DNA from: Chalara sp. BL73
Taxonomy: Eukaryota > Ascomycota > Leotiomycetes > Helotiales
DNA length: 64,000 nucleotides
Direction of reading: 5' to 3'
Assembly (NCBI GenBank): GCA_918026815.1
Contig: CAKJVC010000017.1
Coordinates: 620,001-684,000 of the forward strand
Each line of letters begins with the position of its first letter. The first letter of the stretch is position 1. Shown here piece by piece: positions 1-64,000 of the stretch. The notes below the pieces were generated by a model. That model worked only from the letters and a program-made list of their open reading frames with translations. It was not told the origin of the DNA and ran no database searches. The position numbers and the translations under genes are program-made.

Positions 1-315
1 TCGTAAAGGGAACAAGTTTTGTTATGTTTGCTTTCGCCCAAGTTTATTAAGCAGAAGGTAGCAGAAGATGATTACTACCCAGCACGTTCCAGCGCACAAA
101 GGTGAACTGCCCTAATTATGGTTTCTTAAAGAGTAAATGGGCTCATTAAAGATTGTTTCGCTTCTTGCCTAATTTTTGGAAACTATATTGAAGATTTGCA
201 TGACCCACAGAGTCCTACACATAGCTCTCCGTTTTACATCTTTCACCATGGGAAATACCACAAGCATCTAGGCATGTTCCAATTATACCGTCCCTGCAGC
301 ATTCAAACCGACAAT
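1..315. other. Left-edge non-coding sequence
   Basis: No convincing reading frame; the only open frame here has no recognisable motif and lies opposite the end of the peptide precursor gene. It is the 3' flank of that gene. Any further genes of the left-edge peptide cluster would lie beyond base 1. Confidence 0.5.
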
Positions 316-767
316 TTACTCCTTCTTAATGATGAGGGCCGAGGTAGGATACAAGCCAAGCTCAGCGTCCAGATATGCCGCTTCAACAGGTGCATCTTCC
401 TCGCGCTTCGCGATATATAGATTCCCATTCTCATCTTTTTTGATGATCAAAGCCCTGAGAGGGTAGAGGCCATTTTCAGCGTCAACATAGGTGGCATCGA
501 GCGGGGCATCTTCTTCACGCTTTGCGACATAGAGATCGCCATTCTCATTCTTCTTGATGATCAAGGCTGAAATAGGATAAAGACCATTTTCAGGATCAAG
601 GTATGTCGCTTCAGCGGTGGTGTCTACATCTCGCTTGACCTGAGGGCAAATGTTATTCGGGATCAAGTTAGGTTATGACTTGGCCAACGAACATTCATAG
701 GAGCAGCAACAGCCTGCGAGATGAACAAGGCTAGGGCGGCCAGAACAAGCTTTGAGGTGGAAGGCAT
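316..767 (-). CDS. Kex2-repeat secreted peptide precursor (candidate dikaritin-type RiPP precursor)
   Basis: Two exons (767-693 and 639-316) joined across a 53-bp GT-AG intron that contains a CTAAC branch site; product 132 aa. Residues 1-22 form a clear signal peptide (start MPSTSKLVLA, end QAVAA). A Lys-Arg at residues 27-28 is followed by a 38-aa unit three times (29-66, 67-104, 105-132), the third cut short after LIIKKE. Each full unit ends in AKR and holds the invariant blocks GLYP..ALIIKK and ENG.LY.AKR. Signal peptide plus Kex2-delimited tyrosine repeats is the plan of UstA, PhomA and VicA precursors (family knowledge). The neighbouring DUF3328 protein and P450 support that reading. The exact core peptide is not obvious; it could also be a Kex2-processed repeat protein of another role. 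The upstream ATG at 767 was chosen because it alone supplies a signal peptide. Confidence 0.8.
319..630 (-). repeat. 114-bp tandem coding repeat (2 full copies plus one of 84 bp)
   Basis: Units at 630-517, 516-403 and 402-319 within the precursor gene. Each encodes one 38-aa Kex2-bounded peptide unit. Differences are concentrated in the segment just after Lys-Arg and at the two residues after GLYP, while the ALIIKK and ENG.LY blocks hardly change. Confidence 0.85.
640..692 (-). other. Intron of the peptide precursor gene
   Basis: Begins GTTCGT and ends CCTCAG, with CCTAACTTG as branch site. It is in phase 0, directly between the signal peptide plus MN and the first VKR. Without it the signal-peptide frame stops at once. 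Confidence 0.75.
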
Positions 768-1721
768 ATTGTGCAGTGATTTTCAGGCTCAGTTATTAAT
801 AGCTTTAGTAAATGAATGAAGAATTATCTTGAAAACTGAGAGAGCCTAACGCGAACTGATGGCTGTATTTGTACTTGGAACCTACTTAACCCCACCCACT
901 CTATTCTCGCTGTCAGTCCTCCGTAGTAGTATTGAAACGGTTTTTGCACACACGCTATGTCCTCGTTGAGGGGCGGTGTCGAATCAGGCAGGTCAAACGA
1001 GTATGGCGTATATTGTGATCTTTCTAACGGTTGAGTAGATCTATGTGATCACCTTGTTTTGAACCCCGATTGGCTGTAAATGTGATGGGACACAATCGCC
1101 GAAACAAGGCACCGATCAGAACAGCAAATGCTAGATGGCTGTTGAAACAAGGGATTAGCGTTTTTAGTACGAGGCTGCAGTAAGTGACTATTGCTGACCG
1201 CGCCATACTTCCCCCATCGCAGCCTTTTAATACCCTAGCTTAGTCTTTAGCTAGATTCCCTAGTAGAAATGTACTCGAAGGAGTGAGGAGCTTCAAGATG
1301 ATTATGCACCGACATTACGCAACCCTTCCTCTTAAAGAAGGTTCTACATACTCGTGAATAAAGTTGGCGACAAACAGTGACATCGCCTTGTTTAAAGCAC
1401 GACTGCGGCGTACTCGCACTACTAAGAGTGCCTCACAACCACTTGCTGAATTATAAAAATTCGGCTTAAAGCACGATTGCGGCGTACGAAGTAGGCTCGA
1501 TAATATGATTCCTCGCTTAACTTACTTTGTCCAGCTTCCATATCAGGATCTTGGCGCCACATGATACAATGATATTGACCAGATTTTGATGATCTTTGTC
1601 AGAGTTAGCAAATATTTGACCATCTCTTTCACTTTTCTATCAGATAAATTTCGACATCTTGAAGGTTTCTCGCTCATCTATGCCTTGAGATGCGGAATAT
1701 TGCCTAGAAAATCCACGATAA
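768..1721. promoter_or_regulatory. Divergent intergenic region between precursor and DUF3328 gene
   Basis: About 950 bp separate the divergently transcribed precursor (minus) and DUF3328 gene (plus), so it must carry both promoters. Two short copies of a motif reading aaagcacga..gcggcgta occur near 1397 and 1469. No coding sequence is seen. Confidence 0.4.
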
Positions 1722-2802
1722 ATGAAAAACAGCGTTGAAATGCGATCACCAGATTCAAACTGGCGCTCTTCAGATCTCGAGGATGATGAGACCAGAGGAT
1801 TTTTACAAGAAAAGAGATCAATACGATACCAGGAGCCAAAAATTTCGCCCTTAAAACAGCCATGGGTGTTGTTCATCATATTCTCTAACATTACCTTATT
1901 CATCACCAGTGTTGCTCTTTTTGGCACCTGGCTCTACCATCAATACTTCCTCATCAACCCAGACTTGCGTCGTGTGACAAGTTATAGTGCGCCTATCCCA
2001 AGACATACACCCAAGATAAATGAGAGAGCTGACATGTTCAATCAGGCCCCATCATTGACATGGTGGATCTCGAGCTCAAAGTTGAGAAAATCAATGGCAC
2101 GCTTTTCCCACACCCTGATGGTTCCATCGCGCGAAAGATGCCGAACAATGCATCGGATGCGATCTGGGCTGAGTATGAACTCACCAGGGTTATTCCAGTA
2201 ACGGCGAATGATCTGAGAAAAATGGGAGCAGACATCGAAATAGCCGTCAAACTAGAGGATGACATTTGGGGCCTTGGCGACGATGCATATGCCGCGATTT
2301 TTGATGTCTACCACCAACTGCACTGTATAAATGCGTTACGGAGAATAGCCTACGCGGACTACTACAGTTCGCCTATACCAGATGCGACTCACGAGACGTT
2401 GAGAGAGATCCACGTCAATCACTGTATCGACATACTACTGCAAGGAATACAGTGCAGTGGTAACGTGAATCTGATTCCTTTGACATGGCGACAGACGCAG
2501 TTACGGCCTTTCCCTGAGATGTAAGTGATGCTTGTTTGGCGTGCTAAACGAGGTTGGCTTACGATATATTAATCAGGTCCATCAACCGGAAGTGTATCAA
2601 TTTTGACAAGTTGACCGAGTTTCGGAAGGAGAAGTCGATCGACATGGATAAGTACTCGGATGTCTACAACAACACAAGGCCACCAAACGTGGTGCAAGGC
2701 CCGCCAATTTACGGTTTTGCTGAACACTTTGGAGAAGGCGCCGTTAGGCAATGGAACGCAAAAAACCCAGGTCGTAATGCGTCATGGGTAAAAGATAGCT
2801 AG
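1722..2802 (+). CDS. DUF3328 / UstYa-family oxidase-like protein
   Basis: Three exons (1722-1986, 2046-2520, 2577-2802), 321 aa. A transmembrane helix lies at about residues 47-70. The first intron joins to give SYSPIIDMVDL, the usual block after the membrane segment, followed by KINGTLFPHPDG and WGLGDDAY. The two family hallmark motifs HxxHC are both present: HQLHC at about 178-182 and HVNHC at about 211-215. UstYa-type proteins catalyse oxidative cyclisation of peptide cores, notably at tyrosine, in ustiloxin, asperipin, phomopsin and victorin pathways (family knowledge). Its place next to a Kex2-repeat precursor makes cyclisation of that peptide the likely role (inference). The start at 1722 precedes the helix; the ATG at 1740 is an alternative. 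Intron 1 uses donor GTGCGC with branch GCTGAC; intron 2 uses GTAAGT. Confidence 0.88.
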
Positions 2803-3408
2803 AAAAAGAAATAAAATAATTAATATGCGTAGCACATAAGAGGCACAGCATCGTATGGTCCTTCGGCTGATCAACCATTGGGCACCAGTACTGTAATGTT
2901 TCATTCAAGTGTTCTGTCTGGTTTCTTAGCTGAACTGTATCTAGTCCCGGTCTTTCACGGTAGGATATTACCAGGAATAAAAGAATTAGAACGATATTTA
3001 CAAGAAACACATTCACGTTGCTTACCATTTTTATTGCACTTGGTGTTAGTGGGGTCGTTCCTGAGGCGAGCAGAATGTGGCCAGGACATACCTGAACTGG
3101 AGGCTGGGCCATGACCTTTTTCTTAAGCACATCCTGTCATCTTTTGGGGGCCATATCCCGAAAGTTCACAGGCCCGGTACTTTAGACACTCCATCCAATC
3201 AGTTGCCACCAGGACTGCCGAGCTGGATTCGCCTAGGGTGCTTTTCTAACAGCATGTTTCAAACAAGGGTCCGCTGATTACGGCACAGCCCAACAGCTTA
3301 TTGTATGGGATACCTTGGCCTTGTTGGAATGACAGAAGATGATCAGGCTCCAAGCTCTACAATTACTGAAGCGGAGAAGAAAAAGTATCTTGCTCCTCGG
3401 ATGAGAAA
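2803..3408. other. Intergenic region with a possible DUF3328 fragment
   Basis: No intact gene. On the minus strand around 2876-3060 a frame encodes a strong hydrophobic helix, a short hydrophilic stalk and the string TLQYWCPMVDQ. That order recalls the N-terminal part of DUF3328 proteins (helix, stalk, Y-S/C-P-hydrophobic-hydrophobic-D). No HxxHC motif follows, so this is at most a remnant. Confidence 0.25.
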
Positions 3409-5293
3409 ATGGTAGCTTTCCATTCCATCGCCGCCTTCAATGAGGTGACAAACAAGGATATAGTGACTATCATTTGTACTTCGGTAGGTCTCTCTGTACC
3501 ACACAAACTGCTCGGTGCCTTTCCTCACAAGCCTTTTCTTACTCTAACTTACGATCCAGATATTCGTGTATGCAGTAAGCAGATGCGTCTATCTTTTGCG
3601 CTTCCATCCCCTCTCCAGATTTCCGGGACCGCAAATAGCAGCCGTGTCAAATATTTGGTACGGCTACCACTGGCAAGTAGATCCATCCGTATTAAAAGTT
3701 TCTGGAAGAGGCATCATATGCTCATCGTCATTTAGGCTTTCGGGGCGGTATCCATGGGCGATTGAGAATGCCCTCAGCAAGTATGGGGATGTCGTACGCA
3801 TTGCGCCCAACGAGCTTGTCTTTCTGACGCCACAGGCTACACTTGGTGAGTGGTCTAAGAAAAGTCTAATACTGAGGGGCCGCTAATCCATGGAGTAATT
3901 AAGACATTTATTCCTCGCACCAGAAAGGTAATGGGGCGTTCCTTAAAACGGACTTCAACAATCGCGGAAAAGATCTTGGTGGCATTGTTTGGGAGGAAGA
4001 TCCAGTCCGGCACCGAAAGGTCGCGAAGAAAGTCGCTCCAGCATTTAGCAAACGGTCAATCAGAGCCATGGAGCCTTTGGTCCACCAGTATGTGGACACT
4101 TTTGTGGAGAGAATGAGACAGCTGGGCGAGGCAGCTGATGGTGTTGGGCTCGTTGAGTGGACCACTTGGTTGGCCATGGACTTATCGGCAGATCTCTCCT
4201 GGAATGATAAGATGCACGAGATGAGAGACAGTAAGCTGTTCCTTGGATTATTCCTCACGGGATCTGGAGACTAATACCTTGATCTTACAGTGAAAAACTC
4301 CACCCAGCTCGAAGTTGTCCTTGGTTTCAACGTACTTACTACTGTCATACAAGTCTTCAAGCGCTTTCCCTTGATCAAACCAATCCAATATCTTTTCGTT
4401 CCTTTCGGCAAACTTAAATCTCTCGCTGAAGCAGAGAAGACCACTCGCTTAAACATACAAAAGCGTGTAGACAGAAGGAACGATTTAGAGCACTCCGATT
4501 TCTTCGAGTATCTTGTTCCTGCCGATAGCCCACTCCCACAAGACCCACGAGACTTCACTCATCTAGGCTCAGTGTCATTACAACTTATGTTTGCGGGATT
4601 TGGTCCCATGTCGGATTGGTTCTATGCTACGTTAATTCACCTGCTAGAGGAGGCTGAATCTTATAAGCATCTGACTGAGGAAATCAGAAATGCTTTCACG
4701 AGCTATAATGACATTACCTCTGGGAGCTTGGCATCCCTCCCATACTTGCATGCATGCCTAGAGGAATCACTCCGAGTGTTTCCAAGTAACTCTACTGGGC
4801 TACCACGTCTCAGTCCTGGTGCGGTTGTCGATGGTCATTATGTTCCTAAAGGGGTAAGAGCATCTCCTTATGACCACATGTCATTTTTCCTCCTACTATA
4901 CAAGTAGTCGGTCGATCACTTCCACTAAGTTTGTCATGACAGACTCACGTGCAAACAAGCATGTTTGCCTTTGGACGAAGTCCGCGGTACTTTCACGAGC
5001 CGCTCGAGTACCGGCCGCAACGTTGGCTCGCATCAAGCCATCCGCTTTGTGATTCGAAATATGCGAAAGATGATCTCAAGGGTCAATATCCCTTCAGCAT
5101 AGGTCCGAGACACTGCTTGGGCAAAGAGCTGGCGTGGATAGAAGGGATGCTGTTTTTGGCCAAAGTTCTTTGGATGTTCGACGTGAAAAAGGTGCCGGGG
5201 CAGCAGGTCAGCTTGGGAAATACGCCGCGCCACTTTGGGTTTTGGATCAAGCCTGAGCTCAAGGTACGGTTTGTGCCGGTGCAGAGAGAATAG
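3409..5293 (+). CDS. Cytochrome P450 monooxygenase (six exons)
   Basis: Exons 3409-3483, 3560-3672, 3736-3845, 3904-4230, 4291-4853 and 4943-5293 give 512 aa with no internal stop. An N-terminal membrane segment leads into the proline hinge FHPLSRFPGP. Further marks are SGRYPWAIE, NELVFLTPQ, KTDFNNRGKDLGG, the ExxR motif (ESLR, about 367-370) and the heme loop FSIGPRHCLG with ligand Cys about 454. Intron 2 is of GC-AG type (GCAAGT...TTTAG); only that choice restores the frame, giving YGYHWLSGRYPW. At about 310-315 the I-helix reads AGFGPMSD where most P450s have AGx(D/E)T, so the usual acid/alcohol pair is absent. Position beside the precursor and DUF3328 gene suggests tailoring of the same peptide (inference). 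Confidence 0.87.
3673..3735 (+). other. GC-AG intron in the P450 gene
   Basis: 63-bp intron beginning GCAAGT and ending TTTAG. All GT donors nearby are in the wrong phase. Splitting a TGG codon at GC restores the conserved block HWLSGRYPW. Confidence 0.75.
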
Positions 5294-6420
5294 ATGAAGG
5301 GAGGGACGGCACTGGATGGATCAAGGGAGTATTTCACCGCCGTGGCCGAACAAAGTTCATATGGAATATAGATACACAAGAATGAACCGGAAAGCGCTCG
5401 GTATTTTAGTTTTGTAAGAAGCCTCGAGGTCTCTCGAGAGCTTGTTCCAATTTGCAAAAGCTAACTGAGGAATCAAAGATAACATGATCATGCAGCTTAG
5501 TGATCTCTGGACAGAAGTATCGATAAAAGGCGTTCCTATCACATGCTCAGCCCTGTTCAGAGTTTTCAAGCCTCATATTTATGACCTTCCCAACTTGTGG
5601 GCGGAATCTTTAAGTCTCATTTTATGCCAAAGTTTTTCTACGCAGGTTGTCGGTATCTGCCAAGTCGGAAAGCGGAGTGCATCGTATATCTTGGCAGGCA
5701 CGTGGAACCTGAGAGTAGAGATAAACATTCGGTGAGATCAATGTAATTGACAATCAGCAAATTTGGATGAGATAGGGTTCTATGCGGGCCCATTATGGCT
5801 GTCTCCTCCGAAGGCTGATACTCATGAGGGAAAAATATACTCTTTGAATGATGGGAGGCGGGTATGATCATTCAAAAGGCATTCCCCTCTCCTCCACTTT
5901 CTTATCATGGGCTGACTCCGTAACGCCAAGATGCGCCTCCTTGGCGAGATAGGCATGAGAGCTACTGTAAGCAGCGCTGTCCGATGTGTTCTAGCATGAC
6001 AAGGCATGACAAGGCTGTCTCCAGTTCTAAAGAATCTTGTCAGTGACGATCGCTTCCCTCAGTTCCTGCATCTCCTCGAATCATACACGGCCATGCCATG
6101 CCGTAAGGCTATCTGCATGTACTCTACAGCCTTGGCACCACTCAGCATACTTCCCAGTCCCGCTTGAACAGCCATCCATCGCCGCTCTCCGCCCCTCGTG
6201 CCTCGTCAACTCGACGAACAAGCTTCCATATCTACGATGGAATGTCTTGTCGCCTTCTAGATCAAGACTTGGGGCGAGGCTGACCTTTCTGAGTCCCTGT
6301 GCTACCCATGTTATGAAAATGTTCACGTATTTATCGTAGAGCTCTCCGCACGATGATAATGCTCGATCTTCTCGTCTTTCCTCCAATTGCTTCAATATCG
6401 GATCAATTGAACTCGCAGTC
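5294..6420. other. Intergenic region
   Basis: About 1.1 kb between the P450 and the 5'-nucleotidase. Open frames are short, overlap on both strands and have no motif. The last 300 bp presumably hold the promoter of the downstream gene. Confidence 0.5.
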
Positions 6421-8305
6421 ATGAAGTTTACACAGTCGTTGTCGCTCATTTCCGCTGCCGTTGTGGTTGCGACAGCCGAAGACGCCCTGTTTAGTAAACG
6501 CTCATTGAACAAGCGCTTCATTGACGAGCAAGGGAATTACAACATCTCCTTCTTCCACATCAACGATGTCCATGCGCATCTTGACGAATTCAGGTCATCG
6601 GGGACGAACTGTACTAATCCTTCGGCTGGCTGCTTTGGTGGATACGCTCGTGTATCGCAAAAGCTTAAGGAACTCCGACCTGGACTGCAAGACAGTTTAT
6701 TCCTGAATGTTGGGGATGAATTCCAGGTTCGTGCGCTCTCCTTCGCTGCTCGTACGTGCTTGGGTTTTTGGGAGGCTAATTGTCTTAGGGTACTCTGTAT
6801 TACAATTACTATGGGGGCGAGAAAATTGCGGAGACCATCAATCAGCTCGGCTTTGATGGTATGACACTGGGAAATCACGAATTCGACGGCGGCGATGATA
6901 AGTTGGGAGCTTTCCTCGAGAACTTGACCTTCCCAATCATCAGCGCCAACATTATTTCGGATCACCCAGTTCTCAACAAAACCATCAAGCCATTCCACAT
7001 ATACGAGGAGTTTCAATTGGCCGTCATTGGTGTTACCACTGATGAAACTCCCTCTATTTCTAACCCTGGTGATGGTACTCTGTTTTCCGATCCCATTGAA
7101 GCGGTTCAAAACACAATCAACCTGATCAAGAGCACTACCAACATTACGCGTATTGCAGCCATCACCCACATCGGGTATGAAGAAGACCAGAAGCTGGCTA
7201 AGGCAACAACCGGCCTACAGCTCATTATGGGTGGCCACAGCCACACACCCCTAGGCAACTTCACTGGTGCTCAGGGGCCATACCCAACCATCGAGACAAA
7301 CAAGGATGGCGACGAAGTGTTTATTGTCACTGCGTAGGTTTTCTGTACTTTTGCACATGTGCTCCTTCTAACCATATCGATAGTTATCGATGGGGTGAAT
7401 ACCTTGGCTACATTGATGTTACCTACGACCCAAGTGGCAAGATCCTAGCTTACCATGGAGCTCCAATCCACATGGATAATAAGACTGCTCAAGACCCTGA
7501 ACTCGAGGCCCAAATCAAGGAATGGGCTTTGCCATTCCAGGCATTTTCCAACCAAAGGGTTGGAGATTCCAGCGTAAACCTAGATCAGACTCTCTGCCAG
7601 CGCCAGGAGTGCCTGCTCGGTGACTTCATGGCCGATGCTATGTTGTCTTACCGCCTCAACATCTCTAAAACCGCTGATTTTGCTCTGATCAACGCTGGTG
7701 GTATTCGTGCTACCATTGACGAGGGGGTTATCACTCGGGGCGAGGTCCTGACTTCTTTCCCCTTCGGCAACTCGGTTGTGGAGATCGAGATCAGCGGCGA
7801 TGAACTATGGAAGACCCTCGAGGGTGTCTACACAAAGGTCAACCAATATAACCAAAAGGTAGTGACATCTGCGGTCCAGGTCTCGAAGGGTATCACCATC
7901 GAATACAACCCGACTGCTAATAACGGCTCAAAGCTTGTCAACGTCACAGTTGGCGGCCAGCCGCTCGACAAAGCCGCGAACTACAGCGTTGTCACATTGG
8001 ACTTCTTGGCTGGTGGAGGCGACAACATTTTCCAGAAGAAGACTGATTTCGCTACTTTAGATACACAAGATCAGGTCCTAACGAACTACATTATCAGCCA
8101 AAGCCCGGTGAACATTACCTTAGATGGGCGTATCAAGGCTGTCAACGGCACCACGACGACTCCGACCGAGACAGCCACAGGTACTGGGGCTGGCACGCCA
8201 GCAGCAACTACGAGTAGCCCAAGTGGTGGAAGCATTATTGGGCAAAACATGGGGCTGTTGTTGGGTATCGTGGGACTTGGTTCCGCACTATTGGTCATGC
8301 TATAA
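6421..8305 (+). CDS. GPI-anchored 5'-nucleotidase (metallophosphoesterase)
   Basis: Exons 6421-6726, 6789-7333 and 7384-8305 give 590 aa. A signal peptide covers about residues 1-19. The metallophosphatase motifs are in order: NDVHAH (48-53), VGDEF (97-101), GNHEFDGG (130-137), THIG (228-231) and GGHSHT (250-255). The C-terminal 5'-nucleotidase domain has NAGGIRA and the substrate loop FPFGNSVVE. A Ser/Thr-rich tail and a final hydrophobic stretch (GLLLGIVGLGSALLVML) indicate a GPI anchor. Expected role: hydrolysis of extracellular nucleotides at the cell surface. Both introns restore conserved sequence (introns of 62 and 50 bp). The gene looks fully intact. Confidence 0.93.
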
Positions 8306-8800
8306 AAATGATGGAATTTATCTTTAGCGTGCTTGTAAATAATGAAAAAAAGAATATATATACCCTGTATCAGAGGAGCTAGTCTCCCCAGTCAAGAGAA
8401 TATTTTCAAGGTAATGTACAAGTCATAAAGGCGACAAGGGTAGTTGCAACATTCTGGCGGGCAACAATAGAGATCTGTCTTTCAAAATTCAGAAACTATC
8501 TGTTGATAGATCCATAATTAGGCATGGAGAGGAATTCAGTGGACTTGTGTTTAGAAGCCAGAAGAAATTTGGCTAATCATTTCATCATTATCATCCATTC
8601 ATGAAATCATCGAAAGGCTCCGGGGAATGGCAGCAGCGCACTGTGTATGTATTGGAACTATAGCGTGCTCATGGCATTAAACTGCGCCCTCTCATAGCAT
8701 ATTAAATTATCTCCCAAATAGGAAGTGGTAGAAACAGCCCTTAAGTCTGAACGATCCGGCTGTCCGAGCGAGACTGGCGGGCATGCTGATCGCCTCTGCG
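8306..8800. other. Convergent intergenic region
   Basis: 495 bp between the convergent ends of the 5'-nucleotidase and the HET gene. It is AT-rich near 8330-8360 and holds no reading frame of note; probably only 3' untranslated sequence. Confidence 0.5.
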
Positions 8801-11034
8801 TCATATAATTGTTATCCTGCATTCTTTTGCCCTCTCCATTACGTCAGCATGATACATACTCCCGAAGGTGGCGTGTGCTTGAAATACCCCGATTCTCTCG
8901 AAAACCGAATCTTGGCCGGCAGGTTTGAGAACGAGGCATGTACCTGGAAAGATCTGCAATAATGAGAGCTGTGTATGGTCTGGCACTTGACCGGCAGCGC
9001 TGTTTCTCAGAGTGTAGTCCGCATAGAATGGAACACTAAGTTCGCCGAGAGCAGGGGTGTTAATGCGCAGCTCATACTTGAGTGGATTTAGTTGCATTTT
9101 TGGCCAATTTTGCCCCTCGATGTATACAGAGTCGAAGACATATTCCAAGGTGACTTCTTGTAAGTATCCAGTCAGAGATAGCTCGCCAGCATGTACTTCA
9201 CCGAACCGATTTTCACCTTTCGCCTCTGTGGTACAGGATATATTATTGAGCGACCTTGCAGGTATTGGCCGAGGGTGATGTTGGACGTGAACACGCCCGC
9301 TACGGTTGAACGAAGTTCCCACAGAGTCGCTTGATATTAGCTCTTTGGTATAATTTATCGCTTCTTCCATAGTCCAGTAGCTGACACGGGAAGTAACCGA
9401 AACCCACGACCAAGATGGTCCTCTGGTCTCTAGGGGTCTGCCAGAATCAAGTTGAAGCTTATCTACTCTCCACAGGAGATCAGCAGAGATGGTATCAGTC
9501 CATAAGCCTGCAGCATACAACTTTAGAGAGCTCGAAGTGAGCTGGGCAAGACCTGAAAGGGCAGGTAAATAGTCAGAAGGTTTCGTTAATTTCAAAGCCG
9601 AATATCTCTCGACATTCCGGTGCCATTTCTCCGAGAACTTCATGGTCAAAATCCAATTATCGAACGTCAAATTATGATCTTCTTGAGTCGCGAGGTTGGC
9701 AGACGTAGTTTCATCTTCGGAATAATCTGAATCTGACTCATCTAAGTATCTGTCCTCAGGCAGTGACTGTTCGTTGGGGAACAGGTGTGGATACATCAGT
9801 CTTACTGCTCGACGATGTAATGATGGTTTGCCTCGTGGGTGTTTAAGAATATTATCCTTAATACTTTCAAACTCTGGATCTAGGTCTAATTTTGTGCTAG
9901 GCAGTTGGCTTTCACTTCCGCATTCACATGTTATCATACATTCACACTCCCATAACAGCTCCTGGCGACAGAAGTAAAGTACCCTGGGGGAGAGAATTTG
10001 TTCCTGGAATACCCAACCACGGGTAAGAAGAGGAGCTTGTTGCATAGATGCCTCGGTTGGAGGGACAATCCAGTGGTCCAGTTTTCTGCGAACAAATATC
10101 GGCTGGTACGCTTCTGAAGCCGTAAGTTTGAATTCTTTGCTAGAAATCTGGGTTTGCATGAAACAGCCTTCCGAGTCATTCGCAGCGGCAGCTGCCGCTA
10201 GTGTAATATACGAGTTTTGATATATGTTGGCCATTTTCGAAGATTCAATTTCCCAGTCGGATTCTGAGTCCTGTATAATGCATAGGGCATCAATCCAAAG
10301 ATAGTAAATATTCAGGCTAAGGCAATATATGATGCTATCTTGGAACGTCTTTGGGATTTCGTTCCAAGGGATATCAAGCTGCCGAATCTTGAGCGTGCTC
10401 AATGTTGTGGTGCAGCTCTGCTGCGACCCCCAGCGATGGCTCAGTGTTGCGTAGCGGCCATATTTTGTCTCATTCTCCTCGAGTCTGACGATCGGATGGC
10501 CTACTAAAGGGGCTTCAAGGGCCAAGATTCTAAATGGAAGTCGCTCTTCGCCCATGGATGGGCAATCTTCATGATGATGGAGGCATTCAATAAGAAGAGA
10601 GTTCACCCAGCTCATACTTTGTGGACCTAATGGATTGCCATTCGTAAGCGATACAGGTTTGATGGCCTGCCGAGATCGAGCATGAGGATCTAAACTGAAC
10701 GTTAACAGGGGCCAAATATCTTCAATCTAGCCAACACACCATTTTGAGAATAAAAATACTCAATAATAAGTTTTGGTCTATCATCAATAAAATAGACCTG
10801 GATGGAAAAGGTGTCTTGGTTGGTGGCAAGACCGTAGCCATACACATGCGCTACATGTTTCTCGAAAGACCACATATTGTTTTCGAAACAGCGAATCCCT
10901 TCAAGAATGAGTGAGCAACTAACGCACCCGGTCTTAGATATGGATGTCTGCAACTCATGAGGTTTGAAATCGAGTGCTAGACGGGCCGCGCCATTCTTCT
11001 TTTGAAGATCCTGACATAGCGAGCACGGGGCCAT
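8801..11034 (-). CDS. HET-domain (heterokaryon incompatibility) protein
   Basis: Two exons (11034-10740 and 10689-8801), 727 aa. The start MAPCSLCQDL with a second CxxC further on is typical of long HET proteins. The HET domain spans about 175-330, with ATLSHRWG, the block IPKTFQDSI, YLWIDALCIIQDS and MANIYQNSYITLAA. GWVFQEQILSPRVLYF follows. The remaining 400 residues are of the usual variable kind (ending in a CLVLKPAG...YERIGVF-like region). HET proteins trigger cell death on non-self recognition during hyphal fusion (family knowledge). The intron (donor GTGTGT, acceptor TTTAG) was placed so that the upstream frame joins PHARSRQAIK. The gene seems intact, with no stop in 1.9 kb. Confidence 0.88.
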
Positions 11035-12841
11035 TTTTTATATTTCATGAGGGAGTGCCATGTTAGAAAGTGTCGCGGAGACTCTAATAGTGTTGTGGTC
11101 AAGTCGGGCGAAGAGAAGGAGGTCACTGCACGTGATATATAAAGCGGGCAGGTGCTTAATTGGACCTTCAAAGTTGTCAGCGTGCATAAAAATCTTGTTG
11201 CATAACATGAGCGGTGCCATTAGAGATTACCTGTACTATTCTCTGACCAGCGGCTTGATCTTCTGAATTTCTTTGATCAGGTAGCAGACTTCCGGTGACA
11301 GACCCCTATTATAGTTTATGATATTAAAGTAATAACATTTGAATAAAGCATATTCATCTAGCTAAAGAGAAAGAATAAAGGTATATAATAAATAATAAAA
11401 TTAGAGTAAGAAGCTGAAGAAGTGTTAAGCTAAAACAATAGCTACACCTAGCAATCTCACAACACTATTGTAAGTTGTACAAATCGTTTAGCAATCACTT
11501 GTAATAACTGTAAATAATTTTTGGGATAAAAAAACCAAAAATAATCGCCATAGACCCACCACAACTACTGGATTTTCGCTTTTTTAAATGTGTTAACTGT
11601 TTTCACAAATAACGTTCGCAATCTCTGATGATATCATGGGCGGTCGGTCTTGGCACTTTAAATAAGCAAGAAACCTACTGGCACAGCGGCCCAACTACGA
11701 CTCAATCATAATTACCTGCACCGCCTTTACTCAACTTCTCTAGATTATGCCCATAATTTGCTGCACGAACCTGGTACCCAGTTTTGTGTTCCCTACGCTT
11801 GTGAATCATGGCTTTCGCCCTCTGCCTCGCCTCGAGCAAGACACATCATCTTTGTACAGTGAGTGCCGGAAGGTTCCAATTTCGAGATCCACGACCATTT
11901 GGCCACTGCACCTCTGGTTGGTAAAAATATCCTCGGGCCACCATTGACTGCGCGAGGTATGACGCAAAGCGTGTCCGTCTCCTGAGTCTCTGTTGTAACT
12001 GTCCCGTTGCATCCCCTCTTTGCTTGGAGATTGTTGGCCTTGATCCCTCTAGTACTCATTTGCTTGAGTGCTTGGTGATTTCGAACATTCAATCCTGTAA
12101 AACCACTTCATAGAATGCTGTGATGTCCTCATGATGACGAGGTGAAATAATTTCGGGAAGCAGTTAGCCAGTTATTTAAACCGGCAAGATAATACTGCAA
12201 TCGTACCCTGATGGAAGGATATAGACTAGGACAATACCTAGAAACAAATGGTTTAGTTGCAATGCTTTGACTACCTGTCCCAGAGATTCTTAGAATGAAG
12301 GGCAAAGGTAGACGCAGGCGCCTCTGTTGGAGAATGAGAATCAACCCTAATGGGTGAGCTATTTCTGAGGTATTACAAGTATTGATCAAGTATAGAATAC
12401 TAAAAGGGTTGCGATCGGCTGAAGAGAGAAGAGAGGAGGAAGAAGGGGCTAGCAAAGTAGGTGCCGGGGCTCTCGAGGTTCGTCTGCGTTAAGTTGAGTC
12501 ATGAAACTTGTTCAATGTATGCAATTTGATGGAAAGAATGACGAAGGCTTTGTCGCGTGCATAAGTATTTCTTAACGACTTCTGAATTGTAAAACAACCA
12601 AGTTATCTCTACATGTTGATAAGGCAGCTCTCCGAAAGTTCTTCAGAAACAGTGCCTGCCCAATTGCGTAATGAACTCTGGCACCCGACCATGTTGCCGT
12701 ACTTTTATCAATCACTACATCTCCGGGGATGCCTCGACCAATATCATTTGTTAATTCCTGGGTGGTTGTAGGAATTGACATGCATGGGTACCGCGACACA
12801 CTTGCAGACGTATCCTCCTACCCAAAATGAGTACCAACAAC
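11035..12841. other. Intergenic region, AT-rich in part
   Basis: 1.8 kb without a supported gene. The stretch 11300-11560 is strongly AT-rich. Short frames at 11747-12455 lie on both strands with no motif and no splice partner that I could find. Confidence 0.45.
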
Positions 12842-13517
12842 CTATTTTCTAAGTTGCATGTAATCATTTTTCCCAATAGGAACACCCTCCTTCCTCAACA
12901 GCGCATAGGCTGTAACGAAATGGAAAAAGAAATTTGGGATCGCAAACGTCAGGACATAACTTGAGCCCGTGAACTTCTTCTCCCCGGACCCAGTCTTAAA
13001 CACTATCTCTGCATCTTCCTGACCATCGAACGCAGAGTGAGGTACTGCTTCCAGGAAAGCGATTGTTTTCTGGATACGCGCTTGCAGGGCGGGGAAGCTA
13101 TTCTCGTCGTCTGCTCGACCACACCTAGAGTCAGCTTACTTGTTTATCGTATTTATTGTGCTATGCTATTCTAGATTGGAATCTGCCCGATTATAAACTT
13201 TGAAAGGCTACATATGTCTTGGATTGAAGCGTCATCAATAATTATGAGAGAGGAATGTGGCGCGAGAAGCTAAACTTACCTGCCCAAATGACGTTCTCAA
13301 CCTTGCCGCCGCTAAGGCGTGTCGCGAGGCCCTTAGAGGTGTCACTGATGCGCTGGATCTGGTAGGTGAGTGGCTGCATATCAGCTATGAGGCGAGAGTT
13401 GAGGAGCTCGGAAGCTTTTTCTTCGCCAACATGATCGACACCTTTCGTAAGGAGAGTGGAGAGGGTTTTGAGATTGGCGACGAACACTGGGATGGAGATC
13501 TCGTAGAGAGAAGGCAT
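12842..13517 (-). CDS. DUF1993 family protein
   Basis: Two exons (13517-13280 and 13110-12842), 168 aa. It starts MPSLYEISIPVF and contains the typical RLIADMQPLTYQIQ helix block, then after a 169-bp intron (GTAAGT donor) DDENSFPALQARIQKTI and a C-terminal block with NFFFHFVTAYALLRKEGVPI. Start, length and domain order match small fungal and bacterial DUF1993 proteins. These have a DinB-like helical fold; their biochemical role is unknown to me. The intron is longer than others in this window. Confidence 0.88.
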
Positions 13518-14666
13518 TGTCAGGATATGTGAAGATATCTCTCGCTTTGAAAATGAAGAACAAGTTGTGCTTGACAGGGCTCCAAAGTCGGGAAGGGATG
13601 TCAATTATATATTGACACTCAAGAATAGAGTTACCGTGCGGTGGAGAGAGTATTTATCATCAGTGGTTCATCTTCTACCTGAAGTTGCTTGAGAAGCAGC
13701 GGGGTCAAGTGTTTCACAATGTGTCATAATTATACTTTTCTGGCACAAATGGGGCGTTACAAGCTGAGATGATTGTATGGCTTACAAATTCATGCTCGAA
13801 GAAACGGGAAGCTAAGACCAAGTTACCATTAGCGTCGGGAACTCTGACTCGCCAGATATAGGGGCTCCAAGCGAGAAAGATCCACCACATTATAATGCGA
13901 TCACGTGGCTCTTGTCTGTAAGGAACAAATATCTTTCAAAAACTTTATGGTAAAATATGCTTAATGTGTTCTCCTGGCAATGTAATCAATGCACCAGAGC
14001 ATCGGCATCTGCAATTCTCAAACCTGCAAGAAGAAACCCGGTATAGAAATGCTTGTTTGACCATCATTTAAGTGATGCGAAAGAGTTGCCGTTCTGGATA
14101 ACAAGTGAACATGCACAGAACTAATCTCGCACAGTGCTGAACCCAGGCTGCTTCTAAGATATACCTAGATACATAGATCCAAATTGATGGGAGAACGGTA
14201 TATGAACGGTTGCACAAGAGAATAAAGAAAACCACAGTAATATCGCAAGTCATGAGAGATCGCAAACAATAAATCGTTAATCCAGCCTTGAACTATAAGA
14301 TCCTTGTATTAGTCATTTTGGAATTTTTAGGGAACAATGTTTGATGGTGCACATATCTCCTCGAAAAAACTCGAAGTCTGGCTATTAAAAAATTGCCTAT
14401 GAGGACTGGACTTAAAGGATTCGAAAATATGTGCATGACTTTTTGCTCCAAGTGTTTAAGGAGCCTGAAGGACAATTAAGTATAGATTCCGTAGTCCCCC
14501 AAGACGTACCATCATGCAATTCTCGCCGATCAGGTAAACTACCATTTGGACTTCTGTTGGGCGGCCCGGAAGAAATCCCATTCGTCACTAGTCCCATTCT
14601 TTATTGATGTCAGCAGCAATTAAGGATTGCAAGATGCCCTGGCTCGTAGAGTCGTATACTCTTCGC
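13518..14666. other. Intergenic region
   Basis: About 1.1 kb between two minus-strand genes. Only short frames without motifs are seen. It contains the promoter of the DUF1993 gene and the 3' flank of the DUF4267 gene. Confidence 0.45.
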
Positions 14667-15120
14667 TCATGCGAATTTGATCAAAAGAGGACCCAGAACC
14701 GTCAGGATAGCGATGTTCCGCATATGCATGAACTGATCCTGCCCCCCGTTTTCATACAGAAGCTTCGTGTCGGCAATACCTGCCCACGTCCAACACAAGA
14801 GAAAGATCCCAAGAGCTTTTCTCTCGCCCAGCAGAGTCATGAGCCAAACGAAAATGCCGGCGCCAAGGTTTCGACCGGTGGCAGACGGGAAGAGGATGAC
14901 CATCTCATCAGTTGCTCTAGGAAAACCGAAGAACCTTGCCACTGTAGTTTAATGAGTCAGCGAGATTGGGTGAAATACAAGATGAGAGAGGATGGGGCTC
15001 AAGATGGAAGATACAGGCAAGAGGATTGATGAAGGTGCCCAGCACACCTGAGTAAATCAACGCCGAACCAATGGTCAAGGTAGCTGCATCGAGCGCGTAT
15101 GAGTAGTACGACTTCGACAT
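14667..15120 (-). CDS. DUF4267 small membrane protein
   Basis: Two exons (15120-15015 and 14941-14667), 126 aa, joined across a 73-bp intron (GTATCT...CTACAG). Four hydrophobic segments are visible: near residues 8-30, 55-75, 78-95 and 107-125. The block ATGRNLGAGIFVWLMTLLGE followed by ALGIFLLCW is typical of DUF4267, a small integral membrane family that often sits beside metabolic genes in fungi. Function unknown. It lies upstream of, and parallel to, none of the neighbours closely enough to suggest co-transcription. Confidence 0.82.
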
Positions 15121-15963
15121 GGTGTCTCCATTCGCTGGGTGATCGTGGCCGAAAACAGATAGATGTTTGGATAATGCGTGAAGCTAAGTCTGAAGGAAAG
15201 CGACCGAAATAAAGTATAGGTTAATGAATGAGAGAATGTTATCAAGTTATACTCTACTTTTTCTTGATTCCTCCGATGAAAATAACCATGGAGATATCTC
15301 ATATTACGGGGTCCGATAGCTGGTTCATTTGATAATCATGCAGCGGGACATATCATGACCCAGTATCTATGAACTAAAATGTCCCGCGACACGTGATCGA
15401 CGGAGTGATAGCAGGAGCTTCATGAGTTCAAAGTTGTCCCAACGGGGGAATGCTAATATGAAATTTGGTTCATGTAGATCTTTAATTTAAAACCAAGCCA
15501 TCAAATCTATCATTTTTGGATTTGAGAAATGCAGTCTCTAAATACAAGTCACATAGCCTTGATAACCAATCTTCCGACCTTCAATGTTTCAACGCTCGCC
15601 TCTCTAACAAATAGTTTTAGTCTTTTAAACTTTCAAATATAGGACTTTGATCAATTCTTAATAAATTTCTATAAATCAGGGGCCGTAGCAAGAAAAGTGT
15701 AGGTCATACATACAAATAAAGCATAGAACTGGGAGGAGAGTAGAGAAAGTAAAAGTTATAATAGTTGCCCAGATCAATGCTTACAGCCAAATCTTTTAAT
15801 TGCTTCAAAATTATTGTATATCCCATTCAATAGCATTACTCTGATGCTGTACACATCCTCCTTGCACCCACTTCGAACAAAGAGTTCCAGCACGGGATAA
15901 ATCGCCTGAGTCCCGTTCGATAAGTCGGATACATTGATGAGTCTTGATCCAAGCATCAATATA
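15121..15963. other. Intergenic region
   Basis: About 840 bp, AT-rich from 15470 to 15770. It contains the DUF4267 promoter and the 3' flank of the P450. No reading frame with recognisable content; the short minus-strand frame at 15774-15986 overlaps the P450 end and has no motif. Confidence 0.45.
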
Positions 15964-17723
15964 CTATGCAAGTCCAAGAAGTTCATTCAGCTTTATATCA
16001 GCCCTCCGTACTTCCTCAACCATGGTCTCCTTCGTTCTGCGTGGCACAAATTTGAGCTTAAATGGTTTCGTTCTAAGCATCACAGAACATGAGAAGCCTT
16101 TTTCGATATCGGTGTGTAGCGTCTCGCCTGGTAGGATATCAAACGCCCATAGAACCTGTGCAAATGCAAGCCTGATGCTCAACAAGGCAAAGTCTTTGCC
16201 AGGACACTCTCTCCTACCTGAACCGAACCCATATACCACTTTTCGGCCAACCTGCGAGACTCCCTTCTTGGCGCCAAACGGATCCTTGATGAAGCGGTCC
16301 GGGTTATATCCTTCCGGCTGATCGTAAAATTCGGGATCATGATTAATGGCCCAGTGGTTGAGAATAACCATAGTGCCTTTTGGTATATGCATTCCTAATA
16401 TTTCCTCATCATGCTCAGTCTCACGAGGCAAGTTAAAAGCTGATGCAGGACGCCACCGGATGGATTCATTCACACAAGCTGTCAGATACGGTAGTTTCTC
16501 AAGATCAATCTTCTCTGGAATGGCTTTGTCGCCCCAAACTCTGTCAAGCTCGGCCTGGGCCTTACGCTGGGCTTCCGGATGAGTTGCTAATGATAGGAGT
16601 ATAGTATTTACCGAAACTACTGAGGAGTCTACAGCAGCATCACTATGGGTTTTGTAAGTATATTAATTTAAAAATTCCAGTCAAGTTTTTACAAAAAGGA
16701 GAAAGAGAAACTACAGGATTTATCAGAAAGGGGTACATACAGGATACCGCCCATCATAAATTCAATATCTTTTTCTGAGAATCGTCCATCCTCCGGGAAT
16801 GTCGGATCCTCGGCCTGGCGGAGTAATTTGGGAATAAGGGACTGAAAATCTCCCCGCCGTTCTTTCTTTGCCTGGGCCATCATGACGCCATACGTACGCA
16901 GCAAGAGTTTGCGCGCAAGTGGCGCCTTGCGCTTCCATTCGGCAAACATGGAAGGCACCCATCGGAGAATAGGAAATATATCAACTGGTGGCGCAGTTCC
17001 AGGATCCAAAAGATCCTCGAACAATACTTGTGAGGCATGGTAATCGTGTATCCAGCTTTTCCCGAACTCCTGGACTGGTGCTCCGCTCAACATTGCAACT
17101 GGTGTTAAGACACTCCTATGGAAAGACATTACTTTGAGAGTCTAGAGGGGGGGCTGCCTCAATATATAAGAGGAAATTTCATACCACTGCGCAATACAAT
17201 CTGCCATCTTTTCATTCCCTGTTTCGAATAGATCAAAGACCAGACGCATCCCTCCAGCTTGCAGCATGGGGGCCAAGTTGGCAAGCCCTGTACCTGAGAA
17301 GAATGGCTTGGATACCGTACGAAACCTCTTGCTGTAATCACTGCGCATGTAAAGACTATGAACGTGTTGTGCTTCTGGCAGGACGTGCTTTTGTGCAACA
17401 TATCTTTGAGGTCGACCGTTAAATGACGCGCCTCGCTTGACGATTAATTCGTACAAGACTAATGCATCGTTTATGAGGATAGCATTAGTTGGTCCGAGTT
17501 TAAGACCAGTAATAGGGCCATACTCCTTTGCCCATTCTTTATATTTTAAAAAGCCCATGGTTTGAGGCATCTGGTGGAGATTTCCTAGGCCAAGAATAGT
17601 AGGAGGCCCTGGAGGAAAGTTCTTTGGACGCCTGGTTGAGTTCAGCCATTTCGCCGTATTGTAAACAATAAGAAGTAGAAGTGGAATGAGGACTGAGACC
17701 GCGAAAGGCGTGTTCAAGGCCAT
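15964..17723 (-). CDS. Cytochrome P450 monooxygenase (three exons)
   Basis: Exons 17723-17185, 17115-16741 and 16642-15964 give 530 aa. An N-terminal helix (VSVLIPLLLLIVYN) is followed by the hinge KNFPPGPP. The I-helix reads LDAAVDSS (about 305-312), with Ser in place of the common Thr. Further marks are the ExxR motif ESIR (364-367), the PERF-like YNPDRF, and the heme loop FGSGRRECPG with Cys about 451. This is the E-class group I layout found in fungal secondary metabolism. Intron 1 (69 bp, a multiple of three) holds an in-frame TAG, so unspliced RNA would be truncated. Substrate unknown; neighbours suggest metabolite tailoring. Confidence 0.9.
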
Positions 17724-19371
17724 GATGTATTCTCTGTCTTCCGAGACAGAGGTACTACTGTTCTGTAAACCCTATGAACCTGGAACCGACCAAGGGGTTT
17801 TCTAGCTTAGATTTTACACCATGACCATCAATATATATAAACCAGGTCTAAACTTTCATTTTTACAAACATAGCGTTTGATCCAGATGACAAAATCATCC
17901 GAGAACATTGTCGGAGGATGAGACTAGAACTCGCAACCCGGTTGTAGCTGAAAGAGTCCGAAACTCTTGATGATCTGATTGTTAAGTCTACGGCCAATTT
18001 GTACATACTGGTTTTTGTTAAAGCGCAGTCCGGAGCCCGATATGTACCGAGCCATCCCATCAGCCTCTACAACCATTAGGGCTATTCGGGGCATTTGAAG
18101 TTGTAAGCGAGATGACACATCAAACCCCCCCCCCCCCCAAAATCGCGGAACTGTATCGTAAGCTATGTGATTTCTTCAATTCCAAAATATCTAGCCTTGT
18201 ATTGTAGCTACATCTTTCTGACATATTTGGACTTCCTGCCCTCATCATCTTGCCCTCATGCCTCAATTTGGCCATTGTACCTAGCGCATTGTTTCCAGGT
18301 TGTCTTCATTTTTGGCTTCATCTTAAAATGAGTCGGTTCAGGAGTCCCCATTTTTGTAGTTAACATGTGAGCATTAAAGCCGTGTGCGGACGGCTTCTTC
18401 GAATTAGATAGTATTTATTTGTCGGCAACCGAAACGTGGTTTAAGAGGCGTTCAGAAACTAGCAAATCTAATAATCTTGCCAATGTACCAATGGCTAAAT
18501 TCAGAAGCCGAATACAAGCTTCTCGTCGATATCGAGTTTACCTGTCAGATCAAAACGTTGAATCAGGCCGAAAGCGGGTGGTTGTTTTGAGTCAAAAGTA
18601 TTGCGACTGTACAGATTTCTAAGAGTATCAATCGTTCTGTTCTCAGTTATTTCACTATACAGTTTTACCAGTTTTAATCTAAAGCCTTCCTTACAACGAT
18701 TCAATTAAGTCACCGATTTTGCGCAAGGCAGCTGGCTGACCTCGAACAAAGCGTGTACGCAAAAGCCAATAATGCAGGAATCAAACACGCTGTGAAATTT
18801 GCTTTGCATGGAGCTATAATCGCTGTCGCTGTACAAGTCAGCCTGTTTCTAATAGACGTTGAAAACAAGCTTACAAATAGCTATAATCGGAATCTGAAGA
18901 TAAGGATAATAAGGATGAAGAAAAAGAACAACTGAGTACCGGCGAAGAAAAGAAATTACGCCTTCATCAAGAGTTGGGCATACAAATTGAAAAATCTGAC
19001 CAGGTTATTGAGCTGGAAACATGTGATAGCGATAATGACGACGACTTTTCAGACATCGACAGCAATATATTTGCCGATATATATATGATTAGAAGAAGAT
19101 CAAGACAGGCCATAACGGTCTTGTGAGGTTATCGCCACACCCTCCTTTATTGACACACATATTAAGTACAGATTGTCTATCTAAGGAATTGGCCGATCTA
19201 GAATCCTGTATCTAACCTCCATTGCTATAGCTCGAGCCACAGTTACGCATTCATAAATGTGATAAATATATGCCTGCATGAACATCGCTTGACTTAATTT
19301 CCTTCTGTTAGTAGCATATCCTTTGGTTGGTAGTTGATGCTCTTCCTGTTCTCCATTTTCCTTATAGTGGA
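17724..19371. other. Intergenic region with possible degraded element
   Basis: 1.65 kb without an intact gene. A run of 14 C lies at 18125-18138. At 18730-19120 two overlapping frames encode first a basic and hydrophobic stretch, then an acidic one rich in Glu and Asp (for example DSDNDDDFSDIDSN). This might be the eroded end of a transposase, but I could not identify it. Confidence 0.35.
18125..18138. repeat. Poly-C run (14 nt)
   Basis: Uninterrupted run of 14 cytosines in the upstream flank of the P450 gene; a length-variable homopolymer. Confidence 0.9.
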
Positions 19372-21173
19372 TCAGACCATGGGGACAGCTGCCGCCTTCT
19401 CCTCAGCAGTTTTCTTGGATTGGTCCGGTAATCTCTTGAAGGGAATTGCAAGGGCAATAACAACAGTAAATGCTGCACCGGCCAATGCAAAGGCGAAGAC
19501 ATCTTTGATTCCGACCATGTAAGCGTCGAGAACAGCGCTCAAATCTGCACCGGTGAAAACTCTATGAAGTTCGCTCGCACCAGTTCCAAGGACCATGCCT
19601 GCATTGATATGCGGAGCATCTTCGGCAAGTGTATGAAGAAGGCGGTTAGCAAAGACGGACTGCGCTGCTGTAACAAAATAGGCACCGCTAATAGAATTAC
19701 ACACTAATTAGGTTAGTTAGATCAATAAGGCTTGTGGAAAACTCTATGACATACTGAGCATGATTCCAGTGGTAGTTTGCACATCTTCAGGTTTAGCAAA
19801 ACTTTGGAGTGCTGTCATTGGAACCTGATTACCAAGGCCAATCCCAATTCCGAAAAGAACTTGAGAGCCAAGGTATCGCGCTTTTGAGGAGTTAACTTCC
19901 AAGGTATATAACAACGCCCCACCAGCCACGACTATCAATCCACTACCGAACTCGAATGGCTGCAGGAAACGTGTTTGCATGATGAGGCCACCACTAAGGA
20001 TAGAGCCCAACGCGAAGAAAGCCATGAATGGAAGGCTGTTAACACCGCTGGTAATTGCAGACTGGCCATGGATTGACTGGAAGTAAATTGGGAGATAAAA
20101 CAGAACTTGAAAGTTGGCGAGGTTGTTGATAAAACCGTACAAAGCGTTTGTATATGTCAGCCGAGGTTTTAGTAAAGCCAATGGAACCATGGCATAATCG
20201 CCAGAAAAGTATTCCGTAATAAAAAAGGCGATTGTCAAGACAATCCACATTACCAATGTGGCGATGACAGCACCGCTGTCCCATGGTTTTGTTTGACCGC
20301 CCCATTGCAGAGCCAAAGTGAAGCAAATTAGCGAAGTAAGTAGCAATGCGAAACCTGGGAAGTCGAGCTGCAATGCGATCTCTTTCCATGTAGCAGGGAA
20401 AGGCTTGATGTGCTTAGGCATCTTGAAGAAAAACACGATCATGGCGAGTACTGGCCCACCAACTGGAAGATTGATCCAAAAGCACCATCGCCAAGTAGTC
20501 TCGCTCGTGAAAGCGCCACCGATTAGAGGGCCGATAATGGTGGAACACATAAAGACACCCATCCAGAGTCCAATCAACATAGGGCGTTTTTTGGGTTCTG
20601 CAACATAATTGATCATGAGTACAGAGCCACCCAAGGAACCAGAACATCCAAACCCCTGAATAGCTCGGCCGACTATCAAGGCTGCGCTGTTTGGTGCCGC
20701 TGCAGCTACGATGCTTCCAATCAAGAACACCACGACAGAGACAAGATAAATAAGATTTCCTGCGAAGTATTTGTATAGCTTGCCCCACGTGGGTGAGGAC
20801 ACCCCCACAAGCAGGAAACAAGCGCTTCCATACCATCCGACATCATCAAGCCTATGAAAGTCATCTGTGATACCAGGTATTGCAGTAGCGACAATTCCCT
20901 ATAAATTGTTAGCTAACAATCCTCCGTTGTAAGTGTCCGGGGACTAACAATATCCAACGCCGCAAGTAGCGTAACCAAGAAAATCGTGGTCATGACCATC
21001 GACAGACGAAACCCTGTCAAATATACGGGCTCTTCGCCAGCATGCTCTGTTGTAATGCCATCTTGTTTCTCTTGTAAGCTATCTGGAGCTGATTTCTCGC
21101 CATTGCTAGTTGAGTCAGGTGTACGATCTGTTTCTGACTTAAGCCCTAACGTAGTTTCCGTTTGTATTGACAT
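19372..21173 (-). CDS. MFS multidrug/toxin exporter (DHA2-like, 14-TM type)
   Basis: Three exons (21173-20949, 20898-19755, 19703-19372), 566 aa. A charged 50-residue N-terminus precedes the first helix. The DHA2 hallmark is complete across intron 1: ALDIGIVATAIPGITDDF, then DVGWYGSACFLL. GRAIQGFGCSGSLGG and TTWRWCFWINLPVGG are further diagnostic blocks. Many hydrophobic segments fit 14 helices. Proteins of this type, such as AflT-like pumps, export mycotoxins and drugs from the plasma membrane (family knowledge). The start ATG at 21173 is the first ATG in frame; both introns (50 and 51 bp) restore conserved sequence. It faces away from the transporter pseudogene to its right. Confidence 0.92.
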
Positions 21174-21941
21174 GATTAAGGTGGGTTTTCTGGGGTTGAA
21201 GGTATTAACGTTTGCTGGACAATTCAAAGAAGCAATCGATGTGGCTGCTTAGTTTTTCCTGTCGGGAAATTGTTAGGAAAGAGGAATTCAGGGTCGTTAG
21301 AAGAAAACCTACCCGTATTCACTCTTGGAAGCTGGAATGTAGGAAAGAAATTGAATCGTCGCAGCACTTACATACTACCAGAGGCTAAACGCTATGACTA
21401 TTATAGAGAGAAAGGCCCTATATAACAAAGGTACCAGCAACCGGGACAAGATTAAGCCAAATTGTGATTGCAAATCATGGAACGAAACACTCTGAAAAGT
21501 CCATGCCAATCTCGGGCAATAGCAAGAAAAAGTCCATGGTTTGGACGTAATACCGCCCCTTGACATCGGGTATCTACATATTGGATAATGGGATAGGCAG
21601 TATCCGCACTTTTCAGAACTCCGAAAAGAGTGTTGCGACATGCCACGGACTTTTCAGTTGTCCGATCACGTGTCCTGAGGCTTAACGAACAGGACGTTGA
21701 ACTATGGACCTGGCGGAAATCATCGCCCCTAAATGGCGGGCACCGCCGAAAGTCTATGCATTGGATCTTGGCACCTGAAAGCTGAAAGGACAGCAATATG
21801 TACTTGTATTCAGCAGATGCAGGAGACACAAAAGTGAGTAGAGCTGAATTCTTTCGGACTAGGTTTAGCACCCTCAGGCCAGTCTACGGTAAAACGCTTA
21901 ATCTCTTTACACCTTTGAAGACTTAAATAGGAGGCACTATA
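21174..21941. promoter_or_regulatory. Upstream region of the MFS gene
   Basis: About 770 bp between the exporter and the transporter pseudogene. A short frame on the minus strand has no motif. A CACGTG-like core (gatcacgtgtcc) lies near 21665. The string aaaagtccatg occurs twice (near 21496 and 21528). Confidence 0.35.
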
Positions 21942-23010
21942 CATGTATTCAGGCTTGCTTGTCGTGCACTCTTCGGCATCGTTACGGGTGGCTTTTATGG
22001 TAACGTTGTTGCTACTCCCCCGAAGATTGTCCTCCCGCAGCTCGAGGTCTTATTCCCGGCATGCCTCAAGGAAACTACTCTTTTGGCTATCCCCTCGCTA
22101 CTGTGTTCTCAGGAGCGTTTGTAGACCCAACATCTCACATCTGGCCGCCTCTGTTTTGGTTTGGGGCTTGTCCACCTGTCCTCAATCATCTTATTCAGAA
22201 TGTCTCTTCCTGAGACGGATGCCTATACTGAAAGAGGACAAGTTCGAAGGCTGGCTATCTCAGCAGCTAGTACATTTATTACAGAATCTAGGATTGCAAT
22301 TAACTAGCACTGGATTCTGTTCATCTGCTTTGTCATGCTTATATAGCTGGTATCAGCTCGGTTGTAAGTAGCCGTGCCCAAGTCAAGAGAACTATGACTC
22401 AATGTAAATAGCCGCATGGAACACAGATCTCTACCTAACACCCTTGATCAATTAATTTAGTTTCTTCTTAAATGATGTTACGGTTACCCAAGCTATTGTA
22501 AATATTGGTGCTAAGGCTGGTGGCGGTACTGTCGGCTATCACTCCCAACTTTTTTGTCGGCGATTTAGCATCGTCACTGCTTGTAAAATGGAGGGGCTTT
22601 AATCTACTCCTGCAGCTTGACTTCTTCAAAAGCCATCATTACAGATGCATTATTTCTCCAATTTTTTGTCCTGGGAGCCTTGGTGTCATTCCCATCCATC
22701 TGATGGAATTATGACTAGGCACGGTCCACGCTTTCTGTGCTGGTACCGCCAATCGGCTTGAAAACCTCGCACCAAGTACCAGTACCACAATCGAAGCTGT
22801 CATTGAAAAGCGTTTCCCGCTATTACCAACTCCTAAGGGGAAGAAGAGATATGACTACTGCATCTTTGTTTATATGTTCACTGCGTGTAGTTTGATGTAT
22901 GCCATCATACTATTGCTGGACCTGAGGAAATTGGACAGAGAATGAACAAGGCTTCCGATCCCAGCGCCGTGGAGGCTTTGGGCCTTGAAGATATTGGGAA
23001 GAAAACAGCA
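21942..23010 (+). pseudogene. Degenerate JEN-type carboxylate transporter
   Basis: Conserved JEN/lactate-permease blocks are readable, but they jump between the three forward frames. In order these are ACRALFGIVTGGFYGN (near 21960), FGYPLATVFSGAFVDPTSH (near 22090), WPPLFWFGACPPVL (near 22145), MSLPETDAY (near 22202), NIGAKAGGGTVGYHSQ (near 22510), GVIPIHLMEL (near 22685), KRFPLLPTPKGKKRYDY (near 22810) and MNKASDPSAVEALG (near 22943). The N-terminal third of the family is missing. Stops fall inside several blocks, for example after ITESRIAIN and after ACKMEG. JEN transporters import lactate, pyruvate and related acids across the plasma membrane. The copy is clearly dead. Confidence 0.82.
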
Positions 23011-24367
23011 TGCAATCACTTGAGGATGCTGGTCTTGTGGGAGACATCCAGAATAACAAAGTTTTCACACTTGTAGTTCATCTCACCGTCCCCAAGATTA
23101 ATACCTGGTACTAAAAGATTCTGTATTCCTGTCTATGGTTGAGTGAGTTATGATGGAAGTTTAGGATCAATAGAAGTTAACAGAATATATATTAGCCCAA
23201 AGCTTATTTGGAAAGTTCATGTCGTCCTTGGATACTGTAAATATTGGGCCTTGAAAAATATTGAACAATTAAATATTTTTCTGGAGTAGCAATTCTTGAC
23301 GTAGTCACCCATTTGATGATCTATTGTTATACTCATTCCATCACATCGATATGGCTTACTATATGATCGTAGGGAATGCATGGAAAGACGCAGGTTTCCT
23401 GCATAAGTTGTTGTGCATCACGGCTATCGATAAAATATCATTCCTAAGCATAGATAAAAGAAAATAAGGTGTTCGAAGTAAAAGGGGAAAGGTTCCGAAG
23501 AATTTATGGTCAGATTTAAGCAATGCTTACAACCTTTATCTTGGTAGCACTAATGCTGTTTAAGTTATCAATCAAATGCAGTAGGCCGTCGAACTTCAAA
23601 GTCAATACTGGTTCAGTCGTGAATATAATTGTAATAGATAAGTTCACTATTTCTGCCAGACAATTCCGTATAAATACCGCAACTGAAACTTCAACACTGG
23701 GCCAGTGTTCTGAACCAAACCCAGTTCCTCATAGGGATCTGTTTTTCACATACAGCAATTGCGTAATTGCATCCTTTGCAATACATTCTAACATATCAAC
23801 AGGGTTTTCGAGCACGAGTCGCTGTTCCAGACATGAACAGAAAGTTCAAGAAAATTTCACTATTAAAACCCGGCGAATCAAGCAAGGGCGGCTAAGCCTG
23901 ACTTCGCGGGGCAAGTCGCACTCGCCAAGCCCCGAAGGAAATGCGGAGCAACCTCAAAAGTCACTTTATTACCTCTTCACATTGCTACAAAAAAAAGGCA
24001 AGTTGTTGATTACAATTGCGCCTAAAAAGCTGAGGCGGTTCTAATGCAGTTCTTGTAGTGAAAACTACATCCATAAAGCCAATTTTCTGTGGTTTATGTA
24101 AAAAAAAAAAAACCTATGGAAGGAAAGGTATGCAGCCGTCGAAAGGTACGCAAGTATCATATTGGCCCCTGCATCTTGGCTCGTACGTTGTTGATGATCC
24201 TAAATAGCCGGGAGCTTTTGCACCTAACGCACGATGCGAATATGATTTACTGACTGAGAGTTTACTTGAAATGACATCAACTAGATAAGTATTAAACAAG
24301 GGGTTCAAGCTCTTTTTGAAGACTACATTTCCCTAGTTGCGTTCTATACAGAAGGTGATCCTCTAGT
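23011..24367. other. Intergenic region
   Basis: 1.36 kb between two pseudogenes. A 173-codon frame at 23523-24044 has no recognisable domain, biased content and no splice partners, so I do not call it. A/T homopolymers occur near 24099. Confidence 0.4.
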
Positions 24368-25593
24368 ATGCCGTGTTTTATGCTTCTTCTTGCCTGTGCG
24401 GCAATATGCCAAAGCCGCCGCCTGTGGAATAATACTGGCCGAGGTTCGATAATCTTTGAGGAAGCTGTCAGCTTGGACTATCCAGAGCTTGGTCAAACGA
24501 TGTAAACACAACCGAGTGCGCACTTCGATGTAAGAAAATGGACTAATTTCGAAGATAGGGCCGCACCAATTCTTGGTATGAATCAAGACACTCGATCTAC
24601 CATTTCTTTACGAACACCTGCTGCAGTTACCGTATTGCTCTGTATTTCCCCAAGCTGACTTTTTTGGAGGCCAAACATATAACGATTTACTCGTGAACCT
24701 CAAGGATGTGCATAACCAGCGTCTGAAGTGGATGGATGAGACAGGGGTGGACTATATGATTTTGTCACTTAACTCCCCTGGCGTACAAGGGATTTCTGAC
24801 CCTACGGCTGCCGAGAGCATTGCAACAAGAGCCAATAATGACATTGCAAATTTGATAGCCAATAATACAATGCGATTTGGTGCATGGGCGGCATTATCGA
24901 TGCACAATGCCACCCAAGCCTCAATCGAGTTGCGACGCGCTGTTAAGAAGCTTGGTTTCTTCGGAGCGATGATCAATGATTATCAGCAATCAGGACCCGA
25001 CAATAGTACGTAGTCGATTTAAAGAAAATAATACGAATATGGACTGATATTAAAAGCAACCCTTCTCTATCTCGATTCGCCACAGTATGACATCTTCTGG
25101 GCGACAGCCTCAGAGCTTGGAGTACCTATCTACCTTCATCCTCGTCCCGCCATCTCGCAAAAGTTTGCCTTGGACTGGGGCCATGCAAAGTGGCTATCCC
25201 CAGCGACTTCTGGCGCCTCGATGAAAGTGAGTTCTTCATAGTCTTTTTAGCTAAACAATCTTTACATCAGTATTCTCAACTTCGGATTAACAAGCGAGCT
25301 GACACGTCATAAAAGTGCTCGCAAGGAAAAAACCTCAAGGCATGCCTATGAAACGCAAATTGTCAGACTACTGGAAAACAAATATATACGAGACGACGAC
25401 GGGTAATTTCTGGACTCCGCTCCTCGACTTTCATCGCAATCTCCTAGGTACTGACAGAATCTTGTACTCCGTCGACTACCCGTTCGTCATGATGCAACAA
25501 GGTCAGGAATGGCTGGATACCTTGCCATATAGCAACTTTTCCAAATTACAATTGATTCGTGGAAATGCCATTCGCTTACTCGGTCTGGACTAA
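24368..25593 (+). pseudogene. Amidohydrolase_2 family decarboxylase, internally deleted
   Basis: A possible signal peptide (MPCFMLLLACAAI) is followed by IIFEEAVSLDYPELGQ, the usual start of the mature enzyme. Then come DVHNQRLKWMDETGVDYM, SPGVQGISDP, RFGAWAALSMHNATQA and FFGAMINDYQQSGPDN. A 60-bp-class intron restores LLYLDSPQYDIFW and VPIYLHPRP. After GASMK the family should have about 70 residues including the metal-binding GHLGE block; here the text passes straight to a stretch ending in TAA and then, in another frame, to KKPQGMPMKRKLSDYW, VDYPFVMM and the family's end ALRLLGLD-like. The link from the first exon to the second could not be made in phase either. The family decarboxylates aromatic acids with a metal ion; this copy cannot. 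Confidence 0.8.
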
Positions 25594-26105
25594 TTAACTA
25601 TGGTTGGCTAATCTCTGCGGGTAAGGGATGTATTTAGAAGGCAAAAGCAGCGCCTGATTGAAGTGCGAAGTCCATGATCATGATTCACTGTCGCGGGCGC
25701 TCTCACTTATACGTAATTCAGCTATGGATTAACTGCCTATCAGAACTTGTGTATTTGAACATCTTAAAAGAAGGTTTGCCGATTATTGTTCATAAATTCT
25801 TATATCTATTCAATCATTATTCAATAAATCGTTCGTCCTACTTAAAACAGGTTACGAAGCGGAAAGTTCATCGAAAGTAACCTAATCGTGTTTCATTAAC
25901 AAGCCACTAGTGGCTGGAGGAATTAAGTGACTATTTTTGGCCAGTTGTGCTGACATATTAGGAATAAGGGGTGATGGCATATTAATAATGGTTGCCGACA
26001 TATTAATAATAAAGGAAGGAGCCACTCAATTACTGCAACCACTATGCGTGCGAGAGTAGCAAGCTTACGAACTATATACAACTTATATATCCATAGACTG
26101 TGAAG
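25594..26105. other. Intergenic region
   Basis: About 510 bp holding the promoter of the SDR gene. Imperfect repeats of a phrase like tgacatattaataat lie near 25950-26010. No coding sequence seen. Confidence 0.4.
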
Positions 26106-27101
26106 ATGGTCTCCCTTCAAACAGTACAACAATCAAATGCCCGCATAGCCACACTTCCAAAAGGTCTCGTTGCGCTATTTATTGGCGCTACATCAGGGAT
26201 CGGACAAGCTGCACTTAAACAATTCGTTCAGAATGTCACCGCTGCACGCATATATAGCGTCGCCCGTCAGTCTGCGGTCGCCTCCCATGAGAATACTTTA
26301 GCTTCTTTACGCCAAAAAAATCCGTCCGGAACCTACAATCTCATCACTGCCGATGTTTCCCTCATTGCAGAAGTTGATAGAGTGGTCGAAATTGTTAAGC
26401 AGAAGGAAACCAAACTAGACCTGCTCTTCATGTCACCCGGTTTCATGGCCTTTGAAGGCCGCAAAGACACTAGCGAGGGTCTTGAGCCTTCGATGACCAC
26501 ACGATACTACTCGAGACAGCGTGCTGTTGAGCAACTTCTCCCATTGCTCAATAGCGATTCTACTGTGAGCCCGCGCATTATCTCAGTATTGGCCGCCGGT
26601 ATGGAAGGACCGCTCAAGGAAGACGATCTAGACCTAAAGGACCCAACCAACTGGCATTTCTGGAACGCATCTGTACATGCGGCCACCATGTCTACGCTGG
26701 CTTTGGAGTATATTTCAAGAGAAAATCCACGCCTTAGCATAACACACTGGCTTCCCGGCGCCGTCGCTACACCAGGTTTGGCCATAGCTAATAAGTTTGG
26801 CATTAACCCTCCAAATCCAGTGAGCGAGGAGTTTGCCGGTGCGTACGCTGTGTTTCTGGCTACCAATGATCGGTATGCCGTTCATCCGGGTGGCCTTGTA
26901 CCCGTTCCTGAGGGATTAGAGGCCTTAAGGAGGTCAGGTGGGGGTATATTTCTTGTCGGTAAGGAAGGAGAAAGTACTGGTGATGAGCAGCTGTTAGGGG
27001 ACTTCAGGAATCGCCGTGTTGATGAGGCGGTTTGGAAATTCACACAAAAGGTTTTTAACGATTACGCTGCAAAATCGAGTACTAAGAAGGAGGGGCTGTA
27101 A
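26106..27101 (+). CDS. Short-chain dehydrogenase/reductase (SDR), intronless
   Basis: 331 aa from the ATG at 26106; the preceding GTG is not a likely start. The Rossmann nucleotide loop GATSGIGQ sits at about 27-34, followed by an ADVS acidic site and the strand LDLLFMSPGFM in the position of NNAG. The usual catalytic YxxxK is replaced by a region reading NASVHAATMSTLALEY, then HWLPGAVATPG. This lack is shared by a fungal SDR subgroup in secondary-metabolite clusters (family knowledge, from memory). Expected: NAD(P)-dependent oxidoreductase of unknown substrate. It converges on the questin-oxidase-like gene and may belong with it. Confidence 0.87.
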   Translation: MVSLQTVQQSNARIATLPKGLVALFIGATSGIGQAALKQFVQNVTAARIYSVARQSAVASHENTLASLRQKNPSGTYNLITADVSLIAEVDRVVEIVKQKETKLDLLFMSPGFMAFEGRKDTSEGLEPSMTTRYYSRQRAVEQLLPLLNSDSTVSPRIISVLAAGMEGPLKEDDLDLKDPTNWHFWNASVHAATMSTLALEYISRENPRLSITHWLPGAVATPGLAIANKFGINPPNPVSEEFAGAYAVFLATNDRYAVHPGGLVPVPEGLEALRRSGGGIFLVGKEGESTGDEQLLGDFRNRRVDEAVWKFTQKVFNDYAAKSSTKKEGL

Positions 27102-27668
27102 GAGTCCTTAGTATTGCATTACCAATTGTACCCGGTGTCACCAATATAGAACAGATATGAGAGCTTTTGTTGCTTAACATATGACAATAAGCCAATTATG
27201 TCAGTATTTTCGCTCAATAATATTAATTAAAGTGAGAGGAATCAATGATATTAGAAACGGGATCGTCCTTCTACATGCGCACACTCCACCGTCCACCTAA
27301 TGCTACGCTGTACGAACCTTACTAGATTTCCTCCCTCTCGGCTGTCATCATTTGCCGCATAATAATTTGCCAAGCCGACAGATAAATAGTGTTTAAATCC
27401 CATCTATGGAACTTCGGCCTTTTCGGATATCCAATAGATTAATAAGCTACGAACCCCCCTGTCTTAAATAGTTCTGGACTTCCTTGGCTATCTTGAAGTC
27501 GATAGCTCACTTGATATTTAGGGTCTCTAGTGGGTCCCAATACAGATATTAATCATGGGGAAGTTGAGTCTCAAGAGTTACCTATCTGTTGCACATTATG
27601 CCCGCACAGGACTTATTCGAATGAGCATGAAGAACAAAATTACATTGGTACATCCTATGTTGCTTTCC
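27102..27668. other. Convergent intergenic region
   Basis: 567 bp between the ends of the SDR and questin-oxidase-like genes. AT-rich in 27170-27240. The forward frame at 27530-27871 runs antisense into the neighbour and has no motif. Confidence 0.45.
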
Positions 27669-29081
27669 CTAAGCTGTTAGTCCTGTTGATTCCAATCTAC
27701 TGGAAACGATTCCCGCTGTCCATGATTTCACATCCGGAATGTTCCCCCACGCCATATCATATCCAGCTCCCCAGACCCATTTCTTCGATAATGTGTTTGG
27801 ATCTTCATCAACGACCTTCGCGGTTGAATCGTAGCAAACCTGGGCGATCTTTAAGTACAAGTCACCCTTAACAGGAAAATATGACGCGCCTTCACCCTGC
27901 TCAAATGGCCGCGTAACATCTTGAGCATTTTTCAGAGACCGAATATACTTCACAACATGGCCATCGTCAGTCACATTGTTTGCAGCTTTGTACAGCGCAC
28001 GCCAATCCATGCCACTACTAAGAGTCGGTTCATACTCAAGCAGATCTTGAATACGCAATTCAGCAGAACCGTTCGCGGCATACCACACGAGGTCGAGACG
28101 ACCCTTCCACTCTAACAAGCGCACCTTATCCTCAACCTTGATCCAAGTTTGCCGCAGCAACACATCTACAGCGATGGAGCAAGTGACGATGTGCAAATAG
28201 AAGAAGTCGATCTTGAATGTCTTGCCAGGCTTTTGTGCTGCAGCGGTAAACGCCGCACAACTCATCATCTCGGCAGTACCACGCTTAAGATCCTCAGGCT
28301 TGACCTGGAACTGTGCTGCAACAGCGACCAATTCATCTATTCCACGAGCCAGCACCATTTTCCCGCGGTTGGGTCCATCTTGTAATTTGGCAGATGCCCT
28401 TATCTTCTCGTTGGCTCGTACCTCAGCGTACAACTCGATCAGGGGCTTAGGTTTCACGGAACCTGAGCGAGCCAACTGCTCACTACGCTGGAAAAACTCA
28501 TCAATCTGTCCTGGATCATGCGAGGCCGCCTGCGCGAGACTCTCAGCAATGATACTAGGCTGGTCAAACTCGAGAGCGAAACCCAGATGGATTAGAGGAT
28601 GGTAAAGACCTTCATATAGCTGTGCCAGCATTTGCTCAGCCAGTGGCGTGTGGCTGAAAAGATACTCTTCCGTCACTGCTTTTGAGCCCTTGGCTTCGAT
28701 TTCCTGCTCGAAGAACGCCAGAAAGTTGGGGTACTCAGGCAGCTCAAGCATTCTCGCCTTGAATTTCTCTGGATCACTCAGGCCTTTAACGACTTTGGGG
28801 TCTACTGGAGGCAACGGCCTTTGGAGCCCCTCTGCATCCGTATATGCTCTATTTAGCTCCTTGGGGCCGCCGCCCATCGCCAGGACTGTGAGAATAGAGT
28901 GTGGGATATGATTATGGCCGGCAACATTTCGAAAATACATGTGAAACTTTTCATGGTTCTTTTGCAGCAGTTCGTTTGCCAATTCGAGGCATCCCGATGG
29001 GTTTAGATCGAGCCGAGCTAAGCCCAGATTCTCTGGGGACAGATGAACCTGGGAAGCCTTTAATGCCGCTATAGATCCCAT
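27669..29081 (-). CDS. Questin-oxidase-like protein (DUF4243, AflY-type)
   Basis: Single exon, 470 aa. Family marks: an N-terminal helical region with HEKFHMYFRN and NHIPHSILTVLAMGG, then LYHPLIHLGFALEF with SIIAESLAQAA. A second half follows with YLHIVTCSIAVDVLL. The family includes fungal enzymes that perform Baeyer-Villiger-type cleavage of anthraquinones such as questin, and AflY of aflatoxin clusters (family knowledge). Length and uninterrupted frame indicate an intact gene. No polyketide synthase is present in the window, so the substrate may be made elsewhere. Confidence 0.88.
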   Translation of the reverse strand: MGSIAALKASQVHLSPENLGLARLDLNPSGCLELANELLQKNHEKFHMYFRNVAGHNHIPHSILTVLAMGGGPKELNRAYTDAEGLQRPLPPVDPKVVKGLSDPEKFKARMLELPEYPNFLAFFEQEIEAKGSKAVTEEYLFSHTPLAEQMLAQLYEGLYHPLIHLGFALEFDQPSIIAESLAQAASHDPGQIDEFFQRSEQLARSGSVKPKPLIELYAEVRANEKIRASAKLQDGPNRGKMVLARGIDELVAVAAQFQVKPEDLKRGTAEMMSCAAFTAAAQKPGKTFKIDFFYLHIVTCSIAVDVLLRQTWIKVEDKVRLLEWKGRLDLVWYAANGSAELRIQDLLEYEPTLSSGMDWRALYKAANNVTDDGHVVKYIRSLKNAQDVTRPFEQGEGASYFPVKGDLYLKIAQVCYDSTAKVVDEDPNTLSKKWVWGAGYDMAWGNIPDVKSWTAGIVSSRLESTGLTA

Positions 29082-29927
29082 GGTTATTTTGCGGAGTGGA
29101 TATTTGGTAAGGTGTCAAGTAAAATCGCGGAGACAAGTTATTTGATATGGTAAATGCTCATTCCTTTCCATGAGGAAACGGCCACTAAGTATAGATCAAG
29201 CTCCAGCAACATCATGTACTTAATGCATATCAAATGGCATAGCAATTCCGTAATAATCGGACATTTTCGTTGCAGATTGTTTCGAAAATTGCACCGCTAT
29301 TCCGAATTTTTTGGGATGATGGTCCGATCTAAAAGCTCTTAGTACGATATGCCCCGACCCGATTTTTGTAGCATGATATGTTCCGATGCGGTCACCGCTC
29401 TGGCCACTCAGTTTGACACCGTGATATGACAACTTGAGCTTCGATTATGCAGTACATAAGCAGCTGAGCGCTATATTCTGCCCGCAGTTTACCTAGTTTA
29501 GATGTTCGTGAAGTTAGTCTCGGATCTTTTGGATCACCATCGGACAATTTGTGTTGCCCGCATGATCCTATTAACTAACAGCGCGATTCGAAAAATTATC
29601 AAGGTCTGTTATCTCTAGACTGCAGGTCTTCACGATCGATACCTGAACATCATGGCAAGCACGAAGCTGTCAATTACGTGAACAGCTGCAAAAGAGAAAG
29701 GCTCTCAAAAGTAACGTCATTAAGCAAGTATTCCTCCTAGTAAATTATATGGTCAGTAGGAGAGCAATACATGCATAAAACAAAAAAAAAAAACGAGCCT
29801 CGTTCTAAGCATGCAATTGAAAAAGGGTCGGTCAGAATAAATACCATCGATCGACTCGCTAAAAGTGTGATATATCATTTCGCTAAAAATTCAAAATCTA
29901 GTCTATTGAGTCTACTCTCGAGATCTG
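29082..29927. other. Intergenic region
   Basis: About 850 bp upstream of the questin-oxidase-like gene and downstream of the regulator gene. AT-rich near 29760-29900 with an A12 run at 29782-29793. No supported coding sequence. Confidence 0.4.
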
Positions 29928-31268
29928 CTAGCTTTCGCGAAGCATTGTGATGATTTCCGATGACAAATTACTCAAGCACTTTCTTAAATCCACCTCTATT
30001 TGGTCTAAAGTAGTTGCAAAAGGTGTCGCCCCTGTTTCGCCATTCAAAAGTGATGCATACGAGCTATCTCTTTTTTCGTTTCTCACAACCCCACTTCCTA
30101 ACCCGTTGCGTGCTTCTCCAAAACCCAGCATCCTAAGTCTTGGCGACAGCCGATTCACAAGCTGTTGTACTCGATGCAACTCGTTAAGAACCAATTGAGC
30201 CGTCATTCGCCAGTGATCTCCGCCATCATGATAATAGCTGTTGAGTTGCGTACCATTCGCTGGCAATCCTAAGTTCTCACATCGCTCCATGCCCTGTTCG
30301 GGTTCTTTGTGCACTGCTGCAGAGTACCGCTCTAATATGTTGAAGACGACCATAGACAACATGGTCAACAAATACACATCCTCCGCACATGAGCATTGCA
30401 GTATGTTGCTCACAATCTCAATGGTTGTCTTATTCTCGGCGATCACAGTTTGCGTTGAAGGGTTACTGCTTTGGCCCGTATCCGACGTTGGCCAGTTTGA
30501 TATCTTGCATGATGATAACTTCTTCATGAAATCGAGAGTTTGCGTCAAACATGAGCAGTTCAAGTCCGATATGTCGGTCACGCTCGTAGCACTGGTTGAG
30601 AAAGTTTGGCAAATTGAGTATGGCGATGATGGCCTAGATACGTTTGCCTGCGAAGTTGAAGCAGATTCTAAAGCTGGATTGAGAACCATCCCACCAGGTA
30701 TCAGTGACTTTCCAACGTCATTCTGGCCTTGAGTAAACGGGTGGTCTAGCTTTTCTAGCTCGGAAAAATCTATAGGTGGGCTGAAAAAGTCATCAAACTC
30801 ATTGGTCATGCCAGGCAGTGCAGAAACCAGGCTCGACTCCATTGGCATCATGAACATGTCCAATTCGGCCTCAGATATAGTGCCTGTTCCGGGAGAGGTC
30901 GGAACAAAGCCTGGGGGAGCAAGATAGCTATTTCTCGTATGTAATTTGGTTTTCGCTGTAGTACTTGTGGTACCCGGCCACTCGTTCTCTTCATTTCGTT
31001 TAGTTGGATATGTTGGCACCTTGATCGTGTCGTGACTATTATTTTTGGTGGCTTGAGCGCTATCGCGCTTACGCCCCGGGCGTTTGGTAGCGAAGTATTC
31101 ACAAGTGCTACCACGTTTTATACATCGCGAGCATGACGGCTTCTCTTTGTGACATTTGACTTTGGACAATGCACAGGCATGACAACTGTCTCTTAATTTG
31201 GAGGTTTTGCCACTTGTAGCTTTTCGTGTTGGCGGTGCAACTTGCTCGACGGGGTTTGAGTCTGTCAT
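29928..31268 (-). CDS. AflR-like Zn2Cys6 transcription factor
   Basis: Single exon, 446 aa. The binuclear zinc cluster is perfect: Cys at 29, 32, 39, 46, 49 and 56 with CX2CX6CX6CX2CX6C spacing, in RDSCHACALSKVKC and CSRCIKRGSTC. It is followed by the basic linker KRPGRKR. A Ser/Pro-rich centre leads to an AflR-type C-terminal region (CSCLTQTLDFM, CSCAEDVYLLTML, then QIEVDLRKCLSNLSSEI). AflR-type regulators switch on aflatoxin and anthraquinone-type clusters by binding TCG(N5)CGA (family knowledge). It probably controls some of the genes at 16-41 kb (inference). Confidence 0.92.
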   Translation of the reverse strand: MTDSNPVEQVAPPTRKATSGKTSKLRDSCHACALSKVKCHKEKPSCSRCIKRGSTCEYFATKRPGRKRDSAQATKNNSHDTIKVPTYPTKRNEENEWPGTTSTTAKTKLHTRNSYLAPPGFVPTSPGTGTISEAELDMFMMPMESSLVSALPGMTNEFDDFFSPPIDFSELEKLDHPFTQGQNDVGKSLIPGGMVLNPALESASTSQANVSRPSSPYSICQTFSTSATSVTDISDLNCSCLTQTLDFMKKLSSCKISNWPTSDTGQSSNPSTQTVIAENKTTIEIVSNILQCSCAEDVYLLTMLSMVVFNILERYSAAVHKEPEQGMERCENLGLPANGTQLNSYYHDGGDHWRMTAQLVLNELHRVQQLVNRLSPRLRMLGFGEARNGLGSGVVRNEKRDSSYASLLNGETGATPFATTLDQIEVDLRKCLSNLSSEIITMLRES

Positions 31269-34200
31269 ATTTTTCGGGATATCAAAGTAGTCACAGAGAA
31301 ATGAAATGGGCTTTGGTTATGCTACTTTTCTCAGTCGTGCGATTGCGATATATTATGCTGGATGTGAGGAAGACTTGCTGTGTGAGGCCTTCCTAAGGGA
31401 CCTGAAACTGGTTCAGAGAGCTACAGTAGTAATCTAAAAAGAGGTCGGTGGAAGCAGACTGCAGATACATATCCTAAATAAATTTGATACGTGGGGTGGC
31501 TGAACACAGTCAGACCTCAAGAACAAGAATTCTCAGTCAGAGCGATATATACAAGCAAAATATTAAGAAATGTCAACATCAAGCTAGCTTCAAGGAAATG
31601 AGGCTGGCTGGCTACAAGGTTATATACCGATTTTTCAAGATGTACTCATCCAGGATCGGATGTAGGACCTTCAATACGCTCATATTTCACGTGACATAAG
31701 TGTCTCAGAGGCCAAACTCCTTCGATGCAACAGTCACACCATCTACGCGGTAGTAGTAGGTCTACCTGCAATTATCCATATATAAGTGGACAGCGCGTAA
31801 ATGCGCTCGTAACTAGGGCCACTTAAACTACATTTGTAGCCAGTTATTGCCTCTTAGCTCGCACTAATTACTTCTTTTGCAAGTTCAGTAAGAAGTCTCG
31901 AAGCTTTATCTCCATTTACCTCCGTACAGGCCCTTTAAAACGTTATTCCCAGACTTCCGTCTTACAGTGGATCTCTTGCCAGTGTTATGATGGAACCAGG
32001 ATTAACCTCAAATGCTGTCGCAATAATGTTTTATCTCACACATTAGTACTAACTAATCGGTCCACGGTCCAATGGGGAGAGCTACTACATACGAGTTCAC
32101 CAAGTGGCTGCCTTAAACGAGCTGGCTTGGTAAGCGTAACATGAGCCTATCTTGGACGTATCCATGCAGTAAGCCGACCGAGCTTCATGGCTGACTGAGA
32201 AAACTCGGGTTACCTACTCAATTTGGTCGCCATTGTTCTTGGAAACATAGTGGCAGATTCGAACTTCAAGTTGACCCAGCAAAAACATCTCCTGGCGCCT
32301 GCCTCACGTGTAGATGGAAGCTGGTCTTCGCGGTTGAACCTGCCGAACTACAGTAGCTTACTAACTCGCGGTGTGGGACGGCCCAGAAGTTTATTTCAGC
32401 GTCCCCACTGACAGAGTCTTCAACTTGTTCAAGATACGTTGTTATAAAATCGTTATCTCAAGGAGCAAAGCGACTTAGACCATATGCTTCATTGAGACTT
32501 GAGCTATGCTCCTTACCTGAATGAAGTTAGGCAAAGAGTACGCAACCACTAGGCGACGCGTGTTCACAGATGTTCTCGCCGATACAGCAATGGGTCGCTT
32601 CAAGGTACAGGACAGCCAAGTAGGGTCAGCCTGGTTTAGAACTTACAGCAAGAATTACAGGGCCGATACTTGGGAGTCCTGAATTTGACTTTCCCTGGAG
32701 TGTCCATGTCCAAGCAAAATGTATTTGCTAGAACTGGCTAGATCCCAACACTGATTCGTCTTAGAGTTCACAAAAGAATCGTTCGTTTTGAGAAAGGATT
32801 CGATTGCATGCTACTATAATACGATTAATAAGACTGCTCGGCAGTGCGGAGGTATTATGCGCTGTCCCACGACTCGAACGGCACTGTTCATATTATCTGA
32901 ATAATGACTGCACAATAAGGCTCATGACTGCCCGGTAAATATCCAAGAAACAAGCGTAATCAGGGATATAACGGAACCATCCGAGGCCCCCGAGACACCA
33001 TTTGTAATCTATCTCGCGCCATATTTCTGATAGCCACAAGGGGCGTTGCCCACGAATCGGAACGATTCCCTCCCTCATTTCTAGTGACCCTTTTTCTGAC
33101 TTGCCAGAAATATGATATTGAGAGAGGTATTACGTTGATAGAATACGGGTTGTTGAGTGCTTGTATTGTATGATCTGTATCTACGTTGTAGACATGTAAG
33201 AGATTTTCTAATTCCTTGGCCTATTATATAAGCCAATTCCTGACACTGACTGACAATTGCCTAAACCACGTGACTAATGTCATTTAGGGCATTGCTAATG
33301 AGAACGATTATTCTACAATTGAATCCCAACCCCACCAAGTCAATTCATCTTACACCGATCCTACTAGTGGCATTCCTGTCTTTGGTACGCCACTTCAATG
33401 CATGCAGCTAGTAGGATCTCGAATCCTTTCAAAACATAAACTTTATATCGCGAATCATAAGTGGTCATAGTAAGATCATCATTTCACGTTGCATTTCTTT
33501 TTTAAGGGAGTATGCGACATGTCTGATGCCAAACTGAGAACGAACTATCTTGGGTGCGCTCACTTGATTCGGTTGACGAAGCCTTGCAGATTCCTACTAT
33601 CCTTGCATACATTCCGTCTGTAGATCAACGATCCAGCCGTCAAAAAGGAAAGAAAAACCAGTGGACTAGGGGTCAGAAGTCAACCCTCAAAGTCGAGGGA
33701 ATAAACCTACTCTCGGTATCCACTGGTCTATGTATGGTGATTGATGTGGCTGCCTTCACTCGTCATGTAGCGCCATTAGCACTCTACGTTTCGTGATCCT
33801 TACAAAAGCTAGGGGCACATCATGCCGCTTTCCGACGGGCAAGTATGCAGTGGCTTTTTATGCTTATCTTGACCTCGCGTTGACTCCCAAAACCAGGTAG
33901 TGTATCCTTCCCCTAAAGTCTGGAGACCGCTGGCGATCTTACGTTATTACAACTAGAACAAGGTTGGCAAATTTACTTCTGTTTTAATTGCTAGAAAGGA
34001 GAAACACCAAATACCACACCAGTGGAGAGTATCAAACTGATGATAATCTCTGGAGTTCCTTGCCTATTTGTCGAAACTCAATAAGAAATTGCATTGACTA
34101 ATCACATAGTGCACCGAGGCCATTCCCAGCCATGATATACTGGCTGGCTCTCCTACATTGAGAGTGACTTTTAGACTTTGAAATCTTTGAGCAGGGCAGC

Positions 34201-34940
34201 TGTATGTTTCACATGTAAAATCGCCTTGATATTGCATTAGATATTGTGCATCAAGGCTATGGTCATGAGTAGCGGCCTTTTGAGGGGTTTCGTAACTTTT
34301 GTGGTATGGCTAGTTACAACTCAGGTGCTCTCATTTAGTGAAGTATGCACGGTGAATATAAGTCACTCACTATTGTGCTCGATGTATGAAGTCGAGTTTT
34401 GGGATATCTATATGCAGAGACATTGTTATCCATGGTGAGTACTTGCACGGGTCCACGCCATGTGTACCTTTATCTTTTATGCGGGGGTACTCCGAACAGG
34501 TCCTTCACTCTCTTCCTTCCTGTTATTTGAGGTGAATCGAAAAACCATGGGGCACTAGATCGGTCAGTTTATGTCAGCTCAATGTACCGAGCTCGGAATT
34601 CTTACAACTGCCCGAAAATTCTCCGCCATGGCGTCGCACAGAGGTGTGCCCGAATTCGGGAATCGCGACTCGCAATACCACGAATTCCCGGTTACAGTTA
34701 TACGCATGTATCCGCAAAGAAAGTTTGTAAGGCGTTAAAGAGCGCTCAGGTTATGCGTCAAGAGACATATCAAATGATTAAAACTGGCTTTGTACCTCCT
34801 AGGTCAACCTAAGGTTCCGGATATAAAACCAACTACCCAAGTACATCAAACGTCACATATCATTGAAATCTCAGCCACGTCTACCAAATCAACGCTAATC
34901 GCATTTATTTCACGTGTACCGGCCTCATTTAACAGGCAAA
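31269..34940. other. 3.7-kb gene-poor stretch
   Basis: No gene can be supported. Short frames at 31484-31699, 32223-32411, 33554-33796 and 34244-34438 lack motifs, splice partners and a consistent strand. The stretch right of the regulator holds its promoter. I cannot exclude eroded genes or old transposon pieces. Confidence 0.45.
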
Positions 34941-35876
34941 ATGTCCCCGCTCATGGACTCAGACTCCAACGGTCGAATCTTCGCCAAAGACAAGAAGTTC
35001 TGGAACAATTACCTCAAAGGCCGGCCCCGCGCCCCTGACGCATTCTTTAACCGTATTTTCGCCTACCACGCTTCCCACGGCGGCTCCTTCGATACCGCCC
35101 ACGACGTCGGTGCCGGAAACGGACCCTACTCTCAAAAGCTTCGCGACAGGTTTTCCCACGTGATCGTCTCAGATCTTGTGCCCAAGAACGTTGAGCTGGC
35201 CCAAGAGCGTCTCGGGAGCGGTGGGTTTAGTTACAGGGCGGCAAAGGTGGAGGATGCGGATGATATTGAGGAGGGGAGCGTGGATATGGTTTTTGCCACC
35301 AATGTGATGCATTTCCCGGATCAAAAAGCGGCTATAGATGCTATTGCAAGGCAGTTAAAGCCAGGAGGAACCTTTACTTGTAGTGTGTTCGGACCAGCAA
35401 GGTTTGAGGATGGGAGATTGCAGAACTTATGGGCGAGGATCAGTTATCAGGGTGGTCGCGTGCTTCTCAAGAAAGCTGATAATCCGGAGGAGACCATTAG
35501 GATTATGGCGAGGACCCAAGATGGATATAATGTAGCCCCCCTGGATCCGAAACTGTTCAGACCTGGGGCGCAGAGAGTGGCCTTGAATATGAGTAAAGGC
35601 GGAATTGCAAGGCTGTTGCCGCCGGAAGAGGCACATAGGAATAAGGAACCTAATTATTCGGGGCCGGATGATGTAGAGATCTTTGAGGATGAGGAAGGAT
35701 GGAGCTTCGAGACGGACCTTGAGGGTGTGAGAGGACATATTGAGTCTTTTCCTTATGTTGCCGCAGATCCAGAGGCTTTCACTAAGTTATTTCAAGAGCT
35801 GGAAGAGCTGCTTGACGATGGGAAGACTATTCGAGGCTATTGGCCTGCGAAAGTCATCTTGGCAACAAGATGTTGA
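34941..35876 (+). CDS. SAM-dependent methyltransferase (class I)
   Basis: Single exon, 311 aa from the ATG at 34941. The SAM-binding motif I is DVGAGNGPYS (about 55-64), with an acidic residue at the end of the next strand (VIVSDLVPKN). Motif with VDMVFATNVMHFPD and the block IARQLKPGGTF mark the methyltransferase_11/trans-aconitate methyltransferase-like fold. The first 200 bp are distinctly GC-rich with C-ending codons compared with the neighbours. Substrate unknown; small fungal members act in secondary metabolism or on trans-aconitate. Confidence 0.88.
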   Translation: MSPLMDSDSNGRIFAKDKKFWNNYLKGRPRAPDAFFNRIFAYHASHGGSFDTAHDVGAGNGPYSQKLRDRFSHVIVSDLVPKNVELAQERLGSGGFSYRAAKVEDADDIEEGSVDMVFATNVMHFPDQKAAIDAIARQLKPGGTFTCSVFGPARFEDGRLQNLWARISYQGGRVLLKKADNPEETIRIMARTQDGYNVAPLDPKLFRPGAQRVALNMSKGGIARLLPPEEAHRNKEPNYSGPDDVEIFEDEEGWSFETDLEGVRGHIESFPYVAADPEAFTKLFQELEELLDDGKTIRGYWPAKVILATRC

Positions 35877-38057
35877 GGTTTTAATCGGTTGAAGATACTT
35901 GACAGCTCGCCAAATTAAGTCTAGGCCTGTAACCTAGACAATACAGTATTTAAATGAACCAATGGCGCTTCAAGAAACGCCATACCCATTACTAGCAGTA
36001 ATAAATATGGAAAAATAGTACATCAAATTCAGAAGTCCAAAAATCCAGGCCGTGAGCCTATTTGTACACCTTAGAGATATGGGGACTAGGATCTAAGGTA
36101 TTGGACCCCAACCAATTCACGTTGAGGAACTCAAAAGATATGCAATACAAATACTATGACAAGTGATATACATAAATAACTTTTTCATTCTACAATAAAC
36201 TTACAAGCGCCAATAACATCGTTGATTTCCAACAACTATTCCATCACGCTCACCCTGTCTGAACCTCTGTTCTCCCGCATCTAACCAATCATCCGCGCCG
36301 TGCTCAGAACCGGTATCACATCTGTACTGCCAATCAGCGATCTCCCAAGCCCCTTAACCTTCAGTAGCCTCGTCTCAGGAAACATGATCTACATACCCGC
36401 AAGCCCAATCTGCAACACTGCCCGGTTCCCAATCTAGAATACGGTGTTGGAGGTCAGAACATCGGAGGCGTAGGTGGGGACGGCGCTCACCTGCGAGCTG
36501 GTGGCTTGGAAACCGTCTAGTATATAGTGTTTGCTGTGGGAGGAGGATGGGAGGAGCAGTGGGATGGATATCAAGAAGGCTCTCGCATCTACCCCGGGGT
36601 TGACACTTGCTGATCTATATGATGTCGTGGCTGTAGATGTAGAGTCGTTTGGCACATCATGTGACGAATCTCCATTAGAGCCTCGACCGGGGTAGAGAGT
36701 TGATGAGGACTATTTCTACATCCTCATTATCCTTCTTACCCCCCGTAACCATTTGTGGCTGAACGAGAAGATGTTGCACGTATGGACACCACATCTTGCG
36801 ACACATGATATTTTGGACTTTCAGTAGCCGCCCCTTTCGTGTTATGGTGTTGAACATTGTGGATTGCAGTAATCGTGACATTCACATATACCGAGCCAAC
36901 CTCTGCCCAGCAGAGCTCCTAGAGCAACACCAGAACCAAAATGTGAGTGAAATACATGGTCAAACCTAAGTCTCAAAAGTTTACTGCGGTGGGATCAGAA
37001 CAGAGAAACAACAGAGGGGATGCAGAAATTTCCCGGGAAACAGGAGGGTGGTTGAGACTTGAGAATAGCCAGCATTCTGATGAGCCTTATATCTTAGACA
37101 CCGGTGCTATATAAGGGGAGCATCCCAGGTCCTAACTGAGGCTTCGAAAGGAATTTCCATCACTATGCAGGGGGCACACAGCAAAGAGGCGGAGCGTAGT
37201 CTATATTTTAGAAGTCTTGCTCTCAGAACAAATCATGCAGCCCGGAATACAGTCCCAAGTAGGCGGAACTTCCAAAATAAGGCTAAACTACAAGACCAAC
37301 CAACAGATAAAACACTTTTTGATCCTCACGTCAGACCATCTGGTAGTCCAAATGTGTTGAGTCCAGGGCCATTGTTTGGTGGGAAGGCGTGTGCTAGAGG
37401 TCGCATACTCTCTTAGGACTTCCGTAACATATTCTTTCCTGCTCACTTCCAGTGCTTCGTCGAGTCGTTACTTCGAAGTTATGCTGATACACTCTTGGCG
37501 CTGCTAAAGCTTCAAGTAGGCCCCGAGGAAAGAGTTAAGTGAGGTGAGGTAGTTAGGTGCCAAGAGATATCTGCCGCCCTCATATTTTGTTGCATGCCGC
37601 ATGAACTCGAAGCGAACCCCTTTTATGGTGGGGCAATTCTAAGAAACGCATAATATTTTGCTATGTCCAATCATTCCCAAGCAAAGGTTCGATAGCATCC
37701 TAGGATCTATCCCGAAATGTTGGCGGCTACCAGGCAATCGAAATGGCCTGCAGTCATGACGGTTTCTCGAACTGGCTAATCCAGCAGGACCATGGGAAGC
37801 CTCACGGGCTGTAACAAATAAACGCACAGCGAAACGGTAGAAGGTTAGATGGGCTGTCGGCATCTTCAATACTTTTATAAATAGTTGACATTATCTATCT
37901 TAACTACCGAGCCTTGACCTAAAGCACGCTATCTATGCGGGTGCTTGTATGCCATACTAACTATTATAATTGAGCCGAAAGACTACGGCATACAAACATA
38001 CCCCATGCAGAACCCCAAACGCCGCTCATCTAAGCAATATAAATATACCATGACGAA
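35877..38057. other. Intergenic region with a possible secreted-protein relic
   Basis: 2.2 kb without an intact gene. See the separate low-confidence pseudogene at 36434-36957. Other short frames have no motif. Confidence 0.4.
36434..36957 (-). pseudogene. Possible relic of a secreted Ser/Thr-rich protein
   Basis: From 36957 the minus strand reads MYFTHILVLVLL then a TAG, then ELCWAEVGSVYVNVTIT. This looks like a signal peptide with a stop in it, followed by the VTVT-type stretch common in fungal cell-wall proteins. A Ser/Thr-rich frame follows (near 36655-36434). Several frame changes separate the parts. It could be chance; the signal-peptide-like start is the only fairly specific sign. Confidence 0.3.
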
Positions 38058-39173
38058 TCATGATTCTGTATTTATATACACGCAGTCACAAAACTCGCCC
38101 GTCGTCGCAACACTAAAATCACCTACAGAATTCCCTGAAGAGTCGGTACAGGTGGGTGATCCCGCGCCTGAGCCTGCAATCTGCTCGATCTTCACGGCAT
38201 ATGGCCATGGTGCAAATGGCATGCCTGAATCACCGTTCGAGGGGGTCTTCGCCATTCTCGTATAAAGTGCTCCTTGTAGATTGGTATTTGGAAAATTGCA
38301 CTGCGATGCAGCGTTCTCCACACCCAGTTTGGTAGTAGGTCTAGTAGGCTTATCCAAGGGAGTCGAGAAGAAGTAATGTTCTTGATCAGTGCCGCTATCC
38401 ATGAAGGACAGAGTAACGTTCGCAAATTGTATTGAAAATATGTTCGGTGTGGAGGAGATGGTGTATGTATCCGTGCCTTCTACGTTGCTGATAATCCAGT
38501 CGAATGTTGCATTTGACGATTTGGGATTTTGGGCAAATGTGGTATATGGATAGCACATCCACGTTGCGGAATTGGAGGTGCAATTTGTTGTAACTGCGGA
38601 AAGAACCGTCTGTATTCGATAAGAACCTGCAGGAAAGGTGGTATTTATGGCGGAGTTAGAAACATTGTTTACACTCCCTGATGCTCCTCCAGTAGGTGTG
38701 CTCTCAATGATGCTCCTAACTTCATGTTAGCCTTGAATTACATTGACGCAGGGCTAATCTCACGATGACTTGTTGCGATTTCGTAGCCCAACAAACAAGC
38801 CAACAGCTAGACCAATGATGCACAATACGACAAAGAACGCAAGAAGCGCCAGTCTTTTCCATCCGCCCCTTTTCGCAATATGTTTATTATTATTGAATCC
38901 CTTCTTTCTCACATCTGACAGCTTCTCGCCATGTGGGCCTTCAACCCCTGTGCTATCAAACTGACTATATGCAGGGGGGGTATCATGTTGTGATGAAATT
39001 GATGGACCGAGTCCGAAGATACGTTGCGCTGGACGGTTCCATGCACGGGGAGGGACAGGCGGAGCGGCCGGAGGTGTCTGAGAAGCGTGAAAGGAATTAC
39101 GGTCTTCAGCGATAGCTGGCAGTGCGCTGCCATTTGTGCCAAGTCGAAGCATTGCAGACGATTTCGAGTGCAT
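38058..39173 (-). CDS. Conserved fungal single-pass membrane protein with extracellular domain
   Basis: Two exons (39173-38764, 38715-38058), 355 aa, joined across a 48-bp intron with donor GTGAGA and acceptor GTTAG. The N-terminal ~100 residues are Pro-rich and basic (cytosolic). One helix (LALLAFFVVLCIIGLAVGLFVG, about residues 110-132) is followed by a Ser/Thr/Asn-rich linker with SNSAINTTFPAGSY and an outer domain with paired cysteines (NCTSNSATWMCYPY and EFCDCVYI at the end). Such type II proteins are widespread in Pezizomycotina, often mislabelled as Tat-signal proteins. Function unknown. ATG 39173 was preferred to the preceding GTG. Confidence 0.85.
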
Positions 39174-40423
39174 CACGAAGATGGACAGCGGGAGGTCAAT
39201 TTAAGACACTCAATGGTTAGTGCCCGCTGTGGCAGAATTGCCTAGTGACGAGGCGGCAGCACTAGAATGGCGCTTTGACTATCAGTAGACAAACGATTGA
39301 GTTCAGTTAGCTTGGTCAGGCTGAAGGTCTCCAGAGTGTCGAGTAAAGACATGAGGGAAACAGCGCACGTAGATATTTACATGCAGGACAAAGCATCGAG
39401 ACGACGACGAAGAGGATGTCGACGAGCGATGAGGATCGACGGTTCCTTCATCATTACTGCACAGTTCAGCTTGGGCCGTGTGCTTCTGTAGCGCCTTGTC
39501 CCACCGGACCTACCGTTGGTTGTTGATGGCTGCGGGAGAAAGATGAACAACATGAAATAGTGGTGTCGACGGGAAGTGATGTAGCCGGCTCAAAAGGCGT
39601 AACTAGTGGATCGTAAACTTTAAAGTTTCTGCCTCTAATTGGCTGGATCTCTACAATTCATGTCCAAGCATCTGCCAAGCTCAATAATGCATCTCGATAC
39701 GGCCTAGCCCTGGGGATCCGTGCTGATCCCGAGTTCTCGGGGACTGAGGATCATTCACGTGACTCGCATCGTTTAAGATGTTTCCTCCGAATGAGGTCTG
39801 ATAATGGGTATTGAACATCGTTCTCATTCTGTCCTAACAATCATGGGATGGCAACTGCCAACTAGTTATATAGGCCAAGCTTATACCTGATGCTTGAAGG
39901 ATATGTGTCATCGTTACGCATCGACAAAAACCAATAGCATCACTCAGAGCCTGCAAACAAAATGAATGTTTCGTGCGTTTTGTTTGAAAGGAAGGCTAGG
40001 ATGGTAGGCAAACCCTTTCGTCTTATGAACTGCATCTTAAATCAATAAGCGTGTAAACTAATACAGTGTTTGTAGTAAAATTCCATCTCACACGATGGCG
40101 TGGACCCATGGAGGTAATTGCTCCGTTTAATGTGTTTCACCTCTTGTGTCTTGCAGAAGCAACGGATCTGTCAAATATGTGTTAATAGTGTGAAAACGGA
40201 TCCTTTCATGAATGATATAGCTATCGGAGCTGTAGAGAACGTACTATCCTCTCGGCAAGATGAGCTTCGGAGTTGAAGCAACTGTCGGGAAAATGCAAAC
40301 CTCCGATCTATAAGGCTGCTTTGTGCAACAGCACCCTACTCCCTTTCATTATTCTGTTTTTTTGGTCCAAATTCTCAAAATCTTAATGCACAGGCCTTTG
40401 ATTTTTAGAAATATCATTCAAGA
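39174..40423. other. Divergent intergenic region
   Basis: 1.25 kb between the membrane-protein gene (minus) and the NmrA-like gene (plus), so it must hold both promoters. No coding content seen. Confidence 0.45.
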
Positions 40424-41209
40424 ATGGCCACATACGCGATTTTAGGTGCCACAGGAAACACCGGAACAGCACTGATTCAAAATCTTCTACAGCGTCCGAA
40501 GGGCCGGATCCATGCCTACTGCCGAAACAAGTCTAAGCTCTTAAGGCTTCTCCCTGAAGTTGAGTCGAGTGGACGAGTTGACATCTTTGAAGGCAGTATC
40601 CACGATACAGAGCTTCTTACTTCCTGTTTGACAGGCTGTCGGGCCATCTTCATCGTCCTCTCAACCAACAACAACATTCCTGGTTGTCGCCTCAGTCAAG
40701 ACACCACCCATGCTGTCGTAAATGCACTCCAGAGTCTTAAATCGGCCGACGGGTCACCAGTGAAGATGCCGAAGCTCATCCTACTCTCATCGGCAACAAT
40801 TGATGATCATTTCTCTCGCCACGTGCCATACGTGCTACGGCAGATTTTGCTCCGCTCTGCGTCGCACGTCTACAACGACCTCAAAGTGACAGAGATGTTT
40901 CTCCGGACGCAGGAGGATTGGTTAACAACTATCTACATCAAGCCCGGCGCGCTGTCGCTAGACATACAAAGGGGCCATGCGTTGAGTCTGACGGAAGAGA
41001 ATAGCCCTCTCTCATACTTGGATCTTGCGGCTGCTATGGTAGAGGCGGCAGATGACGAGGAAGGACAGTATGATTTCCGGAACGTGAGTGTGGTCAATAC
41101 AAATGGGAGAGCGAAATTCCCGTCAGGGACTCCTATGGTTATTCTGACCGGGCTGATAAGACATTTTTTCCCATTCATGCACCCGTACCTGCCAACCGGT
41201 GGCCCTTGA
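40424..41209 (+). CDS. NmrA-like NAD(P)-binding reductase (AvfA/AflX-like)
   Basis: Single exon, 261 aa. The dinucleotide loop is GATGNTG at residues 8-14, followed by [12 protein letters not shown] and the acidic/hydrophobic strand [10 protein letters not shown]. Further marks are [15 protein letters not shown] and [16 protein letters not shown]. Proteins of this size and start are similar to averufin oxidase AvfA and AflX of aflatoxin and related anthraquinone pathways (family knowledge). No intron is needed. Its relation to the questin-oxidase-like and AflR-like genes 10 kb upstream is suggestive only. Confidence 0.88.
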
Positions 41210-41945
41210 GATGGGAGGGAATCTACTTAATCGTGTTATTAGTCAGGGATACCATGCATAATATAAGTTTATTCGAACAGGTATCTTCAAGGATTTCAGA
41301 GCAATAGTCTTAGTTATATCCTACTTCGTGCTTCCTAACAAAACGATATGTTTGAATTGACAGTCAGGTGATTGATAGACTTCAGGGTCAGTTGAACATC
41401 ACGTTTTGTCATTCTAGATTCAGCACATCTATCAGCCAAAGCAAAAACAAAACATTCGCGAATTATATTTAGGTTTAAAAGATCCGCATGGATGCACTCC
41501 AGATTGGCTCCTGCTCTCACAGTTGCCCCTCTAGTGGCTTGTCAACCTTCCACATACATGTTGCTCCATGTACTTGGACGTCTTCATATAATCCCCCTTA
41601 CCACAGAAGTAAGAAATTTTGTAGCTCAATAGTTTTGCCAGAACCGCCCAGAGCTTCACAGAAAATGAGCAAACACTTTTGTATTCCCTAGCGCTCGAAG
41701 AACGGTCAGGCTAGTACAAGCAATCCTTGCATGACTCAACGACCAATCCATCAATCGACGATAAGGCTTCAGGCCCCTCGAGGAATGATTCAGCTCCAGG
41801 CACCGTACAGTCCTCGCATGCTACTCCTCTTGTCGGGTCTTCGAACGTGAGTCGTCATGTCCGCTGCTCCAGATCCAGCTGGCAAGAACGTTCCGCAGAT
41901 TGCTGGCGAATGGCAGAAGGCACCTGAGATAGTATGGAAGAATTC
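41210..41945. other. Intergenic region
   Basis: About 735 bp. The right end (41720-41940) contains a frame rich in Ser, Pro and Asp that may be the eroded leading part of the STAND relic that follows. Confidence 0.35.
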
Positions 41946-42273
41946 ATGATAAATTTGTTGAAATTCATAAAGAGAATGAAAAGGGGCTTGTTGAAGATTA
42001 TGAGATCGTTATTAGTGCTGATGTGGGGATATCTTCAAACATAAAGGAGCGGGTGGGCCTTATAGTCGAAAGACAGCAAAAGCGTATGGAGGAAAGGCAA
42101 TGGTCTTTCCATGCATGGGGCATATCAAAGCCGAGGAAAATTCGAGATGCAATTGATGGCATATTCAGCGCCACCCAAAACGCCTCGAGCCTGATCTCAA
42201 TTGGAATGACTTCACGGAACAAGGCTGCAGCAGCCCAGGGGACCTCCACAGTCTTTTCATGCGTCGACCTTTA
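41946..42273 (+). pseudogene. STAND/NACHT-type N-terminal fragment (NWD-like)
   Basis: One frame reads DKFVEIHKENEKGLVEDYE, then ERQQKRMEERQWSFHAWG and KIRDAIDGIFSATQN. This order matches the N-terminal region found before NACHT domains in fungal NLR-like proteins (working memory of family NWD). The frame ends at 42273 without the expected ALAWAGV-type block or any NACHT motif. The upstream part is out of frame and interrupted by TGA. A broken piece of a fungal innate-immunity-type receptor. Confidence 0.55.
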
Positions 42274-43070
42274 GAGGACCCCAGGAACGCAATTCTGCGA
42301 ACGCCAATAACGCAACGGGCGTGGACAATGCAAGAATCTGCGCTTCCTGAAAGATTGCTTTACCACGGAATAAAACAACTTTACTGGAACTGCCACACAC
42401 ATGTCATATCTGAGGGAAGCAGCGCCCCCACAGCTTCCACTTTGGAAGCTTGCATCAGATCTACGAGCGTCGCAGTCAACATCCAGTAAGTAGCTTCTCA
42501 GAATTGAAATCCCTGCCCCATATTTCCTCATTAATTAAATGTGGTTCGCGGATCAGATTCTTTGCTTTGAATGATCCGCCGACACCTCAGATATACGGAG
42601 CCAGCTAGATTTCCGTTCTAGAGCACCACACTTGTTTTGTATTTGCTCCGAACAAAAAAAAGCTAGCTTTGAGATCCCACCAGCTTATCGTGCACTCTCT
42701 CTTAACATCTGGGGTGGTCTAGCAGCGGAATATTCAAGAAGAAAATCACACTCCGATTTGGACAGACTTGACGCAATCTGATCGATTGCAGCCGCCTTCC
42801 AGAAAACGGGACGTAGTTACAAAGCGGGACTTTGGGAGAGCGATCTTCACCGAGGGCTTCTCTGGAGAGCCGCTAGACCAACTGCCAATATCCCAAAACG
42901 CTGCTGCGCACCCTCGCGGAGCTGGGCGTCGCCGACCCCTTTGATTCAATACGGCCTTGTTAAAAGAATTAGGCTGCCCTCGGGTCTAGGGCGTGGTGCC
43001 ATAATAGAAGAGCGTGATGTTCAAATGACAATCGAAGACGATAACTCGGTCTACATACCCTCTTATAATA
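42238..43070 (+). pseudogene. HET-domain protein remnant
   Basis: The frame at 42238-42489 holds the post-HET block ILRTPITQRAWTMQESALPE then RLLYHGIKQLYWNC and ISEG. A GTAAGT donor follows at 42487. Further on, 42720-42960 encodes EYSRRKSHSDLDRLDAI, a TGA stop, then SIAAAFQKTGRSYKAGLWES and LHRGLLWRA, which is the usual next block of HET proteins (LxALSGIAxxF...YxAGLWxxDLxRGLLW). The HET domain itself is missing. The TGA falls where functional proteins have LSG. Clearly a dead copy, overlapping the STAND fragment. Confidence 0.72.
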
Positions 43071-45411
43071 ATACATTCGGAACAGCTTCCCTTCCTCCTC
43101 TCCCACCTCCACCCCCGTCACCCTCTCCAGAAGCTGCTCTCGTCATCCCTCACAAGCCCCATCATCTTCTCCAAATATGTTCCCCCCGTCGCCAGATGCT
43201 CTTCCCAACCTGGGAGAAGCGGTCCTTTTCTGCGGCGACGCTGTCGTGTAGGTGTCCGCTTGTCATGATGAGGATGCGGAGCTGGGAAAGCCTGATGTTG
43301 CTTGCAATGGAACGAGCAGTGGCTTTACCGTGAGGATGGGTGGTTTCTGCGTGCTCGCCGTGGGTTGGGCTTCTTTCCGGGTCGATACCTTTCCTGGCGG
43401 TTCCGCATCGAACCTCCCGTCTGATCGTTACCATCCCTCAAACCATCGCTTTTGCTGATATTGGCTTTTGAGTCATAGTGGCGGCCATGGCTCAGGCGAG
43501 AAGGTTTCGCGTCTCTGCGTCACCCGGTTCAGTAGATGGACCATTCGCAACGATGACGTCCTTTACTTCACCACTATTGGCGTGTCGGATATGTTGTCCA
43601 TTCCTGCGCCCATCGCAGACTCCTGGAACACTGGAGATTTGAAAGCATCGAGCTTGTTGCTCTGGTAAGGTATTCCGCCAGCCCACCATGTAGACCAACA
43701 TATCCACGGGGTAGCCTACAGCACCATACTCGCAATCCTCCTCTCTGTGCATGCTCAATTTGTTCTCTTCGTGTTGAAAATTGAACGCCATCCCGCAATT
43801 CATTGATGCCTGTTGACCACGCCAAGAAGTTATCATTGGGGAGAACACATGGTGAACTTCCATGTCCAGGTATTCTGCTCAGATGAAGCCTTGCTCTGTG
43901 ACCTCTGATATACTAAGGACTCTGCGTTGCTTTGATTTGGGTGCAGTGAAATGCGGTGCATGGTCCTCCACCTCGTTGACTAGTTTGCGATCATGCTCCA
44001 TGATATTCACGTCTTGCTCCGCATTATATTTCCTCTCCGGAAAGTATTCATTGTGTCAACGGAGCAGCCTTCACAATATTTTCACGCCGCCAAAGAATAC
44101 AGTATCTCAGATCTAGGTAATCAAGGATAGGATGGATGACCATGACCCATCCACCATCCACCATGTCAAACGAGCTACTTGATGATCTTACTTACCGTGA
44201 TCGAGCCTAGATGAGAAAGGAAGAGAAAGAAAGCATGAAATCTTGCGAGCCAGGGAGGGCTTACCTTCCACTAATGGGCAACCCCCTCGTTTGGGAGGAT
44301 TGCCTACGTTGTCGCAGGACGGGGAGAGAATAAAGACGGCGGTGGATATTGTTGCGTGTGAAGGGGGCGAAAGGTAAGAGTGACTGCGCCTGGTTAAACC
44401 ACGTAATCCATATCGTGACAGGACTGGTTCGGCTTGCTTCCGGGAACCTGGAGGCGAGCAAACTTGCCCAGCTTTCACTCAAATGTAAGCACTGAAATCA
44501 AAGCCATCAAAGCATAGCCCATCGCATTTGCCCCACGGAAAGCAATATCCGTATCACTTACGCAGTTTACGGGACCGACATATAAGCACTTCGGAAATTC
44601 GCATTGGCACGCACTGCTCCACTGTGTGAGAAGTTGCAGGCACTTGCCCGACTACACAGATATACCCATGTCAGAAGCTCAGTAGTGGGTTCCCTGCTCT
44701 AACGTAGTGGCCGGATGGAAACTCGTCGTCACGGAGGATATAGCCTGTTCATGGATGATGGAAATCGAATGACCTGTCACCTATGCTTGTCTCACATCTC
44801 ACATCCCGCACAAATGTATCAGAGGCGAAAGCTGCGCTGTTGAATTCTGCTCCATGCTATAGCTCAAGCCAGAAGTCTACCCATCCTGCGGTGCCTACCT
44901 CCCAGTGCAGACTAATCCTTGCTGAAAAGCAAAAGATCCGGCCGCCTCCCATATATCAAAAGTCCTCCTAGGTGTCATAGCCATGAACACTTGCCGAAAG
45001 AAAGAAAATCGTTAACAGAAACTAAAACCTAAACGCCTCGCTTATGTATATCTCGTCTCCTTTCCAAGGATCATTTGTGTGACGGAAGGAGTGATAGTGT
45101 ATGCCAGAACGCCGTCCAGAGGATGATCTTGATAATGTACCGTGTACCGTTGAATGGGGTATTTAGAAGAGAAACGAAAATTCATCGCCATGACCAATCT
45201 AAAAACGGGATTGAATGAGTAAGCCTCCCATGTCGTGATTCGTAAAATTTTTGTAGAGTTCAGCTGCGAATATCAGAAAATTGCTAGATATTCACCTTGT
45301 GCAACACAAGCCCGCCAGTATTTACTGCGAAGACTGAACGGAAAGTGACATGGCATCAAATCGTACGCAGAAATGGTCACGAAGCTAAGCTCCTATGCAG
45401 ATCGTCCTTCG
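43071..45411. other. Gene-free stretch, possibly further HET relics
   Basis: 2.3 kb. A proline-rich frame lies at 43080-43150 and a 123-codon minus-strand frame at 43492-43863; neither shows a known domain. The content changes from accessory to core genes within or just right of this stretch. Confidence 0.4.
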
Positions 45412-46530
45412 TTACGAGTGACCTTCTTTCTTACCCATGCGGATAAAGCGTGTGCGAAGCCACATCATGAACTTGGTCCACGCGCTATGCGTCTTTTTCT
45501 TTGCGGATGAGGTAGCGGTATGGCTGCGGCTGCGTTGAGGGATCTCATCCTCGCGCAATGGTGGATCTTGCACCGATGCCGAGCGATAATCGCGGCTGAC
45601 GAAGCTGTCGCCTTTCTCATTGTGTGAGTGCATGGTGAGGTCGGACTTGGAGCGGTGGTTGCGTGTGCCCTCGCTGGCCGAGGACCTACGATGGCCTCGC
45701 TCAATCTTGCGAGCTAGCTTCTGCTCTTGCTTCTCCCGCTGTCGAATCTCCTCCTGTGCGGCCTTCTCATCTTTAGCTTCCTCTCGCTCGCGAAATTTTC
45801 GGCGGGCTTCTTCGATGGTCTCAGTGCCGGAAGTTTGGTGTGCGTGGCTGCTATGGCTGCGAATACGGAATCCTTTATCAATTGATGTCCGGACGGCAGA
45901 TATTGGCGTCATGGTGTCGGTGGCAGAGGGGATATCAGGAGAACGCGGGGAGAGATAGCTGAGGGTGCTAAGTGAGTTGTTGGAGGGGCCCAGCGCAAGT
46001 CGAGACCCTGGCTGTTGCTTCGTCTGTATCCGAAGTGATGGCTGGACGGTGGTGGTGGGGCTAACGGCAGAAGTCAACGATGGTGTTCTGGTTGAGAGAT
46101 TTGACGCGCTTCGAAAGGTATGCCGTATTTGATCTTCATCTTCTGTTTGTGCTGCCGAGTTTGAGTGCTCACTTTCGCGGAGCGAGTTTGAGTAAGATGC
46201 TGCTAGCGGGGGGGTGTAGGGCCTAGGTGTTTGCGCGAAGGGATGCACAAATGAGCCAGTTCGATGACTCCCGTTCGTCGCAGTCGAAAATTGGGAAGTG
46301 CCACTGGTGCTTCTAGCATGATAAGCCCTCCTGCCCGCTGTGCTTTGGACATCGTGAGATGAGGAGCGAGGGCCAAAACCAAAGTCCTGCACCACCATAC
46401 TATCCATGTCGAGCGCCGACCGATCCAGATCAATTGAATTCTTTTCGCTGCGTGTCAATTTCCTCACAATTGGCTTGACCCGCGTCCTCGACTTGGAGGC
46501 TGTCTGGCCATGATAATGCGAGCCGGACAT
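45412..46530 (-). CDS. Ser-rich, mostly disordered protein with a charged coiled coil
   Basis: Single exon, 372 aa. Low-complexity, Ser/Thr/Arg-rich sequence for residues 1-240, then a strongly charged helix at about 245-290 (TIEEARRKFREREEAKDEK and onward, rich in Glu, Lys, Gln and Arg) typical of a coiled coil. The C-terminal end is basic and aromatic (WTKFMMWLRTRFIRMGKKEG). No catalytic domain seen. Codon use is regular and the frame is uninterrupted over 1.1 kb, so it is a real gene. Function unknown; phosphorylation-rich cytoskeletal or signalling scaffold is only a guess. Confidence 0.8.
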   Translation of the reverse strand: MSGSHYHGQTASKSRTRVKPIVRKLTRSEKNSIDLDRSALDMDSMVVQDFGFGPRSSSHDVQSTAGRRAYHARSTSGTSQFSTATNGSHRTGSFVHPFAQTPRPYTPPLAASYSNSLRESEHSNSAAQTEDEDQIRHTFRSASNLSTRTPSLTSAVSPTTTVQPSLRIQTKQQPGSRLALGPSNNSLSTLSYLSPRSPDIPSATDTMTPISAVRTSIDKGFRIRSHSSHAHQTSGTETIEEARRKFREREEAKDEKAAQEEIRQREKQEQKLARKIERGHRRSSASEGTRNHRSKSDLTMHSHNEKGDSFVSRDYRSASVQDPPLREDEIPQRSRSHTATSSAKKKTHSAWTKFMMWLRTRFIRMGKKEGHS

Positions 46531-46979
46531 GATGTCCAGCTTCGGCGACCCCTATGAGAGGTGGGCAGCTCATATATCGCACATTACCACCAGGGCTTTC
46601 GCAATCATCAATGTCGCGAGGATGGCGCAGAATTGAAGTAGCGGTGACGACGACGCTGACGGACCGCAGCGACGGCGAGGTGAAGGATTTGGAGGGGGGA
46701 AGGATTGAGGGATTTGGCAGCTTGGAGTGTCGTTGGTTCGGTGCATGGCGAATCAATCAATCAATCAACAACAACAAGCAAATCAGCCTCAGCATGCCTG
46801 GGATGTGCTATCGCTGGCTGCGGACTGGCTGGCCGAGCCTATCGGCCCCTCTGGTGGAGCATGATTTTTGGGTTCCCTCCGAGAAGTCCGGCCGTCTCGA
46901 GAGGAGGGGGAAGGGGAGGGAATCAATTATGAAACGAAATGGAGGGATGCCATCTGCCTTATAAGTATTTTCTTACTAT

Positions 46980-47003
46980 GATTATTATTGTTATTATTAT
47001 TAC
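46980..47003. repeat. ATT trinucleotide microsatellite
   Basis: Imperfect ATT repeat (about 8 units, one with TTG) in the upstream region of the coiled-coil gene. Confidence 0.8.
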
Positions 47004-47274
47004 AGTCGAGAATTACTCCGTGTGCTGGTGGGCAGAATAAGAAGAGGCAGTAGACCAAAGAAGGATGGCCCTAGCCAGGATTTATCGTTGCCAATATGCT
47101 TATTAATAAATACAAGTATGTTTCTACTACCCTAAGGACGGGAAACTTGACTCATGTGAAAGAGAAAGAGGAAGAGAAAAGAGAAAGGAGAAAAGGGAGT
47201 GGAGAATGGAGAGTGGGTGGTTGTTGCCCGTGGAGTGTGTGTTGTGGTGTTGCTTCACCCCATTTATTGTTCTA

Positions 47275-47352
47275 TACCCTAACCTACCCTGCCCTGCCCT
47301 GCAACCTACCTACTGTACCCTACTACTGTACTCTACCCTACCCTACCCTACT
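47275..47352. repeat. Degenerate CCCTA/CCCTG-type repeat tract
   Basis: About 78 bp made of 5-7-bp units such as CCTAA, CCCTG and CCCTA, ending with three perfect CCCTA units. It resembles fungal telomere repeats (CCCTAA) but lacks the sixth base in most units. Probably a simple-sequence tract within an upstream region. Confidence 0.6.
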
Positions 47353-50300
47353 TGTTGTAAGCCCCCCCCAAACACAAAAAAAAGCAAATCTTTGATGTAC
47401 TTGTGTCGATGACGCAGCACAAAGAGGAAAACACAAATTGCGGCTCAACTGCCGTCTCATATGATAGTGCCACATCATTAATACCTACGCTCGTATGCAT
47501 TCTGCTACAACCATCCGGGAAGTGCTATCCTCAGCTGCTGCAAGATGTGCATGTGGCTTCAAGTACACATCATGGGCGGCGTGGCGCAGAGTGGTGCTCT
47601 TCCCTCCCTCCCTCGAAGCCTTAGTCATGCATGATAGGGAAATGTGTATCTTCATGTTTGGCTTGGATTTGGGCTTCTTCGACCAGTTCTCGTGAAAACC
47701 AAAGTTCAATCAAACCTTCGTCTATCCAAGGTCCAGGAAGGTCCTTCAGGACATTGGATGGTGTGTTGGGTGTTCTAGGCCCTCGCCTCGTGTATTCCCT
47801 TGGATCTTCGCATCCTTCTGCTGGAAGGTCAGCTCCACTTTCGGTATAACTTCTAAGCTCTGAGCATCATATTTGTTCCATCTCAGATGAACCTAATAAA
47901 CACTGTCTATCTTTGTATATGATTACGTATGTTGGGAACACACATGCCTAGCTGTTGAATGCAGTGACTCGGGATCTTCCTTTATCCGGGCCGGACATTT
48001 GGGGCCGCAGATATTGTAGATGTATCAAAACAATTTCTCCATTTCTACCAGAAGCAGCTGAGAATCGTCGTGGCCCTCTTTTCCAAATTGGCAATGCATT
48101 TGTTGTGCACTCTCCGTCCTACCGCTAGCTGAAAGCGTTCTCGGGCCACATCTCTCCATTCATCATACAGTATAGCATGAAAAGATATTTCATGGTGATT
48201 TTTAGTGATCCGCTGCCCAGTGAAGTCAATATGAGTCTAAGAATCCTGTCGTGGTACCGAATGAGTGGTAACTACCTGGCAACCCCCGTCCATGTCAAAC
48301 TGTTCGGTCATTAACGCCCGCCTCCGGTCATTATAGGGTATCATTTGCTATATTCTAGTACCTTCCGAATCAAGATCGAAGCATTTCAGATCGGAATATT
48401 CAAGAACATTATTCTGTCTGTCTGTCCGGGGATGGGTGGTCCTTCACAGACCAGGCATGTCATTTCGTAGAGCAAATGTAGAAATGGAAGATGAGAGCAA
48501 GCTCAAAATCCACTTGTGGGCCGTACACGCTCGTTGCACAATTGTCGTGCATATGTTTTATAATACTTATGGCATATAGACTCGATAGCATATGGCATAT
48601 AGATATAAGTTCCTATATGAATGTCATCTATCGTGCATCCTCGCATCGAACAACTAGACCACGATTCAAGTAGCTCGATCGAAGGCCAGATCACTTGCAT
48701 ACAGCCGTGAATTCGTCTCATTATCGGAGACCGATGGGGCGTTTACCAAAGGATGTCATTTCACGGCGTTGACGTTTTGTTGGCTATTGGGAAGTCTAAC
48801 CTTGCCATCACTTGGTTTATGAGGGAGGTGGTAGTCTTGTCATGCATGGGGACCATTCCGTCAAGACTAGTCCAGAAGTGATGTTGAAACTGGTAAGAAC
48901 TTTTTTGCTCCTTGTAAAAACCCTCGATTCTGGGCCTGTGTCTTCTGTCTGGACCAGGAGCTTATGGGCCAGGCAGAAAGCAGGCTCGAGCCTGGTCTGG
49001 CGCGTACCAAAGCTTAATCGGATACTTGATCTCAACACGCAAACTAAGAAGGGCTGGCTATAAGTGCAGCATGAAATATATATAGATACACATTCGACAC
49101 CGGAACCCCACTTCGGGTGAATTCGTGCTCGTTTCTTGTGGACTTGGACCAGACATGGATCTTATTCAGAATGTGATTGAGCAAATTTTAGCGTTCTCAC
49201 TGCTTAAGCGTAAGATCTCCATTGCATTCTCTGATAGAGCCGCTGTACGACACAATGCTGTTGTCCTTACTTCTCCTGATGGCAAGATGGACCTATTTAT
49301 TTGACAGTTAATAAATTCGAGGCTCTCTCTGAAGCTTTAAGCTACGAAAGGAGGGGTACATGGGTCGGCTAGACTATGCACATGCCAACAAGTGGCCCTG
49401 CTAGCCGCTGCTGGCTAAAACGAGATACATGAAAGGTTGTATGTAAGTGTACACGATACATGATCCGCAGCTCGCTTCTCTCAGAACAATTTAGGGGAAG
49501 CACGTCGTGCTTCCGTACCTAGAGGTAAATCATACATCCGTTCCTGCAAACCTGATGCCGCCGGCAGCCAAGCGGCGTGAAATGCATGAAGAAAGACGTT
49601 ATGAGCTTCGCCGATGGTGAGGTCTTTGAAGACCGCACAACACCTGGAGATAATTCTCCACTGAAAAATCTCCACAAACGCGCTTCGCCCAGTACTCAAA
49701 AATCCTCGAGCAATACCCCGCCCAGTAGCCTATTCTCATCTCGCCCCATCTCGCCCCATCTCGCAAGACTAAGGATAAGCGCAGATCCAGTAGTGTCATG
49801 CCGACGGAGATGACGAAGGTTATTTGATGGCTATTGTTTTCCTGGCGGCAAAAGCGTGAAAGCCAGAACGACGATAAGAATGTGAAATGGAAAATAAGGC
49901 GCTATGGCCGTTGATGCCAATATCTCGATTGCAATTTCAAGCATTATGCAAAATTTGATGTCACAATGATAATTCAGTGCAGTGTGCGCAGAGCATCTCG
50001 CTTACTGCCAGTGTCCAACGATGGCTGCATTGAATCGCGTCACTTTGCTTGAGCTTGAGCTTGAGCAGAACAGCCCATGTACATGTGGAGATCTGTGAGA
50101 CAGTCAGGCTAGTCAATCATCAATCGATGAGGTGAAACATATATATGGCTCGCTTTACTAATAGTAATAAGTCCAAGACCAGTGGCCATGCCGAGCATAG
50201 GATGTGAGAGGTTCCTGGTACGAGCAGGTGATGCTCACCATTCTCCCTTGCCGCTGCCCTTTGGTAAACGTGATCAATTTATGATACTCTCATCATTAAA

Positions 50301-52011
50301 CCGAGATATCCAGTAGAGTGGCTGATCTTCGTATCGATCGCGCGTGTGCCGTTTTAGTTATCGTCCTGCTGCTCCAGTTCCATGTTAATGCTTCCGTGTT
50401 GGTTGGTAACGATGATGTCTGGTGGTTTCGCAACCGTGGTGGGCATTGTAGGCCAAAGCATCATATGGAACTTGGTCTTGAGTTTAACAAGCGAAACGCC
50501 TCGTTCTCGGCCGGCCCTCCATCTGCCAGAGCCACGATGCTGCAGAAGGCGTGAAGCCTCGCCGGATTATCTTCTTAAAGTCGTGTTCGAGTTGTTCCGA
50601 ATCGTCGAGGTGCAGCGGAGCCATCACGGTTCTTTCGTTAGCGGGGCCCAGCGCTACAACAAGGGCCTACAAGCCGCACTACAGCGTCGCGATGAGCCTG
50701 CATGCCCTGCATGTCTTTGCCATAAAGCCTGTTCAGCCTATGTTCCCGCTATTCCATACCTGTAATAAAGCATTGCCTAAAGAAGTGAGGAAAATCAAGA
50801 GCAACCGTAGCTCCGTTACCTCTCAAGCAGCAACAATTTCGCAGGTTGATACGACCACCACGGTGCAAATGCCTGTCCTGCCCAGTCAGAGGCAAACATT
50901 TGGCATTCCCAGTTATTATGTGGCGTCGGTATGAATGGCAGGACCTCTGTGAACTGCAGAGACGCTCATCTCTCTGTTTTCTGACGCGCGCGACTCGTTT
51001 CTCCCTACCTGTTGCTAGGTTTCGTACAGTAGTACTTCAGGGCAGCGCCTTTTTTTCCCTTTAGGACCACCGAGAATCGATCCACAATTGGCTTCCGCTC
51101 CACTGCCATTCCATTCTCGATCCCTGACCAACTCTTGTCCTGTCCTTTCATGGCTACTCTTGTTCACTAACGGTTGAGCTTACTTCCCGTTATAGTTGAC
51201 AGATCGGGTTTCGTGCCCGCTGGGACAGGCAATGTTCTGGCATCTGCTCGACAGGGTTTGCGTGCTTTGTGGCCATCTCCCTTCTGGCTGAGACTACTTA
51301 TATATCATCCGTGTGGAGCACCTTCCATGCTGTCCATGACTTCTCAACGTCGCTCGTGCAAGGCCTCACTTTTAGGACCAGCACTTGCCGTTGTATAATT
51401 ATTCCAATTGATACTGACGGCGCTGCGGAAATGGTCCTTTAGTGATCCTTTTGCGTCTGTCTTCGTCCTTCGCTCCTCAGATCTATCTTTGATCCACATA
51501 CAATCGGCTTACTTTTGGGGGTTTTCGCCGCATTTGCTCGGTGCATGTGAAGGCAATTGGAATTGCTGCATTGTATTGCATTGCGTATTTTTTTTTTCTT
51601 TTGAGAAACCACCCCCCTCCCCCCCAAAAATTTTTACGAAAGTTTTGGGTTGTTTCGAAGGAGACTCGATTCAAAGAGCAACGAAATTTCTTACAGTGGC
51701 TTGGTGTTCGATTGCTCTTTCCAAAGCCAACACCACCAGCATCCGTCCGCCCAACCTACAACCCATATATCCTACAGCAACCCTCTCCCAGAACAGCTAT
51801 ACCTTCAAATGCTGGTTTTACAGATCTCGTTTTGAACCATAGGGAATTCCAATCATAAAAACGCAAGGAACTCTAATTCTGTTCACTACCCGCTCAATTG
51901 CGATTGTGAGAGGCGCATGAGGCTACCCCAGTCTATTCTTCCTTCTACAATCCCTTTTGCGAACACCAAATCCATTACCGAGTCAGAAACTACTCACAAT
52001 CACCCAAAACC

Positions 52012-53791
52012 ATGGATTTCTTGAATCAAGGTATGCACCTTCATAGACCTTGTATGGCTCTTGTATTTATACTGACGATAATAAAGACAGGATGTTTGTC
52101 TTCTCCTCCAATCTTCCGTGGTGCTGGGTCTGGCTCGTGCTCTGGTAAGAAAATTTTCAATTTTTAACAGAAGGTGGCGGCCGAAATGGTTTGCTTACTT
52201 CTAGGTGTGTAATATTGGTAGATTCTGTGTCTAATCTAAAGTTTACTAGGGCTCATCGCTATATTCGTTTTCTCGTCAACACTCTCAGCCATTGGGCATA
52301 CAAGTCAATCCCAATCCCCGAAAGTCCTCAATATACGTCGAAAGACGTGACCGTAATCATTCCTACAATTCATGACAATTTCGAAGAATTAAGAGACTCT
52401 CTACAAAGCATCCTCTCATGTCACCCCTTCGAGCTCCTTTTGGTCACAACAGCGGACAAGTACGACAAACTCAAGGCCTTTGTAAAGACTCTCGAAGCAT
52501 CAAACATTCAAGTTTACTATACAGCTATTGCCAATAAGCGGATTCAGGTCTGTGAGGGTATACCTAAGGTCAAGACGACATTTATGGTGATGGCAGATGA
52601 TGATGTCACGTGGCCACGTACAATGCTTCCATGGGTTCTGGCGCCTTTCGAAGACCCAACATATGGTGCAAAGTTTGGTGGGGTTGGTACTTGTCAGCGA
52701 GTCAAGAGACTTCGGTCTGGACCTTGGATGCCGCGCATCTGGAACTGGCTGGGTGCTGCATATATTGAGAGACGAAACTTTGAGATCTCTGCGACTCATG
52801 GCATTGACGGCGGTACCTCCTGCATGTCTGGCCGAACTTGTTGTTTCCGATCCGAAATTCTACAAAGCCCGCTATTCCTCGAAGGATTCAAGACAGAACG
52901 TTGGGGCAAGTATCAACTTAATGCTGATGACGATAATTTCGTTACACGCTGGCTCGTTTCTCATAACTGGAAGACGTATGTTCAATACAACCATGAATGT
53001 CAGCTTGAGACCACCTTGGAAAACAATAAGAAATTTCTATACCAATGCTCCCGTTGGGCACGGAGCAACTGGAGATCGAACTACACTAGCTTGTTTACCG
53101 AGAGGCACGTGTGGAGGTAAGCATGTCTTTCTGCAATTTTTTTGACACTAACTGACCCTGTCAGACAACAACCATGGTCAACATATGCTCTGCATATTGC
53201 TACCTTTACCTCTCTCGCTTTTGTAATGGATCCACTAATAGTTTATATCACCTACCGGGCTGCGATAGATTTCATCCCTGGACACGAATGGTATGCTGTA
53301 GCAGCACAACTTGGCTTTATGTTTATTACCAAGGTTGTCAAGTTGTTGGGACTTTTCAGCCGTGAGCCATTTGACCTGATCTTCCTCCCCGTCTCTATAC
53401 TCTTCGGGTATTTTCATGGGTTGATCAAGCTTTGGGCATTGTTCACACTGCGTATGGTATGTAGATCAGAGGCCACCACACTTTCCTTATTACTAATTAT
53501 CCTTAGACCTCATGGGGTAGCCGTCCAGATGGTGATACCAATGACAGCCATCGTATGAGTCCTCGAGCACGACGTAGCGATAGCATTACTCTTCCCCCAG
53601 GCCGTCACCCAACGTTGGGGCATTATACAGATAAAAAGACATCGAATTCGAAAGCAGAAATCCCTTCCCACAAACCCTCCACACCCCCATCCTCCAATGG
53701 TTTCACCACTGAGAGCGACCTAGACGACCATTCGGACGAGAACGACGATCCACTTTCGAGCATGACTTCTAGCACTGTTTCCATATTTTAG
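52012..53791 (+). CDS. Family 2 glycosyltransferase, polysaccharide-synthase type
   Basis: Proposed exons 52012-52030, 52087-52144, 52205-53116, 53165-53456 and 53507-53791, 521 aa. The start MDFLNQ is followed by a hydrophobic helix (NLPWCWVWLVLW). The catalytic domain has VTVIIPTIHDNFEEL, MADDDV (Asp 157-159), NADDDNF (267-269) and the Q..RW motif QCSRWARSNW (306-313), the set of processive GT2 enzymes. Two or three helices and a polar tail follow. This resembles the Cps1/hyaluronan-synthase-like GT2 needed in some plant-pathogenic fungi for hyphal growth on surfaces (family knowledge). The last two introns are secure; the second intron is less certain, since its interior reads NRRWRPKWFAYF in another frame. 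Confidence 0.85.
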
Positions 53792-54649
53792 TCGAATGAA
53801 ACCACCTGGACGCTAGTGCAGCATTACTCCATGGTCATTTTTATTTGGTATTTATTCATTTCTCACGCCTTCCATGCAATGAATTTACGACGTTCACGAC
53901 CTCATCTTAAGGACTGCGCACACTCAACATCACAAAGTGGAAATTATGAATTTGAGATTCTCTAAGCTCTAGGTCATGCATGACCTTGTTAGGCTTAGAT
54001 AATCCCGTTATCGACGATATTAGCGATGCTATCTGTAGTGATCTACTGGTACACCAAAACGTAGCTGGTACAGTTTCGGAGGAGAAGGATTTCTTTCCTT
54101 TTTCTGTTTGTATACTTCGGGAGGCAAGATTCCAAGCAAAAGCGTTTATTTGTTTTTTTTCTCTGCCGGGCATTAAGCAGAATCAAAAGTACGGAGCGAC
54201 TAAAAGATGAATCATGGATGGAGGATCTAATGGGATACTTTCTTTTCAACTCTCATCTGATTAGACGAGATTCGGATAGATGATCCTTAGTAGACGAGCG
54301 CCATCATAATCATATTCATACCCACCAGCCTTGGCTCATGTGCCTGTGATTTTGTTTTTTGAAACTTTCACGTGTTTGGATTTCTCAACCAAGCTTTATC
54401 GGCCTTACGGGCAACTGAAGATATCCCCGAAGACCCTGAATTATCAAATTAAGTACGGCCTTGCTATGTTCGTCATCGGGCAACACCGAAAAGGTCTATG
54501 CCATCATATCCCGCAAACGGTGTTTCCCAATATTTCCAGAAATAAGCATCCCTCATTTCCCAAAGAGTAAGCTGCTTAGCTTCCTCCAAACCCCCTTCCT
54601 CTTCCCCCCCTTCAAGAATCCTTACACCCCCGCCCCCCCGTACGGTTAG

Positions 54650-54676
54650 GAGGAGAAGAAGAAGAAGAAGAGGAAG
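54650..54676. repeat. GAA-type purine microsatellite
   Basis: Run of GAG and GAA triplets in the downstream flank of the glycosyltransferase gene. Confidence 0.7.
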
Positions 54677-54928
54677 ATTTAAAATAAAAATACATATCAA
54701 ATTAAGAAAATATGATAGAAGAATGAATGAGCACCCATCCCGCATGCTATGTTAGACAAGAAGGAAAGGGGGACGAAAAAGCTAAAACTAAAAAGAAAGA
54801 AACGAGGCGTTAGGCAAGGGGGCCAGGGTGCCGACATCCAGCCAGAACCTCCTTCCCCCCCCTCCTCTCCATGAATTCCGTGATATCCTTGCGTTGTGGT
54901 CCCCTGGTCGGCATTAGCGGCAGTAAGG

Positions 54929-54959
54929 TGCGTGCGTGCGTGCGTGCGTGTGTGTGTGC
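54929..54959. repeat. GTGC / GT microsatellite
   Basis: About six TGCG units followed directly by four GT units. Confidence 0.85.
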
Positions 54960-55087
54960 TGCATTTGCATTGCAGCGTGCAGTAGCGCGATGTGGAGGTT
55001 TGCCTGCGTTTTCCAGGGTCGGGAAGATTAGTGTGGGAAAGTGGAGGGCTTTGCAGGGGTCTCGTATTGTTTCAATTCTGTGTGTTC

Positions 55088-55106
55088 TTTTTTTTTTTTT
55101 TTTTTT
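55088..55106. repeat. Poly-T run (19 nt)
   Basis: Uninterrupted run of 19 thymines, followed 25 bp later by an AAT-type microsatellite (55128-55142). Confidence 0.85.
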
Positions 55107-57836
55107 GAAGGATGCGGCGAGGGAAACTAATAATAATAATAACCAGTAGAGAATGGGATGTCAAGGGTCTAGCTAGGTTTTGCAAGACATGGGGCGTCGT
55201 GTGTCTAGCGGCATGGGGGCGCAACACCTGTTTCTAACAAGCCCTGCACTTTGGGGGGATATAGTCATGTTTATGGCTTTTGCAAGGCTCCGGATTTGAA
55301 GACTTGGCTTTGGGGGGAGAAGAGTAATTGAGAGAGCGCAATGAAGCTTTGCTGCAGAAAGAGACGGAGGAGCAAGATGATCGGCCCGACGAAGTCGGAT
55401 TTGAGGGTGTTGAGCACGGACCGAGAGGACCGAGTTGTCTGCTTTACCGTGGGTGATTCTGCTTAGCCGGAATGTACTGTTGATTTGGTTGTATCGGATT
55501 GATATGAATGGCATGTAGTACCTAGTCGAATTGTGGTCTATACTCTAATATGATGGCCGGTGGCCGTTTCGTTGCAAAGCACGAACGAGCAAGTAATGCC
55601 ATGCCTTCTCTTATAAATGGCCATGAATACCCGTGTGTGTAAGCAGGACCCAAAGCCTTCTCGTCCAATCATTGACATGAGAAAGGAGTAATAGACGAAG
55701 ATGGTGGGATCGGTATTTGAGGGTCGTTGGTTAATGTACATTTATCATATTTCACATGAAACTATCATGTCTCAGCTTTTCCCCAGAATCAAATACGATG
55801 TGAGAATTGTATCGGTGCAGGTACACGACATATTCAGGGTGCAGATGTGGTGTCTGAGGACGGCACCATCCATGACAGCTATTTTATCTCGTGGCTGTCG
55901 CGCCAGAAATTCCTCATATTTGCTATTAGTTCCTCCTGTGGCTCTCAGACGCTCTGATGCTCTGATATCTGTGTCGTTGGCCATGGGTTTCTAGATACCT
56001 AGGGAGGATGGAAACAAGGTCCACATAAGGAAATTCTGACGTTCCCGAGATCCCTGAAGAGAGAAATGGCTGCAGGAAACGGGCTTACTGTAAGACGCTC
56101 AGATCGGAGGACCTGCATATTCCATCTCGCAAATTGGGCAAACAACCAATAGATTCCTTGGCTTTGTTCGATATTGTGTACTCTCTCCGTCCGTCTAGTC
56201 GCTCGATGCGGTCGATCGGTTTCTGCTGCCAGCTGATACTGCCCAGGAGGAATATGTTCCGGCAAAGGACACAACGGCCTGGCGACTTAGAGGAGATCAG
56301 GAACGGGCGGGGTAAACCAATGTATAAGTCATGACGAGCAGATCGAGATTGCGTACTATACTATGTAAGTACTATACTCTAGTGACGAAGAAGCACCGCA
56401 CTTTTAGCGCAAACTCTAAAATTCAAGATTGAGTTAAGGTTGCTTCCTCGGAAACCTTGGGGGTCGCAATTGAGTCTTGTGTCTGTTCTCTTTTCCTCGA
56501 TATCCCCACATAACGACGCCAAGATTATTAGTTGGAAAACCCTTGGATTTGAATCATCATGTTCGATGCGGGGTCTTGCCTACTTACAAAGGAAACGCCT
56601 TTAAGTTCTTTTCCCTTCCTGCTGCTGGCGCTGCCAATTCATTCCGAAACTCTTCAGACAGTGTTTGGATGATGTGAACCAACGAGCCCGTAGTTGCAAC
56701 GCCATTGTCGTACGAGAAAACTGCCGACACTTGTACAACGTACCTCGTCAGGAATAATATACTGTATATAGGCATCCTCAGCAGCAAGAGAGGTACATGT
56801 TTCGCTTTGGTGGCTTCACAAGAACCTGCGCTGATGGCGGCTGTTGTCCAAGTTCCAAGCACCTCCACCACGAGTGAAAAATGGGGGAATGCCGCCCGGT
56901 ATGCCCAATAAGGGCATAGTAGAATAGCTGAGGTATCTGAGACCGCTATCTTTGGTGCCATCCATCTCTGAGAATCGTGGGATCTACAGGGGGTTTTTCC
57001 GAAAGCCCCCTTCTCGGTTATCTTTGGCCTGAATCTGTACAGTACTTGTCTCTCAGGTAGCCTCGTACTTGAGCCGGCCACTTGCGGCATAAGTCTATCC
57101 TATCTGCCTGACCACACTGATGGCCCATAACGTAAAATTTAGCAACCGGTTGTTCAGTCAAGTATCCAAGTGCTCAGAAAGACTATGCTCGTAGTTGCAT
57201 TGCCCGTCAATAGTTGCAGCTCAATGTTGTAGTGGTTGCGTGAAAGAGGTGCATTGCCAGCACAAGTTATCAAGGCGCCCCCCTACCACGAGGTAATGCC
57301 GTGCGGACCATGTCGTAATAGCTCATTGCTCGATCATGCTCGTCATCGGTGCTTGCTCTGCTTTAAGTTTAAAGATCTGGGGCCGGTGAAGAGGCCGGCT
57401 AGAGTTACACTGCGTGAGCGGGACGTGGGGTGAGACATGGCGTTCAGATTCTTGTTATTGAAAGGTTGATATCCTCAAGAGACCATCGTGAGAAAACATA
57501 ACCACAGTGCAGAGTGCAGATGCAGAGAGAAAATTCTGATACATTGAATCAAATGGATAGCCCTGCATAGAACGCCACAATGTCCGCCAGTTGGCACTTC
57601 CTTGCTTGTTTCTCCACCACCGCTCCTACCATTAATTCACTGCAGCGAACCGAATTTAGATATTGCTTATCCATAAACCTAAAACATGGGTTTAAAAAAA
57701 AGAAACGGTCTAGCAGCGGCAGTGACATGCAAGTCATGCACAATTACCTTCCACTAAGGGTGCTCCCGAACCAAAGATTCCGAGGAAGTGGCTTCACCGA
57801 CATTTTAGAAACAGGCTCTATGCAACGGAACGTTGC

Positions 57837-58997
57837 TCATACGGTCCCGGCCAGGTACAAGATGTTGGAGCGCATCGGAGAAGTTACTATTCCTCTACCT
57901 GTATAGATGTACTTTAAAACGTCTGGCCACGCTTCGGGACTCGGCACTGGCAGGTCAATGATGTCTGACCTTCTGATGTGTCCTGAAAGCATCAACGCGG
58001 CCAGAGCGGGTAAGTAATGGAGGGCGTATTCGATATCTACTATCGTCAGAGTACATATTCCATATCTCTAAGCGTACTTACGCATTGGCATGGTGAACCT
58101 ATCCCTTTGCTTTAAATGGTTTACTGAAACAGTAGCCGCGTTGCGAGTAATTTGTGTCCCTTTCTGACCCGAGCCGAACTGGGTAGAAGCTCGGCGAACT
58201 CTGTTCGAGCGTCGAAGAGAGGCCGAGGGTTTCTTATTCCCCTGCATATCAGGAATAATCGCTCTCAGCTCTTCGATATCGAATTCTTTCTGGATGATGA
58301 ATGGTTTGCGGTCCTTTGCTTTCGGATGTATCCTCGCACGAATGGTCACTAGTGTTGAAAGCTCTCGTTGTAACGTTTCCTCCTTCGTCAATGCTAGACT
58401 AGGAGACCGCAAGTTGACTGCATTGATGAAGACATCAGCTGTCGCTACGTTTCCTAGGTACGCGTATCCCCAGTCTCGTAGATGATCATGCGTAAACTGG
58501 AAAGGTACTCGACGCACCATCTCAAAATTCATGGAATAATGTGGTGGTCGTGGTTCTCCTTCACCTCTGCCAACAGCCGAAGGATGTGTATCTTGAACAA
58601 GTTTCGTCTCCCGTACATCTTCCTCCTTCTTTATCTGGATCTCAGAGCTTGGTGTTGTCCTTTTGAAGGTGTGTGTGGCTTGGTGGTTTGGTGAAAAAAC
58701 CTTCAAAGAGGCCACGTGGTGAGCCAGACCCTCGGAACGTGCTAAAGCAGAGTGCCTTCTTGGAAGAATTTGGGGTTCAAACAAGCTTCCACGCCGTTGG
58801 AATGCATTGTTAGTTGGGCCGATTGGTGGTGTATGTTGAAAAAAGAAAGCACGCGCGGCTACCAGACTTGGGCTAGGAAGGGTACCGGTCTGGTGTAGGG
58901 ACGGTCGTCGATCCCCGGGGATATTGCTTAATATAGGACATTGGAACTCTGGATGACGTTGTGGAACGAGAGTGGAGTCTGTAGCTGCAGGTGACAT
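57837..58997 (-). CDS. BTB-like fungal protein of unknown function (two exons)
   Basis: Exons 58997-58082 and 58039-57837, 372 aa. The first ~140 residues are disordered (Pro, Ser, His rich). An ordered middle part has NFEMVRRVPFQFTHDHLRDW and AVNLRSPSLALTKEET. Splicing at GTAAGT with acceptor GATAG opens a second exon reading LDIEYALHYLPALAALMLSG, then PEAWPDVLKYIYTGRG and SNILYLAGTV. That second exon looks like the helical half of a BTB/POZ fold, as in fungal BTB-like proteins. Without the splice the product would end soon after MRKYA. The final GTATGA could also be a donor for another exon. Function unknown. Confidence 0.7.
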
Positions 58998-60092
58998 ATC
59001 TCAGACCCAAGTTGAAGATAAATACCCAAGACGAAAGCTCAACCTGGGATTACTATCACCCACAAGTATCAAATGCAGGCACTTCCTTCTAAAGCTGCTG
59101 CTGTACAGAGGAAAAAAACTTCTTAAATACAAGAGAAGACGGGCCCAGTTCTAGCTACGAATATCAATACTTTCTTTGTCAAATAGAGAGTCAAGCATGC
59201 AAGATCGTGAATGATGTTTGCTGAGTGATGACGAGCTTGAAACCTCAAGACAAAGGATACACGGCAGAGTTTATAAAACATTCCGTAGAGGTCTAAAGAT
59301 CTGCATGATGGTGAAGTACAGACAAAGGAAATGCCTCCACAATAACACATTCTTGCGACAAGACAAGCGTCGGAATTATAGATAAAAGTTTAACTACTGA
59401 CTCACGCATCTAAGGAGGCGAGGTCTAGAACTGATATCTAACATTCGCCCAATAGGGTTTTGAAAATGTAATGGTGGCATCAGATGCAAGCAGCCAGTGC
59501 GATGGTGGATAAATGAGCCAGAATGGATAACAAGTAGCTGGAAATTCAAATATTGATATGATCAAGAAGCCTCTGACTTGTGGCAACAGCCCGCGAACTT
59601 GCGGAAATCTGTGCACAGAGACATGCTGAATCATCGCTGTTCTAGAGCGGAGAGACGATAAGACCAACGTTCATCTTCGAGCAGGCAAAAAGCGATAACC
59701 AAATCCTGAACGGGGAATAATCGGCTCTATTCATATGTTGGGTTGCTGATATTCGGGGGACTCATCGTTCTAGCACCGAAAATGGGCCGCATGCTTATCC
59801 CTCTCACCAGCAACAGCGAATCATCGAGAGTCAAGCATGGATTTACGTACCGAAAACGTGCAACGTATCATGTAGCCGAGTTCAGGTAGGTGAGGAGGAA
59901 GACTCATGAAAATGAAGTGAAGGTGACGGATGGAAGAAAGCTTCATGCGGGGTTCAGGGTGATGGTCGGCTCGCTAAGGTTGCGTGAGACGCGAAAACGC
60001 GACTTCTGGCTTCTGGCTTCTTTGAGACGCCCCCTAGCCAGACCTGATTGAACACTACAAGCTAGATTTCAAGACCCTAAACTCAGTTGGAG
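58998..60092. promoter_or_regulatory. Divergent intergenic region
   Basis: About 1.1 kb between the BTB-like gene (minus) and GWT1 (plus), so it holds both promoters. Only short frames; no motif recognised. Confidence 0.45.
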
Positions 60093-61639
60093 ATGTCGCG
60101 GGCAGCGCAAGCCGCTATGGCTGCTAGCTACAAAAGTCAAAAGGAGGCTTTTGTCTCTGGCCTGATGGGTGGGAAGATCTCTGAGATCAATTATGTGACC
60201 GCGGTGGCGCCTGTGAGCTTCATCTTCCAATGCAAACGAACGCTCTAATATATTCATAGGTAGCAGTTGTTCTCTGGTCGGCGTTGCAATCAAGACAGTC
60301 ATTCTTCAAACCCTATACCCCATTATCCTTTGCAGTCGATTTCTTGCTCAATGTTGGCGCAATTCTGCTTGCAACAACCTTATATGCCAATACGCCTGTC
60401 GTCCTCATACTCCTCCTACTCGCACCTGTTGCAATTGTATATGCATTCCCTCGAACGGGTCCATCAAGGAAGGGCAAATTGCCTCTGAAGCCTGCAGCAA
60501 AGCAACCAAAAGCCGACCAACCAAGTCCTCTGCCGAAGAAATCGTTCCTCACTACATATAGAGGGGCGATGCTGGTAATTACCTGCATTGCCATCCTAGC
60601 AGTCGACTTCCGTATATTTCCTCGAAGATTTGCCAAGGTGGAGAATTGGGGCACATCATTGATGGATGTTGGAGTGGGATCATTCGTCTTTTCCGCCGGT
60701 ATTGTAGCTGCACGACCAATCCTCAAAGAACAACTGAAAGGAAAGACAACTACATTAGGCACACGCCTATATCAGTCTATAAGACACTCATTACCACTCT
60801 TGACCTTAGGGCTCATAAGGTTATACACCGTGAAGGGACTCGATTATGCAGAACATGTCACAGAATATGGCGTACACTGGAACTTCTTCTTCACACTCGG
60901 CTTTCTTCCACCTTTCCTTGCACTCTTCCAAAGCGCTTTCCAATTCCTTCCCTCATATGCTGGTCTTGCAATTGCTCTTGGCGCAGTCTACCAGGCTATC
61001 CTCGAATACACAAGACTCAAGGTTTTCATCCTCACGGCTCCACGGATAGACCTGTTCTCTCAGAACCGGGAAGGCATATTTAGCTTTTTCGGTTATCTAG
61101 CTATATTTCTCATTGGGCAGGCTACTGGTATGTATATCCTTCCTCGCACCATTTCCTCCAGCACAGGGTCTCAGGCACGGAAACGACTTCTCCTCACTCT
61201 TGGAATCTGGTCAACGATCTGGGTTCTTACTTTCAACATCTCGACATCATACAAACTCGGATTTGGCTGGGCTGTCTCTCGCCGCCTAGCTAACCTCCCG
61301 TATATCCTCTGGATCGCCGCTTTCAACACCACACAGATTACATTGTTCTGCCTCGTTGAGACCATTTTCTTCCCTGCACATCACAGATCAACAGATGCAA
61401 GTAATAATGCGGAAGAAGAAGTATACAAGCAAGCGACAAGCAGGGTATTGGAGGCATATAATAGAAATGGGTTGTTCGTGTTCCTGGTGGCGAACTTATT
61501 GACAGGGCTAGTCAACATAGCGGTTCCAACGTTGCACGTGAGTGATATACAGGCAATGGGAATCTTGCTGGGCTACGCGGCGGTAGTGACGGGGCTAGCA
61601 TTGGGATTGGATGTCTATGATATAAGTATAAAATTGTAA
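60093..61639 (+). CDS. GWT1: GPI-anchor inositol acyltransferase GWT1 (PIG-W)
   Basis: Two exons (60093-60212, 60260-61639), 499 aa. The 47-bp intron joins NYVTAVAP to [15 protein letters not shown], giving the typical start [16 protein letters not shown]. About a dozen hydrophobic segments are spread over the whole length. Conserved blocks are [50 protein letters not shown] and the region [20 protein letters not shown]1 acylates the inositol of GlcN-PI in the endoplasmic reticulum during GPI-anchor synthesis, and is a known antifungal target (family knowledge). The gene is single-copy and core, and looks intact. Confidence 0.95.
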
Positions 61640-64000
61640 ATATTTGGGGGGGGTTCATATAGCGCGGAGCCGGAGTTCTTATTGTATATCAAATATGGGA
61701 CGCTTGTTTGTATATGAAGCAAAAATCAGGATGTCAAGAAATAGCATTTCGAGGTCGTATAAGTATACATAAATATAAAGTGTGCCTTAGCTTTATGGTT
61801 GTTGACACAGGACAACACTTCGCAGCCAAGGAAGAAAGCGCTTTCGATCATGGGTGAAAACTCGGAGGACCCGTCTGTCATTCAAGGCATCCAACTATAT
61901 TGCTTCAGAAAGTTTACGTCCCATCTTTTTCTAAGACAACAAGTCGATACAGAACAGAAGCAGGATTTTGAGACCGGCTTGGGCCATATCTCTATCCGCT
62001 CTCACAATTTTTCCCCAACCCATCCACCTTCTTCACTCTGCAACAAATACCCGCTTGCAACTTAGTACGAATCGGATTAACCCCTTGAAATTCTGTGTCG
62101 TATGGATGATATTTTGCCATAGCTTGATTCCCGCCATGGCTTAACTCGCTGAAAAAGAAGGGAGCGGAAACGCATAGTCCCCCAATTGATAACCTTGAAA
62201 GAATGCCGGTTGGATTCTAAAATGGCCTAAACTTCTGAGAGATGCGAATGTGATGAGCGCAAGATATCATAGCTTGGTTAAAATGACCCGAACAGAACCT
62301 CCTGTTAATTAACATTTCAAAGCTATTGGTATCCCGACGCCTGGACAGCCATTCGAGGCTCGCCCTTGCTTCACTTTGGCTTGTGGTACAATTGCTAGAA
62401 GGGTGAGTAATTCAAAAATCAACAATAGAGTGACGCCATTATAGAACACCTCAATCTACTTCTGACACTTACACAAGCTTTTGCGCGTCTGCCTTAGTTA
62501 TGATCATTGCACAATACAAGCTGCGAATCGGGCTATCGGGCATCGTCACTTGAAGTTATCTAGGCAAACCCTTTTTTAAACGGCCAGAACTGCGACCATG
62601 TGAAGAAAGCAATATATAGACGAATTTCAAAAAGGGGCTGAAATAGAAAGATGGCATGAGAGTAATGTTTATTTTCAAGACCTTGAATGTTGTGTTTCGT
62701 TTCGTTTCAGAAGTTTAAGGTTGCGATGCAAAGCGGAAGTGGAGGCTAATCTTGCCGCTAAGAAAGATCCTTCATGCAATTGGCTGAATCGAGGAGCTCG
62801 AGGCGGGAAGGGCTGCATCGTTGCCGCTTGAATGTTCCGCTTCTTAGGAGATCATGGCATGATGCGCTTTCCGCCTCAAGGATGTGGTTGATGTGGCTGG
62901 GACTTGAGATATATCCATGATGCGGATCGGAGAATCTGACCGCGAGAGAGAGAGAGAAGAAATACGATGAGATGAGGCCGCAAAGTATCTTCGGGTTTAA
63001 ATCTTGGCCTGGATAAGGTTTGGGAGTGGTTCCTGGATATTCAGGGCACATGAATAAGAATGGGAATGTGATGCAAACGAACCGCGGTTGAGGGTTTGTT
63101 TTGAGACTGGTAGTGTAGCCGTTTTCTAGTGTTAGAGGGTCCTCCAGCGGCCAAGTTTCACTGGCGCAGTGAACATGATGGAGGCAGGAAGTTGTTCGGT
63201 GAGTCCGCGAAGCTGGAAATCAACAATTTCGAATTTCAGGGACAACCTGGATATTTTGAACCCTCCTCAGTTCGTTTGGAGCCTTATGATCTCATACCTT
63301 CTCCGCCGGTCCAGGAATAGCGTTGCCGAAAAAGAAAGATCTCCTGGAAAGGGAGAATTTCCGGCGGCGTTGATTGGCGCTTGAACACTTGCATGCATCA
63401 TTTCCGGCCATCAATGCAAAGCTGGAAGGGTTCATCTAGTTTAGACCATTATTAGGAGTCCGCAAGGGATATCAAAGAGAACCGCGTTTTCCAATTCCCA
63501 CTTACTGTAGAATTCCCTAGGGGAAAGGCACCAAGAGAGCGATTTGGCCTGGTGGTTAAGGAAGCAGGCTCGCCTGCTTTGCTGCCAGAGATTGGATGAA
63601 GAAACGCAAGGTAAACATTGGACAAATTGAGATGAAAATGTTTCAAGGCTGATCCTGGGGAACAAGGAAACGCTGTGATCTTCGCTGACTGCCACGTCAA
63701 TGCGAGTAAACAAATGTTTATGCTGTTGGCATCATAGGCGGTGGTGTTCCCATCAATTATTTCTTCAGGATAGTGGTGGAGGAGCGCATAGAAACGCGAC
63801 CTTTGAGGTAAAGGCCAGCGACGCGTTTTGCATGAAGAAAACGGTGTATGTTCATGCTGGGTAATACAATTAACAGGGAAGCCTTTCCCCGGTCTTGATA
63901 CCGTACATATTTTGGTTGGGTCGTTGGGTGTATCGTAGTGTATCGTAGAGGAAGAAGTGATACTTTCAAAAAGAGTTCATGACCCAATTGAACCGGTTCA
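61640..64000. other. Right-edge non-coding stretch
   Basis: 2.4 kb downstream of GWT1. Frames of 60-97 codons on both strands overlap and lack motifs. A GA-rich microsatellite (gagagagagag) lies near 62944-62956. Probably untranslated and regulatory sequence; a gene starting beyond 64000 cannot be excluded. Confidence 0.45.

Follow-up and report, generated by a model that had tools for sequence, protein, structure and literature searches.

Ustiloxin and phomopsin are made from tetrapeptide cores (PMC7329392) and the epichloecyclins from nonapeptide cores, and the asperipin-2a type carries tyrosine cross-links (both PMC9233826). In a survey of Kex2-processed repeat proteins (KEPs), 1,758 of 7,878 (22%) have a DUF3328 gene nearby, and the count of such genes peaks at the directly adjacent gene (PMC7329392). 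PMC12048977 treats the DUF3328 protein as the class-defining enzyme in a broad definition of UstYa-type RiPPs and gives the five-gene dikaritin definition of Ding et al. (tyrosinase, multiple DUF3328 proteins, methyltransferase, S41 peptidase, and transporter). It assigns a P450 to ustiloxin B and a reductase to asperipin-2a, and it also places DUF3328 proteins in non-RiPP pathways.

Here we describe a locus at one end of a window of 64,000 nucleotides from Chalara sp. BL73; positions are counted from the first base of this window. Our analysis supports its assignment as a UstYa-type ("dikaritin-like") RiPP locus in the broad sense: it encodes a DUF3328 protein with two HxxHC motifs and, near it, a precursor in which a signal peptide, recognized by eye, precedes repeats with KR/KK/RR sites between them. 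Loci of this kind, a Kex2-processed repeat protein with a UstYa neighbor, are already known and very diverse. What sets this member apart is the long core, which we did not find in the literature searched. The original prediction of such a locus with an unfamiliar core is supported, but its P450-containing trio as the pathway core, its edge-cut cluster, and its two motifs per repeat do not.

Gene Organization of the Locus

ORF and Pfam analysis located a precursor, a UstYa/DUF3328, and a P450 gene at 316-5293. Reading frames are open in all three members of the predicted trio. The features are as follows.

316..767, minus strand: precursor gene, CDS complement(316..639,693..767), 132 aa, intron 640-692, in-frame splice
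693..767, minus strand: exon 1 with signal-peptide-like N-terminus MPSTSKLVLAALALFISQAVAAPMN, judged by eye
320-433, 434-547, 548-661, minus strand: three 114-nt repeat units (38 aa each), from repeat analysis
553..612, minus strand: core copy 1, EATYLDPENGLYPISALIIK, conserved in the homologue P0001
439..498, minus strand: core copy 2, DATYVDAENGLYPLRALIIK, by comparison with P0001
325..384, minus strand: core copy 3, EAAYLDAELGLYPTSALIIK, by comparison with P0001
768..1721, no strand: shared divergent promoter region, 954 bp, with four AAACAAGG sites and a 22-nt direct repeat
1722..2802, plus strand: UstYa/DUF3328 gene, CDS join(1722..1986,2046..2520,2577..2802), 321 aa, HQLHC and HVNHC motifs
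3409..5293, plus strand: cytochrome P450, CDS join(3409..3483,3560..3672,3736..3845,3904..4230,4291..4853,4943..5293), PF00067, 512 aa

The precursor and UstYa genes lie head-to-head and are divergently transcribed from either side of the 954-bp region, and the P450 gene starts 606 bp past the end of the UstYa gene on the same strand as the latter.

The predicted precursor intron is 53 nt long, with a GTTCGT donor, a CTAAC branch-like site, and a CCTCAG acceptor. Three donors (746, 710, and 692) yield an in-frame precursor protein; of these, 692 alone retains the whole signal-peptide-like start. The resulting 132-aa spliced model with its three 114-nt units bears out the proposed signal-peptide precursor with three Kex2-bounded tyrosine repeats, the signal being judged by eye. 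Between the 20-residue cores, identity is 0.65-0.80 at codon position 1, 0.85-0.95 at position 2, and 0.40-0.50 at position 3, the pattern expected of coding repeats under reading-frame selection. That the locus is decaying or silent might be read from its having just three diverged copies, the third with ELG instead of ENG, and from the lack of a tyrosinase, an S41 peptidase, or a second UstYa gene found alongside. However, the three frames are open, and drift at third codon positions has left the protein sequence of the repeats conserved; we regard decay as very improbable.

The Precursor Homologue Points to a Single Long Core

A search for precursor relatives, as the original prediction had suggested, returned one homologue (P0001) in the protein collection and, at E <= 1, no further relatives within the genome itself. 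With P0001 as query, viral_contigs and genome_contigs, both poor places for fungi, yielded no relatives. P0001 contains three copies of LYVD[PA]ENGLYPLRAL[IA][IV]K[EA]KR; with just 983 bp, its contig would not reach a neighboring UstYa gene. Common to the window precursor and P0001 is Y-[VL]-D-[PA]-E-N-G-L-Y-P-x-x-A-L, and none of the three window copies or the three P0001 copies has lost either of the two core tyrosines.

Each repeat had been thought to carry two core motifs, GLYP..ALIIKK and ENG.LY.AKR. P0001 keeps the first but lacks the second, which in the window precursor is present twice rather than in all three repeats. Because of this absence from P0001 we rejected two cores per repeat, and we interpret the ENG.LY.AKR half as a probable spacer beside one core. 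What both precursors keep, [TAL]-Y-[VL]-D-[PA]-E-[NL]-G-L-Y-P-x-x-A-L-[IA]-[IV], would be the core. Its words are absent from the literature searched, which for the KEP survey (PMC7329392) means the main text, so the type may be listed in the supplements. Together with the single homologue in the protein collection, this agrees with the repeat being unfamiliar. At about 17-20 residues the likely core exceeds in length the dikaritin cores that we found in the literature searched.

The UstYa Protein

The exon-2 frame of the UstYa gene alone matches PF11807 with an E-value of 5.5e-32 and, with HQLHC and HVNHC both intact, confirms the predicted DUF3328 protein. Across 40 aligned UstYa sequences, the two histidines and the cysteine of each HxxHC motif are invariant. 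By eye, the protein has a single TM-like helix near its N-terminus. Bisporella sp. PMI_857 supplies the best match for UstYa as well as for the P450; it is on these matches that a placement in Helotiales from the sequence relies, a pheromone pattern having given no match. Its UstYa is identical at 307/315 positions (97%) and continuous across the same splice junctions, although it is itself a prediction. The search of the protein collection turned up no such precursor from Bisporella, even though its UstYa and P450 relatives are included there, which suggests that such precursors are easily missed. An AlphaFold model of the exon-2 frame reached a mean pLDDT of 84.8. It adds no mechanism, because neither a PDB fold match at E <= 0.001 (best E 2.4) nor a PDB sequence match at E <= 1 was obtained.

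A Second Precursor/UstYa Pair in the Same Genome

The nearest UstYa paralogue, on contig C86, is 55% identical over the main exon and has a near-copy on contig C60 (59% identity over part). Alongside the C86 paralogue lies a divergent Kex2-repeat precursor with four EAVYDNPKTATLPY repeats, three of which end in KK or KR. Its intron is at the first VKR, nearly the same place as in the window precursor. The C86 pair, with its near-copy on C60, thus resembles the window pair in divergent orientation, tyrosine repeats, and intron position, but its core, EAVYDNPKTATLPY, is followed by GLNELVKK or xxNSLEAK[RH]. Resemblance between the two cores is only suggestive: four of eight unit comparisons scored accordingly (4 to 30 of 1000 shuffles), and the other four did not (176 to 409 of 1000 shuffles). 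Repeat ORFs with dibasic sites occur near UstYa genes of this genome in 5/20 regions by a strict scan and in 9/20 by a loose scan set after the strict one; neither scan found any in an 88 kb control, which was not randomly drawn. If our reading of the locus is true, the two pairs of this genome, whose UstYa proteins are related but whose cores differ, offer a natural pair for testing UstYa-core recognition.

Recurrence of the arrangement bears on whether the repeat protein yields linear, pheromone-like secreted signal peptides while UstYa acts on something else. Most KEPs in the survey (6,120/7,878) have no DUF3328 neighbor, and Saccharomycetes KEPs probably yield linear peptides, which would fit such a role (PMC7329392). 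Against it, pheromone-type precursors in that text lack a DUF3328 neighbor with three exceptions (PMC7329392), the window pair is head-to-head as is the pair with the UstYa paralogue, and both core tyrosines persist in every copy of the window precursor and P0001. We consider linear peptides improbable here. From these sequences, the precursor/UstYa pair likely makes a small tyrosine-cross-linked peptide.

Flanking Sequence and Accessory Genes

The cluster had been described as cut by the left end of the window, with further DUF3328, tyrosinase, or S41 peptidase genes to be sought left of base 1. The contig continues, and Pfam and family searches of the 30 kb to the left found no tyrosinase, S41 peptidase, second UstYa, or other RiPP-pathway gene; a left-edge truncation was therefore rejected. 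This flank, which carries housekeeping genes, contains 43 ORFs of at least 110 aa. Among the 22 that were Pfam-scanned are a DUF3632 protein, Rad1, a GNAT/bromodomain protein, a DNA-repair metallo-beta-lactamase, and, 26-30 kb off, a P450 and a GMC oxidoreductase; the others of these 22 stayed below the Pfam cut-off.

Among the best candidates scored, none matched tyrosinase (PF00264) in C14:590001-684000, the 94 kb made up of flank and window, and the nearest match on the contig is at C14:828645, >200 kb away. The one S41 peptidase match genome-wide (PF03572, E <= 0.001) is on another contig, C82, and the 94 kb hold a single UstYa/DUF3328 gene. In these three components the locus departs from the five-gene dikaritin definition. 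The scanned left-flank ORFs (22/43) include neither a methyltransferase nor a transporter; a methyltransferase at 34899-35873, ~30 kb right of the locus, and an MFS gene at 19747-20898, ~14 kb from it, belong to other gene groups. As the searches found neither a tyrosinase nor an S41 peptidase nor another UstYa gene at the locus, a minimal asperipin-like system with a single UstYa is suggested. The asperipin-2a locus is likewise not known to have a tyrosinase.

The P450 and a Shared Sequence Motif

As predicted, the third gene encodes a P450 (PF00067), with an intact model of six exons that is open throughout and includes one GC-AG intron. The original prediction made precursor, DUF3328 protein, and P450 the core of the ustiloxin, phomopsin, asperipin, and victorin pathways, which does not agree with the reductase that PMC12048977 gives asperipin-2a. 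The KEP survey (PMC7329392) does not use the word P450 in its main text.

The P450 is a probable cluster member, yet there is a substantial chance, somewhat short of even, that the RiPP module comprises just two genes, precursor and UstYa, with an unrelated P450 next to it. P450 relatives are widespread, and none stands beside the paralogous C86 pair among the matches listed or is evident by eye among the ORFs of at least 110 aa in that region. Apart from Bisporella, matches to both genes were listed for 12 named species, and in each of them the contig carrying the UstYa relative differs in length from the one carrying the P450 relative (by eye); these UstYa relatives need not be orthologues of the window UstYa. 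The P450 is also more diverged from Bisporella than is UstYa (87% vs 97% identity), although a poorly predicted region depresses the P450 value. By contrast, membership is favored by the 606-bp spacing on the same strand, by the Bisporella relatives of UstYa and P450, each on a contig of 901,201 bp, and by the AAACAAGG sites that flank the P450 start (3261 and 3450).

In the divergent promoter region, AAACAAGG occurs at 1052, 1102, 1145, and 1386, and the 22-nt direct repeat occupies 1392-1413 and 1466-1487. Six of the nine window copies of the 8-mer thus fall at 1052-3457, in both intergenic stretches, and the 30 kb left of the window contain none. We picked this motif with the sequence already in view. 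Some 8-mer with five or more copies arose in 2/2000 shuffles but in 20/635 ordinary overlapping stretches of the same genome, and for the latter reason we keep AAACAAGG as a lead only.

Discussion

We consider it quite probable that the precursor is secreted, cut by Kex2, and tyrosine-cross-linked by the head-to-head UstYa, with the P450 likely oxidizing the product further. We predict that the precursor (316-767) passes into the secretory pathway, where a Kex2-type protease would cut at KR/KK to release tyrosine-bearing peptides of ~20 residues. The ENG.LY.AKR spacer, which ends in a putative Kex2 site, may be trimmed by general secretory proteases. UstYa (1722-2802) would then cross-link the peptides oxidatively at tyrosine, and the P450 (3409-5293) may add a further oxidation. 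As the ustiloxin and phomopsin cores are tetrapeptides and those of the epichloecyclins nonapeptides, the reaction site in so long a core is a guess. More tentatively, and with rather less than even confidence, we suggest a duplicated, re-cored two-gene head-to-head module, shared with a second organism, whose UstYa would cross-link 17-20-residue cores with two tyrosines (Y-x-D-P-E-N-G-L-Y-P) into a large or bicyclic peptide. If the main reading is true, a core with a conserved longer tyrosine motif joins a family for which few substrates are known.

Like the KEPs with DUF3328 neighbors, the window precursor has a signal-peptide-like start, repeats, Kex2 sites, and a DUF3328 gene next to it; its core words are absent from the main text of that survey, whose supplements may list them (PMC7329392). 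With ustiloxin and phomopsin the locus shares a Kex2-repeat precursor and a DUF3328 gene with two HxxHC motifs, and with ustiloxin B also a P450 (PMC12048977). It differs from them in that the 94 kb gave no match to tyrosinase, to S41 peptidase, or to another UstYa, and in a core that is not of the short Y-x-I kind. The asperipin-2a locus also combines a signal-peptide precursor and Kex2-bounded tyrosine repeats with one UstYa gene (PMC7329392 for the single DUF3328 gene), whereas the window core is longer (~17-20 residues) and of other sequence, and a P450 stands where asperipin-2a has a reductase (PMC12048977).

A Kex2-repeat precursor gene with probably one core per repeat

In the 58.66 Mb, 199-contig assembly of Chalara sp. 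BL73 (window at C14:620001-684000), a precursor gene lies divergently beside a UstYa (DUF3328) gene, with a P450 gene downstream of the latter.

complement(316..639,693..767), minus strand: precursor, 132 aa
join(1722..1986,2046..2520,2577..2802), plus strand: UstYa protein, 321 aa
3409-5293, plus strand: P450, six exons, 512 aa

The 132-aa gene model bears out the original prediction of three Kex2-bounded repeats behind a signal-peptide-like start: a hydrophobic start is followed by VKR and three repeats at 38-residue spacing, encoded by three adjoining copies of 114 nt each. Three of the splice donors tried (746, 710, and 692) give an open frame; donor 692 keeps the signal-peptide-like start whole and is followed downstream by a CTAAC branch-like site and then CCTCAG. 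Compared with one another, the 20-residue cores have identities of 0.65-0.80, 0.85-0.95, and 0.40-0.50 at codon positions 1, 2, and 3, respectively, which indicates that the repeats are old and that their likeness has been maintained at the protein level. The genome holds no second precursor copy at E <= 1.

Searching the protein collection returned a single precursor homologue at E <= 0.001, the 126-aa P0001 (E 6.9e-17) on a 983-bp contig; because the search covered proteins of 0.55-1.75x query length, longer relatives with more repeats may have been missed. The unit of P0001 is present three times, and the part it has in common with the window precursor reads Y-[VL]-D-[PA]-E-[NL]-G-L-Y-P-x-x-A-L-[IA]-[IV]-K. 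The stretch ENG.LY.AKR, previously taken for a second core motif in each of three tyrosine repeats, occurs only twice in the window precursor and is absent from P0001, which makes a spacer with a KR site at its end the likeliest reading and leaves one core, not two. Four core words were absent from the open-access papers searched, and shorter ones from the main texts of two surveys of Kex2-processed repeat proteins (KEPs). To that extent the repeat is not among described cores, as had been supposed, although the survey supplements may already include it.

The UstYa protein and the shared promoter region

The exon-2 frame of the UstYa gene matches PF11807 (E 5.5e-32), and in an alignment of this frame with 39 of the at least 120 matches listed, all 40 sequences keep the H, H, and C of each HxxHC motif, confirming the predicted DUF3328 protein. 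Several donors are possible for the first intron; the chosen one agrees with the relative from Bisporella sp. PMI_857 (Helotiales), the closest among the matches listed (307/315 identical, same exon junctions spanned). Next among these matches were Xylariales sp. PMI_506 (58%) and Xylariaceae sp. FL0804 (53%). Compared with solved structures, the exon-2 frame gave no match by sequence at E <= 1, and its predicted fold (2033-2524) none at E <= 0.001.

The window contains nine copies of AAACAAGG against 2.5 expected, a count reached in 0/100 shuffles. Six of them fall at 1052-3457 (four in the precursor-UstYa gap, one in the UstYa-P450 gap, and one in the first P450 exon), while the 30 kb left of the window have none and 195 kb of UstYa regions from the same genome have nine. 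An 8-mer occurring at least five times was seen in 2/2000 shuffles of these two intergenic stretches and in 20/635 ordinary, overlapping genome stretches. Noticed post hoc, AAACAAGG is a lead for a regulatory motif. The divergent promoter also carries a 22-nt direct repeat, TTAAAGCACGA[CT]TGCGGCGTAC, at 1392-1413 and 1466-1487 (21/22 alike).

The P450 and the surroundings

The P450 gene, with five introns of 58-89 nt, one of them GC-AG, encodes a protein that aligns over its length with ten relatives picked from at least 120 matches listed. In Bisporella, the UstYa and P450 relatives lie on equally sized contigs (901,201), whereas contig sizes agree in none of 12 other named species with both relatives (by eye, at least 120 matches listed per gene), in which the UstYa relatives need not be orthologues. 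The P450 is also the more divergent, with 375/432 aligned residues alike, a badly predicted stretch (5/19) counted in, versus 97% for UstYa; the gene model of the Bisporella P450 relative is incomplete and runs on through the GC-AG intron. We therefore regard the P450 as a probable but unproven member of the cluster.

The usual P450 I-helix motif is [AG]Gx[DE]T[TS]. It is lacking in this P450, which reads AGFGPMSDW, and in the ten aligned relatives (AG[YFW]G[PS]M[SAG]D in 8/10, AEFGPVSD in P0127, and AGYEPPVM in P0178).

The cluster had been thought to be cut at the window's left end; the 30 kb further left gave no additional DUF3328 match and no tyrosinase or S41 peptidase match. Over C14:590001-684000 there is one UstYa gene and, in line with the first look at the window, no tyrosinase or S41 match; the nearest tyrosinase match on the contig is at 828645, and the genome's single S41 match is on another contig, C82. 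A DUF3632 protein is encoded to the left of the precursor/UstYa pair, and at least 11 kb off in the left flank are housekeeping genes (DNA-repair metallo-beta-lactamase, GNAT/bromodomain, and Rad1; domain scan of 22/43 ORFs). To the right of the P450 lie a 5'-nucleotidase gene and a HET-domain gene. A separate group at 15970-35873 (P450, MFS transporter, short-chain dehydrogenase, questin-oxidase-like protein, AflR-like regulator, and methyltransferase) resembles a tailoring cluster of the anthraquinone/xanthone type, and the GWT1 gene at 60260-61636 is ordinary housekeeping.

Related pairs in the same genome

The UstYa gene has its closest paralogue at C86:33606-34482, with 55% identity in the main exon and 35% in the first, and a near-copy of this paralogue lies on contig C60 (59% over part). 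On both contigs, the UstYa gene is adjoined by a divergent precursor with a 56-nt intron at the first VKR and four EAVYDNPKTATLPY repeats, three with a terminal KK or KR and the last with KH.

L016:4590-7204: precursor/UstYa pair, contig C86
L024:495-3114: precursor/UstYa pair, contig C60

The stretches around the two precursors are identical over 2,261 bp, so we counted the pairs as one; on C60 the UstYa gene appears to be interrupted. In eight comparisons of the window core with the EAVYDNPKTATLPY core, the best gave 4/1000 shuffles and the worst 409/1000, making the sequence likeness suggestive only. No P450 of the window family was found at the paralogous pair among the best 84 of 234 candidates.

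The genome has 89 UstYa exon matches, and we read 20 UstYa regions, each 7-10 kb long and together 195 kb, some of them adjacent on one contig. A strict repeat scan was positive in 5/20. A loose scan, its criteria fixed after the strict scan, with an initial trial on 14 regions, was positive in 9/20, counting two duplicate-contig pairs (L017/L018, L016/L024) and the doubtful L015 and L033. Both scans gave 0 in an 88 kb, non-random control (window from 6001 plus the 30 kb left flank). Four further Kex2-repeat precursors near UstYa genes were:

L025:7302-7985: TNIYPSVSFLGDPEAEKVKR x7 plus a variant
L031:3100-3501: PSWYYDKKR
L032:6741-7037: ATYxLSDGE/ATYILSDEE
L017:6672-7064: EPAASWAAAKR

Excerpts of a KEP survey (PMC7329392) place a DUF3328 gene near 1,758/7,878 KEPs, with the count peaking at the next position, and tyrosine in 65.6% of the repeats of DUF3328-neighboured KEPs. 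Given these counts and the repeat ORFs beside other UstYa genes, the precursor/UstYa pair is of a well-known kind.

Comparison with known dikaritin pathways

With its single UstYa gene and no tyrosinase or S41 match, the locus falls outside the five-gene definition of dikaritins (UstYa-type RiPPs) but within a broader one, a DUF3328 protein with two HxxHC motifs, taken from part of PMC12048977, which also warns that DUF3328 proteins serve other pathways. The core has two conserved tyrosines followed by hydrophobic residues, which could be candidate cross-link partners. On the model of ustiloxin and asperipin-2a biosynthesis given in PMC7329392 and PMC9233826, Golgi cleavage of the precursor at KR and KK sites would be followed by trimming, and the UstYa protein would oxidatively cross-link the core at a tyrosine side chain.
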